From NCBI GenBank assembly GCA_023055425.1, contig JALGPY010000001.1, forward strand, positions 72,286,994 to 72,350,993: 64,000 nucleotides of DNA. Reading direction: 5' to 3'. The DNA is from Linanthus parryae. Taxonomy: Eukaryota > Streptophyta > Magnoliopsida > Ericales > Polemoniaceae. Shown one piece after another: positions 1 to 64,000 of the stretch (positions are counted from its first letter, which is position 1; every line of letters begins with the position of its first letter). The position numbers and the translations under genes were made by a program. The notes beneath the pieces were generated by a model. It made no database searches, was not told the DNA's origin, and worked only from the letters and a program-made list of their open reading frames with translations.

Positions 1-1052
1 GGATGTTTAAATTTTGTGGTTTATTTACGATCTGCGAGATGATCAATTTGTTGTAATAATTAATTAGGGTTTACAGCCTGCGAGCCGGTTATTTTCTCTC
101 AACTTGTGAGATTTATTTTATTTAGTATAGATTTTAGGTAGTACTAGATAAAATAGATAGATAGCCAAGATTGAAGAAAAGAAGCCCAAAGAATTGAAGG
201 AACCACAAGATGGAGCATGGAGCATTCCACAAGACTATGAAGCATGGACCAAAAGATGATGGAGATGCGTTTTTAGGGTTCATGGATATTCTCATTGCCT
301 TGAGAATATCTTAGTCTAGGAGGCCATATCCATATCACGTTTATTTATGTTTTGTGGATGTTTACTTTATTGTCTTATTACTGTTGTTGGTGTATGATTA
401 ATGCATGCAATTTAATAATAAGATAATTAACAACCCGGATCTTTTATTTAGATTTGTGCCCAAACTCAAATAAGTTGATCAGTTGATATACATCAACAAA
501 ACAATTTAAAATTAAAAGAAAGGAAAGAAAAAATCGCTCAAAACAAAATATTATGTTTTGCCTTCTTGTTACTTAAACACTCATCACAAGACCGATTTAT
601 CAAATTCGTGTGTGCCAAAGCAGGGTGATTTGATTCATCATCATGTGGTGCGATGGCACACATAGTGTGCAATTGTTGGAGTAAGAGGTTGGACGTAACT
701 GGGTATTTTAATAAGGATTAAAAAACCTAGAGGCAATCAATTGGGACTATCTATGGGATAGATAAAAGAAGTTATTTACCCAATTTAACCAAGAGTTGCA
801 TGTGATGCAATGTAATTGTTCGTACCTAAATAACTAACTTTTGGGTGACTTGCCAAAGCAAGATCAAAAGGAAGTGACAAATGGGTCTTGGCCCAGTAGA
901 AAATATAATGATATTTTCCGCATTAATATCTCGAGGGTTATTAATCCGTATAAAAATAGTGGGAGTTGTGTTTAATAATCTAGCATTTATTAAATATAGT
1001 TAGTTGTTCACAAAATACTAAAACTTGTTATTTTCCTTTTTGTAGAATTCCA
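1..1052 (+). other. Untranslated leader of Copia-A
   Basis: AT-rich sequence upstream of the Copia-A gag ATG. I see no credible coding region, LTR end or primer-binding site in it. By position it is the leader between primer-binding site and gag. Confidence 0.5.
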
Positions 1053-2048
1053 ATGGCAAACAACTCATCGAACTCGTCTCACTCCCTACGCCCTGTCCTT
1101 GAGAAGGAAAAGCTATCCGGGACCAATTTTCTAGACTGGTACAGAAACTTGAGAATCGTTCTCAAGCAAGAAAAGAAACTGTACGGTCTAGAAGAGCAAG
1201 TTCCTGATGGTCCAGAAAATAACACTCCTGCAGCCCTAAAAGCGTATCAGAAGCGTGTTGATGACGCTAATGATGCGGCTTGCCTAATGTTTTGCACCAT
1301 GACCTGTGAGCTTCAGATGCAACATGAGAACATGAATGCAGTCGATATGATCGCACACTTGAAGCAGCTCTTCCAACAGCATGCAAGGGTTGATAGGTAT
1401 GAAGTTTCCAAGGCATAGTTAAAATGTCATCTGTCAGATGGAAACCCCGTGCTATCTTGAGATCCTAGGGCGCCTATGGTTTCCGGTAGGCCAAGAGTTG
1501 GCCATCGATCTCATCTTGCAATCGTTGCCTGAAAGTTATGGATAGTTCATTATGAACTATAACATGAATGAGATCCTGAAACCACTGCCAGATTTACTCA
1601 ACATGTTGAGGACAGCTGAACAAAGCATCAGCAAGGGTAAGGGCAAATCCATAATGATGGTGCAGAAAGGAAAGGGCAAAAGGTTTGCCTCATCCTCCAA
1701 GTGCAAGGGAAAGTCAGTTGCCAAGTCCAAGGAACCTTCCCTTAAGCCTATTGGTGGCATTGCCAAACGTGTGTCTAAAGATGAGTGTCACTACTGCAGT
1801 CAACCTGGACAGTGGAGAAGGAACTGCCCAAAATATCTGGAGGACAAGAGGCTTGGAATAGTGATTCCACCACTACCAGGTATTTTTGTTATAGATTTCA
1901 ACTTAACTTTCACTTCATCATGGGTATTGGATACTGGATGTGGATCTCACATTTGTCGATATGTGCAGGATCTAAAGAGAATTAGAATATTGGCTAAAGG
2001 GGAGATAGACTTGCGCGTTGGGAATGGAGCGAGAGTTGCTGCATTAGC
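1053..2048 (+). pseudogene. Copia-A gag and N-terminal protease, broken
   Basis: Encodes the structural Gag (nucleocapsid) and the first part of the aspartic protease of a copia element. The first 121 codons, from the ATG at 1053, show a UBN2-type gag N-terminus (LSGTNFLDWYRNLR). A stop at 1416-1418 and a frame break follow. A second open stretch from about 1552 holds a basic GKGK-rich linker, a CCHC-type zinc knuckle at about 1783-1824 and the protease motif WVLDTGCGSHIC near 1921-1956. The knuckle reads CHYCSQPGQWRRNC, so glutamine replaces the zinc-binding histidine. The frame ends shortly after VGNGARVAALA, where Copia-B LTR begins. It cannot make a working Gag-Pol. Confidence 0.85.
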
Positions 2049-2901
2049 TGAAGATTGTGATCAACTATCCGTTGGAGAAAACTGTTAAAAGAGTCAAAAT
2101 TTGTTGCCTACAAAATAGGAAGTTGTTGCTGAAAATCTGGGAAGATTTGCAGAGCTTCAAACAGTATAAATGAAGCTCATTTTGAAGCAACAAAATACAA
2201 CACTCAACGGGAAAAAAGAGAGACACAATTCTGGATTGACAAGCATCAAAGAAGTTCATCACTCTCACAATCCAACTCACAGAAGTTCACTGCATTCTTC
2301 ACTGCAGTTCTACACTCTAGTGTTCTTCTATATTGTACTTTATGGGTAGATCATTTCTGTAATACTTCTATAATTCACTCTCAAGGATTGTTCAAAGTGA
2401 AAAATAGAGAATTCTTAGTTAATCAGTTAGCTAAAGCATGTACTAGATAGGTTAGGGAGAACCACAAGCTGTAACAGAGTAAGGTAATTCTTTGTGCTTG
2501 AGATCTCGGGCTTAGCTTTTGATTAATAAGAATTGAGTTGAAAATCTTGCAGGGAGAAGATCCCTGAGGTAGATACGTAGGTCCAAGTGGACTGAACTCT
2601 ATAAATCCTTTGTCTCTTGCATTTACAGTTCATTCACATTCATAGTTTTTGTAGAATTCAAACTTTTCTGTTTTTCAAGGGTTTGAAACTCTTTTCAAGG
2701 CCTTGAAAAAGACTTGTTTGTATCATTTCAAACTGTACTTCATTCCAAAGGCTTGAATTTGTTTTCAAAGCCTTGAACTCTTTTACACTTGAACTAAAAC
2801 TCTTTTCCTCCCCAAGTTTTGCAAAAAGTTGGCATACTCTATTCAACCCCCCCCTCTCTAGAGTATATGTTCTGCATATTCATCTGCATACTCCCCTTTC
2901 A
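2049..2901 (+). repeat. Copia-B 5' LTR, truncated at its start
   Basis: Collinear and nearly identical with 58845-59697. It holds a TATA box (GTATAAATG at 2164-2172) and ends with ...CCCTTTCA just before the primer-binding site. The right-hand copy appears to start about 630 bp earlier, after a polypurine tract, so this copy seems to have lost its first part in the deletion that also removed the middle of Copia-A. The alternative is a short LTR beginning TGAAG at 2049; against that, no polypurine tract precedes the matching point on the right. Confidence 0.75.
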
Positions 2902-2903
2902 AT

Positions 2904-2915
2904 TTGTATCAGAGC
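2904..2915 (+). other. Copia-B primer-binding site
   Basis: TTGTATCAGAGC, two bases after the LTR end, matches the usual plant initiator-tRNA-Met primer-binding site TGGTATCAGAGC with one mismatch. It would prime minus-strand DNA synthesis. Confidence 0.8.
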
Positions 2916-2942
2916 TTGTATCACTCTATAAGATTTAACCAT

Positions 2943-4073
2943 ATGGTGATCATGAGTACTGCAGGTGATGGTGGTTTCTCACAGGGAAGAGCTTCCAACA
3001 GACCTCCTCTATTTTGTGTAGACAACTTTGCTCACTGGAAAGCCCTGATGAAGATGTTCATCATTGATCAAGACATAGAGCCTTGGACCCTTATTTAGAA
3101 TAGACCTCTAACTTTCTTTACAGAGAAAGACGGGATCAAAACTCCCAAATCTGAAGACTCACTCTCTTCTTCTAAATTAGAACAGTTTTCTTAGAACTAC
3201 AAAGCTATTAACATCTTGTATTGTGCTTTGAGTAAAGATGAATTCAACAGAATTTCAGGCTGCAAGACGGCCAAAGAAATCTGGGATAAGCTTGTTGTGA
3301 CATATGAAGGAACTAGTCAAGTCAAGCAAAACAAGATCAACATATATCTCAGGCAATATGAGTTGTTCAAGATGAATGCAGATGAGTCAATCAGAGAGAT
3401 GTTCAAGAGGTTCACAGACATTGTCAATAACCTTGATTCTTTGGGAAAACATATTTCCAATGAAGAAAAGGTGAGGAAGATAATGAGAAGTCTTCCAAGG
3501 CCAAATGGGAACCAAAAGACAACATCCATTGAAGAAGCTCTAGATCTTTCATTACTACAACTTGATGACCTAGAAGGGAAGCTCCTTACACATGAAAATA
3601 TCCATGAATGAAGCTGATGGAGAGCTACATGAAGGTGTCAAGAACTTAGCACTCAAGGCCAAGAGAATAAGAAAATTCAAAGCCTTGAAACTGAAGATGA
3701 TGATGATGAAGATCCTTTTGCATTGATTTCCAAAGCCTTGACCTGAATTCTCAAAATGAAGAAAAACTTTGGAAACAAAGACTTCAAAAGAGAAAGAAAC
3801 AGATCATCCAGTAGAAAGGACTACAAATGTAAGTCTTCTTCACAAAATAAATCCAAAGTCATGAACTGCTTTGAGTGTAGTGATGCAGGGCATTTGATAA
3901 GAGATTGTCCACACAATAGAAGCAAGAACTTTCAGAAAAAAAATCATGACTAGAGAAAGAAAGCTATGATAGCTTCATGGAGTGATTCAGATAGCTCAGG
4001 TGAATCAGAATCTGAAGAAGAACATGCCAACCTATGCTTCATGGCCAAGCATGATGAAAGTTCTGAAAATAAC
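2943..4073 (+). pseudogene. Copia-B gag, N-terminal part, broken
   Basis: Gag of the copia element. From the ATG at 2943 the frame shows a gag N-terminus (PPLFCVDNFAHWKALMKMFI), then stops at about 3096-3098 and 3192. A longer open stretch at about 3216-3611 contains the UBN2-like core (CKTAKEIWDKLVVTYEGTSQ). At about 3756-3953 lies a basic region with an intact CCHC knuckle, CFECSDAGHLIRDC. Several stops and frameshifts make it non-functional. The sequence is cut at 4073 by the chromovirus and resumes at 53180. Copies of the TTCAAGGCCTTGAA-like motif lie inside it. Confidence 0.8.
4069..4073. repeat. Target-site duplication ATAAC (left) of the chromovirus array
   Basis: ATAAC directly precedes the LTR start TGTAACACC at 4074. 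The same five bases follow the last LTR at 53175-53179. Five bases is the usual duplication length for Ty3/gypsy elements. Confidence 0.92.
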
Positions 4074-5954
4074 TGTAACACCCCCGATTTCCAGAGGGAC
4101 CGGAGATCGGGGTAGTGTCCTCCATACAGGGAATTACCCTTTCGTATAAGGAGTATTAGTAACAAGAAAGTGAAAGGAAACATCCAAACTACTGATTAAA
4201 AGTTTACACGATAACATTGTTTGTGGCTGAGTCCAAACAGGACAACAAGCCTAGCAAAAGAGATATTACACCAAAAGTTTGCTCTACGGTTAATTACTAA
4301 TTGATACTGTTTGCAGGTGAGAACGAATCGTGAGTCCAGCGCGTTACCCCATGCAAACCAGTCAAATACCTGCGGGGGAATTAAAAGACACAAGATCGCA
4401 GTTTTCCGAGTATCAGTAAAAACTGAGTGAATATACACCTTAGCATGTAAAACAGAACGGCTAATACGGGGTTTACATTTGAAGTAGTTTAAACAGTAAC
4501 AGAGTATAAGTATAAAGATCAGAGTTTACAATGTTTCGAAAGACTATCAAACGTTCAGAAATTCAATTCCAAGGATATTCTTTCAAGTTGCATGTATAAG
4601 CAGAACACGGCTTATAAATCACATCTTCCAGATTTAGGGACAAAGATGTCGCATTATTAACTCGCATTAACCAGGAGAGACCAGGGTGAATAATAACAGA
4701 TGATACTGGCTTATAGGGGGTTCTGATAACCCGACCTCTCTGCCAAGCGTTGTGGATCGGGGTTTCCAATCCCGCTAGTCATCATACAAGCCAACTACTA
4801 GACCTTAAGTGTCGACACCCCCTTAAGATTGTAAGTCATAAGGGTAGTACTAGAATGCTGGATTCCAGCCTACGGCGAAAGGAATCGGGGCGCACGGAGT
4901 CCCATATCTTTAGGGACTAAGACCCAGGGAATCATCACCCGAAATAAGTTTAGGGACTGGAGCCCGGGGGATTATCCCGATATCTCTTTAGGGACCTGGC
5001 CCAGGGAATCATCATCCGATAGTAACGTTAAGTAAAGTAACACGACGTAGGCGTATAGCACTGTCATAGACCCAGCTGGTTCCAGTACTTGCGATTCTTT
5101 CACTTTACGTTATTAATGAATTCCGACTTAGTGATATTTGAACAATTAGTTTTCCGATTTGAAAACGAGTGATACAGTGACGATTCAAAAGTGAGTACGG
5201 CAAGTTTAGAACTTCGGAATAAAGCACGACAATTATTTTCTGATAAACAAGTATCACATGAAAGGAATTGGCACACAAAACTAGGCATGTATCACAAGTA
5301 TATTTTGAGACTTGAAATAAAATCACATTTGACACGAAAGAAGATAAGTACGCAACGCTAAGCATGAATACTCACCGTGAGAGCCAAAAGTGCTAACTAA
5401 GCCGCTACTCGTACACAACGTCGGGATCAACTAGCTCGTCGAAGACAGGCTCTACAATCATACACATAAAATCCTAATCACAAACAAGTTCGTATCGCAA
5501 ATAGACAATGCATATGTCCTATATGATATGAATGCGAAAGCCTAATCGAATACCCCTAACGTATTTATAAACTCCAAATTTATTTTAGAAAATTAACCAA
5601 TAATTTTAAGGAGTGAAAACTATTTAATATTCTAATTAAACGAATTTACTTGTTGATAAAATAATATCAAGTTGTACACTTTATTGAAATACTACTAGTA
5701 ATATAATGAAAACGAAATTTAGAATTATTTCATCTTTTCAACAATATAATCTTTATCGAATAAATACTTAAACATACACAAAGTATATTTTTAATAACTT
5801 ATTTTTCAACAACTAAATATAAATATAGAAACATAACTAATTTACAATTATCATAAATTTCTATTTTTATTCTGTGTTACAAAACTAATTTATTTTGTAA
5901 TTATATTTAGTATATAAATTAACAGAAATTAAATAAATATTTATACTAACTAAA
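4074..5954 (-). repeat. Chromovirus LTR 1, left segment
   Basis: Starts TGTAACACCCCCG and runs to the Helitron insertion point after ACTAAA at 5954. It continues at 33109 and totals about 3223 bp. It matches 40541-42427 and the start of LTR 3. It lacks a few bases near 4470 (AAGAAAGGTT region) that are present in the other two LTRs. Short ORFs here are shared by all three LTRs but have no recognisable protein features. Confidence 0.93.
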
Positions 5955-7316
5955 TCCTACTACCTATATAAAAGAAGTTACAGCCAGTTTGCGTGGCAGT
6001 GGTGGTCCAATTACGTGCTGCCAATTCGGACCAAAATGCCAGCGAAATGATGATGTAATAGTGACGTGTAGAAAAGGTCGGTTATGCCCTTGCTGACGTG
6101 GAACAGATAGGCTGTGGTTGAAGGGCGATATTGTCTTTTGAACTGTCTCTGGTTGGTCTGGGCTGTGGAACATGAACTCCGTAGTCGGTGTTCTTCTTGG
6201 TGGGACAGGTGGCGATGCTCCGAGTAGCTGTGGCTGGTTTCCGGCAATCGTTAGTGGGACAGGTGTCGACTTTTTGCCATTTATTCTTAAGAATGTGGGA
6301 GAAGGCTCTTCTGATGTTGGTGCCATTTGCTGATCTATTGTCACCAGGTTAGTTCTTTCGTCTCTCTTCGTCTCTGTATTTTCTACGGCTTGTGGGTTTT
6401 GTTTTTGCCGGCTGCCGGAAATTGGTATGGTGGGTTGTGCGTTATCCGGTACTTGGTGTGTGTATCAGTTTGTCAGGTTCTGTAGGGTTGTTGAATTGGG
6501 TTTTTTGACTTGGGTTTTACTTTTTTTTTTTTTTTTTTTTTTTTCGGGCAGTTGGTGGTTGGGGGGTTTTATTTGGTTGATTGTGAATTGAATATTTACT
6601 CTGCCATGTGGGTTGTTGTGATACTTACTTGCATGTGTGTTTTTTATGATGATGATTAACAAATAGGTATTTGTATGTGGTTTGATTGCTTGCATGTGTG
6701 TGTTGTGGGGTTTTTTTGTTGGCTAATGGTGTTATTACTGCATGTAGAAGTGTACTATATATACGTATAGGCTCTGCAGGTGGTGGTTGTAGCCAGTTGA
6801 TAAGATGATGCTTGGTTAGTATGATTCACATTTGCTTACATTCAGTGTTGGTGTTTGCAGGTTGATCAGCTGTTGGTTGAGCAAGGAATTCGTTGTGATC
6901 GCTTATCTGGTATGTTCATATCTGTTAGAGTTGGCAGTGTGTGTTTTGTTCATGCCTGTTGTTTGTTGCTGTGTTTCTGTTCTGGCTTGCTAGCGTGTGG
7001 GATCTGTGTCTTGCCATCCCTTTGGTTTTTTGTTTGTTTGTTTGGTTGAGTTAATATCACCTGGTTTAATGTGTAATGCTGGCTCAGTGTCTTAAGCTGG
7101 TGCGTTTATTTTAATAATGAGGCATCTCGGTCAGGTGGGAATCGGTATAAATCATGTGTAATTTGGATTGATGGTGCGACTGAGAATTTGCGGTGTAAAT
7201 GTGGTTTGTCCACTGCTTGGTTATTTGGTATAGATTATGTGTCTGTGATGTTGTTACCGTCGTTGAAGTTAATTGATGTTTGTGGCTTTATGTAGTGTGT
7301 GGCCTGCAGTTTCTAA
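5955..7316 (+). other. Helitron 5' region: leader and possible untranslated exons of RepHel
   Basis: No convincing ATG-initiated coding exon. A likely donor (CACCAG|GTTAGT, 6347/6348) and an acceptor (TTTGCAG, ending 6860) suggest 5' exons; the exon from 6861 reads in the RepHel phase up to a donor at about 6909 but has no in-frame ATG. A small ORF from about 6171 (53 codons) stops before the donor. A T-tract lies at 6521-6544. The stretch 6896-7273 is a near copy of 7475-7853. Confidence 0.45.
6896..7273 (+). repeat. Duplicated exon-intron segment X, copy 1
   Basis: Begins TGATCGCTTATCTGGTATG and ends GTTGAAGTTAAT. It is about 95% identical by eye to 7475-7853. It contains an exon end (CTTATCTG) with donor GTATGTT and most of an intron. 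Confidence 0.88.
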
Positions 7317-10300
7317 ATGCCTACAGGTAGTCTTGGGAAACGTACTCGCCGGGGTTTAGCGGGGGAGGAGCTAGCACGCGGTTCAGGATTATCTGCAGAA
7401 GTTAACACTCCTGGCCCGGCTCTTCGGCCGTCGGGTAGACCGCGGTTGGAAAATGCGGATAGTGGGCCTTCATCTGATCGCTTATCTGGTATGTTCATAT
7501 CTGTTAGAGTTGGCAGTGTGTGTTTAGTTTCATGCCTGTTGTTTGTTGCTGTGTTTCTGTTCTGGCTTGCTAGCGTGTGGGATTTGTGTCTTGCCATCCC
7601 TTTGGTTTTTTGTTTGTTTGTTTGGTTTAGTTACTTTCACCTGGTTTAATGTGTAATGCTGGCTCAGTGTCTTAAGCTGGTGCGTTTATTTTAATAATGA
7701 GGCATCTCGGTCAGGTTGGAATCGGTATAAATCATGTGTAATCAGGATTGATGGTGCGACTGAGAATTTGCGGTGGAAATGTGGGTTGTACACTGCTTGG
7801 TTATTTGGTATAGATTTTGTGTCTGTGATGTTGTTACCGTGGTTGAAGTTAATCAGGATTATCTGCAGGAGTTAACACTCCTGGCCCGGCTCTTCGACCG
7901 TCGGGTAGACCGCGGTCGGAAAATGCGAATAGTGGGCCTTCATCTGCAGGAGGTAATACGTCTGCCATAGCTCCGCGGCCCTCGGGTAGACCGAGGGGGC
8001 GTAGCGCGAATCCCAGCCCGTCTGTGCACAATGCAGATGTAAGGGGCTCTGTTACCGGTTCTGTTGTCTATACCGCGATACCAGGTAGTAGTGTGCAAGC
8101 ACCTAGGTATGCTTCTCCGTATCCCATGCCTGTTGGTTCCATGGCTATTAGGGGTTTTGGCCTGAATAGACCGTCTGTTGGTTTTGCGGCCGGATATGGT
8201 ACTGCTTTGGATGCCTATAATGGTTTACCAAATACTGTGCTGTCCTACATTCCAGCTGTGTCATCTGGGTTGCTGAATATTGCTTCAGACGCGTCGGGTT
8301 CTTCATCGCCAGGTTCATTACAGCATCCACACACTGTCTATGCGCCTCCCGGGAATAGAGGGACCTCTGTCGTACCTCCTGCTGTATTTGTGGGTGAATG
8401 TAATAGTCGTGCTGGCGGTGCTGCTCCAGTTCCCCAACCACCCCGTTAGTCTTCTGTTCTTGATTATGGTTTCATTTGTATTTATATGTGTTTTCAGTTA
8501 TGGTTTGATATCTGTTAATTGGTTTTTCATTCGGTTGTGTAGGGCAGAGACGTACGAAAAAGTGGGAGCGGGGTGCTCCGCCCCCGCCTATGGAGCCAAG
8601 CATGCTGCCCTCTCCACGGAGATGTCCACATTGTGATGCTAAATTATTTGCGTACGAACCAGATGGCTTTTGCTGCAGTGAGGGGTGTGTAGTCCTTGCC
8701 CCCCATGAGATCCCAAATTCGTTGGCGGAGTTGCTCCTGTCCGACAATGTGACTAGCGAAGATTTCCGGAACAATATTTGTGCATACAATTGCCTGTTTT
8801 CCTTCACTTCGATGGGTGTGAAAGCTGATCCTGACACGAAGAATAGAAGCAAAGGGATCTATACATTCCGTGTACAAGGGCAGATATACCACTACATTAA
8901 TGATATTGATCCTGGCCAACAACCTCCTAGATATCTACAGGTTTATTTCTATGATCCAGCCTTCCAGCTGCAAAGCCGATTGAAGGCTTTTGAAAATCTT
9001 GATCCGGCTGTTATTTCATGCTTGACTGATATTCTAGAGGCCAATCCTTATAACCAGTCATTTCAGTCTATTAGTGCAAGCCCTGAATTTGCTGATTGTG
9101 ATGTTCGGATTAAATGTGATCCCGGACTTGATCAGCGAACGCAAAATTTGCCCACATCTGATCAGGTTGCAGCAATTTGGATTGACGATGAGTCGCGTGC
9201 TGGTAAATACGTCCGTGATATTAGGGTGAGGCATAAGGGTGGTGAAGGAAAGAGTATTCAGTATCATCTGGGTTGTTTTGATCCGCTTCAGTATCCTATC
9301 ATGTTTCCTCGTGGGCAGCCTGGATGGCATCCTAGAATTTATAAAAAACCTCCGAAAAAGAAGCCACGAAAAGGTAGTTTGATGTTGTTACTTAGTATGT
9401 GTGAGTTCATGTTACCAGTGTCGTTGTGTGTGGTGTGTTGCTGAGTAATGAGCTTCTAATTGCAGGTCCAAGTGATGCAGAGTCTGACAGTGCAACTGTT
9501 AGCTGTCGTCAGTATTACTGCTACCGGTTACAGATGCGAGATATACGCCGGTCATCGATGTTGTTCTTTGGGCGTCTGCTTCAGCAATACATGGTCGATA
9601 TGTATGTGAAACTTGAGACAAGCAGGCTAGATTATGTGCGTCAGCATCAGGACACTATCCGAGCGGAACTTTACCAGGGAATACTGGACAGCATCACTGC
9701 AGGTGAAATGAACCCAAATAATGTCGGGCGTCAAGTCGTGTTGCCGCCGTCTTTTGTCGGTGGGCCCCGTGATATGAAGCGTCGTTACCAGGATGCAATG
9801 GCTTTGGTGCGTAAATATGGCAAGCCTGATTACCTTGTCACGATGACATGCAATCCCAATTGGGCAGAGATTCGTGCGGAGCTTCTACCATTTGAGCAAC
9901 CTCAAAACCGGCCTGATTTAGTGGCGCGAATTTTCCGGGCGAAAACAGTAGAATTCAAGCGGGATTTGATTGATAGGGAGATACTTGGCCCAATTGCTGC
10001 TTACACCTACGTGATCGAGTACCAGAAGCGGGGTCTACCACATGTGCATTTCCTACTGATTCTAAAGAAATTTGCCAAGTTGATGAGTCCTGATAGAATT
10101 GACAAGTACATATCTGCCGAAATACCTGACCCGCATGCAAATCCTCATTTACATAATGCAGTGAAGAAACATATGATGCATGGTCCATGTGGTGAGTTTA
10201 ACCGACAGTGCCCTTGCATGCGACCTAAAACTGGCTGCAAGAACAAATATCCCCGGGAATTTTCAGATGTTACAAGGACTGGTGATGATGCATTCGCAGT

Positions 10301-12788
10301 TTATCGCCGGCAAAGAAATGGCCGAACTGTTGAGGTAAGAGGACAAACATTGGACAACAGGTGGGTTGTGCCGTATAATCCTTACTTGCTTGCTAAGTAT
10401 GACTGCCACATAAATGTGGAAATATGCTCAACCATAAAGGCTGTTAAATATCTGTACAAATATATATACAAAGGTCACGACAGGGTTGTGTTCCAAGTGA
10501 TATCGGAACAGAAGGGTTGCATAGATGAAATAAAGGCTTTTCAGTCTGCTAGATGGATTTCCCCGCCCGAAGCTGCTTGGCGTATCTTCAAGTTTCCTCT
10601 GAATGAGATGTATCCTCATGTCACTGTCCTCCAGCTTCATCTACCTGGAATGCAGTCCATTGCATTCAACAAATATACGAAACTTGCGTATATTGCGACG
10701 GATAAGAAATATAAGAAGACGATGTTAACCGAATATTTTGAAACAAATAAACGGGATCCAGAAGCTAGGCGGTGGCTCTACAGTGAGTTTCCTGAACATT
10801 ATGTATGGAATTCTACGAAGTCGGAGTGGACGCCTCGGAAGAGAGGTGATGCTATTGGTCGTATAGTGGCTGCTAATCCCGCGGAAGGTGAGCGTTTCTT
10901 CTTACGTATACTACTAATGCATGTCAGAGGTGCAGAATCATACGAGCATCTTCGGACCGTCAGTAGTCATGTGTGTGAAACATATCGTGATGCTTGCGAA
11001 AAACTTGGGCTGCTTGAGAAAGACACTGCATTGGAAGATTGTTTAGAAGAGGCTACAACATTCCAGATGCCACACACTTTACGACGACTGTTTGCCACCA
11101 TTCTGGTCTTCTGCCAGCCGAGTAATCCTCGACAGCTGTGGGAACGATTTTATGCTAAGCTTTCTGAAGACTATCGTCGTGGAGAAGCCAATAGTGAAGG
11201 TCAGGTCCTTTCAAGAACTCTAAGACATGTAAACATGGTTCTCGAGTCAATGGGAAGGCAGTTGAGAGATTATAACTTGCCAATGGATATTAATGGTTCC
11301 GATGAAGTTGCACCGCCAAATCGAGAGATCGATGAAGAGTTAGCAATTCCTATCCCTCCAGAAGACATTGCGGCATCGAAGCAACTGAATGAGGACCAGC
11401 AAACTGCATATGATGTAATCATTGATCATGTTTTGCGGAAGAAAGGTGCGTGTTTCTTTGTTGATGGGCCTGGTGGGACTGGGAAGACATTCCTTTACAG
11501 AGCTATCCTCGCTCGTATTCGTGGCATGGGTTATATTGCATTGGCTACTGCCAGCACAGGTATTGCAGCATCCAATTTACCTGGGGGTCGAACAGCGCAT
11601 TCTCGCTTCAAGCTACCTCTGGACACAAAAGAGAAGAGTTGCTGCAACATTGGGAAGCGGACTGCCTTAGCAGAGCTGATTCGACAATCAAGTGTAATTA
11701 TATGGGATGAGGTCACAATGGCAAAGAAGCAGAATATCGAGGCTTTTGAATCTATGCTCCGCGATATATGCTCGAGCAACGAATTGTTTGGAGGGAAGGT
11801 TGTTGTTTTCGGTGGTGATTTTAGGCAAGTACTTCCTGTGACAGTGCGAGCAACGAAGGAGGAATGCATATGTAACAGCATTGTTGCTTCACACCTGTGG
11901 CCTCATATGCGCCTATTACGTCTAACGGCGAACATGAGGGCAATACATGATCCATCTTTTGCGGAGTTTCTATTATCAGTTGGGGATGGCAGCTTGCAAG
12001 AAAATGATGAATCCTTATTAAAGCTACCGCAATCTATGGTTGTGCCTTTTGTAAATGAAAGAGCATCGATTAATGCTTTCATTGATTACGTTTACCCTAA
12101 CTTTGAAAGCGATTGCTTGAAGTCTGATTACCTTGTCTATCGGGCCATCTTGACACCAAGAAATGATTGTGTTGATTTACTGAATCAAATTTTACTTGGT
12201 AGATTCCCTGGTAACACACATGTCTACACAAGTTTTGATCATTGTCTTCCTGGTAGCCGAGATAACCATTCTTTAGAGTTTTTACATACTCTTACACCTA
12301 ATGGACTGCCTCCTCATGAGCTACGCTTAAAATGTGGTTGTCCTGTGATGTTGTTACGAAATTTAGATCCATCTGCCGGGCTGTCTAATGGTATTAAACT
12401 CATTTGTAAAAATCTCCTCCCTAATGTCATACATGCTGAAATAGCTATAGGACACAATAAAGGGAAGGATGTCTTCATACCTAGGATACCACTCAGGCCA
12501 TCTGAGACAGATAACTACCCAGTTGAGTTTGAAAGAAAACAATTCCCGGTCCGACCGTGCTTTGCTATGACAATTAACAAGTCCCAAGGCCAAACTTTGC
12601 AGTATGTTGGTATTTATCTTCCTCAACCAGTATTCTCGCACGGTCAACTCTATGTTGCATTATCTCGAGCAACGTTGTCTGCGTCAGTGAAAATTTTAAT
12701 ACATCCACTTGATAATATCCAAACTGTTGACAGTACCCAGAATGTTGTGTATAAACATCTGCTGCGTCGAGCATCGGGCCAATTATAA
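7317..12788 (+). CDS. Helitron RepHel: rolling-circle Rep endonuclease plus Pif1-like helicase
   Basis: Transposase of the Helitron: it nicks and joins DNA at the element ends and unwinds it for rolling-circle transposition. Proposed exons are 7317-7488, 7857-8444, 8543-9373 and 9466-12788. All three introns are GT-AG and phase 1, and the joined frame is open (about 1637 aa, normal for plant RepHel). A Pro/Ser-rich N-terminus is followed by a cysteine cluster (CPHC...CC..GC, about 8620-8690), the Helitron-like N domain, the HUH motif PHVHFLLIL (about residue 723), the tyrosine motif YLYKYIYKGHD (about 859-869), Walker A GPGGTGKT (about 1198), Walker B IIWDE (about 1275) and a C-terminal helicase motif with TINKSQGQT. 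The start is the first in-frame ATG; upstream exons are possible. Part of the N-terminus is duplicated. It looks functional. Confidence 0.94.
7383..7474 (+). repeat. Duplicated exon segment Y, copy 1
   Basis: Encodes GLSAEVNTPGPALRPSGRPR and following residues. It is nearly identical to 7853-7944, which encodes GLSAGVNTPGPALRPSGRPR. Both copies fall in RepHel exons, so the predicted protein has a two-unit repeat near its N-terminus. Confidence 0.88.
7475..7853 (+). repeat. Duplicated exon-intron segment X, copy 2
   Basis: Second copy of 6896-7273. Here the intron runs from the GT at 7489 to an AG at 7855-7856, directly before repeat Y copy 2. Copy 1 has a unique 109 bp (7274-7382) between X and Y that contains the proposed start codon. 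Confidence 0.88.
7853..7944 (+). repeat. Duplicated exon segment Y, copy 2
   Basis: Second copy of 7383-7474, differing at a few bases. It is spliced in phase after exon 1 of RepHel. Confidence 0.88.
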
Positions 12789-12869
12789 TAGTGATTCACA
12801 ATAGGAATAGCATATACTATATATATACATATATATATATATAATCTTTTGTTTTTTTTATTATTATTG

Positions 12870-12874
<5 letters not shown>

Positions 12875-12931
<57 letters not shown>
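12875..12931. repeat. (ATT)n microsatellite downstream of RepHel
   Basis: About 19 tandem ATT units, followed by a T-run, lie about 90 bp after the RepHel stop codon. The whole 12789-13196 gap is AT-rich and holds no gene. Confidence 0.95.
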
Positions 12932-12932
<1 letters not shown>

Positions 12933-13196
12933 TTTTTTGGTCATGCTTTCGTCCGTGTCACTGGAAATACGACACATGAAATTATGGCCCCGAATATGTG
13001 CTTGCTATAATCTTGCCTGGCTGCATTATTGTGGTTTAAATTTGTTGTTCGCTTGATTTTGCTATATCAAATGTACTTGGTGCAAAGTTAAATGATTGCG
13101 TGATCGTGCATCAAGTTTTTTTACGATCTGAAAAGCATGTAACTACAAATGTGGTGCTTATATATGCTGTTTGTGTGTTGCTGTTGTAAACTAGGG

Positions 13197-15598
13197 ATGG
13201 AAAGTGATATGCTGAAGTTATCTGCCCTAACTGATCAATTGAAAGAATGGAAGATTAAACTTCGCGTCGTTGAGAAGTACCGTGCAACAACAGCTCGATT
13301 TGGCAACACTAAGTATCAGCGATATGTCCTTTGTGATGGCGAGGTTAGTTAGCGAGCAGTACACTGACCTCATCCAATACCTGTGTCATAGTTATCATTA
13401 CCTGCTTTGTCCTGTGCAGGGCAAAAAGATACAGGCCACAGCTTTTGACGCTGAAATTGAAACGTTTGACAAACAGCTACATCCATATCATTCATACTGG
13501 TTCAGTGATGGAGCTGTACGCCGTGTTAACCCGCAACATCACTACATTGATCACGATTATGTCCTTGTTCTGGATCCTCAGATGAAAATTGTACCAGTCG
13601 AAGATGCTGCAGATGAAAGGGGAGCTATTACGTTCAATTTCAAGAATCTGACTGACGCCCGCGACCTCATCGGGAAACCTGACAAATTTGGTAGTTTCCC
13701 CCACTATTTTAGCACTGCATCGCTTGCTGTGTTGTTTATGCGTTGCTCTTATTTAGTTTCGCTTGTTATTGCTGTGCTTGCCGTGGCTATCTTTTTTCGT
13801 TCCATCAAAATTTACATACTCACAATATATGTATCCATGTGCAGATGTTGCAGTGATAATCATAGCTGTCATGTCGCCGAAAACAGTGCCATGGAAGGAT
13901 TCGAGTGCTCGTTCGAAGGTTCGAGATATAGTTGTTGTCGACGATACGTAAGTTCTTGGATGTGCCTTGCTTACTTCTAATATACTGCTCTGCGTCTATT
14001 CTTGTTAGTTAGGTACGATCACATTATAGGCAGTGGAAGTTTTTAAATCAATAGTATAATTAAATATTGTCTCCTACACTGCAAATATTGCTTTGTTATG
14101 CTCTGTAAAGTAATAGAAGAATGAACGCATACTAGATCAACATCAAGCTTGTACAATGTGACTTGTGAGCAATGAACCATCAGTGTATGCAATATGCTGA
14201 AAATTGTTATGTAATCGATGATATCATGTGGTGTCTTTTCCCTTCCCCTTACTGAATCTTATCCACTCTATCTATTTGCTGTTTTCTCTAAGTTCATTTG
14301 CCTTGCCAAACAGTTTGAGTCCAGTGTGCCTTTCAGCTTGGGATGAGATAGCAACCACTGATGCAGAAAAACTGGCCAAGTCAGCAAAGTCCCAGCCGGT
14401 GGTCATCGTCACTAATGTTGTGGCATCGAAGTACTCCGGTATCAACATGCTATCTTTTGCTGAAATGTTGACGTATGCTATGTTATGTTTGTACCTTCTG
14501 TTATGTTCATAAATGGCTTTGCCTGTGTCTCCCAGGATTCTCCTTGAAAACTACTATGTCTACAATGTTCTTGACTGACGTTCCTGATGCACGGGTTGAT
14601 GAATTGTTGGATTGGTAAACTGCCTTCATTATCTACCTATATGTAGTGCATAGGTTGTCGTCTGGTAGTTTATGTTAACAATCTAAAGATATTGCAGGCG
14701 CGATGCTAACTACGAGAAAATTGATGCTATCAGTGACCCTGAGATGTTACTGAAAAAGAAAGTTGCCAATACTTCTACATCTGAGTTCAAACTTGTGAGG
14801 ATTGCAGACTTACCAAGTAGTCCGGTAACTTGTTCTGTCTAGCATTGTAATCGCGAGCAAGTTTATCTATGATATTCCCGATTGAATTAATGTTATTTTG
14901 CATTGCAGCAGGCTGGTTTTGATGAAGTCTGGGTGAGAGTATCTGTTGTTGTAGCACCATGTAGTCAGCGGCCGTGGTATACCGCATGCAACAAGTGCAA
15001 CCGGGCTACTAGCCACGTGCTAGGCGAAGTATTTGCTTGCCCAGGCTGTGAAAAAAATGACTGCATTTCTGCACCATGGTATGCCGCGTTCCATCTCACA
15101 TAATTTTTTCGAAGTTAATGTTTACGAATTCAATAACTCATGTCATCTATGGTTGTATACGCAACAGTCCATTTGTGAGCAACGGTGTCTTTCTCATGTA
15201 AGTATATGATTTCTAATTGTGATGTAAACAAATTGATATCGTGCAGGGGGCGCCTCGGAGTTCGAATTGGTGATGGCAGTGGTGAACTTGAGGTTGCTAT
15301 ATTTGGACATGCTGTTGAAACAGTGCTAAATAAGAGTGCGGTTATCCTGTCTGCAATGACTCCACATGTAAGCTAACTATGCCCATATATCGCAATTTTG
15401 AGTTGAAATGCGGCTGATTCCATGGGATGTTAATTAATATAGTCGTCTTATATTGCCATGCAGGAACAGAGCGATGTGTTGTCCAAGGCGAATGATGCAG
15501 CGGTAGATAAACGATTCTATTTCCGCCTGGCTCCATCCAGCAGCAAGAATCCACGCTGGCTTAACAAGTGGAGTGTTCGCCAAGTTGAGATTGCATAA
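13197..15598 (+). CDS. RPA70-like single-stranded DNA-binding protein (Helitron-encoded)
   Basis: Large-subunit replication protein A homologue, a family known on plant Helitrons and expected to coat single-stranded transposition intermediates. Nine exons fit: 13197-13343, 13420-13690, 13845-13947, 14314-14438, 14536-14614, 14698-14824, 14909-15078, 15247-15367 and 15464-15598. They total 1278 nt, all phases agree, and give 425 aa. The first OB-fold shows YVLCDGEGKKIQATAF, the second KVRDIVVVDD with SAWDEIA, and the third (DBD-C) an inserted zinc ribbon CNKC...CPGC followed by GRLGVRIGDGSGELEVAIFG. Transcribed in the RepHel direction, starting 408 bp after it. I see no stops or broken splice sites. 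It is shorter than cellular RPA70, lacking the N-terminal protein-interaction domain. Confidence 0.93.
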
Positions 15599-17180
15599 AA
15601 TTAACTCTGTGATGAAGGCCTGTAGAACTATGTGATCAGATATGTATGTAGATATAAGGACTGCACTTAGCAGTGCATCCTGGAGATAGCATTGCATAAA
15701 ATTAACAACTTGTGCTTACACAGTTGTTATTTTTATGCCTTTTGCTAATATTTTTTTGTGCAGTTTCAGAGCAAAACATGGCAGTCCTTTTGTGCATATG
15801 AAGATGCCATACTATATAGTTTGCTGTTCTGTTGTAGTGGAAGGGTAAAGTAATGTCTCCAATCATAGCAGAGACCTGGGTATTTTTTGGGTACACTTTT
15901 GGGACAACATCTGTGTAACATAACATATAATGTTTTGTTTCTTTTGTATCGGTGCTTTTCCTTCATATATTTTCCTACGCCACCTCTAATATTTATTCAT
16001 TGCACATCCATCTCTTTAAGATATCCAGCTTCACATTGTTTGCTGGCAATCCAATGTTGTTTAACGTCAGTAATTTTCTATGATTCATGTATTTGCATAT
16101 ATTATTCGACTTAGTGTCTGATTATTGTTGTGTCATTGTAAAATAGACGTCTTTTATAGACATCTATACGAAACTTATTATGGACACATTGTTTTGATGC
16201 AATTAGCAGTTAGTTAAATTTACCTACGCACAAATCAGGCCGGTGTGATAGATGACATAGCAATTTAAACTTTGATGAATACAAAATCTTAATGAGATCA
16301 GTTATTAGTAAGATTGCAACCTCAGTACAATGCAAGATTAAACTCCAATTTATACGTAATAATCTTCCGTATAATTTTTAAACGCCGATGCAGATATATT
16401 AATTTCTTAAACGAAGACTCAATTAGTTCCCAGCAAATAACTATTATGTATTAGTTCTCGATTAAACTCGGCCAGTCATATGCATAATATTAAATATATA
16501 CACATAGGAGGACCTGCACTGCAATTTTAGTCGAGCATAATAAATTAATCGCGCAAAACTTCGTTGGGTATTCATGACCACCCACTGCTCCTCCCACCCA
16601 ACCCTTCATATTGCAAATCTTAGGTATCGCCGCCAGGATTCACCTGCTTCAGGTACGTTTCGTTTAGGGTTTTCCTTCCAAACTGTAATATCACATGAAA
16701 AAAAAAGGATTTGCACAAGTTCATAAGAATACCTGCTTATATATATGTACCCAACTCATTGAAATCAGCTATCACTTGTTTGTGTTATTGTATTCAACAT
16801 TTTCAATCTGTAGTGTTTGCAATTGCGAGCCCATAGTGACAATCTGTTTTCCCCCCTTCGATATTGTTTCTGTACTTTAGCCTGTATGTACTATTTCATC
16901 AAAGTATGCATGCTCAAGATGCCGAAGATTTGAATTGTGTAAATGAATAAATACACAAAACACGAGTTCTTGGGTACTTTGAACCGCATTATGTTTATGT
17001 CACTGTGAGAATGCATAACTATGTTATGATCTTTCCGGTTTGTCACTGTAGTGTGCGTTTGTGTGTGTGTGTGTAATTCAATATGAACTTATTAAAGAAC
17101 TGATGTGGTTGCCATTTGTATACACAGCCTACATTCTATAATCAAACATTAGCAGTTAAGGCCTCAGCATTGGAATCAGT
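15599..17180. other. Gene-free spacer between RPA and B3 genes
   Basis: AT-rich sequence. The last part probably contains the 5' untranslated exon or intron of the B3 gene; a donor-like CTTCAG|GTACGTTTCG lies near 16650. I see no convincing coding exon or repeat in the rest. Confidence 0.5.
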
Positions 17181-18532
17181 ATGAATTTCTTCAAAGTTAT
17201 CGTATCCAGTGATCCAGAAAATGACAGACTGGTAAGCTTATATATAAAGCTTCTAATACCAGTATATGCCTAGGTTCGAAAATAGTTATTAAGTACATGT
17301 TCTGCATACAAGGAAGTTAACAATATTATTTCAAGCAGGCAATCTAATCAATCGTTGTTCCGCTTGCAGTCCTTGCCCCGTATCTTTGTTGATGTATACA
17401 GGAAAGATGTTGGGAAGATTGTCCAGCTACGAACTCCCTCCGGCGCAATCTTTGACACGACGATTCTTGCAGGCAATAATGAACTGTATCTTGGCAATGG
17501 GTGGAAAACTGTGGTCAAATTCAACTCAATCACTTTGGGATATTTTGTTTTCTTCAAATTTAGAGCGAATCTGAGCTATGATATAAGGATAATGGATCTA
17601 ACGTGCACCGAAATCACTTACCACAGTATTGTTAAGCAGGAAAGCAACGCTACTGCAGGCATTCAAGAAATAGCACCTCGCTTCTTCAAGCTTTACGATC
17701 CATTTAACAAGAAAGATACCACCCTGGTAACAATGTCGGGCAATTTGTGTATATGTTCTCCTTAATTTCAATTTATTGATTAGCTACCTCTGTTGGATAA
17801 CCATTTTCCTTGTGCAGCGAATCCCTCCAAAGTATGTTGGTCGTCACTACGACAGCATTGCACCCATTGTTTGCCTACATGTGCCCAACGGGGCATCGTG
17901 GAATATCTGCATTGATCAAGTAGATAATGAGCATTACTTTGGCATGGGATGGCTTCAATTTGCCAGTGCTTATCGCATCCCTCCTAAGGCTGTACTTATG
18001 TTCAAATATGAGGGCAATTTGAATTTCAAGGTTCGTATCATGGATGAATCTGCTGTGGAAATCAACTACGGGCTCAATTCTTCTGTCTTTCGAATGGGTC
18101 CACAAGAAAATCATGCTCTCGCTCGTGCGCAAGCTCACAACACTGAAGTGCCATTCTTTGCATTCCGCATCATTCATTCTTACACTACGAGAAAGGGCGG
18201 AGTTGTAAGTACTTAATTTCTAATTCCTTGAGACATTTGCATTGATGCATGATATCAACAGGTTATTTTAAATTGTGCAGAACATTCCTACATATTTTGT
18301 GCGAGAATACTTGACTGGCACCCCGAACAAAGTGTGGCTAGAAACATCGGATAATGGCTACATGAGATGGGAAACAACATGTGGTTTCACGCACGCAGGA
18401 AATCCTTTCCACCGTCGTCTTGCTTGGTTTAAATACGTGCTGCATTCTCAGCTAGCGCTTAATGATGCATGCGTGATTGAATTGGTTGATCCCAGTATTC
18501 CAATGTTTCGGGCAACAGTCTACCGCCAGTAA
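17181..18532 (+). CDS. Triple B3-domain protein (REM-like)
   Basis: Predicted plant-specific DNA-binding protein of the B3 superfamily, likely nuclear. Four exons, 17181-17231, 17370-17726, 17818-18204 and 18281-18532, join in phase 0 to give 348 aa. It starts MNFFKVIVSSDPENDRL. Three B3 repeats follow, each with an intron in the same place just before an I/L-P-x-x-F/Y-V segment: SLPRIFVDVY, RIPPKYVGRHY and NIPTYFVREY. Domains 1 and 2 also keep the typical LGNGW/FGMGW turn and the IMDxxxxEIxY strand. The third domain is more diverged. Repeated domains with a conserved intron place suggest triplication of one exon unit. REM-type B3 proteins are host regulators; whether this one serves the Helitron or is captured cargo is open. 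Confidence 0.85.
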
Positions 18533-19430
18533 TTTGTCATGCGTATCAATCATCTGTGGTATTTGTGTATGCTTTTTGTTATGTTATTTCTCGTTTATCC
18601 CCCTTCTGCAGAACTGCATTGCTAATGTAATCAGAGCAAAGCTAACAGTTGCCTGTTTTACTAGGCTTTTGTGAACAGATGTTTCATACTTGTGTCGTAC
18701 ACATCATCTGATTTGGTAAAACTTGGTGTTGATCATGTATGAAACCTCAATTAATGCTGACGTGTATTTTTTGATTAGTCGTGCTCCGGTGGTAACTTCA
18801 CCACACCGAAATTTCTCCGATATATATAGTCTGGTCAGTTGTTTGTTTAATTGTGGTCAATTTTATGCTATTGTAATTGTGTGCGCATTGTGATATTTAT
18901 ACATACTATTTAACGACATCTACGTATCTGATTAAATATTATGTACTTCTCTATCGTTCAATTGCTAATGCACAATGAAATTATCGGTAATCTACTATTT
19001 ATTGTATTCTAAAGTACATACGATATGCTTTTGTATAGTAGATGTTCAAAGGGAATACAATCACAGTCTTAATACTGTGCGTCTATGTTCATGTCATTTC
19101 TGTAATAACATCCATTCCATATTATAGGAGAAAATAAACAGTTACATGAAATATACTTTTCGTAATATACATTGGATTGTATTGAATTCTAAACGTCTGA
19201 TAATCCAAGATACAGCAGTACTCTTGCTCATATTTTTCCCCATGTAATTCCTATTTTGTGCATTTTCGTGGTATATTATTATGCAACGACCGCCAATGAC
19301 TTTCCATAATGAAACTAACCAAAGCAAACATCCTTGATATGAACTTCAAAATTTAAAATAGCCATCCATTCCCAAGTAATAGATTTGTAACATAAATTAT
19401 GCGACATATTACAAATAAGATATAATAATT
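18533..19430. other. Gene-free AT-rich spacer
   Basis: Lies between the convergent B3 gene (+) and the first YVVGKGS gene (-). I see no ORF with protein-like features. It presumably holds both 3' ends. Confidence 0.5.
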
Positions 19431-19499
19431 AATTTATTTTCTACGCTTCTTCTTTGAGATTTTTTCATTAACATCGTCGGCTTTCATTTTCAATCGTTC

Positions 19500-19844
19500 C
19501 TATCGCTGTGCTCTTTCTTTACGTCCTGCCTCCCTCTGTCGGCGAAACATAGCTAAAATAGCTTTCTTATTCCTTTCGTACGATCTTGCCGTATCACTGT
19601 CGCATGCCTCGTCTTCGTCTTCGTTTCCTGAGTAAACTGTAGTCTCAGATCCTTTGCCAACAACATAATCATGCTGATGCCATGTTTCCGAATCAACTTC
19701 ATTATCACTTTCACTACTTTCCGTGCTTACAGTATACTTCGGCTTCTTCCGCTTTTTGACTTCATTGTGTCGCTTCCTCTTGCTGCTCGATTCCTTTTCT
19801 GCAGTTTCTGGAGACTTTCTTGCACCGTCCTCTTTCTTGTCCAT
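19500..19844 (-). CDS. YVVGKGS-motif protein 1 (unknown, short, charged)
   Basis: Unrecognised 114-aa protein, rich in Lys, Arg, Glu and Ser. The N-terminal half is basic with nuclear-localisation-like clusters (SSKRKRH, KKRKKPK). An acidic Ser-rich stretch follows, then the motif YVVGKGSETTVYS and an acidic tail ending DTARSY, then a basic C-terminus. It is clearly paralogous to the protein at 31522-31962. ATG at 19842-19844, with a TATA box (GCTATAAAAACAT on the minus strand) about 40 bp upstream. It stops at a TAG; the same frame then continues open for about 22 codons ending KISKKKRRK to the next stop, so the TAG may be a recent nonsense change. Function unknown; nuclear location is inferred only from composition. 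Confidence 0.72.
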   Translation of the reverse strand: MDKKEDGARKSPETAEKESSSKRKRHNEVKKRKKPKYTVSTESSESDNEVDSETWHQHDYVVGKGSETTVYSGNEDEDEACDSDTARSYERNKKAILAMFRRQREAGRKERAQR

Positions 19845-19880
19845 AGCTATTCTGATATAATCTTTTTGAAAGTTTTAGGA

Positions 19881-19893
19881 ATGTTTTTATAGC
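19881..19893 (-). promoter_or_regulatory. TATA box of YVVGKGS gene 1
   Basis: Minus strand GCTATAAAAACAT, about 40 bp upstream of the ATG at 19844. Confidence 0.6.
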
Positions 19894-20359
19894 AACAGCT
19901 TTATAATGGAAGATGAAGAACCCACTGACTGTTTTAATCTCCACCCACTGTATGCATTGCATAGATCCCTTTTTCAATGTTGTATTTATTGTTCCATGTA
20001 TATAGATACAATTTCCCACCATAGGTTGCATTAAAGAGTTACACGGTTTTGTGTAATGTATCAAAGATAGCTGCATCAGTTTCAAAATACAGTGTCTCTG
20101 TATATTTCTCGTTTGTATATCAAATAAAAATTAAACCAAAAAAAAAAACAAAAAATAATAAAGCTCTGATCGATTAATACTCGGTGCTGACACTGTCCGC
20201 AAACGATACAATCCAAATTCATATTGTTACTTTCTATAATCATTTGTAAAACCATTACCAATTCAAAGAATCATAATATAAAAAACCCCCAGCCATCGTC
20301 ATCTTTGCTCTCGTGAGAGTATAATGTTGACCCCGAACCTCAACCAGAATGCAGTCACT

Positions 20360-20569
20360 TTAACAAGTACTTTCTTCTTCGAAAATATCCTTCATCGCAC
20401 TTGCATTTTCTTCTTCTGTATCAGTTTCTTTGCTAACCTCCTCAAAACTGCTGTCTTGTTGTTGTTCTTGGCATTCATCGTTGCTCGATTCTATATGAAG
20501 TTGTATCCACTGACTGTTGTCTGCCATGCGATATAATTCTCTTCCTGGTGCAGCTGGACGCAATAACAT
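20360..20569 (-). CDS. Small acidic ORF (uncertain)
   Basis: ATG-initiated frame of 69 codons, with a second ATG at codon 15 followed by ADNSQWIQLHIESSNDEC. Very rich in Glu, Asp, Ser and Gln and ending DIFEEESTC. No known domain. It could be a real small gene or an exon of a minus-strand gene that also includes 20757-21026. Acidic composition over a full ATG-to-stop frame is the only support. Confidence 0.35.
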   Translation of the reverse strand: MLLRPAAPGRELYRMADNSQWIQLHIESSNDECQEQQQDSSFEEVSKETDTEEENASAMKDIFEEESTC

Positions 20570-20756
20570 GTTAAACTAAATAAACACCTGTAAAAAAAAA
20601 ATGGTAAAGAAAAAAAATAAGAAAAAAAAAATGGAGCATTAAAAAAAAAAGAGGGAAACATAAAAAAAAAAAAGAATACATACATTGACACTATATAGTC
20701 ACTAATTCGCTTTATTACTCTTGAGCTTGGTAATCAACTTCAATCGGCACACAGCG

Positions 20757-21026
20757 TTATCTTGAACAGCATTTGTGACATCTCATGTAGCCGATCACGT
20801 ACGCGTATACCAATACGTATCGTAAATGGGGTGTAGTTTTGCAATTACGGCATCTTACGCACATTAGATGACGTTGCCTTTTGTTCAACTGTGTTGATAC
20901 TGCTACCAACTGAAATATTAACTGCCATACATTTACAGTTACAAATGCGTATGAAATGTACTCCAATGCCACTTCATTCATATCCAAATCATGTATATAA
21001 ATGTAGACACAATTACGCGCATCCAA
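20757..21026 (-). CDS. Small Cys-rich ORF (uncertain)
   Basis: 89-codon frame whose end holds closely spaced cysteines (CVRCRNC, then RCHKCC), suggesting a small zinc-binding unit. A possible intron (GTAACTG... to ...ATATTTCAG) lies inside the frame; removing it would leave the cysteine part intact. After the stop, a frame one base off reads on with basic residues, so a frameshift or another splice is possible. It is divergent from the RNase H-like gene, whose start is about 190 bp away on the + strand. No family recognised. Confidence 0.35.
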   Translation of the reverse strand: MDARNCVYIYIHDLDMNEVALEYISYAFVTVNVWQLIFQLVAVSTQLNKRQRHLMCVRCRNCKTTPHLRYVLVYAYVIGYMRCHKCCSR

Positions 21027-21119
21027 ATTTATACACGTGATCAGAATACGTGAGCACCAGAAGACACGGCAACATATCCAGGTGCTACTATCGAAATGCG
21101 TGCCATAATTTGTCAGCTA

Positions 21120-21126
21120 TAAAACT
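21120..21126 (+). promoter_or_regulatory. TATA box of the RNase H-like gene
   Basis: TATAAAA, about 90 bp upstream of the ATG at 21217. An ATGCGTGCCA element at 21098-21107 lies just before it. Confidence 0.6.
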
Positions 21127-21216
21127 ACATCTATCTCCCTCTCCATACAACCCAACGTTGCACCACCACAACAACCGGCTAGACAAAACTGGGAAAATTA
21201 ACAATCGCTGCCTTTG

Positions 21217-21928
21217 ATGTCATCTCCAAAGGAGGATTCGTCAGACTCATCTGCTACATCCCGAACTTTACCCAGTGCAACAACTTTCCAGGGTGAAATC
21301 CCTCCTAGGATCGTGCCTAACTTGCAAAGTAAGTACTAATACATTTAATCATGTTAATCACCGACAACATAAATGTGCATGTGTTTTATGATTTGTGGTG
21401 TAATTCTGTGCATGATATATGGTTGATACAGGGATTGCCAGAATAAGTGTGTATGGCTTTGCAGCTTCTGCAACAAGCAGTGGTGGTATCGGTGCAGTTT
21501 GCCGAGACAATGAAGATAACTGGTTGCTTGGTTTCATAGGAAAATTAGACGCAACAAATAAACTCGAGAGTGAACTTTGGGCAATCTATCACGGCATTCA
21601 CTTAGCTTGTGATAAAAACTGGAGTAACATAGAAATACAGACTTCATGTTACAAAGCAATAAAGATATTCCATTTTGTCAGAGATTTTCCTGCAGGTATG
21701 AGAAATCAAATCAACCAGGGGCATATTCTGCTGCGAGACATGCACATAGCCCTAAATCATATCGACTACTTAGAAAATTGCGTCGCCAAACAGCTTGCAA
21801 GTATGGGAGCACAGCAATTAGATGAATGCAAAATTCTATATGAAGCCCCAGAAATTATACAGGATTTGATTACAGAAGACAAGTTAGAAGCGTGTAGTCG
21901 TTATATGTCACCCAGAGATACGGATTAG
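21217..21928 (+). CDS. RNase H-like protein, probably catalytically dead
   Basis: Two exons, 21217-21328 and 21432-21928, joined in phase 1 give about 202 aa. A Ser-rich N-terminus precedes an RNase H fold of the RVT_3 type found in plant LINE-related proteins: GGIGAVCRDNEDNWLLGF, then ESELWAIYHGIHLACDKNW, then IEIQTSCYKAIKIF. In the family the active site is D (strand 1), E (helix A), D (strand 4) and D (last helix). Here strand 1 reads VYGFA (no D), the E in ESELWAI is kept, strand 4 reads EIQTS rather than E.DS, and the last site reads NCVAKQLA rather than N..AD.LA. Cleavage activity is therefore unlikely, although the frame is open and well kept. Nucleic-acid binding is possible but inferred. 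Confidence 0.82.
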
Positions 21929-23795
21929 CTGCATAGTTCCAGCTATTTGTATCATATCTTGAATAAATGTTCAGCGTGTGGTTGTTTGGCATTTCGAAAT
22001 TACTGATTCTGATGTTGCTTATTTATATTGTTACAGTCGCATGTATAATCAAGCGATAAAGTCCTCTATGTTTAAAACATCAAATTGACCAAATGCATAA
22101 CCTTATTATTAACCTATATAGGTAAGACAGGGTATTAGCACATAAGTCTATATAGCCTTGCAAGCACGTAGCTTCAATAATTTCTAAACATGATCAGTCT
22201 AAACAAATTCAAAAGATATGTGAATATTCGCACGATGCTTCTTTTCCTAGATCACATTCCACTAACTATTACAATCGAGATTCATACTGGCTTTTTATAA
22301 AAAACTGTACCGCATTATTTGCTATCTTATCGAAATCGACATACGATCCAATAGTATCCGCTTTACTTCTTCCCAGACTGTTCCCTACTACTGTGCGTTA
22401 AATATATTATATGATGTTCCTGAAATAGTACGCAACTTATTACTTGCGGACCAGTTGTATACTCGTTGGTTTGAATCATGTAATTAACAATTCGTATCAT
22501 TACATGCTTCATCTAATATTCTTCGATTACTGTGTTACTTGTGCACTGAATGCATTACATTGATAATGTCCTCCGTACATATACCCAATTTTAAGGTTTT
22601 TTTTTTCTTTTTTTAGCAATATATCACTTTAATTTCGATGTTGATCAAACAACCAACTTCTTTAACTTTTACGTACGTGGGTCGTTGTTTAGCCTCTTCA
22701 CATGTCATGTAATGCTCCAGCACCACCCAAACAATAGCTTATTGCCCTGCCCATACAATCGTATACATACATTTTCATGGAAAACTTGATAACTTGGTCC
22801 TATAATTGTAATCGTGAAAATGCAAGTACCACATACATCCCTTATGTGTATATTTGACTGGGAGAAGAATTGAATTTGTGTAGTGGGATTTGTAAGCTAC
22901 GACAACCATTACCGCCAACAATACACAATGGTTATCTTCCCAACTAGACTAGGTATGCGTGCCAGTCAGTTGGCGAATGAAACATGCTGAGACTGGCACT
23001 TTCATCACAAACATCAAAAGTTGCTATTCAACTTTAGAAGCATACCGACACCACATGCAAGATTAGGAAATTTGCATCCAACATGCAACTTGGACAGCTG
23101 ACACATAACAGTATTGTGGCAACACTTCATAGCCCTGCAAATTCAGATCACACACACAACTTGTGATAAGCTTGACTCTTATAACCATCTAAAAAGCAAG
23201 CTCAGTATAACATACTGATACATTTGAGCTACTAACAACTGATCAATTATACCAAACCCATCTCATTGTCAGTTTCCCCATGAAATAGAAATGTGTGCCA
23301 ACAAATGGATAAGTTAGCTATGCAAAACTGACAATTGCAGTGCAATGATGATGAAACACTCTGAATGCTTTATCTGCTAGCTTGCTCACATGCATCCTCA
23401 ACATATGCCTATCTACCATGCAACCCAAACACTTGGCATACAACAGTATTGCACCCATACACTTGGCACAAACAATACCATAACAACTTTAACCATCTGT
23501 AAAACTACATCGCGGTCATTTCACGAACCATAACATTGATGATGCTACAGTATCTATCAGTGTAATACAGTACTATCCTGTTGTTGGTAAATTGACAAGT
23601 AGCAAATTACACAACATGATTGAATATGTACAGAAATACGCCTCCTTCACTAATTTCTAGGTATCGGCATGGATACGAAACAATCTTTTAATCCCCAGCT
23701 AACAATACACATGATTTTTTGCTAATAGAGCACATTACCCCACATCGTATTCTTAATATACTTCCTAAACAATTTACCACTTATCAGTTATGCAC
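21929..23795. other. Gene-free spacer
   Basis: About 1.9 kb of AT-rich sequence without any coding exon I can support on either strand. It includes an ATGCGTGCCA element at 22955-22964. Confidence 0.5.
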
Positions 23796-23803
23796 TATAT
23801 AAA
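23796..23803 (+). promoter_or_regulatory. TATA box of mini-RPA 1
   Basis: TATATAAA, about 100 bp upstream of the ATG at 23902. Confidence 0.6.
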
Positions 23804-23901
23804 CCATTAGCTGTTCAAACGAGACATGCATCCAGTACTATTAAACGCATCTTATGTTCCAACAATTGCACCACCAACATTCAATCGCCAGACCGAACAT
23901 C

Positions 23902-24657
23902 ATGACACCATCCACGATTGCAGAACTTCAGTCGGCATTGGTATCATTACTTCACACAATACTGTTGTCATATTACTTTCCAATGTCAGGTCATGTAAGC
24001 TCTTACTACACAACAATGCGATATTAAATTGAATCACTGCCACATTTTTTCTCAGGAAGCATACAATGAAGCTTGGATAAGAGTCTGCATTCGTATCATC
24101 CCAACCACACAGCAGGGATGGTTCAACGCATGTGATATGTGCCAGCAAGAGTGTATTCACTCAAACTGTCGTACTTGCCGCAACTCCCAATCTAACACTA
24201 CTCCCAGGTTAACCAGCTATAACACATGCAAATTCACATTACAAGATGTTTAGATCAATATTTTACATACAAATATCTATTTCGATACAGATGCCGTCTC
24301 ATGGTTGAGCTCAAAGATGACACCGGTATAGTGAATATTACGCTGTTTGGGCAAGCTGGGGAAACTGTGCTTAACACAACAGCTGCAACCTTGGCCCGAA
24401 TGACGCTAGAGGTGTCAATATAGTACATACAAATAATACATCATATAACTACATAATACCACATCCATAACATATTTACAATGAAATTTGTGCCTCACTT
24501 CAATGTTATAATGTAACACCAGGAATGCCAGTCTCTCATCATCAATGCCAACACAAACAATGCATCAACACCTTTCTATGTGCGTGTTGTAAAGGGCGTA
24601 CACCAAACCAATCGCAGCATATTTAGGTGGGTGGTCCGCCATGTTAAGATTGCATGA
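23902..24657 (+). CDS. Mini-RPA 1: stand-alone RPA70 DBD-C-like domain
   Basis: Four exons, 23902-23940, 24056-24207, 24291-24411 and 24523-24657, give 148 aa. The first exon encodes 13 residues (MTPSTIAELQSAL), which match in place the last 13 residues of exon 6 of the full RPA gene. The rest is only the third OB-fold with its zinc ribbon: EAYNEAWIRVCIRI, then CDMC...CRTC, then CRLMVELKDDTGIVNITLFG, ending RWVVRHVKIA. Exons 3 and 4 have the same lengths (121 and 135 nt) and phases as exons 8 and 9 of the full RPA gene. It probably binds single-stranded DNA or partners through this domain; no other RPA domains are present. Confidence 0.88.
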
Positions 24658-25212
24658 ACGTGACGACGCAATAGCAATAATAGTGAATAAGATCCAGTCA
24701 TGAATATGTATCGACATAAATTTCTCTCGTCACGTACTTTGTTATATTTCATTTCCCTTTGTTGTACGATATGTGGTGCAGTACCATGTTTCCGTGTGGC
24801 TTTGTTGCATTGAATAAAATTTTGTTATATTTTCTACTTTGTCATTATAGTTGATATTGCATAGTGTACATACTCCTATAATTGACTGAAAGCACAACAG
24901 CATAGACAGACAAGGATTTCTTATTTTCCATATCTACTTCGGCTATAACCCAATCCCAACTATATCGACCATGTAATTGTATGCCTACCGTTATGCTGAA
25001 CGAGAGGATAAGAACATGCATATATAACTAAATCATGTTGACACTATAACCAACAGCATCGTAATTAACATTCGTATATCAATCCATCCCAACTTCGCTG
25101 TGCATGTTTCATTTCATCGATATGCGGCGGCCTCGGTGTATGCAACACATAGTAATGTGTGCCATTCTATCCCGTGCACCATAGTTCAACTAACTAAGTA
25201 GAGCAAGCATGC

Positions 25213-25219
25213 TATATAA
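25213..25219 (+). promoter_or_regulatory. TATA box of mini-RPA 2
   Basis: TATATAA, 65 bp upstream of the ATG at 25278. An ATGTGTGCCA element at 25155-25164 precedes it. Confidence 0.65.
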
Positions 25220-25277
25220 GCAGTACCTCCAGAATCTATACTGTTATCAACATAGAGCATTCGTGCGACGGCTTTCA

Positions 25278-25991
25278 ATGGAAGTCAGCAACATATCAGC
25301 AGTTAGGGCTACTTTGGTGAGTTGTTTCCTCCATTAAGTTATCTTGTCCACAGCATAACAATTGCAAAAAGCTAACACCTAATTAATTATACATGACAGC
25401 CCTTATACAGAGAAACATGGATTAAGGTATCAATGACTGCAATACCAACAACCCAGCAGCCATGGTTCAAAGCATGCCGAAATTGCAAAAATGAGTGCTT
25501 GGGACAGATCTGCAATAAATGCGGCAATTCTACCCAGGATGCAATCATATGGTTAGATAACTATTCAGCCTACAATATATGCAACAATTCTTCTACTCTA
25601 TACTACATTTGTTCTTGACATGAAATATATGCAAACTAACAACCACACAACCCTTCAATACAGCGGCCGCCTCTATGTTGAGCTACAGGATGACACTGGG
25701 ATAATGGATGCCACAATATTTGGGCTACCTGTTGAAACTGTATTAGACAACACCCTTGTCACAATGTCAACAATGTCTGAGCAGGTATTCTTATCTTTTA
25801 AAATAGGCAATGTATACACTCGATAACAACACCAACCACAATTTCATATTCAGGAACAACAGAATCTCCTACTAGCCGCAAATGCAAGAGGAACATCACA
25901 GAAATTCTACGTCCGCATACTCAGATGCACACAAAACAGGAACCCAAGATTAACGAGGTGGGTCGTTCGCCGGGTTCAAAAAGCAGACTAA
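25278..25991 (+). CDS. Mini-RPA 2: stand-alone RPA70 DBD-C-like domain
   Basis: Four exons, 25278-25316, 25400-25551, 25664-25784 and 25854-25991, give 149 aa. The first exon again encodes 13 residues (MEVSNISAVRATL). Then come PLYRETWIKVSMTAIP, a zinc ribbon CRNC...CNKC, CGRLYVELQDDTGIMDATIFG and a C-terminus RWVVRRVQKAD. Exons 2 and 3 match mini-RPA 1 in length exactly (152 and 121 nt). The stop lies three bases later than in mini-RPA 1. All splice sites are GT-AG and the frame is open. Confidence 0.88.
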
Positions 25992-26249
25992 ACACTTATA
26001 AGAACCATTGCTGAAGGCAAATATAGTACAAGTTTTTTTTGATGCCATGCATGTTGACTGCCAATGTACTTTCCTTGCTGCAATGCTGCAATATCGAGTG
26101 TTTATCTTCTTGCTGTTCGAATGTAATATTCACAAGTTTTAAACTATTCATGTTATGGAGAAGCTACTATCAGCTATGAATCCGATTACTCTAAGTATAC
26201 TTACATATCTTAAGACTATTTACAGTGACCGGCAATGACAACCACATTT

Positions 26250-26288
26250 CTCCGCTCATCCGACAAGCAGACGTCCAAAGGGTGTTGG
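26250..26288 (+). repeat. Relic similar to the Helitron's 3' subterminal sequence
   Basis: CTCCGCTCATCCGACAAGCA at 26251-26270 and the next dozen bases match 33041-33072 (CTCCGCCCATCGGACAAGCA...), which lies just before the terminal hairpin of this Helitron. The hairpin and CTRR end are absent here. The match runs directly into an inverted helicase fragment. Confidence 0.6.
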
Positions 26289-26770
26289 CAGATGGATCTA
26301 ATATTCGTAAGAATTTCACAGGACAACTAATCAAAACTTGTGTAGACGTGTGGGTTATGAAAGCGTCTGACAAGTAAAATTTCATTCCAGATATCACAAT
26401 AGGTAATCCTTCATGTCAAGCCAGCTAGGTCCACGACGTACTCAGACTTGAAGGAATCAAATTCAAAATTAGGGTAGGCATATCCAGTGAAAATGATAAT
26501 CAATGTTCTCACATATACAAAAGGCACAACCATTGATTGTAGTAGCTTTAATATGGTTTTGTCGTACTTGCATAAGCTGCCATCCCTGTTTGATAATACA
26601 AACTCCACAAGACGCAAATCATGTATTCGGATCGTGTCCTTCGTTCGATGCGATAAATGCAAACAAAGTCAGAGATGTACATCAATCTTGATGTTACTCT
26701 TGCTTTCTTCATTCGTTGCGTGCATCATCACAGGGAGTTTCACATGCACTTCTGGAGAGTATTGCTGGCA
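26289..26770 (-). pseudogene. RepHel helicase fragment (relic, inverted)
   Basis: Minus-strand frames match consecutive parts of the Helitron's own helicase: VKLPVMMHATNEE (RepHel VLPVTVRATKEE), RDGSLCKYDKTILKLLQSMVVPF (GDGSLQENDESLLKLPQSMVVPF, here cut short), NPHVYTSFD and LRILDPSA. Frameshifts, stops and an internal deletion separate them. It is a decayed piece of a related but clearly diverged RepHel gene, in the opposite orientation to the active one, so it probably entered with another Helitron copy. Confidence 0.82.
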
Positions 26771-27527
26771 TGTTTTTTTGATCAAATAATATCCTGACAC
26801 AATGCATATACAAGAATGCTTCCTCCGAATTATATAACAACAGTAACACAAAAAACACCGAAACCATACACTACAACCTCTGCCTAGAATCAATACAAGG
26901 TATAGTTAGCAAGGTATGATAAATCGTTCTAACCAAACATGGAATCATCACAAATCAATATTGCATTGATAGACAAAACATAACCCCAGATGCTTCCCCA
27001 ACTTTCCAATGATCGATGTGTTCTTTAACATATAGTGGCAATGAATAACCATCAGTGGTTACAACTAATATCGTTCTATCAATAAAATGGATTGGTTATC
27101 CACTAATTACTTATCATCGTTACGCATCTTGTACGTTTGCCACATCACATTCCACTGGTTTAGCCAACTACCAATTCGGCTTAATCACTCATAATTTTCC
27201 TAAATGATATTTCTCTGATAAAAATGCATCGTACCATGCTGTGAAGAATATATCACTTAGTTATGTATATGGATAAATAAGTAGGTTGCTGGTATTCTTG
27301 TAATGCGTGCCATCGTATGCAAATTATTTACAGATGACATTACCACCCACACCAGGTGATTTCAGTGTTACAGCATGTCTCAGTCTGAATGCGAAACAAA
27401 TATCTAATAATTATAAAAAAAAAGGAACACAAACAAAAACAGCAAAGAAAAAGCATTTAGCACAGGACATTATATAACTATATTACATATAGCTCAGGTA
27501 CCCACCAACCCTTGCAACAAATGTTAC
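26771..27527. other. Gene-free spacer
   Basis: No supported coding exon on either strand. ATGCGTGCCA occurs at 27303-27312, followed by the promoter region of mini-RPA 3. Confidence 0.5.
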
Positions 27528-27536
27528 TATAAATAC
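27528..27536 (+). promoter_or_regulatory. TATA box of mini-RPA 3
   Basis: CTATAAATA, about 140 bp upstream of the ATG at 27674. Confidence 0.5.
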
Positions 27537-27673
27537 TAACATACAGATCAACTACCTCATAATGCACAACAACCAAGCACCATTGCTTTGTCCCATAAGC
27601 TTTGTTTGCACCTCGCAAGAAGAATTCATCCAAGCCTCAAAGTTTGTATCGCCTTCAAACATATAAACAAGAA

Positions 27674-28454
27674 ATGACACTCTGTGCAATAGTCGATCTG
27701 CCAACACTACCGGTGAGAATTTTCTTCAGTAATTAACAATCACTGCCAGCTTAGTAATGCAGCTTTCCCAACAGTTTCGCTTTGGATTGTATGATTTTTA
27801 TGAGTAACTGCAGGCTACAACACGCGAGATTTGGGTACAAGCCACCGTTCACGCTTTACCAACAAATCTGCAAGCATGGTATTACGCGTGCAAGTTGTGC
27901 AATCGTGTTGCAAATCGTTATCCAAACAACAGATTCCAATGCTCTGCTTGTCAAAATAATGATTGTGATGCTATACCGTGGTACGTAATGACACCAACAA
28001 GCATTACGCTGTAGACTGTATCGACCTAATTTTACACAACATCAATTTAACACCTTTTTTCAAAGAGGACACGAAATCTAACTGCCAAATGTTGTTTTTT
28101 TGCTTGTTTCTCCCCAGGGGACGTATAACTGTGCAACTTCATGATGGTAGTGCTGAACTCCAGGTACGCATCTTCGGACAGTCAGTAGACACTGTGTTGG
28201 GGATAAATGCAACAACCATGTCATCAATGTCGGCTGAGGTATGAAACAAAATTTCTCGATTTAAAATTATACCCCATACCCAAATAGCTTATTATATTCG
28301 GCACTGTGATTGTTTCAAGGAACAACAAAGCGTTCTTGAGTCCGTGAACACGAACAGCGGCGCAAGAAGATTTTACTTCCTCCTGTCCCGGTGCACCAAT
28401 GGAAATGTATTTCCAGTGAATGGTTGGACCGTACGCTATGTAGTTGAAGCTTGA
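27674..28454 (+). CDS. Mini-RPA 3: stand-alone RPA70 DBD-C-like domain
   Basis: Four exons, 27674-27712, 27814-27980, 28118-28238 and 28320-28454, give 153 aa. The 13-residue first exon, MTLCAIVDLPTLP, aligns with FKLVRIADLPSSP at the end of exon 6 of the full RPA gene. The body shows TTREIWVQATVHA, zinc ribbon CKLC...CSAC, GRITVQLHDGSAELQVRIFG and WTVRYVVEA. Of the three mini genes it is closest to the full RPA gene (exon 2 of 167 nt against 170; exons 3 and 4 of 121 and 135 nt, identical). This supports origin by 5' truncation of an RPA gene followed by duplication. Confidence 0.88.
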
Positions 28455-28740
28455 TGCACGCTTACACATAAAAACATGGCCCCATCGACGAACTAATTAA
28501 GAAAATATGCCATTATCGTCTTTTATGTTATTGTAATGTAATCAACGCTCTGTTATCAGTGAATGTCCACGTAATATTGTAGTTTGGTCTGCATAATATG
28601 ATGTCCCCACTACATTTGTTACACATTTTATCTTTAATTGCAAAGTCAAATATGCGGTACTATATCGAATTAATATAAAACACATGCTAGGACGAATAAA
28701 AATCCAATCCCTGATTTTAACGGCGATGTAGACGGCCATC

Positions 28741-28870
28741 TACAAGATTAAACTCAAATCATAAATGCAACAATAGTTCGGATAGCTATTGAAATTGTAT
28801 TAAACCACGCTCTTGTGGCAGTGTGAACAACAACTGCACGTATACTATTACAGGGAGAAATTCTGGCTGG
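28741..28870 (+). pseudogene. Probable relic of a fourth mini-RPA (exon 3 piece)
   Basis: The stretch around 28774-28850 resembles exon 3 of mini-RPA 2. Translated, it gives AIEIVLNHALVAV, against PVETVLDNTLVTM in mini-RPA 2, and is followed by a stop. No other exons are recognisable nearby. Confidence 0.45.
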
Positions 28871-29215
28871 GCATCATAACACATTAATCGCTTATGCTTC
28901 TAAGTGCAAGTAGATCGCACTGGAGTGTTTTTACAAGTTATATTTGCTTAAATTCTTTTTGTGGCATTGTAAATTGTTCGATGCACGCGTCATCCTACAA
29001 ATATATCATTGAAATTAGATGAGGTGTTTTGCAACACACCACTACCCGCAAGATGAATAAAATACAATTAACCCTGAATTTAGTTTTCAGAGCCCTTTAG
29101 GAAAGAGATCCCAAGTCCATACTTGTGTATCTGCTAATTATTTGCAATTCTCGTATTAAGTTACAATTTTTCGGATCATTGATATTGTTATTGGGAAATT
29201 TTTTTTTTAAACATT
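28871..29215. other. Gene-free spacer
   Basis: AT-rich sequence between the mini-RPA block (+) and the 3' end of the F-box gene (-). No feature seen. Confidence 0.5.
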
Positions 29216-30970
29216 TTAGTTATGAGGAAATATCTCATAAATAAAGTCCACTTCCCTATCACATCTACAAGCATCACACAATATATTGTCTTCGTTGCGC
29301 GCCCATCGTGATCTCCACCTGTGTTGGGGTTGCGATGCGCAGCAACGTTGTTTCTCCATCTGTATGATTGGATTTTTAATCCAGATGCTCCTTAAAATTG
29401 ACTTAACCTTTTGCCGGTACTCCTCCAATTTTGTCTCTATCTCCTTGTCTTTTGTCATTCCACGGAACAACTCGATTCCCTTCTCACGGTATTTGTCTCC
29501 ACTCAACACCAAAATGATAACAATTATGTAACGTGCTTCTCCAAGTCCAGCTTCTGCTGCTTTTTGTAAGGCGTCTAAGCCATCACTATATCGGCACAAA
29601 CTGAAGTAATCAATCTAAAATTAAAAAAAAAGAAAAAAAAAATGTACGTCAGTTTATGTCACTTCACAACGATTAACTTAGCTTTTCTTCTTGCTCCACG
29701 TTATGATAAATCAATAGAACTGCCGCTTACCATTCCTTGCCTAAAGAGAGCTTCTGGGTTCCCACTGTCATTGCATCTCTTTATAAAACGCGAGAATCTC
29801 CAAATCCACTGCTGACTTGACCGCCATGGAACGACAGGGAACTTCTTAAGTGACACCTTCTCGTATACACAATTATAATTAGATGCTTCATTGAACATCT
29901 TCAAACTGCAACATGTTGCAAAAAATTGCAGATAATCATCAAACTGGAAAGGGGTGAAAGTGTCTTTGCATCAAAGTTAAGGGGGTGAAATTGTCCTTTA
30001 CCCCCTATAATATGGTAAAGTTTTCAGATTAATCCCTCATCATCTAATGTGTTTCCATTAATTAGGGGTTATTGTTTGAAATAGACTAAACAAGAGGATA
30101 TTCAGAAATCAAAATACATATGTTCTGAAACTGGTGATCGCCTCCTATTGCTGCCACCACCAACACCTAAAAAATGAGCTTTTGCTCAACAGACACTACT
30201 TCATTGCTCGAAATTGAGAGCTAGGAAGACAGCGGATCAAAAATTGGTTTATCGTGTTTATTAAAATGTAAGAACATAGACATAATCTCTGTCTTCAATC
30301 TCTATGTCCAGTGGCACTCTTACATGGAAACCAACCCCCACTCGAATTTTGAAAGTTGCAATTTTTACCCTATATTTATTTATTTAATTATATTAGCCCC
30401 CACTCAAAGTTTTAATATTCACAACATTTAGCCTACATTCTATTAATATAATTAAATTAACCCCCACTCGTATTATATATTCACTTCAACAATCTATCAA
30501 TTCGTCATTTTAGCTATTAAATACTTCAAAATTTATCAAAAGATCCGTCATTAAACTTGAAATTTTTCTTGTACTCACTCGGCCAAATTCTAAATCCGCC
30601 CATGTCCGTGTCAAAGCTTTTATATAGACAAAAAAACACACTGGGTCATGTACACAAACATGGTAAGTGAAAATAGAAAACTCTCCAACTCTATCGGTAT
30701 GATTTGATAAAATTCTTCTTATTCTAATACTATTCCTATTGATATTCAGATTAAGCTTTGAATATTATGAATATTAAACAAAACAAAGGAGATAGAGAAA
30801 GAGAAGAACATAGGATATTACCTTTTCTTTGCGGTGAACAAATCATCAGACGAACAAGATCCCAAAATCGCCAAGATTTCTGTGATTAACTCTTTCGGGA
30901 GTGAGTTGATGGTGGAGGAATTGCTCTTCTTTGTGTTCGTTCTTCTTACGGATGACCTCAGCGGCGCCAT
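29216..30970 (-). CDS. F-box protein (At1g67623/At2g35280-like)
   Basis: Predicted substrate-recognition subunit of an SCF ubiquitin ligase. Minus-strand exons 30970-30822, 29905-29731 and 29614-29216 join in phase (149, 175 and 399 nt) to give 240 aa. The ATG opens a short basic leader and then an F-box, INSLPKELITEILAIL...SSDDLFTAKK. Exon 2 gives the family's KFPVVPW and SGNPEALFRQGM segments. Exon 3 gives DGLDALQKAAEAGLGEARY (a Sel1-like repeat) and a Cys-rich end (CDACRCDREVDF). These are hallmarks, from memory, of plant At1g67623/At2g35280-type F-box proteins. Intron 1 is about 0.9 kb. A TATA box lies upstream. The gene seems complete, so it is either functional cargo or a recent whole-gene capture with introns. 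Confidence 0.85.
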
Positions 30971-31060
30971 GGTTGTGTTGAAAATAGCTAATCGTGTTCT
31001 TGTTCTTGGTGCTGCTGCACTTCAGAGAGAGTTGATAGAAAATAATACGTGGAGGGTGGT

Positions 31061-31070
31061 TTATATAGAG
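31061..31070 (-). promoter_or_regulatory. TATA box of the F-box gene
   Basis: Minus strand CTCTATATAA, about 90 bp upstream of the ATG at 30970. Confidence 0.65.
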
Positions 31071-31521
31071 AGTTGGTGCATGTATATAGATAAGTCTTCG
31101 GTACAAATAATGAGTATCAATCTGTATCTTACATATCAAGTTTCCTACATTCAGCGAACACCGATACGCTTTCATCCTATGCAGATGGTTGCTTCCAACA
31201 ATTATCCAATATATGCCTATTAAAGAAAACAGCTGAAGTACTGTGTTTCATTTTATTGCCACACATACAGTGTCAATTCGTTCCTTCGTCGCTCATTGTT
31301 TGCCAAATATAATATCTGTGCCAATCTATAAATAACATAATCTAATACATCATTCTGATCGAGTATTAAGTCATGAAAAAAACAAAAGCTGTATTGATTC
31401 GCAAAATATAGACTACGATAACATTAGTTCATAACTCCATTACAAAGCAAACATTACCAAGTTCAACATTACTGCTCATGAGGCATACTACAATTCACCA
31501 TAACATAACACACAGAGGACT
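31071..31521. other. Spacer: upstream of the F-box gene and downstream of YVVGKGS gene 2
   Basis: About 450 bp between two minus-strand genes. It holds the F-box promoter region and the 3' end of the next gene. No coding feature supported. Confidence 0.5.
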
Positions 31522-31962
31522 CTATACTCTTGGTTTCTTTTTGCACGACTCTTGAGCATCTTCCTCAGTCTTCTTTCTCTTGCCACCCTTCTCTGGTGCC
31601 GCATTCAGTGGAACAATTGATCTTGTCACCTGCAAATCTTCGCTACCTTTGGCTATCACTTTTTGCTTCTCTTTCCTGCTTGAACTGGAAGAACGCGAGT
31701 CAGAACCCTTCAGCTTCGGCGGATATGACGAGGCCGTGTCAATTCCCCAGAAGTCATCTTCTTCCTCCGCATCTGAGTACACCGTAGTCTCCGATCCCTT
31801 CCCGACCACATAACCGTGTTCAGCCCAACTCTCCCACTCAGATTCGTCGTATGTGAATTCTTCCTCACTCTGATATTCTTTACTTTTCCTCATCTTCTCC
31901 TTGCTCTTCATCTTAGCAGTCTTTCTCTCTTTGTCATCGGTATTTTCCTTACCAGAGTCCAT
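31522..31962 (-). CDS. YVVGKGS-motif protein 2 (unknown, charged)
   Basis: Unrecognised 146-aa protein, paralogous to 19500-19844. It has a Lys/Glu-rich N-terminus, an acidic stretch with Trp (ESEWESWAEHG), the shared motif YVVGKGSETTVYS, an acidic segment ending DTASSY, then a Ser-rich and Lys-rich C-terminus ending KKKPRV, which looks like a nuclear-localisation signal. Shared order in both copies: basic, acidic, YVVGKGSETTVYS, acidic, DTAxSY, basic. Single exon, with a TATA box (GTATAAAAGT on the minus strand) about 40 bp before the ATG, the same layout as gene 1. Conservation of the core while the flanks diverge argues for selection on the motif. Function unknown. Confidence 0.75.
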   Translation of the reverse strand: MDSGKENTDDKERKTAKMKSKEKMRKSKEYQSEEEFTYDESEWESWAEHGYVVGKGSETTVYSDAEEEDDFWGIDTASSYPPKLKGSDSRSSSSSRKEKQKVIAKGSEDLQVTRSIVPLNAAPEKGGKRKKTEEDAQESCKKKPRV

Positions 31963-32000
31963 TGAATTACAGTATGTTGTAACTTAGGCCAACTGCTTAT

Positions 32001-32010
32001 ACTTTTATAC
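32001..32010 (-). promoter_or_regulatory. TATA box of YVVGKGS gene 2
   Basis: Minus strand GTATAAAAGT, about 40 bp upstream of the ATG at 31962. Confidence 0.65.
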
Positions 32011-32047
32011 CAGAAGTAAGTAAGGACGTCAAAAGACCATAGCAAGT

Positions 32048-32540
32048 TTTCATGTCCTTTAATTAAACTGATAGACATGATTACTTAGACAGACACATCT
32101 TCAGTAAATGTAATCTGCAGGACAGGTCAATCAACCACCAAACACTGCAAACCTTACTCAATCTACTTAAGAAATCTTCGATGCACATCAAGCAATGCAT
32201 CTAAATGATGAAACCTAAAGCAGAAGGAGAGAGATGGTGACTCATTGGGAAAGATAATAGGTGTTGACAATGGAATAGATTGTGCATGAACTGTTAATAC
32301 ATAGCATCCGTTCATGTCCTCTCATTGAACTGATTGACATGCATATTCACACAAACCCATCTCCAATAAATGCAACCTGCAAGACAGGTGAATCAAGCAC
32401 AAGATACTGCAAGCCCAACTCAATCTACTCAATAAATCTTCAATTTAAATCAAGCAATGCATGTAAATGATGAAACCCAAACCAGAAGGACATAGATGTT
32501 GGGTGGTTGGAGAAGATAACAAGCATTGACATTGGAAGGT
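32048..32540. repeat. Diverged tandem duplication (two units of about 230-260 bp)
   Basis: Unit 1, from about 32050, and unit 2, from about 32313, share the same order of blocks: CATGTCCT...AACTGAT..GACATG, CTGCA(G/A)GACAGGT, CTCAATCTACT, ATCAAGCAATGCAT and AAATGATGAAACC. Divergence is clear but the order is kept. There is no coding content. Confidence 0.75.
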
Positions 32541-33077
32541 AGCATGTTATAAGTATGATTTTGTTAGGCTCAGAGAGCTCATGATGCTCATAAGAGAGCA
32601 AAATAAGATAATTATAGATATAATTAAAAACACAAAGAAAATTCCCGATACCTATCTCACAAACATTGAATATCTGAAAGCACTGCATTATATCAGCCGC
32701 TAGAAGTTTCCCAAGTTTGACTGCACAGCCCATATATTATGTAGTTACTGCCCGATAATAAGGAAAATTGCCGAACTATATCATTGTAAAACATAGTACT
32801 CAATATATGTTGCCAAAAAGACAACACCCAATTCAAAGGCAGGCGCAACCAATATCTATGTAGCCAATTTAAGTTGCCATCAATGACACGCTCGTCTACT
32901 ACTCCTGTACTACCTCACTATGATGCTGAAATACTCTATGCCTACTATCTCGTTATTCTAATCTCGTGACTATACAATGTAATACAAATGTGATGCATCC
33001 AAACGCGGTACGTAAGAATCCTGCATTAGCAAATGTATATCTCCGCCCATCGGACAAGCAAACATGCCAAGGCCACA
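32541..33077. other. Helitron 3' subterminal region
   Basis: No gene seen. The last bases before the hairpin (CTCCGCCCATCGGACAAGCA, 33041-33060) are the family's 3' subterminal sequence, which recurs at 26251. Confidence 0.5.
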
Positions 33078-33096
33078 CCGCGCGCAACGCGCGCGG
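33078..33096 (+). terminator. Helitron 3' terminal hairpin
   Basis: CCGCGCGCAACGCGCGCGG forms a perfect 8-bp GC stem with an AAC loop. It ends 8 bases before the terminal CTAG at 33105-33108. In Helitrons this hairpin acts as the end-of-transposition signal. Confidence 0.95.
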
Positions 33097-33108
33097 GGTG
33101 GAACCTAG

Positions 33109-34450
33109 TACAAAGTAAATACAAGTATAAATACATATATATCATGTTTCTGGAAATGACAGCAAGCACCCCCACTAACACTAACAACTTTTAAACATGT
33201 GATAAAGTATAGCCTCCAACTTTCCAATTGAACAACAAAACCCCCCTGCAACACAATTTTTATTCAATTTCACCCTCTTCTCCAATGGGTTTTCCTCCCG
33301 ATTCAACACCCACACACACCCACATACAAGCAAGCAAACATACATGATTGTGCAGGAAATTAGAGCTCATAAATCGACGAGAGAGGGTTCAATTTACCGG
33401 AAAACGGAGGAGGAGAGTGGTCGAAGATTTCCGGCGAAATCGTGCTCCTAGGTTCGATCGGAGCTTGGCCTCCGGTCGTTCTAGCACCTGGGTTCGATTG
33501 GGAGGCAGTAGCAGGCAGAGGGAGAGGCGGAGCCGCGGTGGTGGTCGGAAACAGAGGAGGACGGCGGCGGCGTCGGGGCTCACTGCCTCCGTTGCCGCTG
33601 CTGCTGCGGTTGTTGTTTCTGCCGCTGTTTCGACGGGGCAGCGAGGGGGTTAGGCCGAGAGTGAGAGGGAGAGATGAGGGTGATGCTGGTGGTGAGTGGT
33701 GACGGTGATTGGAGGTGGTGGTGAGTGGCTGTGATGCTCTGTTTTGCTGCGGCAAAAACAGAGCAGCGAGATGGGAGTGGTGGTGTTGTTGGGGAGAAAC
33801 AGAGAGTAGGCAGAGATGGAGGTGGGATCGGGGTTGAGAGCAGAGTGGTGGCTCACGGTGGTGGTGGCTGGTTTGCTGGGTTTGGTCTCGGAAAAGAAAA
33901 CAGAGCAGGTGAAGATGTAGGTGAAGAAGATAGAAGAAGAGAAGAGGAGAAATAGAAGAGAGGGGTGTGATGAAGGGCTTGTGATTTTATTTGAGAGGAG
34001 AAGCTAGCTGGTGAAGGAGGCGGGCGTGGGTGGCTGTTGCAGCAGCAGAGGGAGGTACGGGCGTGGGTGGCTGTTGCAGCAAAGCAGAGAAGGGAAAGAA
34101 GAGGGATGTGATGGGAGAGAGAAAAATTATACGGTGTGGCGGATTCGCGAAGTCACGCGGTGGTTCGACACGTAAAAAGTGGTGCACGACGGAAATTAAC
34201 TCGCGACGAACGTTTTAAACGCGACGAAAATTTATAAACGTGATAACGAGCTACACACGACAAATAATAAAATTATTATTTATATAAAATAAACATTTTA
34301 ATTTTTATACTAAAAAGTATATATATATATGTTATATGAATAAATATTTATAAGTTAATATTTATAAAACTAAAAAAAAAACATCATAAAAATAACTAAT
34401 TAAAATTCACAAATTACTAAAATATAATTAGGAAAATCTCGGGTATTACA
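33109..34450 (-). repeat. Chromovirus LTR 1, right segment
   Basis: Resumes with TACAAAGTAAATAC, exactly where the left segment stopped, and ends GGGTATTACA at 34450. It contains a G/C-rich block (about 33350-34150) whose long antisense ORFs are low-complexity Pro/Arg/Gly/Ser runs shared by all LTRs and not credible proteins. Confidence 0.93.
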
Positions 34451-34463
34451 TCCTACCCTCCTT
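34451..34463 (-). other. Chromovirus polypurine tract, internal copy 1
   Basis: On the minus strand, AAGGAGGGTAGGA directly abuts the LTR start TGTAATACCC. It would prime plus-strand DNA synthesis. Confidence 0.85.
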
Positions 34464-34658
34464 GGACTAAGCTTCGTCCTCGAAGCTTGAACGCGGTAAT
34501 AGAATATACGAGTCTCTAAATGCCAATATACTAATGCAGTAACAAGTAGACAAGAAACACAAGAAATGCAAGTGACTAATGCAATGCGACGGTATGAGGA
34601 TAGCATGATTATATGAGATGAGATGCTAGGGTAAGTAATAGCAGGAATTAATGGGGTT
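34464..34658 (-). other. Non-coding stretch between pol and polypurine tract, copy 1
   Basis: About 195 bp 3' of the pol stop in element sense, matching 43784-43978 in copy 2. No ORF of note. Confidence 0.6.
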
Positions 34659-37600
34659 TTACATCCTCTCCCCCTTAGAGGAGTGACGTCCCCAGAACTC
34701 GTTTAATACCTCATCGACGAAGAGGTGCGGGCACTTATTCCTCATCTCGTCCTCGGTTTCCCAAGTAGCTTCCTCGGTCAGATGATTCGTCCATAGAACT
34801 TTGACCAAGTTGGTGCTCTTGTTCCGTGTTTCCCTCGTCTTGCGGTCTAAGATCTTGACAGGATGTTCCTCGTAAGTTAGCGCAGGATCCAATTCTATGG
34901 GTTCAGGATCTAAGACGTGGGATTTGTCGGCGATGTATCTCTTCAGCTGCGATACATGGAATACGTTGTGAACACGTCCGAGATTCGATGGTAAATCCAG
35001 TCTATATGCCAACTCTCCAATCCTTTCCACGATATCATATGGTCCAATGAAATTGGGGCTTAACTTCCCTTTCTGGTTAAACCTCTTTACTCCCTTGGTC
35101 GGTGAAACTTTCAGAAATACTTTATCGCCCACTTGGAACTCGAGTGGCCTTCTTTTCTGATCAGCGTATGATTTCTGCCTGTCTTGTGCTGCTTTCATCT
35201 TCTGCTGAATAAGTCGAACCTGGTCAGTCATATCCTCAATGATATGTGGTCGAAGTACAACTGTCTCGCTGATGTCGCTCCAGCAAAGTGGAGTCCTACA
35301 CTTTCTCCCGTACAATGCATCATGAGGTGCCATCCCAATGCTTGCATGGTAACTGTTATTGTAGGAAAACTCTATCAGCGGTAGTCTATCAACCCATGAA
35401 CCCTGAAAATCCATGACACAAGCACGCAACATATCCTCCAAAGTCTGGATTGTCCTCTCTGTTTGGCCATCTGTGGTTGGGTGAAAGGTTGTACTGAAAC
35501 ATAACTTTGTCCCCAACGCTTCCTGAAGTGCTTGCCAGAAATGAGAGAGAAAGTTTGGATCTCTGTCCGAAACTATCGATTCTGGTACTCCATGATACCA
35601 GCGGTAGTCTATTCCTCAGATCGAATTCAGCCCATTCCTCGATACTGGTAGAGGCGTGACAAAATCCATTGAGATCGCATCCCATTTCCACTTAGGAACT
35701 TCCAGTGGTTGCACTAGTCCGCCCATTCTCTTGTGCTCAAACTTTACTTTCTGGCACGTGAGACATCGAGCCACGAACTCTGCTACTTCATTCTTCATCT
35801 TGGGCCACCAAAATTGTATCTTCAGATCCTTGTATAACTTGTCCCCTCCGGGATGCACTGAGTAAGGTGTGCAATGCGCCTCCTGCATCAACTTCTCCTT
35901 GATGTCTGCACACTTCTGGGGTACACACAACCTTCCCTTATATCGAATACTCCCGTCTCCGTGAATCTGAAATTCCTTTGTTGAACCGTCCTCGATTTTC
36001 TTTCTAATCCTTTCCAGCTTCACGTCTCCTGGCTGGCCTTTCTTTATCTCTTCCAAGATGTCAGGCACAGTCGTCATACTTCCCAACATGTTTCTCACAG
36101 TTCCTTGTTCCATTACCTCGATTTGCATCTTCTCAAACTCTTTGCACAATCGGTGTGGTAAAACCCACATGGAATTCACTATATGACTTGATTTCCTGCT
36201 CAAGGCGTCTGCAACTACGTTTGCCTTCCCTTCATGGTATTGAATCTCTAAGTTGTAATCCTTGATCAGCTCTAACCATCTCCTTTGCCTGTGGTTCAGC
36301 TCCTTCTGGGTGAAGATGTACTTCAAGCTATTGTGGTCGGTGAACATCCGACAAGTCGCTCCATAGAGATGATGCCTCCAAATCTTGAGCGCGAACACAA
36401 CTGCTGCAAGCTCCAAGTCATGTGTCGCATAGTTCTCTTCATGCGGTTTCAACTGCCTGGATGCATAGGCAATAACCTTCCTGTCTTGCATAAGCACGCA
36501 TCCCAAGCCCTTCTTCGATGCGTCGCTATACACCTCAAACTCCCCTGACTCATTAGGTAGAGTTAACACGGGTGCTGTTGTCAGCTTCTCCTTTAAGATT
36601 TGGAATGCTTCCTCGCAGCTTTCATTCCAAACATACTTCACCGTCTTCTTAGTCAAATTCGTCAAGGGCCTTGCGATCTTTGAAAAGTCCTTCACGAATC
36701 TCCGGTAATAGCCTGCCAATCCCAGAAAACTTCTGATTTCTGACGCATTCTTCGGTCTAGGCCAATCCTTCACTGCTGTCGTCTTAGCTGGATCAACTGA
36801 CACTCCTTCACTAGAGATGATATGTCCCAAGAATGGAACTCTGTCCAGCCAAAACTCGCACTTAGACAACTTTGCATAGAACTTATCCTCCCTGAGGGTT
36901 CCCAAAACTTGCCTAAGGTGATCCTCATGCTCTTCCTTGCTCTTCGAATACACCAGTATGTCGTCGATGAACACTACCACAAAACGGTCTATGAACGGTC
37001 TCAACGTTCGGTTCATCACATCCATAAATACTGCTGGTGCATTGGTTAAACCGAAAGACATCACTGTGAACTCGTAATGTCCATACCTTGTCCTGAAGGC
37101 AGTCTTCGGTATGTCCTTCTCTGCCACTCTCAGTTGGTGGTAGCCTGTTCTCAAATCAATCTTCGAAAAGACACTTGCTCCTTGCAATTGATCAAACAGG
37201 TCGTCTATCCTCGGCAATGGATACTTGTTCTTGATCGTGACGCTGTTGAGCTCCCGGTAGTCAATACATAGCCTGAGGCTTCCATCCTTCTTCTTCACGA
37301 AAAGGACTGGTGCTCCCCAAGGCGATACACTTGGTCTAATGTATCCCTTCTCTAGTAGCTCCTTCAACTGATCCTTCAACTCTTTCAGCTCTGCGGGCGC
37401 CATGCGGTATGGTGCCTTCGAAACTGGTGCCGTTCCTGGCACAACTTCGATTGTAAACTCCACTTCCCTGTCGGTGGCATACCCGGGATTTCATCCGGGA
37501 ACACGTCTGGGAATTCCCGTGCTACGGGTATATCTGCCAACACGTTCTCTGACGCGTTAAGGTCTTGAATGTAACACAAGTAAGCCTCATGGCCTTTCTT

Positions 37601-37828
37601 AACCTGGTTAACGATGGTTAAGGCCGAGACAATCTTGATTGAAGGTTCCCTAGGAACACTGCTATAGGAAATACGCTCCCCGTTGGGTCCTCTTAGCCTC
37701 ACCTTCTGATCAGCACAGATGATATTGGCCTTGTATTCCGTCAACCAATCCATTCCCAAGATAACGTCAATCTCTCCAAGGTTAAACTCAATGAGATTCG
37801 ATGGTAAGGTGCAACCTAAGATTTTGAC
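34659..37828 (-). pseudogene. Chromovirus pol, internal copy 1 (frameshift plus integrase deletion)
   Basis: Minus-strand polyprotein: rest of protease ([10 protein letters not shown]), reverse transcriptase with FIDD at about 36957-36974, RNase H ([13 protein letters not shown]), integrase zinc domain (H...H...CLTCQK), integrase core and a chromodomain-like end ([10 protein letters not shown]...ATWETEDEM). Three lesions are visible against copy 2: the shared TAG just upstream (37829-37831), a one-base deletion at about 37469 after protease, and replacement of 101 integrase bases by 17 at 35600-35616, which creates a TGA. The open pieces are 35616-37463 and 34659-35516. It cannot encode a full polyprotein. 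Confidence 0.92.
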
Positions 37829-39376
37829 CTATACTTCTTCACAAATAGTGTCGCAACTCACTACTTGACCGTTAGGTGTCGCAACTGCTATTGGGGTTCT
37901 AGCCGAAGGTACTAGTCCTATCTTCTTAGAAAATGCAGATGATATGAATGACAGAGATGCTCCAGAATCAAATAATGTGAAAGCAGGATGATTGTGGACA
38001 AGAAAAGTACCAGTCACCACATTGTTCGCTGCTTCCGCTTCTGTCCGGTTCATCAAAAATATCTGGCCACCCGGCCTCTGGTTGTTTCCCTGAGCTGCGT
38101 TGCCTCCATTTCCATTCCCATTGTTGCCAGCTCTGTAGTTACCGTTGTTACCATTAGCAGTCCCATTCCTGTTCTGCCAACCGTTCCCGTTGCCATTCCC
38201 ATTGTTGTAGTTTCCCTGCTGACCAGCGGCGCCATTCCTGAAGTTGTTGTTGCGGACCTGATTTCCCCCATTCGGATTGTTCTGCCGGAATCCATTCCCA
38301 TTTTGATTCCGCCGGTTCCCCTGGTAGTTCTGTCCGTTGCCTTGGAAATTCTGTCCGTTTCCTCGATTATTCTGCCCATTGAAACCTTGAAGTTTCTCAT
38401 ATGCCATCCACTTCTTACAGTCGATGGATATGTGGCCTCTGATGCCACAGAATCTGCAAGCTAAAGCTGCACCATCACAAGTGAATCCACGATGGTTGCG
38501 ACCACACCTGTTGCAGCTGTACTGGTTCCGGTTTCCACCATTTCCACAGTTCTGGTGGAAATTGCCTCCACCATTACCGGTTCTGAAACGCTTGTCCGAA
38601 CTCAGGTTATTGCTTCCTCCATGGCCATAGCCTCCAATTCCTTGGCCTTCCAGCTTCCTCTTCCCTGATTGTTGAACTAGCGTCTCATCGATTCTCCATA
38701 TGTTCGCTGCTACTCCATAGGCTTCTGACAAGGTGTCATAGCCTCTAGTGAGCATAGTCCTCTGTACTTCAAGCTTCAGTCCTGCTATAAAGCGGGTAAC
38801 CATGCGCCCTTCTGTTGGCACTGTGTCTTCAGCGAACCGAGCTAACTCCACGAACTTGTCATAATAGTCCGTTACAGAGTCGTTGCCCTGCTTCAACGCG
38901 ATGAACTCATTATACTTCTGTTCCTTCACGTGATCTGGATAGAAGTTTGTCCTCATAGCAGCCTTCATTGCTTCCCAGTTAAAGCCTTCTTGAGCTAAGA
39001 GCCTTGCTCGATTAGCTGTCCACCAGTTATCGACTTTGTCTTTGAAATAGAAAGCCGCCTCATTGACCTTGCGGGCTTCGGGACATTCCATAGCATGGAA
39101 TATTTTATCGAAGTCCCTAATCCAGTTTTCGAGCAGTACTGGATCCTCTTTCCCATAAAAGTTGCTCGGGTTCCTCTGACCTATCTTCTTAGACCAGTCT
39201 GGTTCCCGTTCGTTGGCAACATTGTTGTTTGGAGCGCCCTGGTTGTTGTTCACAGCCTGAACAAACTGACCCATCTGAGCGATCAGTTGAGTCACCTGTG
39301 GGTGCAATTCTTCAACTCCCTCCATTTGGGCTGACGCGTTGCTTCTAGTGGCGTAGCGGTGTTGCCTATCGTTCAT
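37829..39376 (-). CDS. Chromovirus gag plus start of protease, internal copy 1
   Basis: Gag capsid/nucleocapsid ORF, 515 codons from the ATG at 39376 (MNDRQHRYATRSNASAQ). It contains a retrotransposon-gag core (FYGKEDPVLLENWIRDFDKI, ADNWW-like segment), CxxC clusters including an intact knuckle CRFCGIRGHISIDC, a very long Asn/Gly-rich low-complexity region, and the protease active site LFDSGASLSFIS. The frame ends at a TAG (37829-37831) inside protease; the same frame reads on into pol. The identical TAG is in copy 2. Confidence 0.92.
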   Translation of the reverse strand: MNDRQHRYATRSNASAQMEGVEELHPQVTQLIAQMGQFVQAVNNNQGAPNNNVANEREPDWSKKIGQRNPSNFYGKEDPVLLENWIRDFDKIFHAMECPEARKVNEAAFYFKDKVDNWWTANRARLLAQEGFNWEAMKAAMRTNFYPDHVKEQKYNEFIALKQGNDSVTDYYDKFVELARFAEDTVPTEGRMVTRFIAGLKLEVQRTMLTRGYDTLSEAYGVAANIWRIDETLVQQSGKRKLEGQGIGGYGHGGSNNLSSDKRFRTGNGGGNFHQNCGNGGNRNQYSCNRCGRNHRGFTCDGAALACRFCGIRGHISIDCKKWMAYEKLQGFNGQNNRGNGQNFQGNGQNYQGNRRNQNGNGFRQNNPNGGNQVRNNNFRNGAAGQQGNYNNGNGNGNGWQNRNGTANGNNGNYRAGNNGNGNGGNAAQGNNQRPGGQIFLMNRTEAEAANNVVTGTFLVHNHPAFTLFDSGASLSFISSAFSKKIGLVPSARTPIAVATPNGQVVSCDTICEEV

Positions 39377-39805
39377 GCTCCCTACACTATTGCCTATCGA
39401 TTATTTTGGTGCGGGATATGCATGATGATATAACTTAACTAACGCGTATAAAACAATTCTAATCACATATAAAAACATCAGATACAGAAGCATGCAATAA
39501 GAGTTAAACGCTTAAGTTATGTTATCGAGATACGCGCAATTCGAGGAATAAACTTCTCCCAAGTAAAGGAGCATAAGAGTTAAAGCGTGACTGCTTGTCA
39601 TACATTACCAAAAGAGCGGGTATACAACCCTTAAATCCATACAGATACTAATAAGTTCAAAACGTGGGAATACTATCGTCCCCCAAAATAAAGTACACAA
39701 CCTACATAGCTTACAAGCATAAAATGAAAAGTCCTAATGGCAAGAGAGCCTGGACTGACAAAAGAGTCCTTTTGAATGGAGTGGGAGGGTGGGGCTCCCT
39801 ACCAG

Positions 39806-40225
39806 CTAGTCGTCAAAAGTCTCGTAGTCGGTGACCTCAATCTCCGACCTAGGGTTGTTTGGGTCGGCCCAATGCATCTCGGCCTGCACCAAACGGGCAC
39901 AAAGGGACTCAGGGGTTACAGTCCATCCACCGTCATGACGGTAGCCGGCAGGCTGGGGCCTCAAGGAGTGGTTCACTATGCCACGGTACTCGTGCTTAAG
40001 GGCCAAGTAAGGCTCTACACTGGGCAGAGAAGCTAGGATGCAGTGCACCTTCACCAGGTTATGGTAGAAATTATCGGTACGGTGGTACCTAAGGTCCCAA
40101 AGCTCACATCGCCCTTCTACCCTGTTGCAGAATTGGGTGATAGTCTCCCCAGGCCTTCGCTAGGTACCAGCAGGGTAGTTGTCTCTAAACTCTGTGCGAG
40201 TCGGGGTTCGGATTCTTACGGCCAT
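39806..40225 (-). pseudogene. Extra ORF upstream of gag, chromovirus copy 1
   Basis: Between primer-binding site and gag, in element sense, a 140-codon frame runs from the ATG at 40225 to the stop at 39806, broken only by TAG at 40160-40162. Segments read RTPTRTEFRDNYPAGT, then TITQFCNRVEGRCELW, then WTVTPESLCARLVQAEMHW. A pyrimidine-rich stretch ending TTGTAG directly precedes the ATG, like a splice acceptor, so it may be an exon. The frame and its TAG are shared with copy 2. No known family. The rest of the leader (39377-39805, 40226-40526) shows no ORF. Confidence 0.5.
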
Positions 40226-40526
40226 CTACAAGGTAAGGAAAAACAATCTATTAGTCTAATATTCCACCTTCCTAAAGGTTCTCTTAAGGTAAGTCACCCT
40301 AGGAGTGTGTAAATAAACTAAAGCGCATATAAACACGACAGAAGCATAAAGCATATAACAATTTAGCATGTTAGAATAAGTAAAAGAGAACACCCATACA
40401 CCCCGGCTTGTCTTTATTTTACTTAGCTTTTATGTTGCCCTAATCAAGTTCAAACTTGGTTGTAGTAAATTTCAAAAGTCTTAGTTTTTAAACGTTTTCT
40501 CCCTACAGTCCTAATTGGATGTCACT

Positions 40527-40538
40527 GCTCTGATACCA
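40527..40538 (-). other. Primer-binding site of chromovirus internal copy 1
   Basis: Minus strand TGGTATCAGAGC, two bases inside the LTR end. It is a perfect complement to the 3' end of initiator tRNA-Met as used by many plant retroelements. Confidence 0.92.
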
Positions 40539-40540
40539 AC

Positions 40541-43500
40541 TGTAACACCCCCGATTTCCAGAGGGACCGGTCATCGGGGTAGTGTCCTCCATACAGGGAA
40601 TTACCCTTTCGTATAAGGAGTATTAGTAACAAGAAAGTGAAAGGAAACATCGAAACTACTGATTAAAAGTTTACACGATAACATTGTTTGTGGCTGAGTC
40701 CAAACAGGACAACAAGCCTAGCAAAAGAGATATTACACCAAAAGTTTGCTCTACGGTTAATTACTAATTGATACTGTTTGCAGGTGAGAACGAATCGTGA
40801 GTCCAGCGAGTTACCCCATGCAAACCAGTCAAATACCTGGGGGGAATTAAAAGACACAAGATCGCAGTTTTCCGAGTATCAGTAAAAACTGAGTGAATAT
40901 ACACCTTAGCATGTAAAACAGAACGGCTAAGAAAGGTTACGGGGTTTACATTTGAAGTAGTTTAAACAGTAATAGAGTATAAGTATAAAGATCAGAGTTT
41001 ACAATGTTTCAAAAGACTATCAAACGTTCAGAAATTCAATTCCAAGGATATTCTTTCAAGTTGCATGTATAAGCAGAACACGGCTTATAAATCACATCTT
41101 CCAGATTTAGGGACAAAGATGTCGCATTATTAACTCGCATTAACCAGGAGAGACCAGGGTGAATAATAACAGATGATACTGGCTTATAGGGGGTTCTGAT
41201 AACCCGACCTCTCTGCCAAGCGTTGTGGATCGGGGTTTCCGATCCCGCTAGTCATCATACAAGCCAACTACTAGACCTTAAGTGTCGACACCCCCTTAAG
41301 ATTGTAATTCAGAAGGGTAGTACTAGAATGCTGGATTCCAGCCTACGGCGAAAGGAATCGGGGCGCACGGAGTCCCATATCTTTAGGGACTAAGACCCAG
41401 GGAATCATCACCCGAAATAAGTTTAGGGACTGGAGCCCAGGGGATTATCCCGATATCTCTTTAGGGACCTGGCCCAGGGAATCATCACCCGATAGTAACG
41501 TTAAGTAAAGTAACACGACGTAGGCGTATAGCACTGTCGTAGACCCAGCTGGTTCCAGTACTTGCGATTCTTTCACTTTACGTTATTAATGAATTCCGAC
41601 TTAGTGATATTTGAACAATTAGTTTTCCGATTTGAAAACGAGTGATACAGTGACGATTCAAAAGTGAGTACGGCAAGTTTAGAACTTCGGAATAAAGCAC
41701 GACAATTATTTTCAGATAAACAAGTATCACATGAAAGGAATTGGCACACAAAACTAGGCATGTATCACAAGTATATTTTGAGACTTGAAATAAAATCACA
41801 TTTGACACGAAAGAAGATAAGTACGCAACGCTAAGCATGAATACTCACCGTGAGAGCCAAAAGTGCTAAGTAAGCCGCTACTCGTACACAACGTCGGGAT
41901 CAACTAGCTCGTCGAAGACAGGCTCTACAATCATACACATAAAATCCTAATCACAAACAAGTTCGTATCGCAAATAGACAATGCATATGTCCTATATGAT
42001 ATGAATGCGAAAGCCTAATCGAATACCCCTAACGTATTTATAAACTCCAAATTTATTTTAGAAAATTAACCAATAATTTTAAGGAGTGAAAACTATTTAA
42101 TATTCTAATTAAACGAATTTACTTGTTGATAAAATAATATCAAGTTGTACACTTTATTGAAATACTACTAGTAATATAATGAAAACGAAATTTAGAATTA
42201 TTTCATCTTTTCAACAATATAATCTTTATCGAATAAATACTTAAACATACACAAAGTATATTTTTAATAACTTATTTTTCAACAACTAAATATAAATATA
42301 GAAACATAATTAATTTACAATTATCATAAATTTATATTTTTATTTTGTGTTACAAAACTAATTTATTTTGTAATTATATTTAGTATATAAATTAACATAA
42401 ATTAAATAAATATTTATACTAACTAAATACAAAGTAAATACAAGTATAAATACATATATATCATGTTTCTGGAAATGACAGCAAGCACCCCCACTAACAC
42501 TAACAACTTTTAAACATGTGATAAAGTATAGCCTCCAACTTTCCAATTGAACAACAAAACCCCCCTGCAACACAATTTTTATTCAATTTCACCCTCTTCT
42601 CCAATGGGTTTTCCTCCCGATTCAACACCCACACACACCCACATACAGGCAAGCAAACATACATGATTGTGCAGGAAATTAGAGCTTATAAATCGACGAG
42701 AGAGGGTTCAATTTACCGGAAAACGGAGGAGGAGAGTGGTCGAAGATTTCCGGCGAAATCGTGCTCCTGGGTTCGATCGGAGCTTGGCCTCCGGTCTTTC
42801 TAGCACCTGGGTTCGATTGGGAGGCATTAGCAGGCAGAGGGAGAGGCGGAGCCGCGGTGGTGGTCGGAAACAGAGGAGGACGGCGGCGGCGTCGGGGCTC
42901 ACTGCCTCCGTTGCCGCTGCTGCTGCGGTTGTTGTTTCTGCCGCTGTTTCGACGGGGCAGCGAGGGGGTTAGGCCGAGAGTGAGAGGGAGAGATGAGGGT
43001 GATGCTGGTGGTGAGTGGTGACGGTGATTGGAGGTGGTGGTGAGTGGCTGTGATGCTCTGTTTTGCTGCGGCAAAAACAGAGCAGCGAGATGGGAGTGGT
43101 GGTGTTGTTGGGGAGAAACAGAGAGTAGGCAGAGATGGAGGTGGGATCGGGGTTGAGAGCAGAGTGGTGGCTCACGGTGGTGGTGGCTGGTTTGCTTGGT
43201 TTGGTCTCGGAAAAGAAAACAGAGCAGGTGAAGATGTAGGTGAAGAAGATAGAAGAAGAGAAGAGGAGAAATAGAAGAGAGGGGTGTGATGAAGGGCTTG
43301 TGATTTTATTTGAGAGGAGAAGCTAGCTGGTGAAGGAGGCGGGCGTGGGTGGCTGTTGCAGCAGCAGAGGGAGGTACGGGCGTGGGTGGCTGTTGCAGCA
43401 AAGCAGAGAAGGGAAAGAAGAGGGATGTGATGGGAGAGAGAAAAATTATACGGTGTGGCGGATTCGCGAAGTCGAGCGGTGGTTCGACACGTAAAAAGTG

Positions 43501-43770
43501 GTGCACGACGGAAATTAACTCGCGACGAACGTTTTAAACGCGAAGAAAATTTATAAACGTGATAACGAGCTACACACGACAAATAATAAAATTATTAGTT
43601 ATATAAAATAAACATTTTAATTTTTATACTAAAAAGTATATATATATATATGTTATATGAATAAATATTTATAAGTTAATATTTATAAAACTAAAAAAAA
43701 AACATCATAAAATAACTAATTAAAATTCACAAATTACTAAAATATAATTAGGAAAATCTCGGGTATTACA
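40541..43770 (-). repeat. Chromovirus LTR 2 (shared middle LTR)
   Basis: 3230 bp, TGTAACACC...GGTATTACA. It is uninterrupted, so it shows the empty Helitron site ACTAAATACAAAG at 42422-42434. It serves both internal copies. Confidence 0.95.
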
Positions 43771-43783
43771 TCCTACCCTCCTT
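43771..43783 (-). other. Chromovirus polypurine tract, internal copy 2
   Basis: Minus strand AAGGAGGGTAGGA abutting the LTR start TGTAATACCC. Confidence 0.85.
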
Positions 43784-43978
43784 GGACTAAGCTTCGTCCT
43801 CGAAGCTTGAACGCGGTAATAGAATATACGAGTCTCTAAATGCCAATATACTAATGCAGTAACAAGTAGACAAGAAACACAAGAAATGCAAGTGACTAAT
43901 GCAATGCGACGGTATGAGGATAGCATGATTATATGAGATGAGATGCTAGGGTAAGTAATAGCAGGAATTAATGGGGTT

Positions 43979-46900
43979 TTACATCCTCTCCCCCTTAGAG
44001 GAGTGACGTCCCCAGAACTCGTTTAATACCTCATCGACGAAGAGGTGCGGGCACTTATTCCTCATCTCGTCCTCGGTTTCCCAAGTAGCTTCCTTGGTCA
44101 GATGATTCGTCCATAGAACTTTGACCAAGTTGGTGCTCTTGTTCCGTGTTTCCCTCGTCTTGCGGTCTAAGATCTTGACTGGATGTTCCTCGTAAGTTAG
44201 CGCAGGATCCAATTCTATGGGTTCAGGATCTAAGACATGGGATTTGTCGGCGATGTATCTCTTCAGCTGCGATACATGGAATACGTTGTGAACACGTCCG
44301 AGATTCGATGGTAAATCCAGTCTATATGCCAACTCTCCAATCCTTTCCACGATATCATATGGTCCAATGAACTTGGGGCTTAACTTCCCTTTCTGGTTGA
44401 ACCTCTTTACTCCCTTGGTCGGTGAAACTTTCAGAAATACTTTATCGCCCACATGGAACTCGAGTGGCCTTCTTTTCTGATCAGCGTATGATTTCTGCCT
44501 GTCTTGTGCTGCTTTCATCTTCTGCTGAATAAGTCGAACCTGGTCAGTCATATCCTCAATGATCTGTGGTCCAAGTACAACTGTCTCGCTGATGTCGCTC
44601 CAGCAAAGTGGAGTCCTACACTTTCTCCCGTACAATGCTTCATGAGGTGCCATCCCAATGCTTGCATGGTAACTGTTATTGTAGGAAAACTCTATCAGCG
44701 GTAGTCTATCAACCCATGAACCCTGAAAATCCATGACACAAGCACGCAACATATCCTCTAAAGTCTGGATTGTCCTCTCTGTTTGGCCATCTGTGGTTGG
44801 GTGAAAGGTTGTACTGAAACATAACTTTGTCCCCAACGCTTCCTGAAGTGCTTGCCTGAAATGAGAGAGAAAGTTTGGATCTCTGTCCGAAACTATCGAT
44901 TCTGGTACTCCATGATACCGCACTATGTTCTTTACGTATGCGTCTGCTCTCTGTTCCATGTTCCACGTGTCCTTCATCGGAATGAATCTTGCCGTCTTGG
45001 TCAATCTGTCGACTATTACCCAGATCGAATTCAGCCCATTCCTCGATACTGGTAGAGGCGTGACAAAATCCATTGAGATCGCATCCCATTTCCACTTAGG
45101 AACTTCCAGTGGTTGCACTAGTCCGCCCATTCTCTTGTGCTCAAACTTTACTTTCTGGCACGTGAGACATCGAGCCACGAACTCTGCTACTTCATTCTTC
45201 ATCTTGGGCCACCAAAATTGCATCTTCAGATCCTTGTATAACTTGTCCCCTCCGGGATGCACTGAGTAAGGTGTGCAATGCGCCTCCTGCATCAACTTCT
45301 CCTTGATGTCTGCACACTTCTGGGGTACACACAACCTTCCCTTATATCGAATACTCCCGTCTCCGTGAATCTGAAATTCCTTTGTTGAACCGTCCTCGAT
45401 TTTCTTTCTAATCCTTTCCAGCTTCACGTCTCCTGGCTGGCCTTTCTTTATCTCTTCCAAGATTTCAGGCACAGTCGTCATACTTCCCAACATGTTTCTC
45501 ACAGTTCCTTGTTCCATTACCTCGATTTGCATATTCTCAAACTCTTTGCACAATCGGTGTGGTAAAACCCACATGGAATTCACTGTATGACTTGATTTCC
45601 TGCTCAAGGCGTCTGCAACTACGTTTGCCTTCCCTTCATGGTATTGAATCTCTAAGTTGTATTCCTTGATCAGCTCTAACCATCTCCTTTGCCTGTGGTT
45701 CAGCTCCTTCTGGGTGAAGATGTACTTCAAGCTATTGTGGTCGGTGAACATCCGACAAGTCGCTCAATAGAGATGATGCCTCCAAATCTTGAGCGCGAAC
45801 ACAACTGCTGCAAGCTCCAAGTCATGTGTCGCATAGTTCTCTTCATGCGGTTTCAACTGCCTGGATGCGTAGGCAATAACCTTCCTGTCTTGCATAAGCA
45901 CGCATCCCAAGCCCTTCTTCGATGCGTCGCTATACACCTCAAACTCCCCTGACTCATTAGGTAGAGTTAACACGGGTGCTGTTGTCAGCTTCTCCTTTAA
46001 GATTTGGAATGCTTCCTCGCAGCTTTCATTCCAAACATACTTCACCGTCTTCTTAGTCAAATTCGTCAAGGGCCTTGCGATCTTTGAAAAGTCCTTCACG
46101 AATCTCCGGTAATAGCCTGCCAATCCCAGAAAACTTCTGATTTCTGACGCATTCTTCGGTCTAGGCCAATCCTTCACTGCTGTCGTCTTAGCTGGATCAA
46201 CTGACACTCCTTCACTAGAGATGATATGTCCCAAGAATGGAACTCTGTCCAGCCAAAACTCGCACTTAGACAACTTTGCATAGAACTTATCCTCCCTGAG
46301 GGTTCCCAAAACTTGCCTAAGGTGATCCTCATGCTCTTCCTTGCTCTTCGAATACACCAGTATGTCGTCGATGAACACTACCACAAAACGGTCTATGAAC
46401 GGTCTCAACGTTCGGTTCATCACATCCATAAATACTGCTGGTGCATTGGTTAAACCGAAAGACATCACTGTGAACTCGTAATGTCCATACCTTGTCCTGA
46501 AGGCAGTCTTCGGTATGTCCTTCTCTGCCACTCTCAGTTGGTGGTAGCCTGTTCTCAAATCAATCTTCGAAAAGACACTTGCTCCTTGCAATTGATCAAA
46601 CAGGTCGTCTATCCTCGGCAATGGATACTTGTTCTTGATCGTGACGCTGTTGAGCTCCCGGTAGTCAATACATAGCCTGAGGCTTCCATCCTTCTTCTTC
46701 ACAAAAAGGACTGGTGCTCCCCAAGGCGATACACTTGGTCTAATGTATCCCTTCTCTAGTAGCTCCTTCAACTGATCCTTCAACTCTTTCAGCTCTGCGA
46801 GCGCCATGCGGTATGGTGCCTTCGAAACTGGTGCCGTTCCTGGCACAACTTCGATTGTAAACTCCACTTCCCTTGTCGGTGGCATACCCGGGATTTCATC

Positions 46901-47233
46901 CGGGAACACGTCCGGGAATTCCCGTGCTACGGGTATATCTGCCAACACGTTCTCTGACGCGTTAAGGTCTTGAATGTAACACAAGTAAGCCTCATGGCCT
47001 TTCTTAACCTGGTTAACGATGGTTAAGGCCGAGACAATCTTGATTGAAGGTTCCCTAGGAACACTGCTATAGGAAATACGCTCCCCGTTGGGTCCTCTTA
47101 GCCTCACCTTCTGATCAGCACAGATGATATTGGCCTTGTATTCCGTCAACCAATCCATTCCCAAGATAACGTCAATCTCTCCAAGGTTAAACTCAATGAG
47201 ATTAGATGGTAAGGTGCAACCTAAGATTTTGAC
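43979..47233 (-). pseudogene. Chromovirus pol, internal copy 2 (one nonsense codon in RNase H)
   Basis: The same polyprotein as copy 1, but the protease-RT and integrase regions are uninterrupted: FIDD of RT at about 46360-46376, integrase catalytic segments ([25 protein letters not shown]) and the chromodomain-like C-terminus. A TGA at 45764-45766 replaces the Gly codon found in copy 1 (HHLYGATC becomes HHLY-stop) inside RNase H. The open parts are 45764-47164 (extending up to the TAG at 47234) and 43979-45751. Apart from that codon and the shared TAG it is intact, so it is the better preserved copy. Confidence 0.92.
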
Positions 47234-48781
47234 CTATACTTCTTCACAAATAGTGTCGCAACTCACTACTTGACCGTTAGGTGTCGCAACTGCTATTGGG
47301 GTTCTAGCCGAAGGTACTAGTCCTATCTTCTTAGAAAATGCAGATGATATGAATGACAGAGATGCTCCAGAATCAAATAATGTGAAAGCAGGATGATTGT
47401 GGACAAGAAAAGTACCAGTCACCACATTGTTCGCTGCTTCCGCTTCTGTCCGGTTCATCAAAAATATCTGGCCACCCGGCCTCTGGTTGTTTCCCTGAGC
47501 TGCGTTGCCTCCATTTCCATTCCCATTGTTGCCAGCTCTGTAGTTACCGTTGTTACCATTAGCAGTCCCATTCCTGTTCTGCCAACCACTCCCGTTGCCA
47601 TTCCCATTGTTGTAGTTTCCCTGCTGACCAGCGGCGCCATTCCTGAAGTTGTTGTTGCGGACCTGATTTCCCCCATTCGGATTGTTCTGCCGGAATCCAT
47701 TCCCATTTTGATTCTGCCGGTTCCCCTGGTAGTTCTGTCCGTTGCCTTGGAAATTCTGTCCGTTTCCTCGATTATTCTGCCCATTGAAACCTTGAAGTTT
47801 CTCATATGCCATCCTCTTCTTATAGTCGATGGATATGTGGCCTCTGATGCCACAGAATCTGCAAGCTAAAGCTGCACCATCACAAGTGAATCCACGATGG
47901 TTGCGACCACACCTGTTGCAGCTGTACTGGTTCCGGTTTCCACCATTTCCACAGTTCTGGTGGAAATTGCCTCCACCATTACCGGTTCTGAAACGCTTGT
48001 CCGAACTCAGGTTATTGCTTCCTCCATGGCCATAGCCTCCAATTCCTTGGCCTTCCAGCTTCCTCTTCCCTGATTGTTGAACTAGCGTCTCATCGATTCT
48101 CCATATGTTCGCTGCTACTCCATAGGCATCTGACAAGGTGTCATAGCCTCTAGTGAGCATAGTCCTCTGTACTTCAAGCTTCAGTCCTGCTATAAAGCGG
48201 GTAACCATGCGCCCTTCTGTTGGCACTGTGTCTTCAGCGAACCGAGCTAACTCCACGAACTTGTCATAATAGTCCGTTACAGAGTCGTTGCCCTGCTTCA
48301 ACGCGATGAACTCATTATACTTCTGTTCCTTCACGTGATCTGGATAGAAGTTTGTCCTCATAGCAGCCTTCATTGCTTCCCAGTTAAAGCCTTCTTGAGC
48401 TAAGAGCCTTGCTCGATTAGCTGTCCACCAGTTATCGGCTTTGTCTTTGAAATAGAAAGCCGCCTCATTGACCTTGCGGGCTTCGGGACATTCCATAGCA
48501 TGGAAGATTTTATCGAAGTCCCTAATCCAGTTTTCGAGCAGTACTGGATCCTCTTTCCCATAAAAGTTGCTCGGGTTCCTCTGACCTATCTTCTTAGACC
48601 AGTCTGGTTCCCGTTCGTTGGCAACATTATTGTTTGGAGCGCCCTGGTTGTTGTTCACAGCCTGAACAAACTGACCCATCTGAGCGATCAGTTGAGTCAC
48701 CTGTGGGTGCAATTCTTCAACTCCCTCCATTTGGGCTGACGCGTTGCTTCTAGTGGCGTAGCGGTGTTGCCTATCGTTCAT
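47234..48781 (-). CDS. Chromovirus gag plus start of protease, internal copy 2
   Basis: 515-codon frame, nearly identical to copy 1, with the same Asn/Gly-rich region and protease motif LFDSGAS and the same terminal TAG (47234-47236). One notable difference: the last cysteine of the zinc knuckle is Tyr (GHISIDY instead of GHISIDC), which should weaken RNA packaging. Confidence 0.92.
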   Translation of the reverse strand: MNDRQHRYATRSNASAQMEGVEELHPQVTQLIAQMGQFVQAVNNNQGAPNNNVANEREPDWSKKIGQRNPSNFYGKEDPVLLENWIRDFDKIFHAMECPEARKVNEAAFYFKDKADNWWTANRARLLAQEGFNWEAMKAAMRTNFYPDHVKEQKYNEFIALKQGNDSVTDYYDKFVELARFAEDTVPTEGRMVTRFIAGLKLEVQRTMLTRGYDTLSDAYGVAANIWRIDETLVQQSGKRKLEGQGIGGYGHGGSNNLSSDKRFRTGNGGGNFHQNCGNGGNRNQYSCNRCGRNHRGFTCDGAALACRFCGIRGHISIDYKKRMAYEKLQGFNGQNNRGNGQNFQGNGQNYQGNRQNQNGNGFRQNNPNGGNQVRNNNFRNGAAGQQGNYNNGNGNGSGWQNRNGTANGNNGNYRAGNNGNGNGGNAAQGNNQRPGGQIFLMNRTEAEAANNVVTGTFLVHNHPAFTLFDSGASLSFISSAFSKKIGLVPSARTPIAVATPNGQVVSCDTICEEV

Positions 48782-49210
48782 GCTCCCTACACTATTGCCT
48801 ATCGATTATTTTGGTGCGGGATATGCATGATGATATAACTTAACTAACGCGTATAAAACAATTCTAATCACATATTAAAACATCAGATACAGAAGCATGC
48901 AATAAGAGTTAAACGCTTAAGTTATGTTATCGAGATACGCGCAATTCGAGGAATAAACTTCTCCCAAGTAAAGGAGCATAAGAGCTAAAGCGTGACTGCT
49001 TGTCATACATTACCAAAAGAGCGGGTATACAACCCTTAAATCCATACAGATACTAATAAGTTCAAAACGTGGGAATACTATCGTCCCCTAAAATAAAGTA
49101 CACAACCTACATAGCTTACAAGCATAAAAGGAAAAGTCCTAATGGCAAGAGAGCCTGGACTGACAAAAGAGTCCTTTTGAATGGAGTGGGAGGGTGGGGC
49201 TCCCTACCAG

Positions 49211-49630
49211 CTAGTCGTCAAAAGTCTCGTAGTCGGTGACCTCAATCTCCGACCTAGGGTTGTTTGGGTCGGCCCAATGCATCTCGGCCTGCACCAAACG
49301 GGCACAAAGGGACTCAGGGGTTACAGTCCATCCACCGTCATGACGGTAGCCGGCAGGCTGGGGCCTCAAGGAGTGGTTCACTATGCCACGGTACTCGTGC
49401 TTAAGGGCCAAGTAAGGCTCTACACTGGGCAGAGAAGCTAGGATGCAGTGCACCTTCACCAGGTTATGGTAGAAATTATCGGTACGGTGGTACCTAAGGG
49501 CCCAAAGCTCACATCGCCCTTCTACCCTGTTGCAGAATTGGGTGATAGTCTCCCCAGGCCTTCGCTAGGTACCAGCAGGGTAGTTGTCTCTAAACTCTGT
49601 GCGAGTCGGGGTTCGGATTCTTACGGCCAT
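49211..49630 (-). pseudogene. Extra ORF upstream of gag, chromovirus copy 2
   Basis: Counterpart of 39806-40225, with the same length of 140 codons, the same ATG after a TTGTAG acceptor-like site and the same internal TAG (49565-49567). The downstream 82 codons are identical by eye between copies, apart from changes outside that part. Leader sequence around it (48782-49210, 49631-49931) has no other ORF. Confidence 0.5.
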
Positions 49631-49931
49631 CTACAAGGTAAGGAAAAACAATCTATTAGTCTAATATTCCACCTTCCTAAAGGTTCTCTTAAGGTAAGTC
49701 ACCCTAGGAGTGTGTAAATAAACTAAAGCGCATATAAACACGACAGAAGCATAAAGCATATAACAATTTAGCATGTTAGAATAAGTAAAAGAGAACACCC
49801 ATACACCCCGGCTTGTCTTTATTTTACTTAGCTTTTATGTTGCCCTAATCAAGTTCAAACTTGGTTGTAGTAAATTTCAAAAGTCTTAGTTTTTAAACGT
49901 TTTCTCCCTACAGTCCTAATTGGATGTCACT

Positions 49932-49943
49932 GCTCTGATACCA
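49932..49943 (-). other. Primer-binding site of chromovirus internal copy 2
   Basis: Minus strand TGGTATCAGAGC, two bases from the end of LTR 3. Confidence 0.92.
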
Positions 49944-49945
49944 AC

Positions 49946-52900
49946 TGTAACACCCCCGATTTCCAGAGGGACCGGTGATCGGGGTAATGTCCTCCATACA
50001 GGGAATTACCCTTTCGTATAAGGAGTATTAGTAACAAGAAAGTGAAAGGAAACATCCAAACTACTGATTAAAAGTTTACACGATAACATTGTTTGTGGCT
50101 GAGTCCAAACAGGACAACAAGCCTAGCAAAAGAGATATTACACCAAAAGTTTGCTCTACGGTTAATTACTAATTGATACTGTTTGCAGGTGAGAACGAAT
50201 CGTGAGTCCAGCGAGCTACCCCATGCAAACCAGTCAAATACCTGGGGGGGAATTAAAAGACACAAGATCGCAGTTTTCCGAGTATCAGTAAAAACTGAGT
50301 GAATATACACCTTAGCATGTAAAACAGAACGGCTAAGAAAGGTTACGGGGTTTACATTTGAAGTAGTTTAAACAGTAACAGAGTATAAGTATAAAGATCA
50401 GAGTTTACAATGTTTCGAAAGACTATCAAACGTTCAGAAATTCAATTCCAAGGATATTCTTTCAAGTTGCATGTATAAGCAAAACACGGCTTATAAATCA
50501 CATCTTCCAGATTTAGGGACAAAGATGTCGCATTATTAACTCGCATTAACCAGGAGAGACCAGGGTGAATAATAACAGATGATACTGGCTTATAGGGGGT
50601 TCTGATAACCCGACCTCTCTGCCAAGCGTTGTGGATCGGGGTTTCCAATCCCGCTAGTCATCATACAAGCCAACTACTAGACCTTAAGTGTCGACACCCC
50701 CTTAAGATTGTAAGTCAGAAGGGTAGTACTAGAATGCTGGATTCCAGCTTACGGCGAAAGGAATCGGGGCGCACGGAGTCCCATATCTTTAGGGACTAAG
50801 ACCCAGGGAATCATCACCCGAAATAAGTTTAGGGACTGGAGCCCGGGGGATTATCCCGATATCTCTTTAGGGACCTGGCCCAGGGAATCATCATCCGATA
50901 GTAACGTTTATTAAAAGAAACACGACGTAGGCGTATAGCACTGTCATAGACCCAGCTGGTTCCAGTACTTGCGATTCTTTCACTTTACGTTATTAATGAA
51001 TTCCGACTTAGTGATATTTGAACAATTAGTTTTCCGATTTGAAAACGAGTGATACAGTGACGATTCAAAAGTGAGTACGGCAAGTTTAGAACTTCGGAAT
51101 AAAGCACGACAATTATTTTCAGATAAACAAGTATCACATGAAAGGAATTGGCACACAAAACTAGGCATGTATCACAAGTATATTTTGAGACTTGAAATAA
51201 AATCACATTTGACACGAAAGAAGATAAGTACGCAACGCTAAGCATGAATACTCACCGTGAGAGCCAAAAGTGCTAACTAAGCCGCTACTCGTACACAACG
51301 TCGGGATCAACTAGCTCGTCGAAGACAGGCTCTACAATCATACACATAAAATCCTATTCACAAACAAGTTCGTATCGCAAATAGACAATGCATATGTCCT
51401 ATATGATATGAATGAGAAAGCCTAATCGAATACCCCTAACGTATTTATAAACTCCAAATTTATTTTAGAAAATTAACCAATAATTTTAAGGAGTGAAAAC
51501 TATTTAATATTCTAATTAAACGAATTTACTTGTTGATAAAATAATATCAAGTTGTACACTTTATTGAAATACTACTAGTAATATAATGAAAACGAAATTT
51601 AGAATTATTTCATCTTTTCAACAATATAATCTTTATCGAATAAATACTTAAACATACACAAAGTATATTTTTAATAACTTATTTTTCAACAACTAAATAT
51701 AAATATAGAAACATAACTAATTTACAATTATCATAAATTTCTATTTTTATTTTGTGTTACAAAACTAATTTATTTTGTAATTATATTTAGTATATAAATT
51801 AACAGAAATTAAATAAATATTTATACTAACTAAATACAAAGTAAATACAAGTATAAATACATATATATCATGTTTCTGGAAATGACAGCAAGCTCCCCCC
51901 ACTAACACTACCAACTTTTAAACATGTGATAAAGTATAGCCTCCAACTTTCCAATTGAACAACAAAACCCCCCTGCAACACAATTTTTATTCAATTTCAC
52001 CCTCTTCTCCAATGGGTTTTCCTCCCGATTCAACACCCACACACACCCACATACAAGCAAGCAAACATACATGATTGTGCAGGAAATTAGAGCTTATAAA
52101 TCGACGAGAGAGGGTTCAATTTACCGGAAAACGGAGGAGGAGAGTGGGTCGAAGATTTCCGGCGAAATCGTGCTCCTGGGTTCGATCGGAGCTTGGCCTC
52201 CGGTCGTTCTAGCACCTGGGTTCGATTTGGAGGCAGTAGCAGGCAGAGGGAGAGGCGGAGCCGCGGTGGTGGTCGGAAACAGAGGAGGACGGCGGCGGCG
52301 TCGGGGCTCACTTCCTCCGTTGCCGCTGCTGCTGCGGTTGTTGTTTCTGCCGCTGTTTCGACGGGGCAGCGAGGGGGTTAGGCCGAGAGTGAGAGGGAGA
52401 GATGAGGGTGATGCTGGTGGTGAGTGGTGACGGTGATTGGAGGTGGTGGTGAGTGGCTGTGATGCTCTGTTTTGCTGCGGCAAAAACAGAGCAGCGAGAT
52501 GGGAGTGGTGGTGTTGTTGGGGAGAAACAGAGAGTAGGCAGAGATGGAGGTGGGATCGGGGTTGAAAGCAGAGTGGTGGCTCACGGTGGTGGTGGATGGT
52601 TTGCTGGGTTTGGTCTCGGCAAAGAAAACAGAGCAGGTGAAGATGTAGGTGAAGAAGATAGAAGAAGAGAAGAAATAGAAGAGAGGGGTGTGATGAAGGG
52701 CTTGTGATTTGATTTGAGAGGAGAAGCTAGCTGGTGAAGGAGGCGGGCGTGGGTGGCTGTTGCAGCAGCAGAGGGAGGTACGGGCGTGGGTGGCTGTTGC
52801 AGCAAAGCAGAGAAGGGAAAGAAGAGGGATGTGATGGGAGAGAGAAAAATTATACGGTGTGGCGGATTCGCGAAGTCACGCGGTGGTTCGACACGTAAAA

Positions 52901-53174
52901 AGTGGTGCACGACGGAAATTAACTCGCGGCGAACGTTTTAAGCGCGACAAAAATTTATAAACGTGATAACGAGCTACACACGACAAATAATAAAATTATT
53001 GTTTATATAAAATAAACATTTTAATTTTTATACTAAAAAGTATATATATATATATATGTTATATGAATAAATATTTATAAGTTAATATTTATAAAACTAA
53101 AAAAAAATCATAAAAATAACTAATTAAAATTCACAAATTACTAAAATATAATTAGGAAAATCTCGGGTATTACA
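49946..53174 (-). repeat. Chromovirus LTR 3
   Basis: 3229 bp, TGTAACACC...GGTATTACA, followed directly by ATAAC. In element sense it is the outermost 5' LTR. Confidence 0.95.
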
Positions 53175-53179
53175 ATAAC
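53175..53179. repeat. Target-site duplication ATAAC (right)
   Basis: Matches 4069-4073 and restores Copia-B gag sequence. Confidence 0.92.
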
Positions 53180-53880
53180 ATTGAGGTAATGATAAACTGT
53201 CTGATTTCAAAACCAAAAGATGCTCTTTCAGATTATCTTAGAACGAATTCTATTAAATGAAGAAGATTATCTGAAAAGAGATTATATTTTTGAAAGAAAA
53301 GGTTCATGAGCAAGAAAAAGAGCTCTCAGAAGAAAACTGGCAGTGATTTCAAGGCCTTGAAAACCAGTTTCAAAGCCTTGAAAACACAATTCAAGGAAGT
53401 AGTCACCAATAACTCTTTACTGAGTAACAGTCTTGTTAATCTGAGACATCAGGTTGATGAATTAGATAAACAAAAGACTACTCTTGCTGAGAAACTTCAA
53501 GAATCTGAATTAGTCAAAGTCAAGCTTGCAGGCTCAGAACACAAGTTAAACTTGATTCTTGGAGGAAGTTCAAATTCTGTTAATAAACTGGTATTGGATA
53601 CAATCCAAGTTTTCCAAGAAATAGCAATACCAGATTTGTGAAAGCTGGAAGCAAGACTTCTCCTAAGTGTCATTTTTGCAACAAGATTGGTCATATGAAT
53701 ATGACTTGTCCTTTTAGAAGAAGATACCCTCATATAATGAGAAACACATTTCCATTTCAACTTAAAGGACAAATCAGACAGATTTGGGTTCCTAAAGGGG
53801 TCAGACCACCTAACATGGTTGATCCTGAGTATGAGTCTAAATTCCAAACTTGGTCTAACAGCTGGGTAAGGCAGTGATCG
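53180..53880 (+). pseudogene. Copia-B gag, C-terminal part, broken
   Basis: A Lys-rich stretch with DFKALKTSFKALKTQFKEV, encoded by TTCAAGGCCTTGAA-type repeats, is followed by a predicted coiled coil (heptad-like VNLRHQVDELDKQKTTLAEKL). After a stop, a second CCHC knuckle, CHFCNKIGHMNMTC, appears near 53668-53709. A coiled coil and two knuckles in Gag fit SIRE-like elements. Frame breaks at 53257, 53639 and 53876 make it non-functional. Confidence 0.75.
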
Positions 53881-56800
53881 GTGTTTGCAGGTTGTCACCA
53901 ACATCAAAGAACAGAAGTGGTTTATGGACAGTGGTTGCTAAAGACACATGAGTGGAAAGAGATCTCTATTCTCATAATTGAAAGAGCAATCTGAAGGTTC
54001 AATTACTCTTGGTGACAAAGGAAAATGCAACATTCTTGGCATTGGTAAAGTTTATATAGATTCTGAAAATTCTATTTCTGATGTATATCTAGTTGATTGT
54101 TTGAAATTTAACTTGCTTAGTGTATCTCAGCTTTGTGATAATGGTAAAAAAGGTTATCTTTGATGAAGAGAAGTGTGTGAAGAAAAATGAGAAATCAGAC
54201 AATTGCATTCTCACAGCCTCTAGATCAACTAATGTTTATACCTTTCAGACTAACAAAGTTGCAGGTAAGAGCCTAAAGTTTCTCAAGGCCTTGAAAGATG
54301 ATTCAAGGGTTTGGCGCAGAAAGCTTGGTCACATCAGCTTGCATAACTTGAAAAAATTGATCTCCAAAGACCTGGTAAGAGGATTACCATCTATCAAGTT
54401 CAAAGAAGATGAAGTATGCAAAGCTTTTGCTCAGGGTAAGCAGACCAGAAGCTCATTCAAGCCAAAGAAGTTTGTAAGTACTTCTAGACCTATTGAACTA
54501 CTTCACATGGATTTGTGTGGTCCTATGAGGACACCAAGTCCAAAAGGTAAGCGTTATATGCTAGTTATTGTAGATGATTATTCTAGATATACTTGGGTTA
54601 TGTTTCAAAAAGAAAAATCTGAAGCCCTCTCTGAATTTTCAGAGCTTTGTAGAGAACTTCAAAACTTGAAAAACTTACCCATTGCTTCAATTAGAAGTGA
54701 TCATGGTAGAGAGTTTGATTAATTATAATTTGATTTGTTATGTGCTAAGCATGATATCTCTCACAATTTCTCTGCTCCTAGAACTCCTCAATGGAATGGA
54801 GTTGTTGAAAGAAGGAACGGGACTCTTGAAGACATGTCAAGGACAATGCTTCTAGAAAATAAGCTGCCAAAATATTACAGGGCAGAAGGTGTGAATACAA
54901 CAAATTATATTCTGAACAGGTGCTTGATCATGCCTATCTTGAAGAAAACCCCCTATGAACTCTTCAAAGGGAGAAAGCCAAAAATCTCATACTTCATACC
55001 CTTTGGTTGCACATGCTATGTCCACAACAATGGTAATGTAAACTTGGGTAAGTTTGATGCAAGAAGTGATGAAGACTTGAATCTGAACAAGCATGAATCA
55101 GAAGAAGAAGCTGAGAACTCTCTTGGGTTCAAGAAAGTTTCAGAAGGAAACAGAAGCCATTTTCAAGACCTTGAAAACATGTCTCAAGGCCTTGAAAATA
55201 GAGATCAAATCCTTGACAAAGATGATCAGAAAGAGATGAATGATCAGGCCACTACTTCAAGACCAGAGAAGATACATGGAGAACCTGAACTATGGTCTCC
55301 AAGAAAGAGATTCAAATATCTTTCATCTCATCCAGCTGACAACATCATCTCTGACCCAGCCACTAGTACACAATTAAGGTCACAGTTGAAGAATCTTTGT
55401 GCTTTCAATGCTTTCATTTCTCTTGTAGAACCCAAAACTCTGAAGGAAGCTTTACAAGAAGCAGACTGGATTATAGTTATGCAAAGTTAACTCAATGAGT
55501 TTGAAAGAAACATAGTGTGGAACCTAGTTCCTCCACCTACAAACCAGTTTGTCATTCGAACTTGATGGGTATTAAAAAAAAAAAAATGGATGAGAATGGC
55601 AAAGTGATCCGAAACAAAGCAAGGTTAGTTGCTCAAGGTTACAATCAAGAAGAAGGTACTGATTATGAGGAAAATTTTTCTCCAGTTGCCAGGTTAGAAG
55701 CAATTATAATTGTGCTTGCATTTGCATCTTTTAAAAATATGAAACTATTTCAAATGGATGTAAAATGTGCATTTCTGAATGGCTACTTACAAGAAGAAGT
55801 TTATGTTGCACAATCTCCTAGTTTTGAAAGTGATAAGTTTCGAGATCATGTTTATAAACTTGACAAAGGTCTTTATGGTTTTAAACAAGCTCCAAGGGCT
55901 TGGTATGAAAGATTGTCAAAGTTTTTGCTTGAAAATGATTTCAAAAGAGGATTGGTATTCAGAACCCTTTTCATAAAGACTCGTGAGAAATATTTACTTT
56001 TATTTCACATTTATGTTGATGATATTTTGTTTGGAGCTACTAATGATCTTCTATGCAAAGAATTCTCCAGTCCTATGAGCAGGGAATTTGAAATGTGTAT
56101 GATGGGAGAGTTGAATTTCCTTCCTTGGACTTCAAATACATCAATTAAGAAGGGCATCTTTCTGCATCAAAGCAATACTAGGGACTTGCTGAACGAGTAC
56201 AACATGTCTCAATCCAAAGTGATCAAGACTCCAATGAGCTGTACACTGTCTTTATATAAAGATGAATCTGGTCAGAGTGTCTATGTGAAAGAGTATAGAG
56301 GTATGATTGGATCATTGCTATACCTTAATGCTAGTAAACCAGATATCATGTTTAGTGTATGTATGTGTGCAAGATTTCAAGCAGATCCAAAAGAATCACA
56401 CTTAACTGCTTTGAAGAGAATATTCAGATATCTCAATGGTACGAAAGACTTAGGGCTTTGGTATCCAAGACATTCTAACTTATCTTTGCATGGATTTTCT
56501 GATGCCGACTTTGCAGGTTACAAAGTTGATAGAAAAAGCACTATTGGAACTTGCCAATTTATTGGATCATCTCTGATCAGTTGGCACTCCAAGAAACAGA
56601 ACTCAATTGCTCTATCAACAGCTGAAGTTGTATATATCTGCTGGTGCATGTTGTTCACAAGTGTTGTGGATTGCTCAACAATTTAGGGATCTTGGATTTG
56701 ATTTTAGAATTATTCCCATCAAGTGTGACAACACTAGTGCAATATCTATTACAAAGAATCCAGTACAACATTCAAGAACCAACCATATTGATGTTAGACA

Positions 56801-56930
56801 TCATTTCATCAGAGATCATGCTGAGAAAGGTGATATTGTTCTTGAATTTTTTCTACTAACATGCAGCTTGCATATATCTTCACTAAACCATTGCCAGATG
56901 AAAGATTCTCAGCTCTAAGCTGGAATTAGG
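53881..56930 (+). pseudogene. Copia-B pol (protease, integrase, RT, RNase H), broken
   Basis: Copia-type order. Protease WFMDSGC near 53920 is cut by a stop. GAG-pre-integrase shows VWRRKLGHISLHNL. The integrase core has ELLHMDLCGPMRTPS, then SIRSDHGREF and TPQWNGVVERRNGTLE on either side of a stop at 54720. RT has VAQGYNQEEGTDYEENFSP and the catalytic YVDDILFGATN near 56010-56042. RNase H has FSDADFAGYKVDRKSTIG and ISITKNPVQHSRTNHIDVRH after a frameshift near 56630. The sequence resembles the SIRE/Maximus lineage from memory. Multiple stops make it inactive. Confidence 0.88.
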
Positions 56931-57412
56931 CATGCTAAATAAGGATGCATTGGTTTAGGGGGAGCATCAGGTAAGGAAGGTAAGTTATTATGTGTTTCAA
57001 AAGTTTTAACTGATTTTCAAAGCCTTGAAAATCTATTCAAAGCTTTAATCTTATGTGTTTAAGCTTAAAGTGTTTCAAGGCCTTGAAACTATTTTCAAAG
57101 CCTTGAAAATAAGACTGATAACTGTTTAGTGAATAAATCATGGATCATTCAATATTGGGTGCTATCTTTGTAGATATTTTCTCAATATTGCCCCTACCTT
57201 TTCAAAATTGATTTTCAACCAAATGTAGTATTGAATTATTTATTTCCAACGGCTTCAAAGATTTGAATCTTTGTTGATCATTACAGATCTTTTAAGATCA
57301 GAAAAATATTGCAGTTTCGTTTTCAAATACAAACTCTCTGAGTATTTATCTCCTTCTCCTCTTCTTCACTCCGTATCAAATCAACCTATCTCTATTATTC
57401 TCCCAAACCCTA
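56931..57412 (+). other. Copia-B spacer between pol and extra ORF
   Basis: Non-coding. It contains a purine tract (TTTAGGGGGAGCATCAGG, about 56954-56971) and three copies of the TTCAA(A/G)GCCTTGAA motif (57016, 57074, 57094). Confidence 0.6.
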
Positions 57413-58077
57413 ATGAGCACTAGAAGAGCCTCAAACAGAATCAAGATGGCCGGAAGTTCAAAACAGAGTACAAAGAAGAAGAGAAAGATAGCTGAAGAAA
57501 AGGTTCTAACTATCAGTGACGACTCAGAGTCAAAGAGTTTTACTGATGAAGAACAGGAGTCTTCTCCACCTAGGAAGATGGTGAAAAAGGACCAGATTCC
57601 AGCAACTGGCAAGAAGAAACAGACTGCAGTATCTTCACAAGAAAAGGAGAGGGGAATCCATATTGGAAGCCCTAGGAGAGACAAGAAAAATATAGACACA
57701 GGGTCAAAGGAAAAGGAATATAAATTCAAATTCAAGACTCGGACTCAGACACTACTTCAGGATCGTATGGAGTGTACTCTGTGTCGAACAAGGGGAAACA
57801 TGAGAAGGATCCGTTCAAGTCTGTAGCTACATCAAAAACATGAAATAAGGTTCACAAAATACCGTCTGCACAACAAAAGAGGATGGCTGTGAGGAAGAAA
57901 CTAAAGCATGGAAGAAAATCTTTGGGAGGACTCACCGTCTTGTTCAACAGTGTTATAGAGAAAATTGGTTCTTTCATTGAGGAACTAGATGAGGTTTCAC
58001 AAGAAGTACAATCCACGTATGAAGACAGTGAGGAAGAAGAGGGAGATCAGAATGGAGATGAAGACCCAACCCCTTAA
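57413..58077 (+). pseudogene. Copia-B extra 3' ORF (env-like position), broken
   Basis: Two adjoining frames, 57413-57826 and 57883-58077. The first starts MSTRRASNRIKMAGSSKQS and is Lys/Ser-rich. The second reads LGGLTVLFNSVIEKIGSFIEEL and ends in an acidic tail. Position between pol and the polypurine tract matches the extra ORF of SIRE-like copia elements. I see no signal peptide or transmembrane segment, so an envelope function is not supported. The gap between the frames suggests a frameshift. Confidence 0.5.
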
Positions 58078-58184
58078 TCCTGCCTACTCTTTCTTCCCCA
58101 TTCTTTCTTTTTAAGTTCTTAAGTTCTTATTTTCAAAAAATTTCAGACACTGATCCAACATCTTCTCATTCGTTTTGATGAAAG

Positions 58185-58203
58185 TCAAAAAGGGGGAGAA
58201 AAA
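58185..58203 (+). other. Copia-B polypurine tract
   Basis: AAAAAGGGGGAGAAAAA, typical of the tract just before a 3' LTR. Its position argues that the full LTR starts at about 58212. Confidence 0.6.
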
Positions 58204-58211
58204 TCTTAGGA

Positions 58212-59697
58212 TGTTTTGATTTTATTTCTGTTTAGATGACCTATCTTTTGGTCAGTAGGATTTTCTGAAACTTACTTGCAGTTTTCGATTTTTATCATTA
58301 ATAAGTTTGATCTTTTGGAATTACTGTGTTATTACTATTCTGTGCTAATCTGTATTTTTTGCAGAAACTCAGAATCAAAAATGTTGAGGTTTTGCCTTTC
58401 ATCAAGGGGGTGATTTTAAGGTCACTGGTTTCATGAGTATTTCAAGGCCTTGAACAAGTTTTCAAAGCCTTGAATCAGGTTTCACAGAAAGCTATTTCAA
58501 GGCCTTGAACCAGGATTCTAAGCCTTGAAACTGTCTGACCTGCATACATGTTCTGAGGGGGAGTTTCTCTAAAATCTTTTGATTTACGTCTATCCCTCTC
58601 ACCCCTGTACTTGATGTGTTATCATTTGATGATGAAAGACAAAATGTTTTGATATATCTAACATGTTTAATCCATTATTTTGACTCAGTTTTGCAGGGAA
58701 ATTTTGTTTCCTAAATGTGCATGATTTGTTTCCTTATCTGGATTTTGCAGGAAGGAAATTACTTAGTGAAGATGATAATGTGATCAATCAGAGACTCATG
58801 ACAGCTTCTCAGAGTATTTAAAGACACGATCACAACAATATCTCTGAAGATTGTGATCAACTATCTGTTGGAGAAAACTGTTAGGAGAGTCAAAGTTTGT
58901 TGCCTACAAAATAGGAAGTTGTTGCTGAAAATCTGGGAAGATTTGCAGAGCTTCAAACTGTATAAATGGATATCATTTTGAAGAAACAAAATAAAACACT
59001 CAACGAGCAAAAACAGAGACACAATTCTGGATTGACATGCATCAAAGAAGTTCATCACTCTCAATCCAACTCACAGAAGTTCACTGCATTCTTCACTGCA
59101 GTTCTACACTCTAGTGTTCTTCTATATTGTACTTTATTGGTAGATCATTTCTGTAATACTTCTATACTTCATTCTCAAGGATTGTTCAAAGTGAACAATA
59201 GAGAATTCTTAGTTAATCAGTTAGCTAGAGCAGGTACTAGATAGGTTAGGGAGAACCACAAGCTGTAACAGAGTAAGGCAATTCTCTGTGCTTGAGATCT
59301 AGGGATTAGCTTTTGATTAATAAGAATTGAGTTAAAAACCCTGCAGGGAGAAGATCCCTGAGGTAGAGACGTAGTTCCAAGTGGACTGAACTCTATAAAT
59401 CATTTGTCTCTTGCATTTACAGTTCATTCACATTCATAGTTTTTGCAGAATTCAAACTTGTCTATTTTTTAAGGATTTGAAACTCTTTTCAAGGCCTTGA
59501 AGAAGACTTGTCTATATCATTGCAAACTGTACTTCATTCCAAAGGATTGAATTTGTGTTCAAGGCCTTCAACTCTTTTACACCTGAACTAAAATTCTTTT
59601 CCTCCACAAGTTTTGCAAAAAGTTGGCATACTCTATTCAACCCCCCCCCCCTTCTAGAGTATATGTGATGCATATTCATCTGCATACTCCCCTTTCA
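58212..59697 (+). repeat. Copia-B 3' LTR
   Basis: Begins at about TGTTTTGATT and ends CCCTTTCA at 59697. The part from 58845 aligns with the 5' LTR at 2049-2901. A TATA box GTATAAATG lies at 58960-58968. A C-run sits at 59639-59651. The 5' boundary is uncertain because the left copy is truncated. Confidence 0.7.
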
Positions 59698-62082
59698 CTT
59701 TGAAATGTTTAAAGAATTCAAGAATGAAGTAGAGAAGCAGTTTGGCAAAAGTATTAAGGCTCTACGATCAGATCGTGGAGGAGAATACTTGAGCCAAGAG
59801 TTTGACAACTATCTTAGAGAGTGTGGGATTATATCCCAACTCACTCCACCCGGAACGCCACAATGGAATGGCGTGTTCGAGAGGAGGAATCGAACTCTAC
59901 TAGATATGGTTCGATCTATGATGTGTAAAACCGATCTTGCATTATAATTTTGGGGCTATGCTCTATTGAGTTCAGCTTTCACCATTAACCGTGTTCCATC
60001 TAAGTCAGTCATGAAAACACCACATGATATGTGGAGCGGGAGGCGTCCCACAGTGTCGTTCATGAAGATTTGGGGCTGCGATGTCTATGTAAAACGTTTA
60101 CAATCAGACAAGCTAGGGCCTAATTCGGAAAAATGCAAAATTTTGGGATACCCCAAGGAAACTAAGGGATATTATTTCTACAATCCGACCGAGAACAAAG
60201 TGTTTGTTGCTCGGACCGGCGTGTTTCTAGAAAGAGTTGTCTTTAAGAAGCAAGTGGGAGGACTGTAGAACTTGAAGAAATTCAAGAACAACAAGGAATT
60301 GATACTGCTATGGAACATGAACAGGAACCACAAGAAGTTGTGGAACAGCCTGTTCAAGTAACACAAGAGCTTCGTAGATCTAGTAGAGTGCGCCAGGAGC
60401 CAGAGAGATATGGATTTCTCGTGACCGAATCTGGTGACACGATGCTTATAGATGATGAGCCTACTACCTATGAAGAGTCCATGAAAGGGCCGGACTCTCA
60501 GAAGTGGCTTGAGGCCATGAGATCCGAGATGGAATCCATGTATACCAACAAAGTATGGACTTTGTTTGAACCACCCGAAGGGGCACGCCCCATAGGGTGC
60601 AAGTGGGTCTTCAAGAAGAAAATCAACATGGATGGTAATGTGATTACCTATAAAGGCCGATTGGTGGCTGAAGGATTCAGACAGATTCATGGTATTGACT
60701 ATGATGAAACCTTTTCACCAGTCGCAATGACCAAATCCATCCTAATCTAACTTGCCATTGCAGCATACTACGACTATGAGATTTGGCAGATGGATGTCAA
60801 AACGGCATTCCTTTCTGGGAATCTCCTCGAGGATGTGTACATCACACAACCTGAGGGTTTTGAAGATCCAAAACAAGCCAACAAAGTCTGTAAGCTACAG
60901 CGATCCATATATGGATTAAAGCAAGCTGCTAGGAGTTGGAATCGACGTTTTGATGAAGTAGTCAAAGAGTTTAGCTTCATTAGAAACGAAGATGAGTCTT
61001 GTGTATCCACGAAGGTTTGTGGGATCTCTATTTCTTTTCAGGTCTTGTATGTGGATGGCATACTACTCATTGGAAACGACATTCCCATGCTGCAATTTGT
61101 TAAAGATTGGCTAGGAGAGTGTTTCTCAGTGAAAGACTTAGGTCAAGCAGCCAATATACTCGGTATAAAGATCTATAGAGATAGATCCAAGAGACTGATC
61201 GGCCTAAGTCAAAGTACATATATAGACAAGGTGCTGAAACGGTTAAGCATGCAAGATTCCAAGAAGGGATTCTTGCCCATGTCACATGGAATCACTCTTT
61301 CGAAGAGTGGTTGTCCTTCCAAGGAGATTGAGAATGAACGAATGAGTAGGGTTCCCTATGCCTCGGCCATAGGATCCATCATGTACGCCATGTTATGTAC
61401 TAGACCAGATGTGTCATATGCATTGAGTATGACAAGCAGATATCAGTCACATCCAGGTGAGAGTCACTAGATTGCGGTCAAGAACATCCTAAAGTACTTG
61501 AAAAGAACTAAGGATGCATTCTTGATATTTGGAGGTGATAAAGAGTTCCGTGTAAGGGGTTACACGGATGCAAGCTTCCATACTGAAATAGATGATTTTT
61601 TATCACAGTCGGGGTTCGTGCTTTTCCTGAATGGAGCAGCGGGGAGCTGGAAGAGTTCCAAGCAAGATACGGTGGCTGATTCTACAACAGAGGCTGAGTA
61701 TATTGTTGCGAATGGCATAGCAAAGGAATCTATTTGGATTAAGAAGTTCATCACTGAGCTTTGTGTGGTTCCTAGTATTGCGGATCCAGTAGAGTTGTAT
61801 TGTGACAACACTGGAGCGATCGCGCAATCAAAGGAACCCAGATCGCACCAGAAATCAAAGCACGTACTCAGGAAGTTCCATCTTATTCGAGATATTGTCG
61901 AAAGAGGAGACGTTCGGAAATGCAAGATTCATACATATGAGAATCTGTCAGATCCACTTACAAAGCCGCTTATTCAGCGCAAGCATGGAGGGCACACTAG
62001 GAGCATTGGCATACGAGATGCACCGGATTGGCTATGGTGCAAGTGGGAGACTGTTGGAATAGGTTCCCTAAAGGCAATCTAG
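59698..62082 (+). pseudogene. Copia-A pol: half integrase, RT, RNase H, broken
   Basis: Integrase C-terminal half: ALRSDRGGEYLSQEF and TPPGTPQWNGVFERRNRTL, then a stop at 59945. RT: WVFKKKINMDGNV, AEGFRQIHGIDYDETFSPVA, a stop near 60750, then QMDVKTAFLSGNLLEDVYI. The RT active site reads LYVDGILLIGND (about 61046-61081), so the second catalytic aspartate is Gly. RNase H follows after a stop at 61468-61470: GYTDASFHTEIDDFLSQSG, ADSTTEAEYIVANG and the HVLRKFHLIRDIVERG end. Several stops plus the YVDG change mark it as long dead. The protein ends at 62082. Confidence 0.88.
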
Positions 62083-62534
62083 TTTAGTATGAACAATAAA
62101 TTGGCTAGAATATTCATTGTATTATTTCTTGGATATTTAATATAACGAAGTCCTTAGATTTATAGTTGTGTTGTTTATCCTAAGTATCCCTAGTCCATTA
62201 TAACGATTAGTAGGAAAATCATCTATAGACTGGTATGGGGTTGGATTGATATGGAGATATCATGATCCAACACATGGGTATGCATTAGGAGTAATGGCAT
62301 ACTGGATTGACCCAACACAGAGAAGGCTACACACATGTTATGTAAAGTCACAAATGCTTCTCACGGTGAAAACGGTATTGTCATCATTAGACTTCAAGTC
62401 ACTTGATCATCTAGTTGTGGAATATTGTGATTTTGGTAGCGTCAAACGCTACACCGTGACTGGGTAGCTATAAAGGCTTGTACCGGATACAATAAGAAGC
62501 AAGCTTAGAGATCGTAGTAGACGTAGATAGAATT
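62083..62534 (+). other. Copia-A 3' untranslated region
   Basis: Between the pol stop and the 3' LTR. No supported gene. No classic polypurine tract is obvious; only a weakly purine-rich stretch precedes the LTR. Confidence 0.5.
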
Positions 62535-63175
62535 TGTCCCTCCCACATAACGGGAGAAAATATCCTATGGGGTCACACGCCATATAGGGGTGAACTAGAC
62601 TTGAGAAATAATTAATTAATATGACTAATTAATTAGAAGGATCAAATCGAAACGACTTGCTAACTTAGTAGGACTAATAGGCAAGTTGGACTAATCCGAA
62701 CTTGAGTAGGATTAGGAGAGGACCTTTATGTAGTAAACAAGGAGTTGTTGGACTATATAAAGGATGCTCCTTGATTCCTTCCCTAAAACTTATGCTCATA
62801 ACATACTTTGAGTAGGAGTGAAGGAAGGAGAGAGCAAGACAAACAAGAGGGCTGAAACCCCCTTGCCGTCCGCCCACCCCGACGGCCACAAGAGATGCCG
62901 CCCCTCTCTTTGGTGCTTTGTTGCGTGATTTCTTCATCCTCTTCCACTCCTCCAAGCTAGAACAAGGTGATTGGAAGATCTAGATCTCATCTCTAGGCGT
63001 GGATCAACCATAGAGACGTGATAATTTTCTCGTTAGAAGTCATCAAGGAGACCTCAAAGGTACATAACACTATTCTCTTACCATCGTCAGGATTTCTCTT
63101 CCTGTGATCCTTGGAGGGTCTTGATCGGATAATTATATTGTTCTTCCGCTACGTATTTATGATAAAAACCCTACA
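62535..63175 (+). repeat. Copia-A 3' LTR
   Basis: 641 bp, TGTCCCTCCC...AACCCTACA. Homologous along its length to 63213-63855 (shared blocks: CCTATGGGGTCACAC, CTTAGTAGGACTAAT, AAGGAGTTGTT, GTGATCCTTGGAGG). A TATA box TATATAAA is at 62755-62762. Confidence 0.85.
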
Positions 63176-63212
63176 TGGATGACTTGCTAGAGGCCGCTCC
63201 ATGTTAGTAAAT
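63176..63212. other. 37-bp spacer between two related LTRs
   Basis: Short unique stretch between the Copia-A 3' LTR and the next LTR. Nothing recognisable. Confidence 0.6.
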
Positions 63213-63855
63213 TGTTACTACCAACTAAGTGGAAACCTATGGGGTCACACTCCCTATGGATTAGAACGGGCTTGGGAAGTAATTAATATGATTAATTAAT
63301 TGGAAGGATCAATACGCACTACCTGTAAACTTAGTAGGACTAATTTGCATGTTGGACTAATCTGTGTATGGACATGATTAGGATAGGGGCTTTTGTGCAG
63401 TCTACAAGGAGTTGTTAGACTATAAAGGACACTACTAGCTTCCTTCCCAAACTAATGCTCATAACACATTGAGTGAGAGAGAAAATCAAGGAGAGAGAGC
63501 AAGAACCAAGGAGGTCAAACCCCCTTGGTCCGCCCTACACCGTCGGCCACAACATGAAGGCCGAGCCCCTCTTTTGGTGTTCCTAGTGTGATATTCTTCT
63601 TCTTCTTCTTCTTCTTCTTCTTCCATCATTCCTAGCTAGAACAGGTGTTGGAAGATTCGGATTCTAACCTAGGAGTGGATTAGCCATAGTGACATGAATA
63701 CTATTTCACGTGTGAAGTCATCAAAGGAGATCCAAAAGGTATTTTGATACTAAACCCCTACTATCGTTATGAATTATAGACTTGTGATCCTTGGAGGTCT
63801 TGAAAAAGATAAATTATTGTTTATACCGCTGCGTATCCGTTATCAAAACCCAACA
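63213..63855 (+). repeat. 5' LTR of a second element of the Copia-A family
   Basis: 643 bp, TGTTACTACC...AACCCAACA, diverged from 62535-63175 by many substitutions and small indels. TATA box ACTATAAAGG at about 63418. A (CTT)n run lies at about 63594-63623. It is directly followed by a primer-binding site, so it is a 5' LTR. Confidence 0.85.
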
Positions 63856-64000
63856 GTGGTATCAGAGCCACAGGTCGTAGAGCATAACGTAGTTTATGTG
63901 TTACGATTTATGTTGTTTTACACCTTAAATTGTTGTTTATCGCGTAAAACGCACAAACTAAGCATAATTGATGCAACTGAATATGATTCAATCAAACAAG
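63856..64000 (+). mobile_element. Primer-binding site and leader of a further copia element
   Basis: TGGTATCAGAGCCA at 63857-63870 is the initiator-tRNA-Met primer-binding site. The remaining bases are an AT-rich leader that runs off the window. Confidence 0.85.

Follow-up and report, generated by a model that had tools for sequence, protein, structure and literature searches.

Three stand-alone DBD-C-type mini-RPA genes under purifying selection on a plant Helitron

Plant Helitrons are already known to carry one or more RPA-like genes, and the combination of the DUF223, REPA_OB_2 and Rep_fac-A_C domains is typical of, and defines, the plant Helitron RPA (PHRPA). According to Roffler et al. 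(2015, PMC4683698), PHRPA are proteins with several DNA-binding domains. ZmhelB1 and ZmhelB2, which are putative autonomous Helitrons of maize, are described as encoding RepHel and an RPA1-like part with DBD-A, DBD-B and DBD-C (PMC3288121). The Xuan-Feng Helitrons of wheat are an active family with a CTAG end with hairpin and AT targets; wheat Feng8 was reported as sufficient to move its family, including upon reconstitution in Arabidopsis (PMC13286980). The Helitron described here carries, besides a full RPA gene, three mini-RPA genes (m1, m2 and m3), an observation that is confirmed by the present analysis.

The Helitron and its full RPA gene

In the window, i.e., the whole stretch of 64,000 nucleotides that was analysed, a Helitron of 27,154 bases (5955..33108, + strand) is inserted in an LTR, whose halves (4062-5955 and 33109-34450) flank it; in blastn comparisons, the sister LTRs at 42428 and 51835 are uninterrupted, and these two empty sites bound the Helitron at 5955-33108. 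The element starts, after a flanking A, with TCCTACTACC and its 3′ hairpin end terminates with CCGCGCGCAACGCGCGCGGGGTGGAACCTAG, followed by a flanking T; the insertion thus lies between A and T, with no target duplication. It displays the Helitron hallmarks, namely a 5′ TC, the 3′ hairpin CCGCGCG...CGCGCGG and a CTAG (= CTRR) end, and identical ends at different flanks were found in some other copies. The RepHel gene (8590..12788, + strand) contains an open stretch (9465-12785) with Pfam matches to Helitron_like_N (6e-56) and PIF1 (3.3e-71), while its piece at 8590-9444 gave no Pfam match. On these features the element is classed as a plant Helitron, putatively autonomous; it is large, high-copy and recently mobile, and resides in a plant-type genome.

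The full RPA gene (13197..15598, + strand) comprises nine exons, codes for 425 amino acids and contains the whole PHRPA domain set, i.e., DUF223 (E = 3.0e-5), REPA_OB_2 (1.4e-9) and Rep_fac-A_C (4.8e-7); m1-m3 fall outside this set, Rep_fac-A_C being the only one of the three domains found in them. Exons 7-9 of the full gene measure 170, 121 and 135 nt, exon 8 being located at 15247-15367. Two decayed sequences accompany the minis. A RepHel fragment lies inverted between m2 and m3 (26284..26737, − strand), with 49% amino acid identity in its main piece and two in-frame stops, and serves as a decay control within the cluster; a weak, DBD-C-like exon-3 relic (about 28737..28841, + strand; best E 0.02) is located behind m3.

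Structure and relatives of the mini-RPA genes

The three genes lie on the + strand and have four exons each: m1 (23902..24657; exons 23902-23940, 24056-24207, 24291-24411 and 24523-24657; 148 amino acids), m2 (25278..25991; exons 25278-25316, 25400-25551, 25664-25784 and 25854-25991; 149 amino acids) and m3 (27674..28454; exons 27674-27712, 27814-27980, 28118-28238 and 28320-28454; 153 amino acids). The first exon is of 39 nt and the third of 121 nt in all of them, the second measures 152, 152 and 167 nt and the fourth 135, 138 and 135 nt; introns are in phases 0, 2 and 0, equal to those of exons 7-9 of the Helitron RPA, and all nine have GT-AG borders. All the coordinates, exon lengths and matching phases reported in an earlier note on this DNA were reproduced, and the open frames and CxxC...CxxC ribbon that it described were likewise found, the frames being complete and the four-cysteine zinc ribbon present in the three minis. 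For m1, a second in-frame ATG lies upstream, at 23854; as 19 of 20 aligned rows retain it, the start and the length of the first exon are uncertain. By eye, the 13 first residues clearly resemble the last ones of RPA exon 6, as had been proposed, in m3 only (AIVDLPTLP and RIADLPSSP); the resemblance is fair in m1 and poor in m2.

The minis may each have a separate promoter. Candidate TATA boxes were seen on the + strand at −106 of m1 (TATATAAA, 23796..23803), −65 of m2 (TATATAAG, 25213..25220) and −146 of m3 (TATAAATA, 27528..27535), each without any difference among the 20 aligned rows; of 10 diverged m2 loci, 8 retain the TATATAA upstream of the gene. As proof of promoters these boxes were dropped: a TATAWA falls by chance in the −130..−55 interval for about 12% of positions in 22000-29000, the m3 box lies outside that interval, and identity is weak evidence because the copies compared are young.

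Each mini encodes one zinc-ribbon OB domain of about 150 residues, resembling DBD-C of RPA1. PF08646 (Rep_fac-A_C) matches m1 (6.6e-8, 32.9 bits) and m3 (2.4e-11, 44.0 bits) above the curated cut-off of 28.5 bits, and m2 below it (4.1e-4, 20.6 bits); a profile built from m1-m3 together with RPA-C matches RPA70 DBD-C chains (E = 1.4e-7). The likeness with DBD-C of RPA1/RPA70 (PF08646; PDB 1L1O chain C) lies in the zinc-ribbon OB domain with its four cysteines; unlike the latter, the minis stand alone and lack the stretch for the C-terminal trimerisation helix, and the ribbon of m1 and m2 is five residues shorter. After the aligned part there are 17 profile positions, versus 37 residues in 1L1O_C; by alignment, neither the minis nor the Helitron RPA have the stretch that forms the RPA three-helix bundle after the OB fold, whereas in this genome two pieces of host RPA1 extend past the OB-fold end point. 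The minis seem to lack the canonical trimerisation helix, and for this reason the suggestion of the earlier note that they may be trimer partners is, as regards trimers like those of RPA, unlikely to hold. Binding of zinc and of single-stranded DNA (ssDNA) by the three proteins is predicted from their sequence. Six ssDNA-stacking residues are named for Ustilago DBD-C in the available part of PMC8329085, including Y487, F541, W537, Y479 and I524; five were mapped by eye on the alignment, the sixth being outside the aligned part. Y487 (Y/F) and F541 (F), i.e., two of the five, keep the aromatic type in all four sequences, while W537, Y479 and I524 are changed in minis/RPA-C; since three of five mapped positions are changed, DNA binding by the minis may be weak or altered.

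Phylogenetic analyses separated the minis and the Helitron RPA from host RPA1 and L057 with a support of 99.8/100. L057, one of the PF08646 places inspected in the same genome, is a further RPA that contains DBD-B and DBD-C parts; L058 is a broken host-like RPA, and L055, L056 and L059 seem to be host RPA1. In the best tree, m3 groups with the Helitron RPA and m1 and m2 are placed elsewhere; monophyly of the minis was not rejected (AU p = 0.165). The AU test rejected none of the three placements of m3 that were compared; its values for minis together, m3 with RPA and m1+m2 with RPA were 0.236, 0.59 and 0.508 in the first tree set and 0.165, 0.811 and 0.272 in the later one, all three placements fixing m1 and m2 together; this pairing reached 89% in the first tree and was not recovered in the later best tree, in which m2 goes with m3/RPA (74.9/59). 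Thus, of the earlier proposal that the minis derive from the 3′ exons of the Helitron RPA gene, the relation to the DBD-C exons of the RPA on the same Helitron holds, while a single origin is not supported by the best tree. A search of 5.8 billion proteins with the profile built from m1-m3 and RPA-C yielded 693 candidates, none at E ≤ 0.001, and no homologs were found in the viral contigs searched; these missing homologs say little on other plants, because the protein and viral collections may be plant-poor.

Purifying selection among Helitron copies

The 20 Helitron copies fetched correspond to ranks 2-21 by identity to the m1 region of the window, 40 of 197 first-look candidates having been scored. 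Complete frames occur in 19 of 20 copies for m1, 17 of 19 for m2 and 16 of 19 for m3, the m1 counts leaning to intact because of the choice by m1-region identity; all four ribbon cysteines are present in 18/19, 17/17 and 16/16 of the complete frames, respectively. L026, which lacks m2 and m3, was excluded from the alignment used for variant densities and indels, and m3 of L012 (length change) from the variant counts, in which stop-bearing rows were retained. Variants common to at least two copies were 13 changing (one a stop) and 20 silent (p = 4e-6), versus 54 changing and 24 silent among singletons, which are nearly neutral; the two classes differ at Fisher p = 0.005. When this comparison is split by mutation type, neither transitions (Fisher p = 0.073) nor transversions (0.34) are significant alone; shared transitions by themselves include fewer changing variants than expected under neutrality (8 of 25, p = 2.6e-4), which does not apply to shared transversions (5 of 8 changing, p = 0.16). 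The shared-variant test on m1 alone was not significant (6:3, p = 0.34). The density of shared variants was 1.8, 0.9 and 4.6% at codon positions 1, 2 and 3, 4.2% in introns and 6.4%, the highest value, in the relics. With respect to the window, one indel event was counted in the CDS (1359 sites) and 33 in introns (891 sites); the low count is no peculiarity of the CDS, because the decayed relics had just two.

Codon ML rejected omega = 1 in all six pairs among m1, m2, m3 and RPA-C, with an omega of 0.32 for m1-m2 (p = 2.8e-6). When m2 was compared with nine diverged copies, omega was 0.17-0.35 (p ≤ 8e-4) and the four exons were kept; the 10 diverged m2 loci came from a protein search, a choice that favours low omega, and L045 was excluded from the omega table for a 2-bp length change. 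No such bias affects m2 and m3 in the shared-variant test. Complete frames, the skew of shared variants and the omega of diverged m2 thus show that the set is under purifying selection, strong for m2 and m3 and weaker for m1; a dN/dS near 1, set beforehand as the refuting result, did not come out in codon ML, shared variants or diverged m2.

Proposed role and comparison with known systems

The reading we lean towards, as somewhat probable, is that m1-m3 are functional accessory genes of the 27-kb Helitron, coding for free-standing DBD-C-type proteins that are likely ssDNA binders in transposition. Each gene would produce a free-standing zinc-ribbon OB protein, kin of the Helitron's own RPA; these proteins would bind the single-stranded DNA that RepHel makes during transposition, beside or in place of that RPA, and we infer for them an accessory role of this kind. 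That the minis are instead functionless passengers, i.e., RPA copies cut short and amplified with the element, could be suggested by the decayed relics in the same stretch and by the lack of a significant signal for m1 alone; for m2 and m3, however, this is already contradicted by the 13:20 ratio of shared variants and by the low omega of diverged copies, and since the relics of the same copies have the highest variant density, we regard it as highly improbable. It is most unlikely that the minis are unannotated 3′ parts of larger RPA genes: their exon phases match RPA exons 6-9, but tblastn with the RPA protein gave no match to exons 1-5 near them, the TATA boxes are identical in all aligned rows, and the first exon of 13 codons is kept, together with its ATG and donor, in 10 of 10 diverged m2 loci.

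Other readings assign a different function to the minis. As subunits of a complex of the Helitron's own, the DBD-C units would bind one another or the short Helitron RPA by way of a non-canonical surface; the presence of three diverged paralogs, inherited together and alongside a full RPA, is consistent with it, as is the apparent lack of the canonical helix in all four proteins, because of which any such assembly would differ from the RPA trimer. The absence, by alignment, of the helix that defines RPA trimers also speaks against it, and we consider it rather unlikely. The minis could also be decoys, an option likewise raised in the earlier note, or antagonists: by competing with host RPA on ssDNA or by binding its partners, they would dampen the host's DNA-damage response towards the intermediate of transposition. 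In favour of this, a lone DBD-C that has neither DBD-A/B nor the trimer helix could cover DNA while recruiting no partners, and selection indicates some function; however, the sequences bear no sign of host RPA binding, and the minis and Helitron RPA are split from host RPA1 and L057, so that we deem it unlikely. A possible, more tentative extension of the accessory-gene reading is that the Helitron lineage evolved its own multi-component single-strand-binding kit, consisting of the full RPA and three separately promoted, diverged and specialised DBD-C proteins; its members might, e.g., coat the strand, load RepHel or give protection from host RPA, and would have stayed together while the 27-kb element spread.

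The minis are an instance of transposon genes, besides that for the transposase, which selection maintains, here as cut-down single-domain forms of an essential host-type replication protein. With them, proteins of 150 residues can be used to address the old question of what role RPA has in plant Helitrons; they also offer natural free-standing DBD-C domains, seemingly without the trimer helix. No stand-alone DBD-C genes on Helitrons were found in the searchable literature, most subscription papers being outside this scope, and within it they look new.

The Xuan-Feng elements share with the present Helitron the CTAG end with hairpin and the AT targets; the Feng8 driver is described by its transposase, and the term RPA has no occurrences in the text of that paper (PMC13286980). 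As Feng8 is reportedly sufficient, RPA genes need not be indispensable in all Helitrons, a point that weighs against the accessory-gene reading. ZmhelB1 and ZmhelB2 have RepHel and an RPA1-like part, as found here, but the RPA part is in one ORF with RepHel, and extra DBD-C genes are unmentioned in the part of the source consulted (PMC3288121). PHRPA belong to the same element class, and the Helitron's own RPA has its last exons and their phases in common with the minis and groups with them phylogenetically; the difference lies in the several DNA-binding domains of PHRPA, versus the DBD-C only of the minis.

Three short genes in a Helitron

The intervals 4062-5955 and 33109-34450, recognized by blastn of the window against itself, are the two halves of a single LTR, other copies of which are uninterrupted at 42428 and 51835; this, together with the joints (A followed by TCCTACTACC at the 5′ end, CCGCGCGCAACGCGCGCGGGGTGGAACCTAG followed by T at the 3′ end), therefore defines one Helitron with exact ends, 5955-33108, of 27,154 bases. 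It is inserted in the first LTR of tandem LTR-type retroelements (33109-53174), whose common LTRs are about 98-99% alike.

The element carries RepHel (8590-12788; Rep and helicase domains in an open stretch, 9465-12785), shortly preceded by a direct duplication (6896-7273 and 7475-7853, 96%), and a nine-exon RPA gene (13197-15598; 425 residues) with DUF223, REPA_OB_2 and Rep_fac-A_C. It also includes an intact four-exon gene (17181-18532) with three DNA-binding stretches of B3 (PF02362, 1.1e-25), a plant domain, and a two-exon RVT_3 (RNase H-like) gene (21217-21928), which across 20 copies is complete in 14, broken in 3 and absent or cut in 3, with 3 changing and 4 silent shared variants (p=0.04). 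On the minus strand, the last two exons of a gene at 29216-30970 match plant TPR_27 in Pfam; its exon 29727-29886 is stop-free in 17 of the 18 copies holding it, the last exon has no extra stops in 16 of 18, and a first exon is tentatively placed at about 30970-30822. The minus strand also encodes two acidic, lysine-rich proteins (19500-19844 and 31522-31962) that are related to each other, with a common YVVGKGSETTVYS motif and 60% identity over 42 residues; neither matched Pfam. The class of the element, its TPR_27 and B3 domains and the presence of several host-like RPA1 genes point to a plant-type genome.

Alongside these genes, three short four-exon genes lie on the plus strand: m1 (23902-24657, 148 residues), m2 (25278-25991, 149 residues) and m3 (27674-28454, 153 residues). 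All nine introns have GT-AG borders, phases are 0, 2, 0 throughout and each frame reaches its stop. Protein identity is 43% for m1-m2, 37% for m2-m3 and 29% for m1-m3. Pfam matched Rep_fac-A_C in all three, m2 below the curated cut-off, and a profile of m1-m3 with the C-terminal part of RPA matched RPA70 DBD-C among solved structures at 1.4e-7. The four ribbon cysteines are present in each. A further in-frame ATG lies 16 codons upstream of m1 in 19 of 20 aligned rows, and the m1 start is therefore uncertain.

Possible origin from the element's RPA gene

The earlier note derived these genes from the 3′ exons of the RPA gene. RPA exons 7, 8 and 9 measure 170, 121 and 135 nt, with border phases of 0, 2 and 0 like those of the short genes. 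The similarity that the note saw between the first exon and the final residues of RPA exon 6 is, by eye, plain for m3, fair for m1 and poor for m2. A tree that included the genome's own host RPA1 domains and another RPA (L057) separated the three genes and the element's RPA from those sequences with support of 99.8/100 and placed m3 with the element's RPA (98.5/87). A single truncation followed by duplication and more than one truncation both fit: m1 and m2 stand apart in the larger tree (m2 with m3 and RPA, 74.9/59), they are together at 89% in a smaller one and have in common a ribbon shortening of five residues, and monophyly of the three is not rejected (AU 0.165).

Copies and selection

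In the 1.51 Gb genome (121 contigs), the m1 region gave 40 matches at 97-100%, the window's own included (40 scored of 197 first-look candidates), and m2 protein pieces gave 305 matches, counted over the 150 candidates that were scored out of 3,087. Twenty copies were fetched; 17 extend over the stretch between about 20-21 kb and about 30 kb, some of them with gaps, whereas coverage is smaller in L010, L012 and L026. Frames are complete in 19/20 (m1), 17/19 (m2) and 16/19 (m3), and with every splice site also intact in 18 (m1), 16 (m2) and 15 (m3). The RPA gene was present at five of six places fetched for it, once without exon 5; its frame is complete at two of the six, one having an altered splice donor. 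The Helitron 3′ motif was found at three of six other places, each time followed by T, and the 5′ motif at three of four, after A twice and after G once, in a nested arrangement. At one locus (L043) the Helitron 5′ end lies within the 5′ part of another copy, perhaps a nested insertion. About 188 extra bases occur at position 22923 in most fetched copies covering the site; they are absent from the window copy and L009.

That the open frames reflect selection, as had been proposed, is borne out by codon maximum likelihood, which rejected omega=1 in all six pairs of m1, m2, m3 and RPA-C (the C-terminal DBD-C part of RPA). For most pairs synonymous sites are at or close to saturation (NG86 gives an infinite value for three of the six) and the m2-m3 fit diverged to infinite distance, so each omega estimate is approximate; that of m1-m2, the best-behaved pair, is 0.32 (p=2.8e-6). 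A neutral simulation without indels, taken to half of the m1-m2 silent distance (0.775 substitutions per site), left 0.15-0.45% of frames open.

Ten more distant m2 loci were compared (identity 82-92% for the nine scored). Against the window m2, omega was 0.17-0.35 in all nine rows tested (p<=8e-4), although these loci had been picked by protein search and are thereby biased towards low omega. Their four exons are all in place, 59 of the 60 splice dinucleotides are canonical (the exception is a changed acceptor in L053), and in seven of the ten loci no early stop interrupts the frame. M is the first residue of exon 1 in all ten, and the exon reads MELSNISAARATL or near in nine and MEVSNISAVRATL in L045; thus, this exon and its ATG were kept after truncation.

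Variants of m1-m3 shared by at least two copies, most of which arose during the spread of the element, alter the protein in 13 cases (in one by a stop) and are silent in 20 (p=4e-6 under neutrality). For singletons the counts are 54 changing to 24 silent (p=0.07), and the contrast between the two classes has a Fisher p of 0.005. Within transitions (0.073) or transversions (0.34) taken separately, this contrast does not reach significance; shared transitions fall under neutral expectation (8/25 changing, p=2.6e-4), which is not the case for shared transversions (5/8, p=0.16) or for singletons of either type (p=0.11 and 0.54). By gene, changing to silent shared counts were 6:3 in m1 (p=0.34), 2:4 in m2 (p=0.025) and 5:13 in m3 (p=1.4e-5). 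Over 20 rows, the density of shared variants was 1.8% at first, 0.9% at second and 4.6% at third codon positions, 4.2% in introns, 5.0% in other sequence and 6.4% in relics (a decayed RepHel fragment, 26284-26737, and a weakly exon-3-like piece at about 28737-28841). Relative to the window and summed over copies, coding sequence had 1 indel event, introns had 33, other sequence had 91 and the relics had just 2.

Possible function and known Helitron RPAs

PMC8329085 describes DBD-C as a four-cysteine ribbon inside an OB fold, with a C-terminal helix linking RPA1 to RPA2 and RPA3, and names six ssDNA-stacking residues for the Ustilago domain. For five of these, a position in the profile alignment was assigned by eye; the aromatic type is kept at two in all four sequences and is not kept at three. 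Judged from sequence, single-strand binding by the short genes is likely, though perhaps altered. The earlier suggestion that they are trimer partners fared less well: 17 positions of the profile with RPA-C lie beyond the aligned part, compared with 37 residues in the human chain 1L1O_C, and the host RPA1 pieces L055 and L056 extend past the point where the short genes and the Helitron RPA end, so a trimer of the known RPA type is unlikely. On the simplest interpretation, RepHel would free a DNA strand and the element would supply its own binders for it, m1-m3.

RPA-like genes on Helitrons are already in print: PMC5148889 mentions "one or more" on several plant Helitrons, and PMC4683698 and PMC3288121 describe RPAs with several domains, unlike m1-m3, which are stand-alone DBD-C genes. 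No account of stand-alone DBD-C genes on Helitrons was found in the literature searched; hence m1-m3 look like a variant of the known Helitron RPA theme and, as far as that literature goes, a new one.
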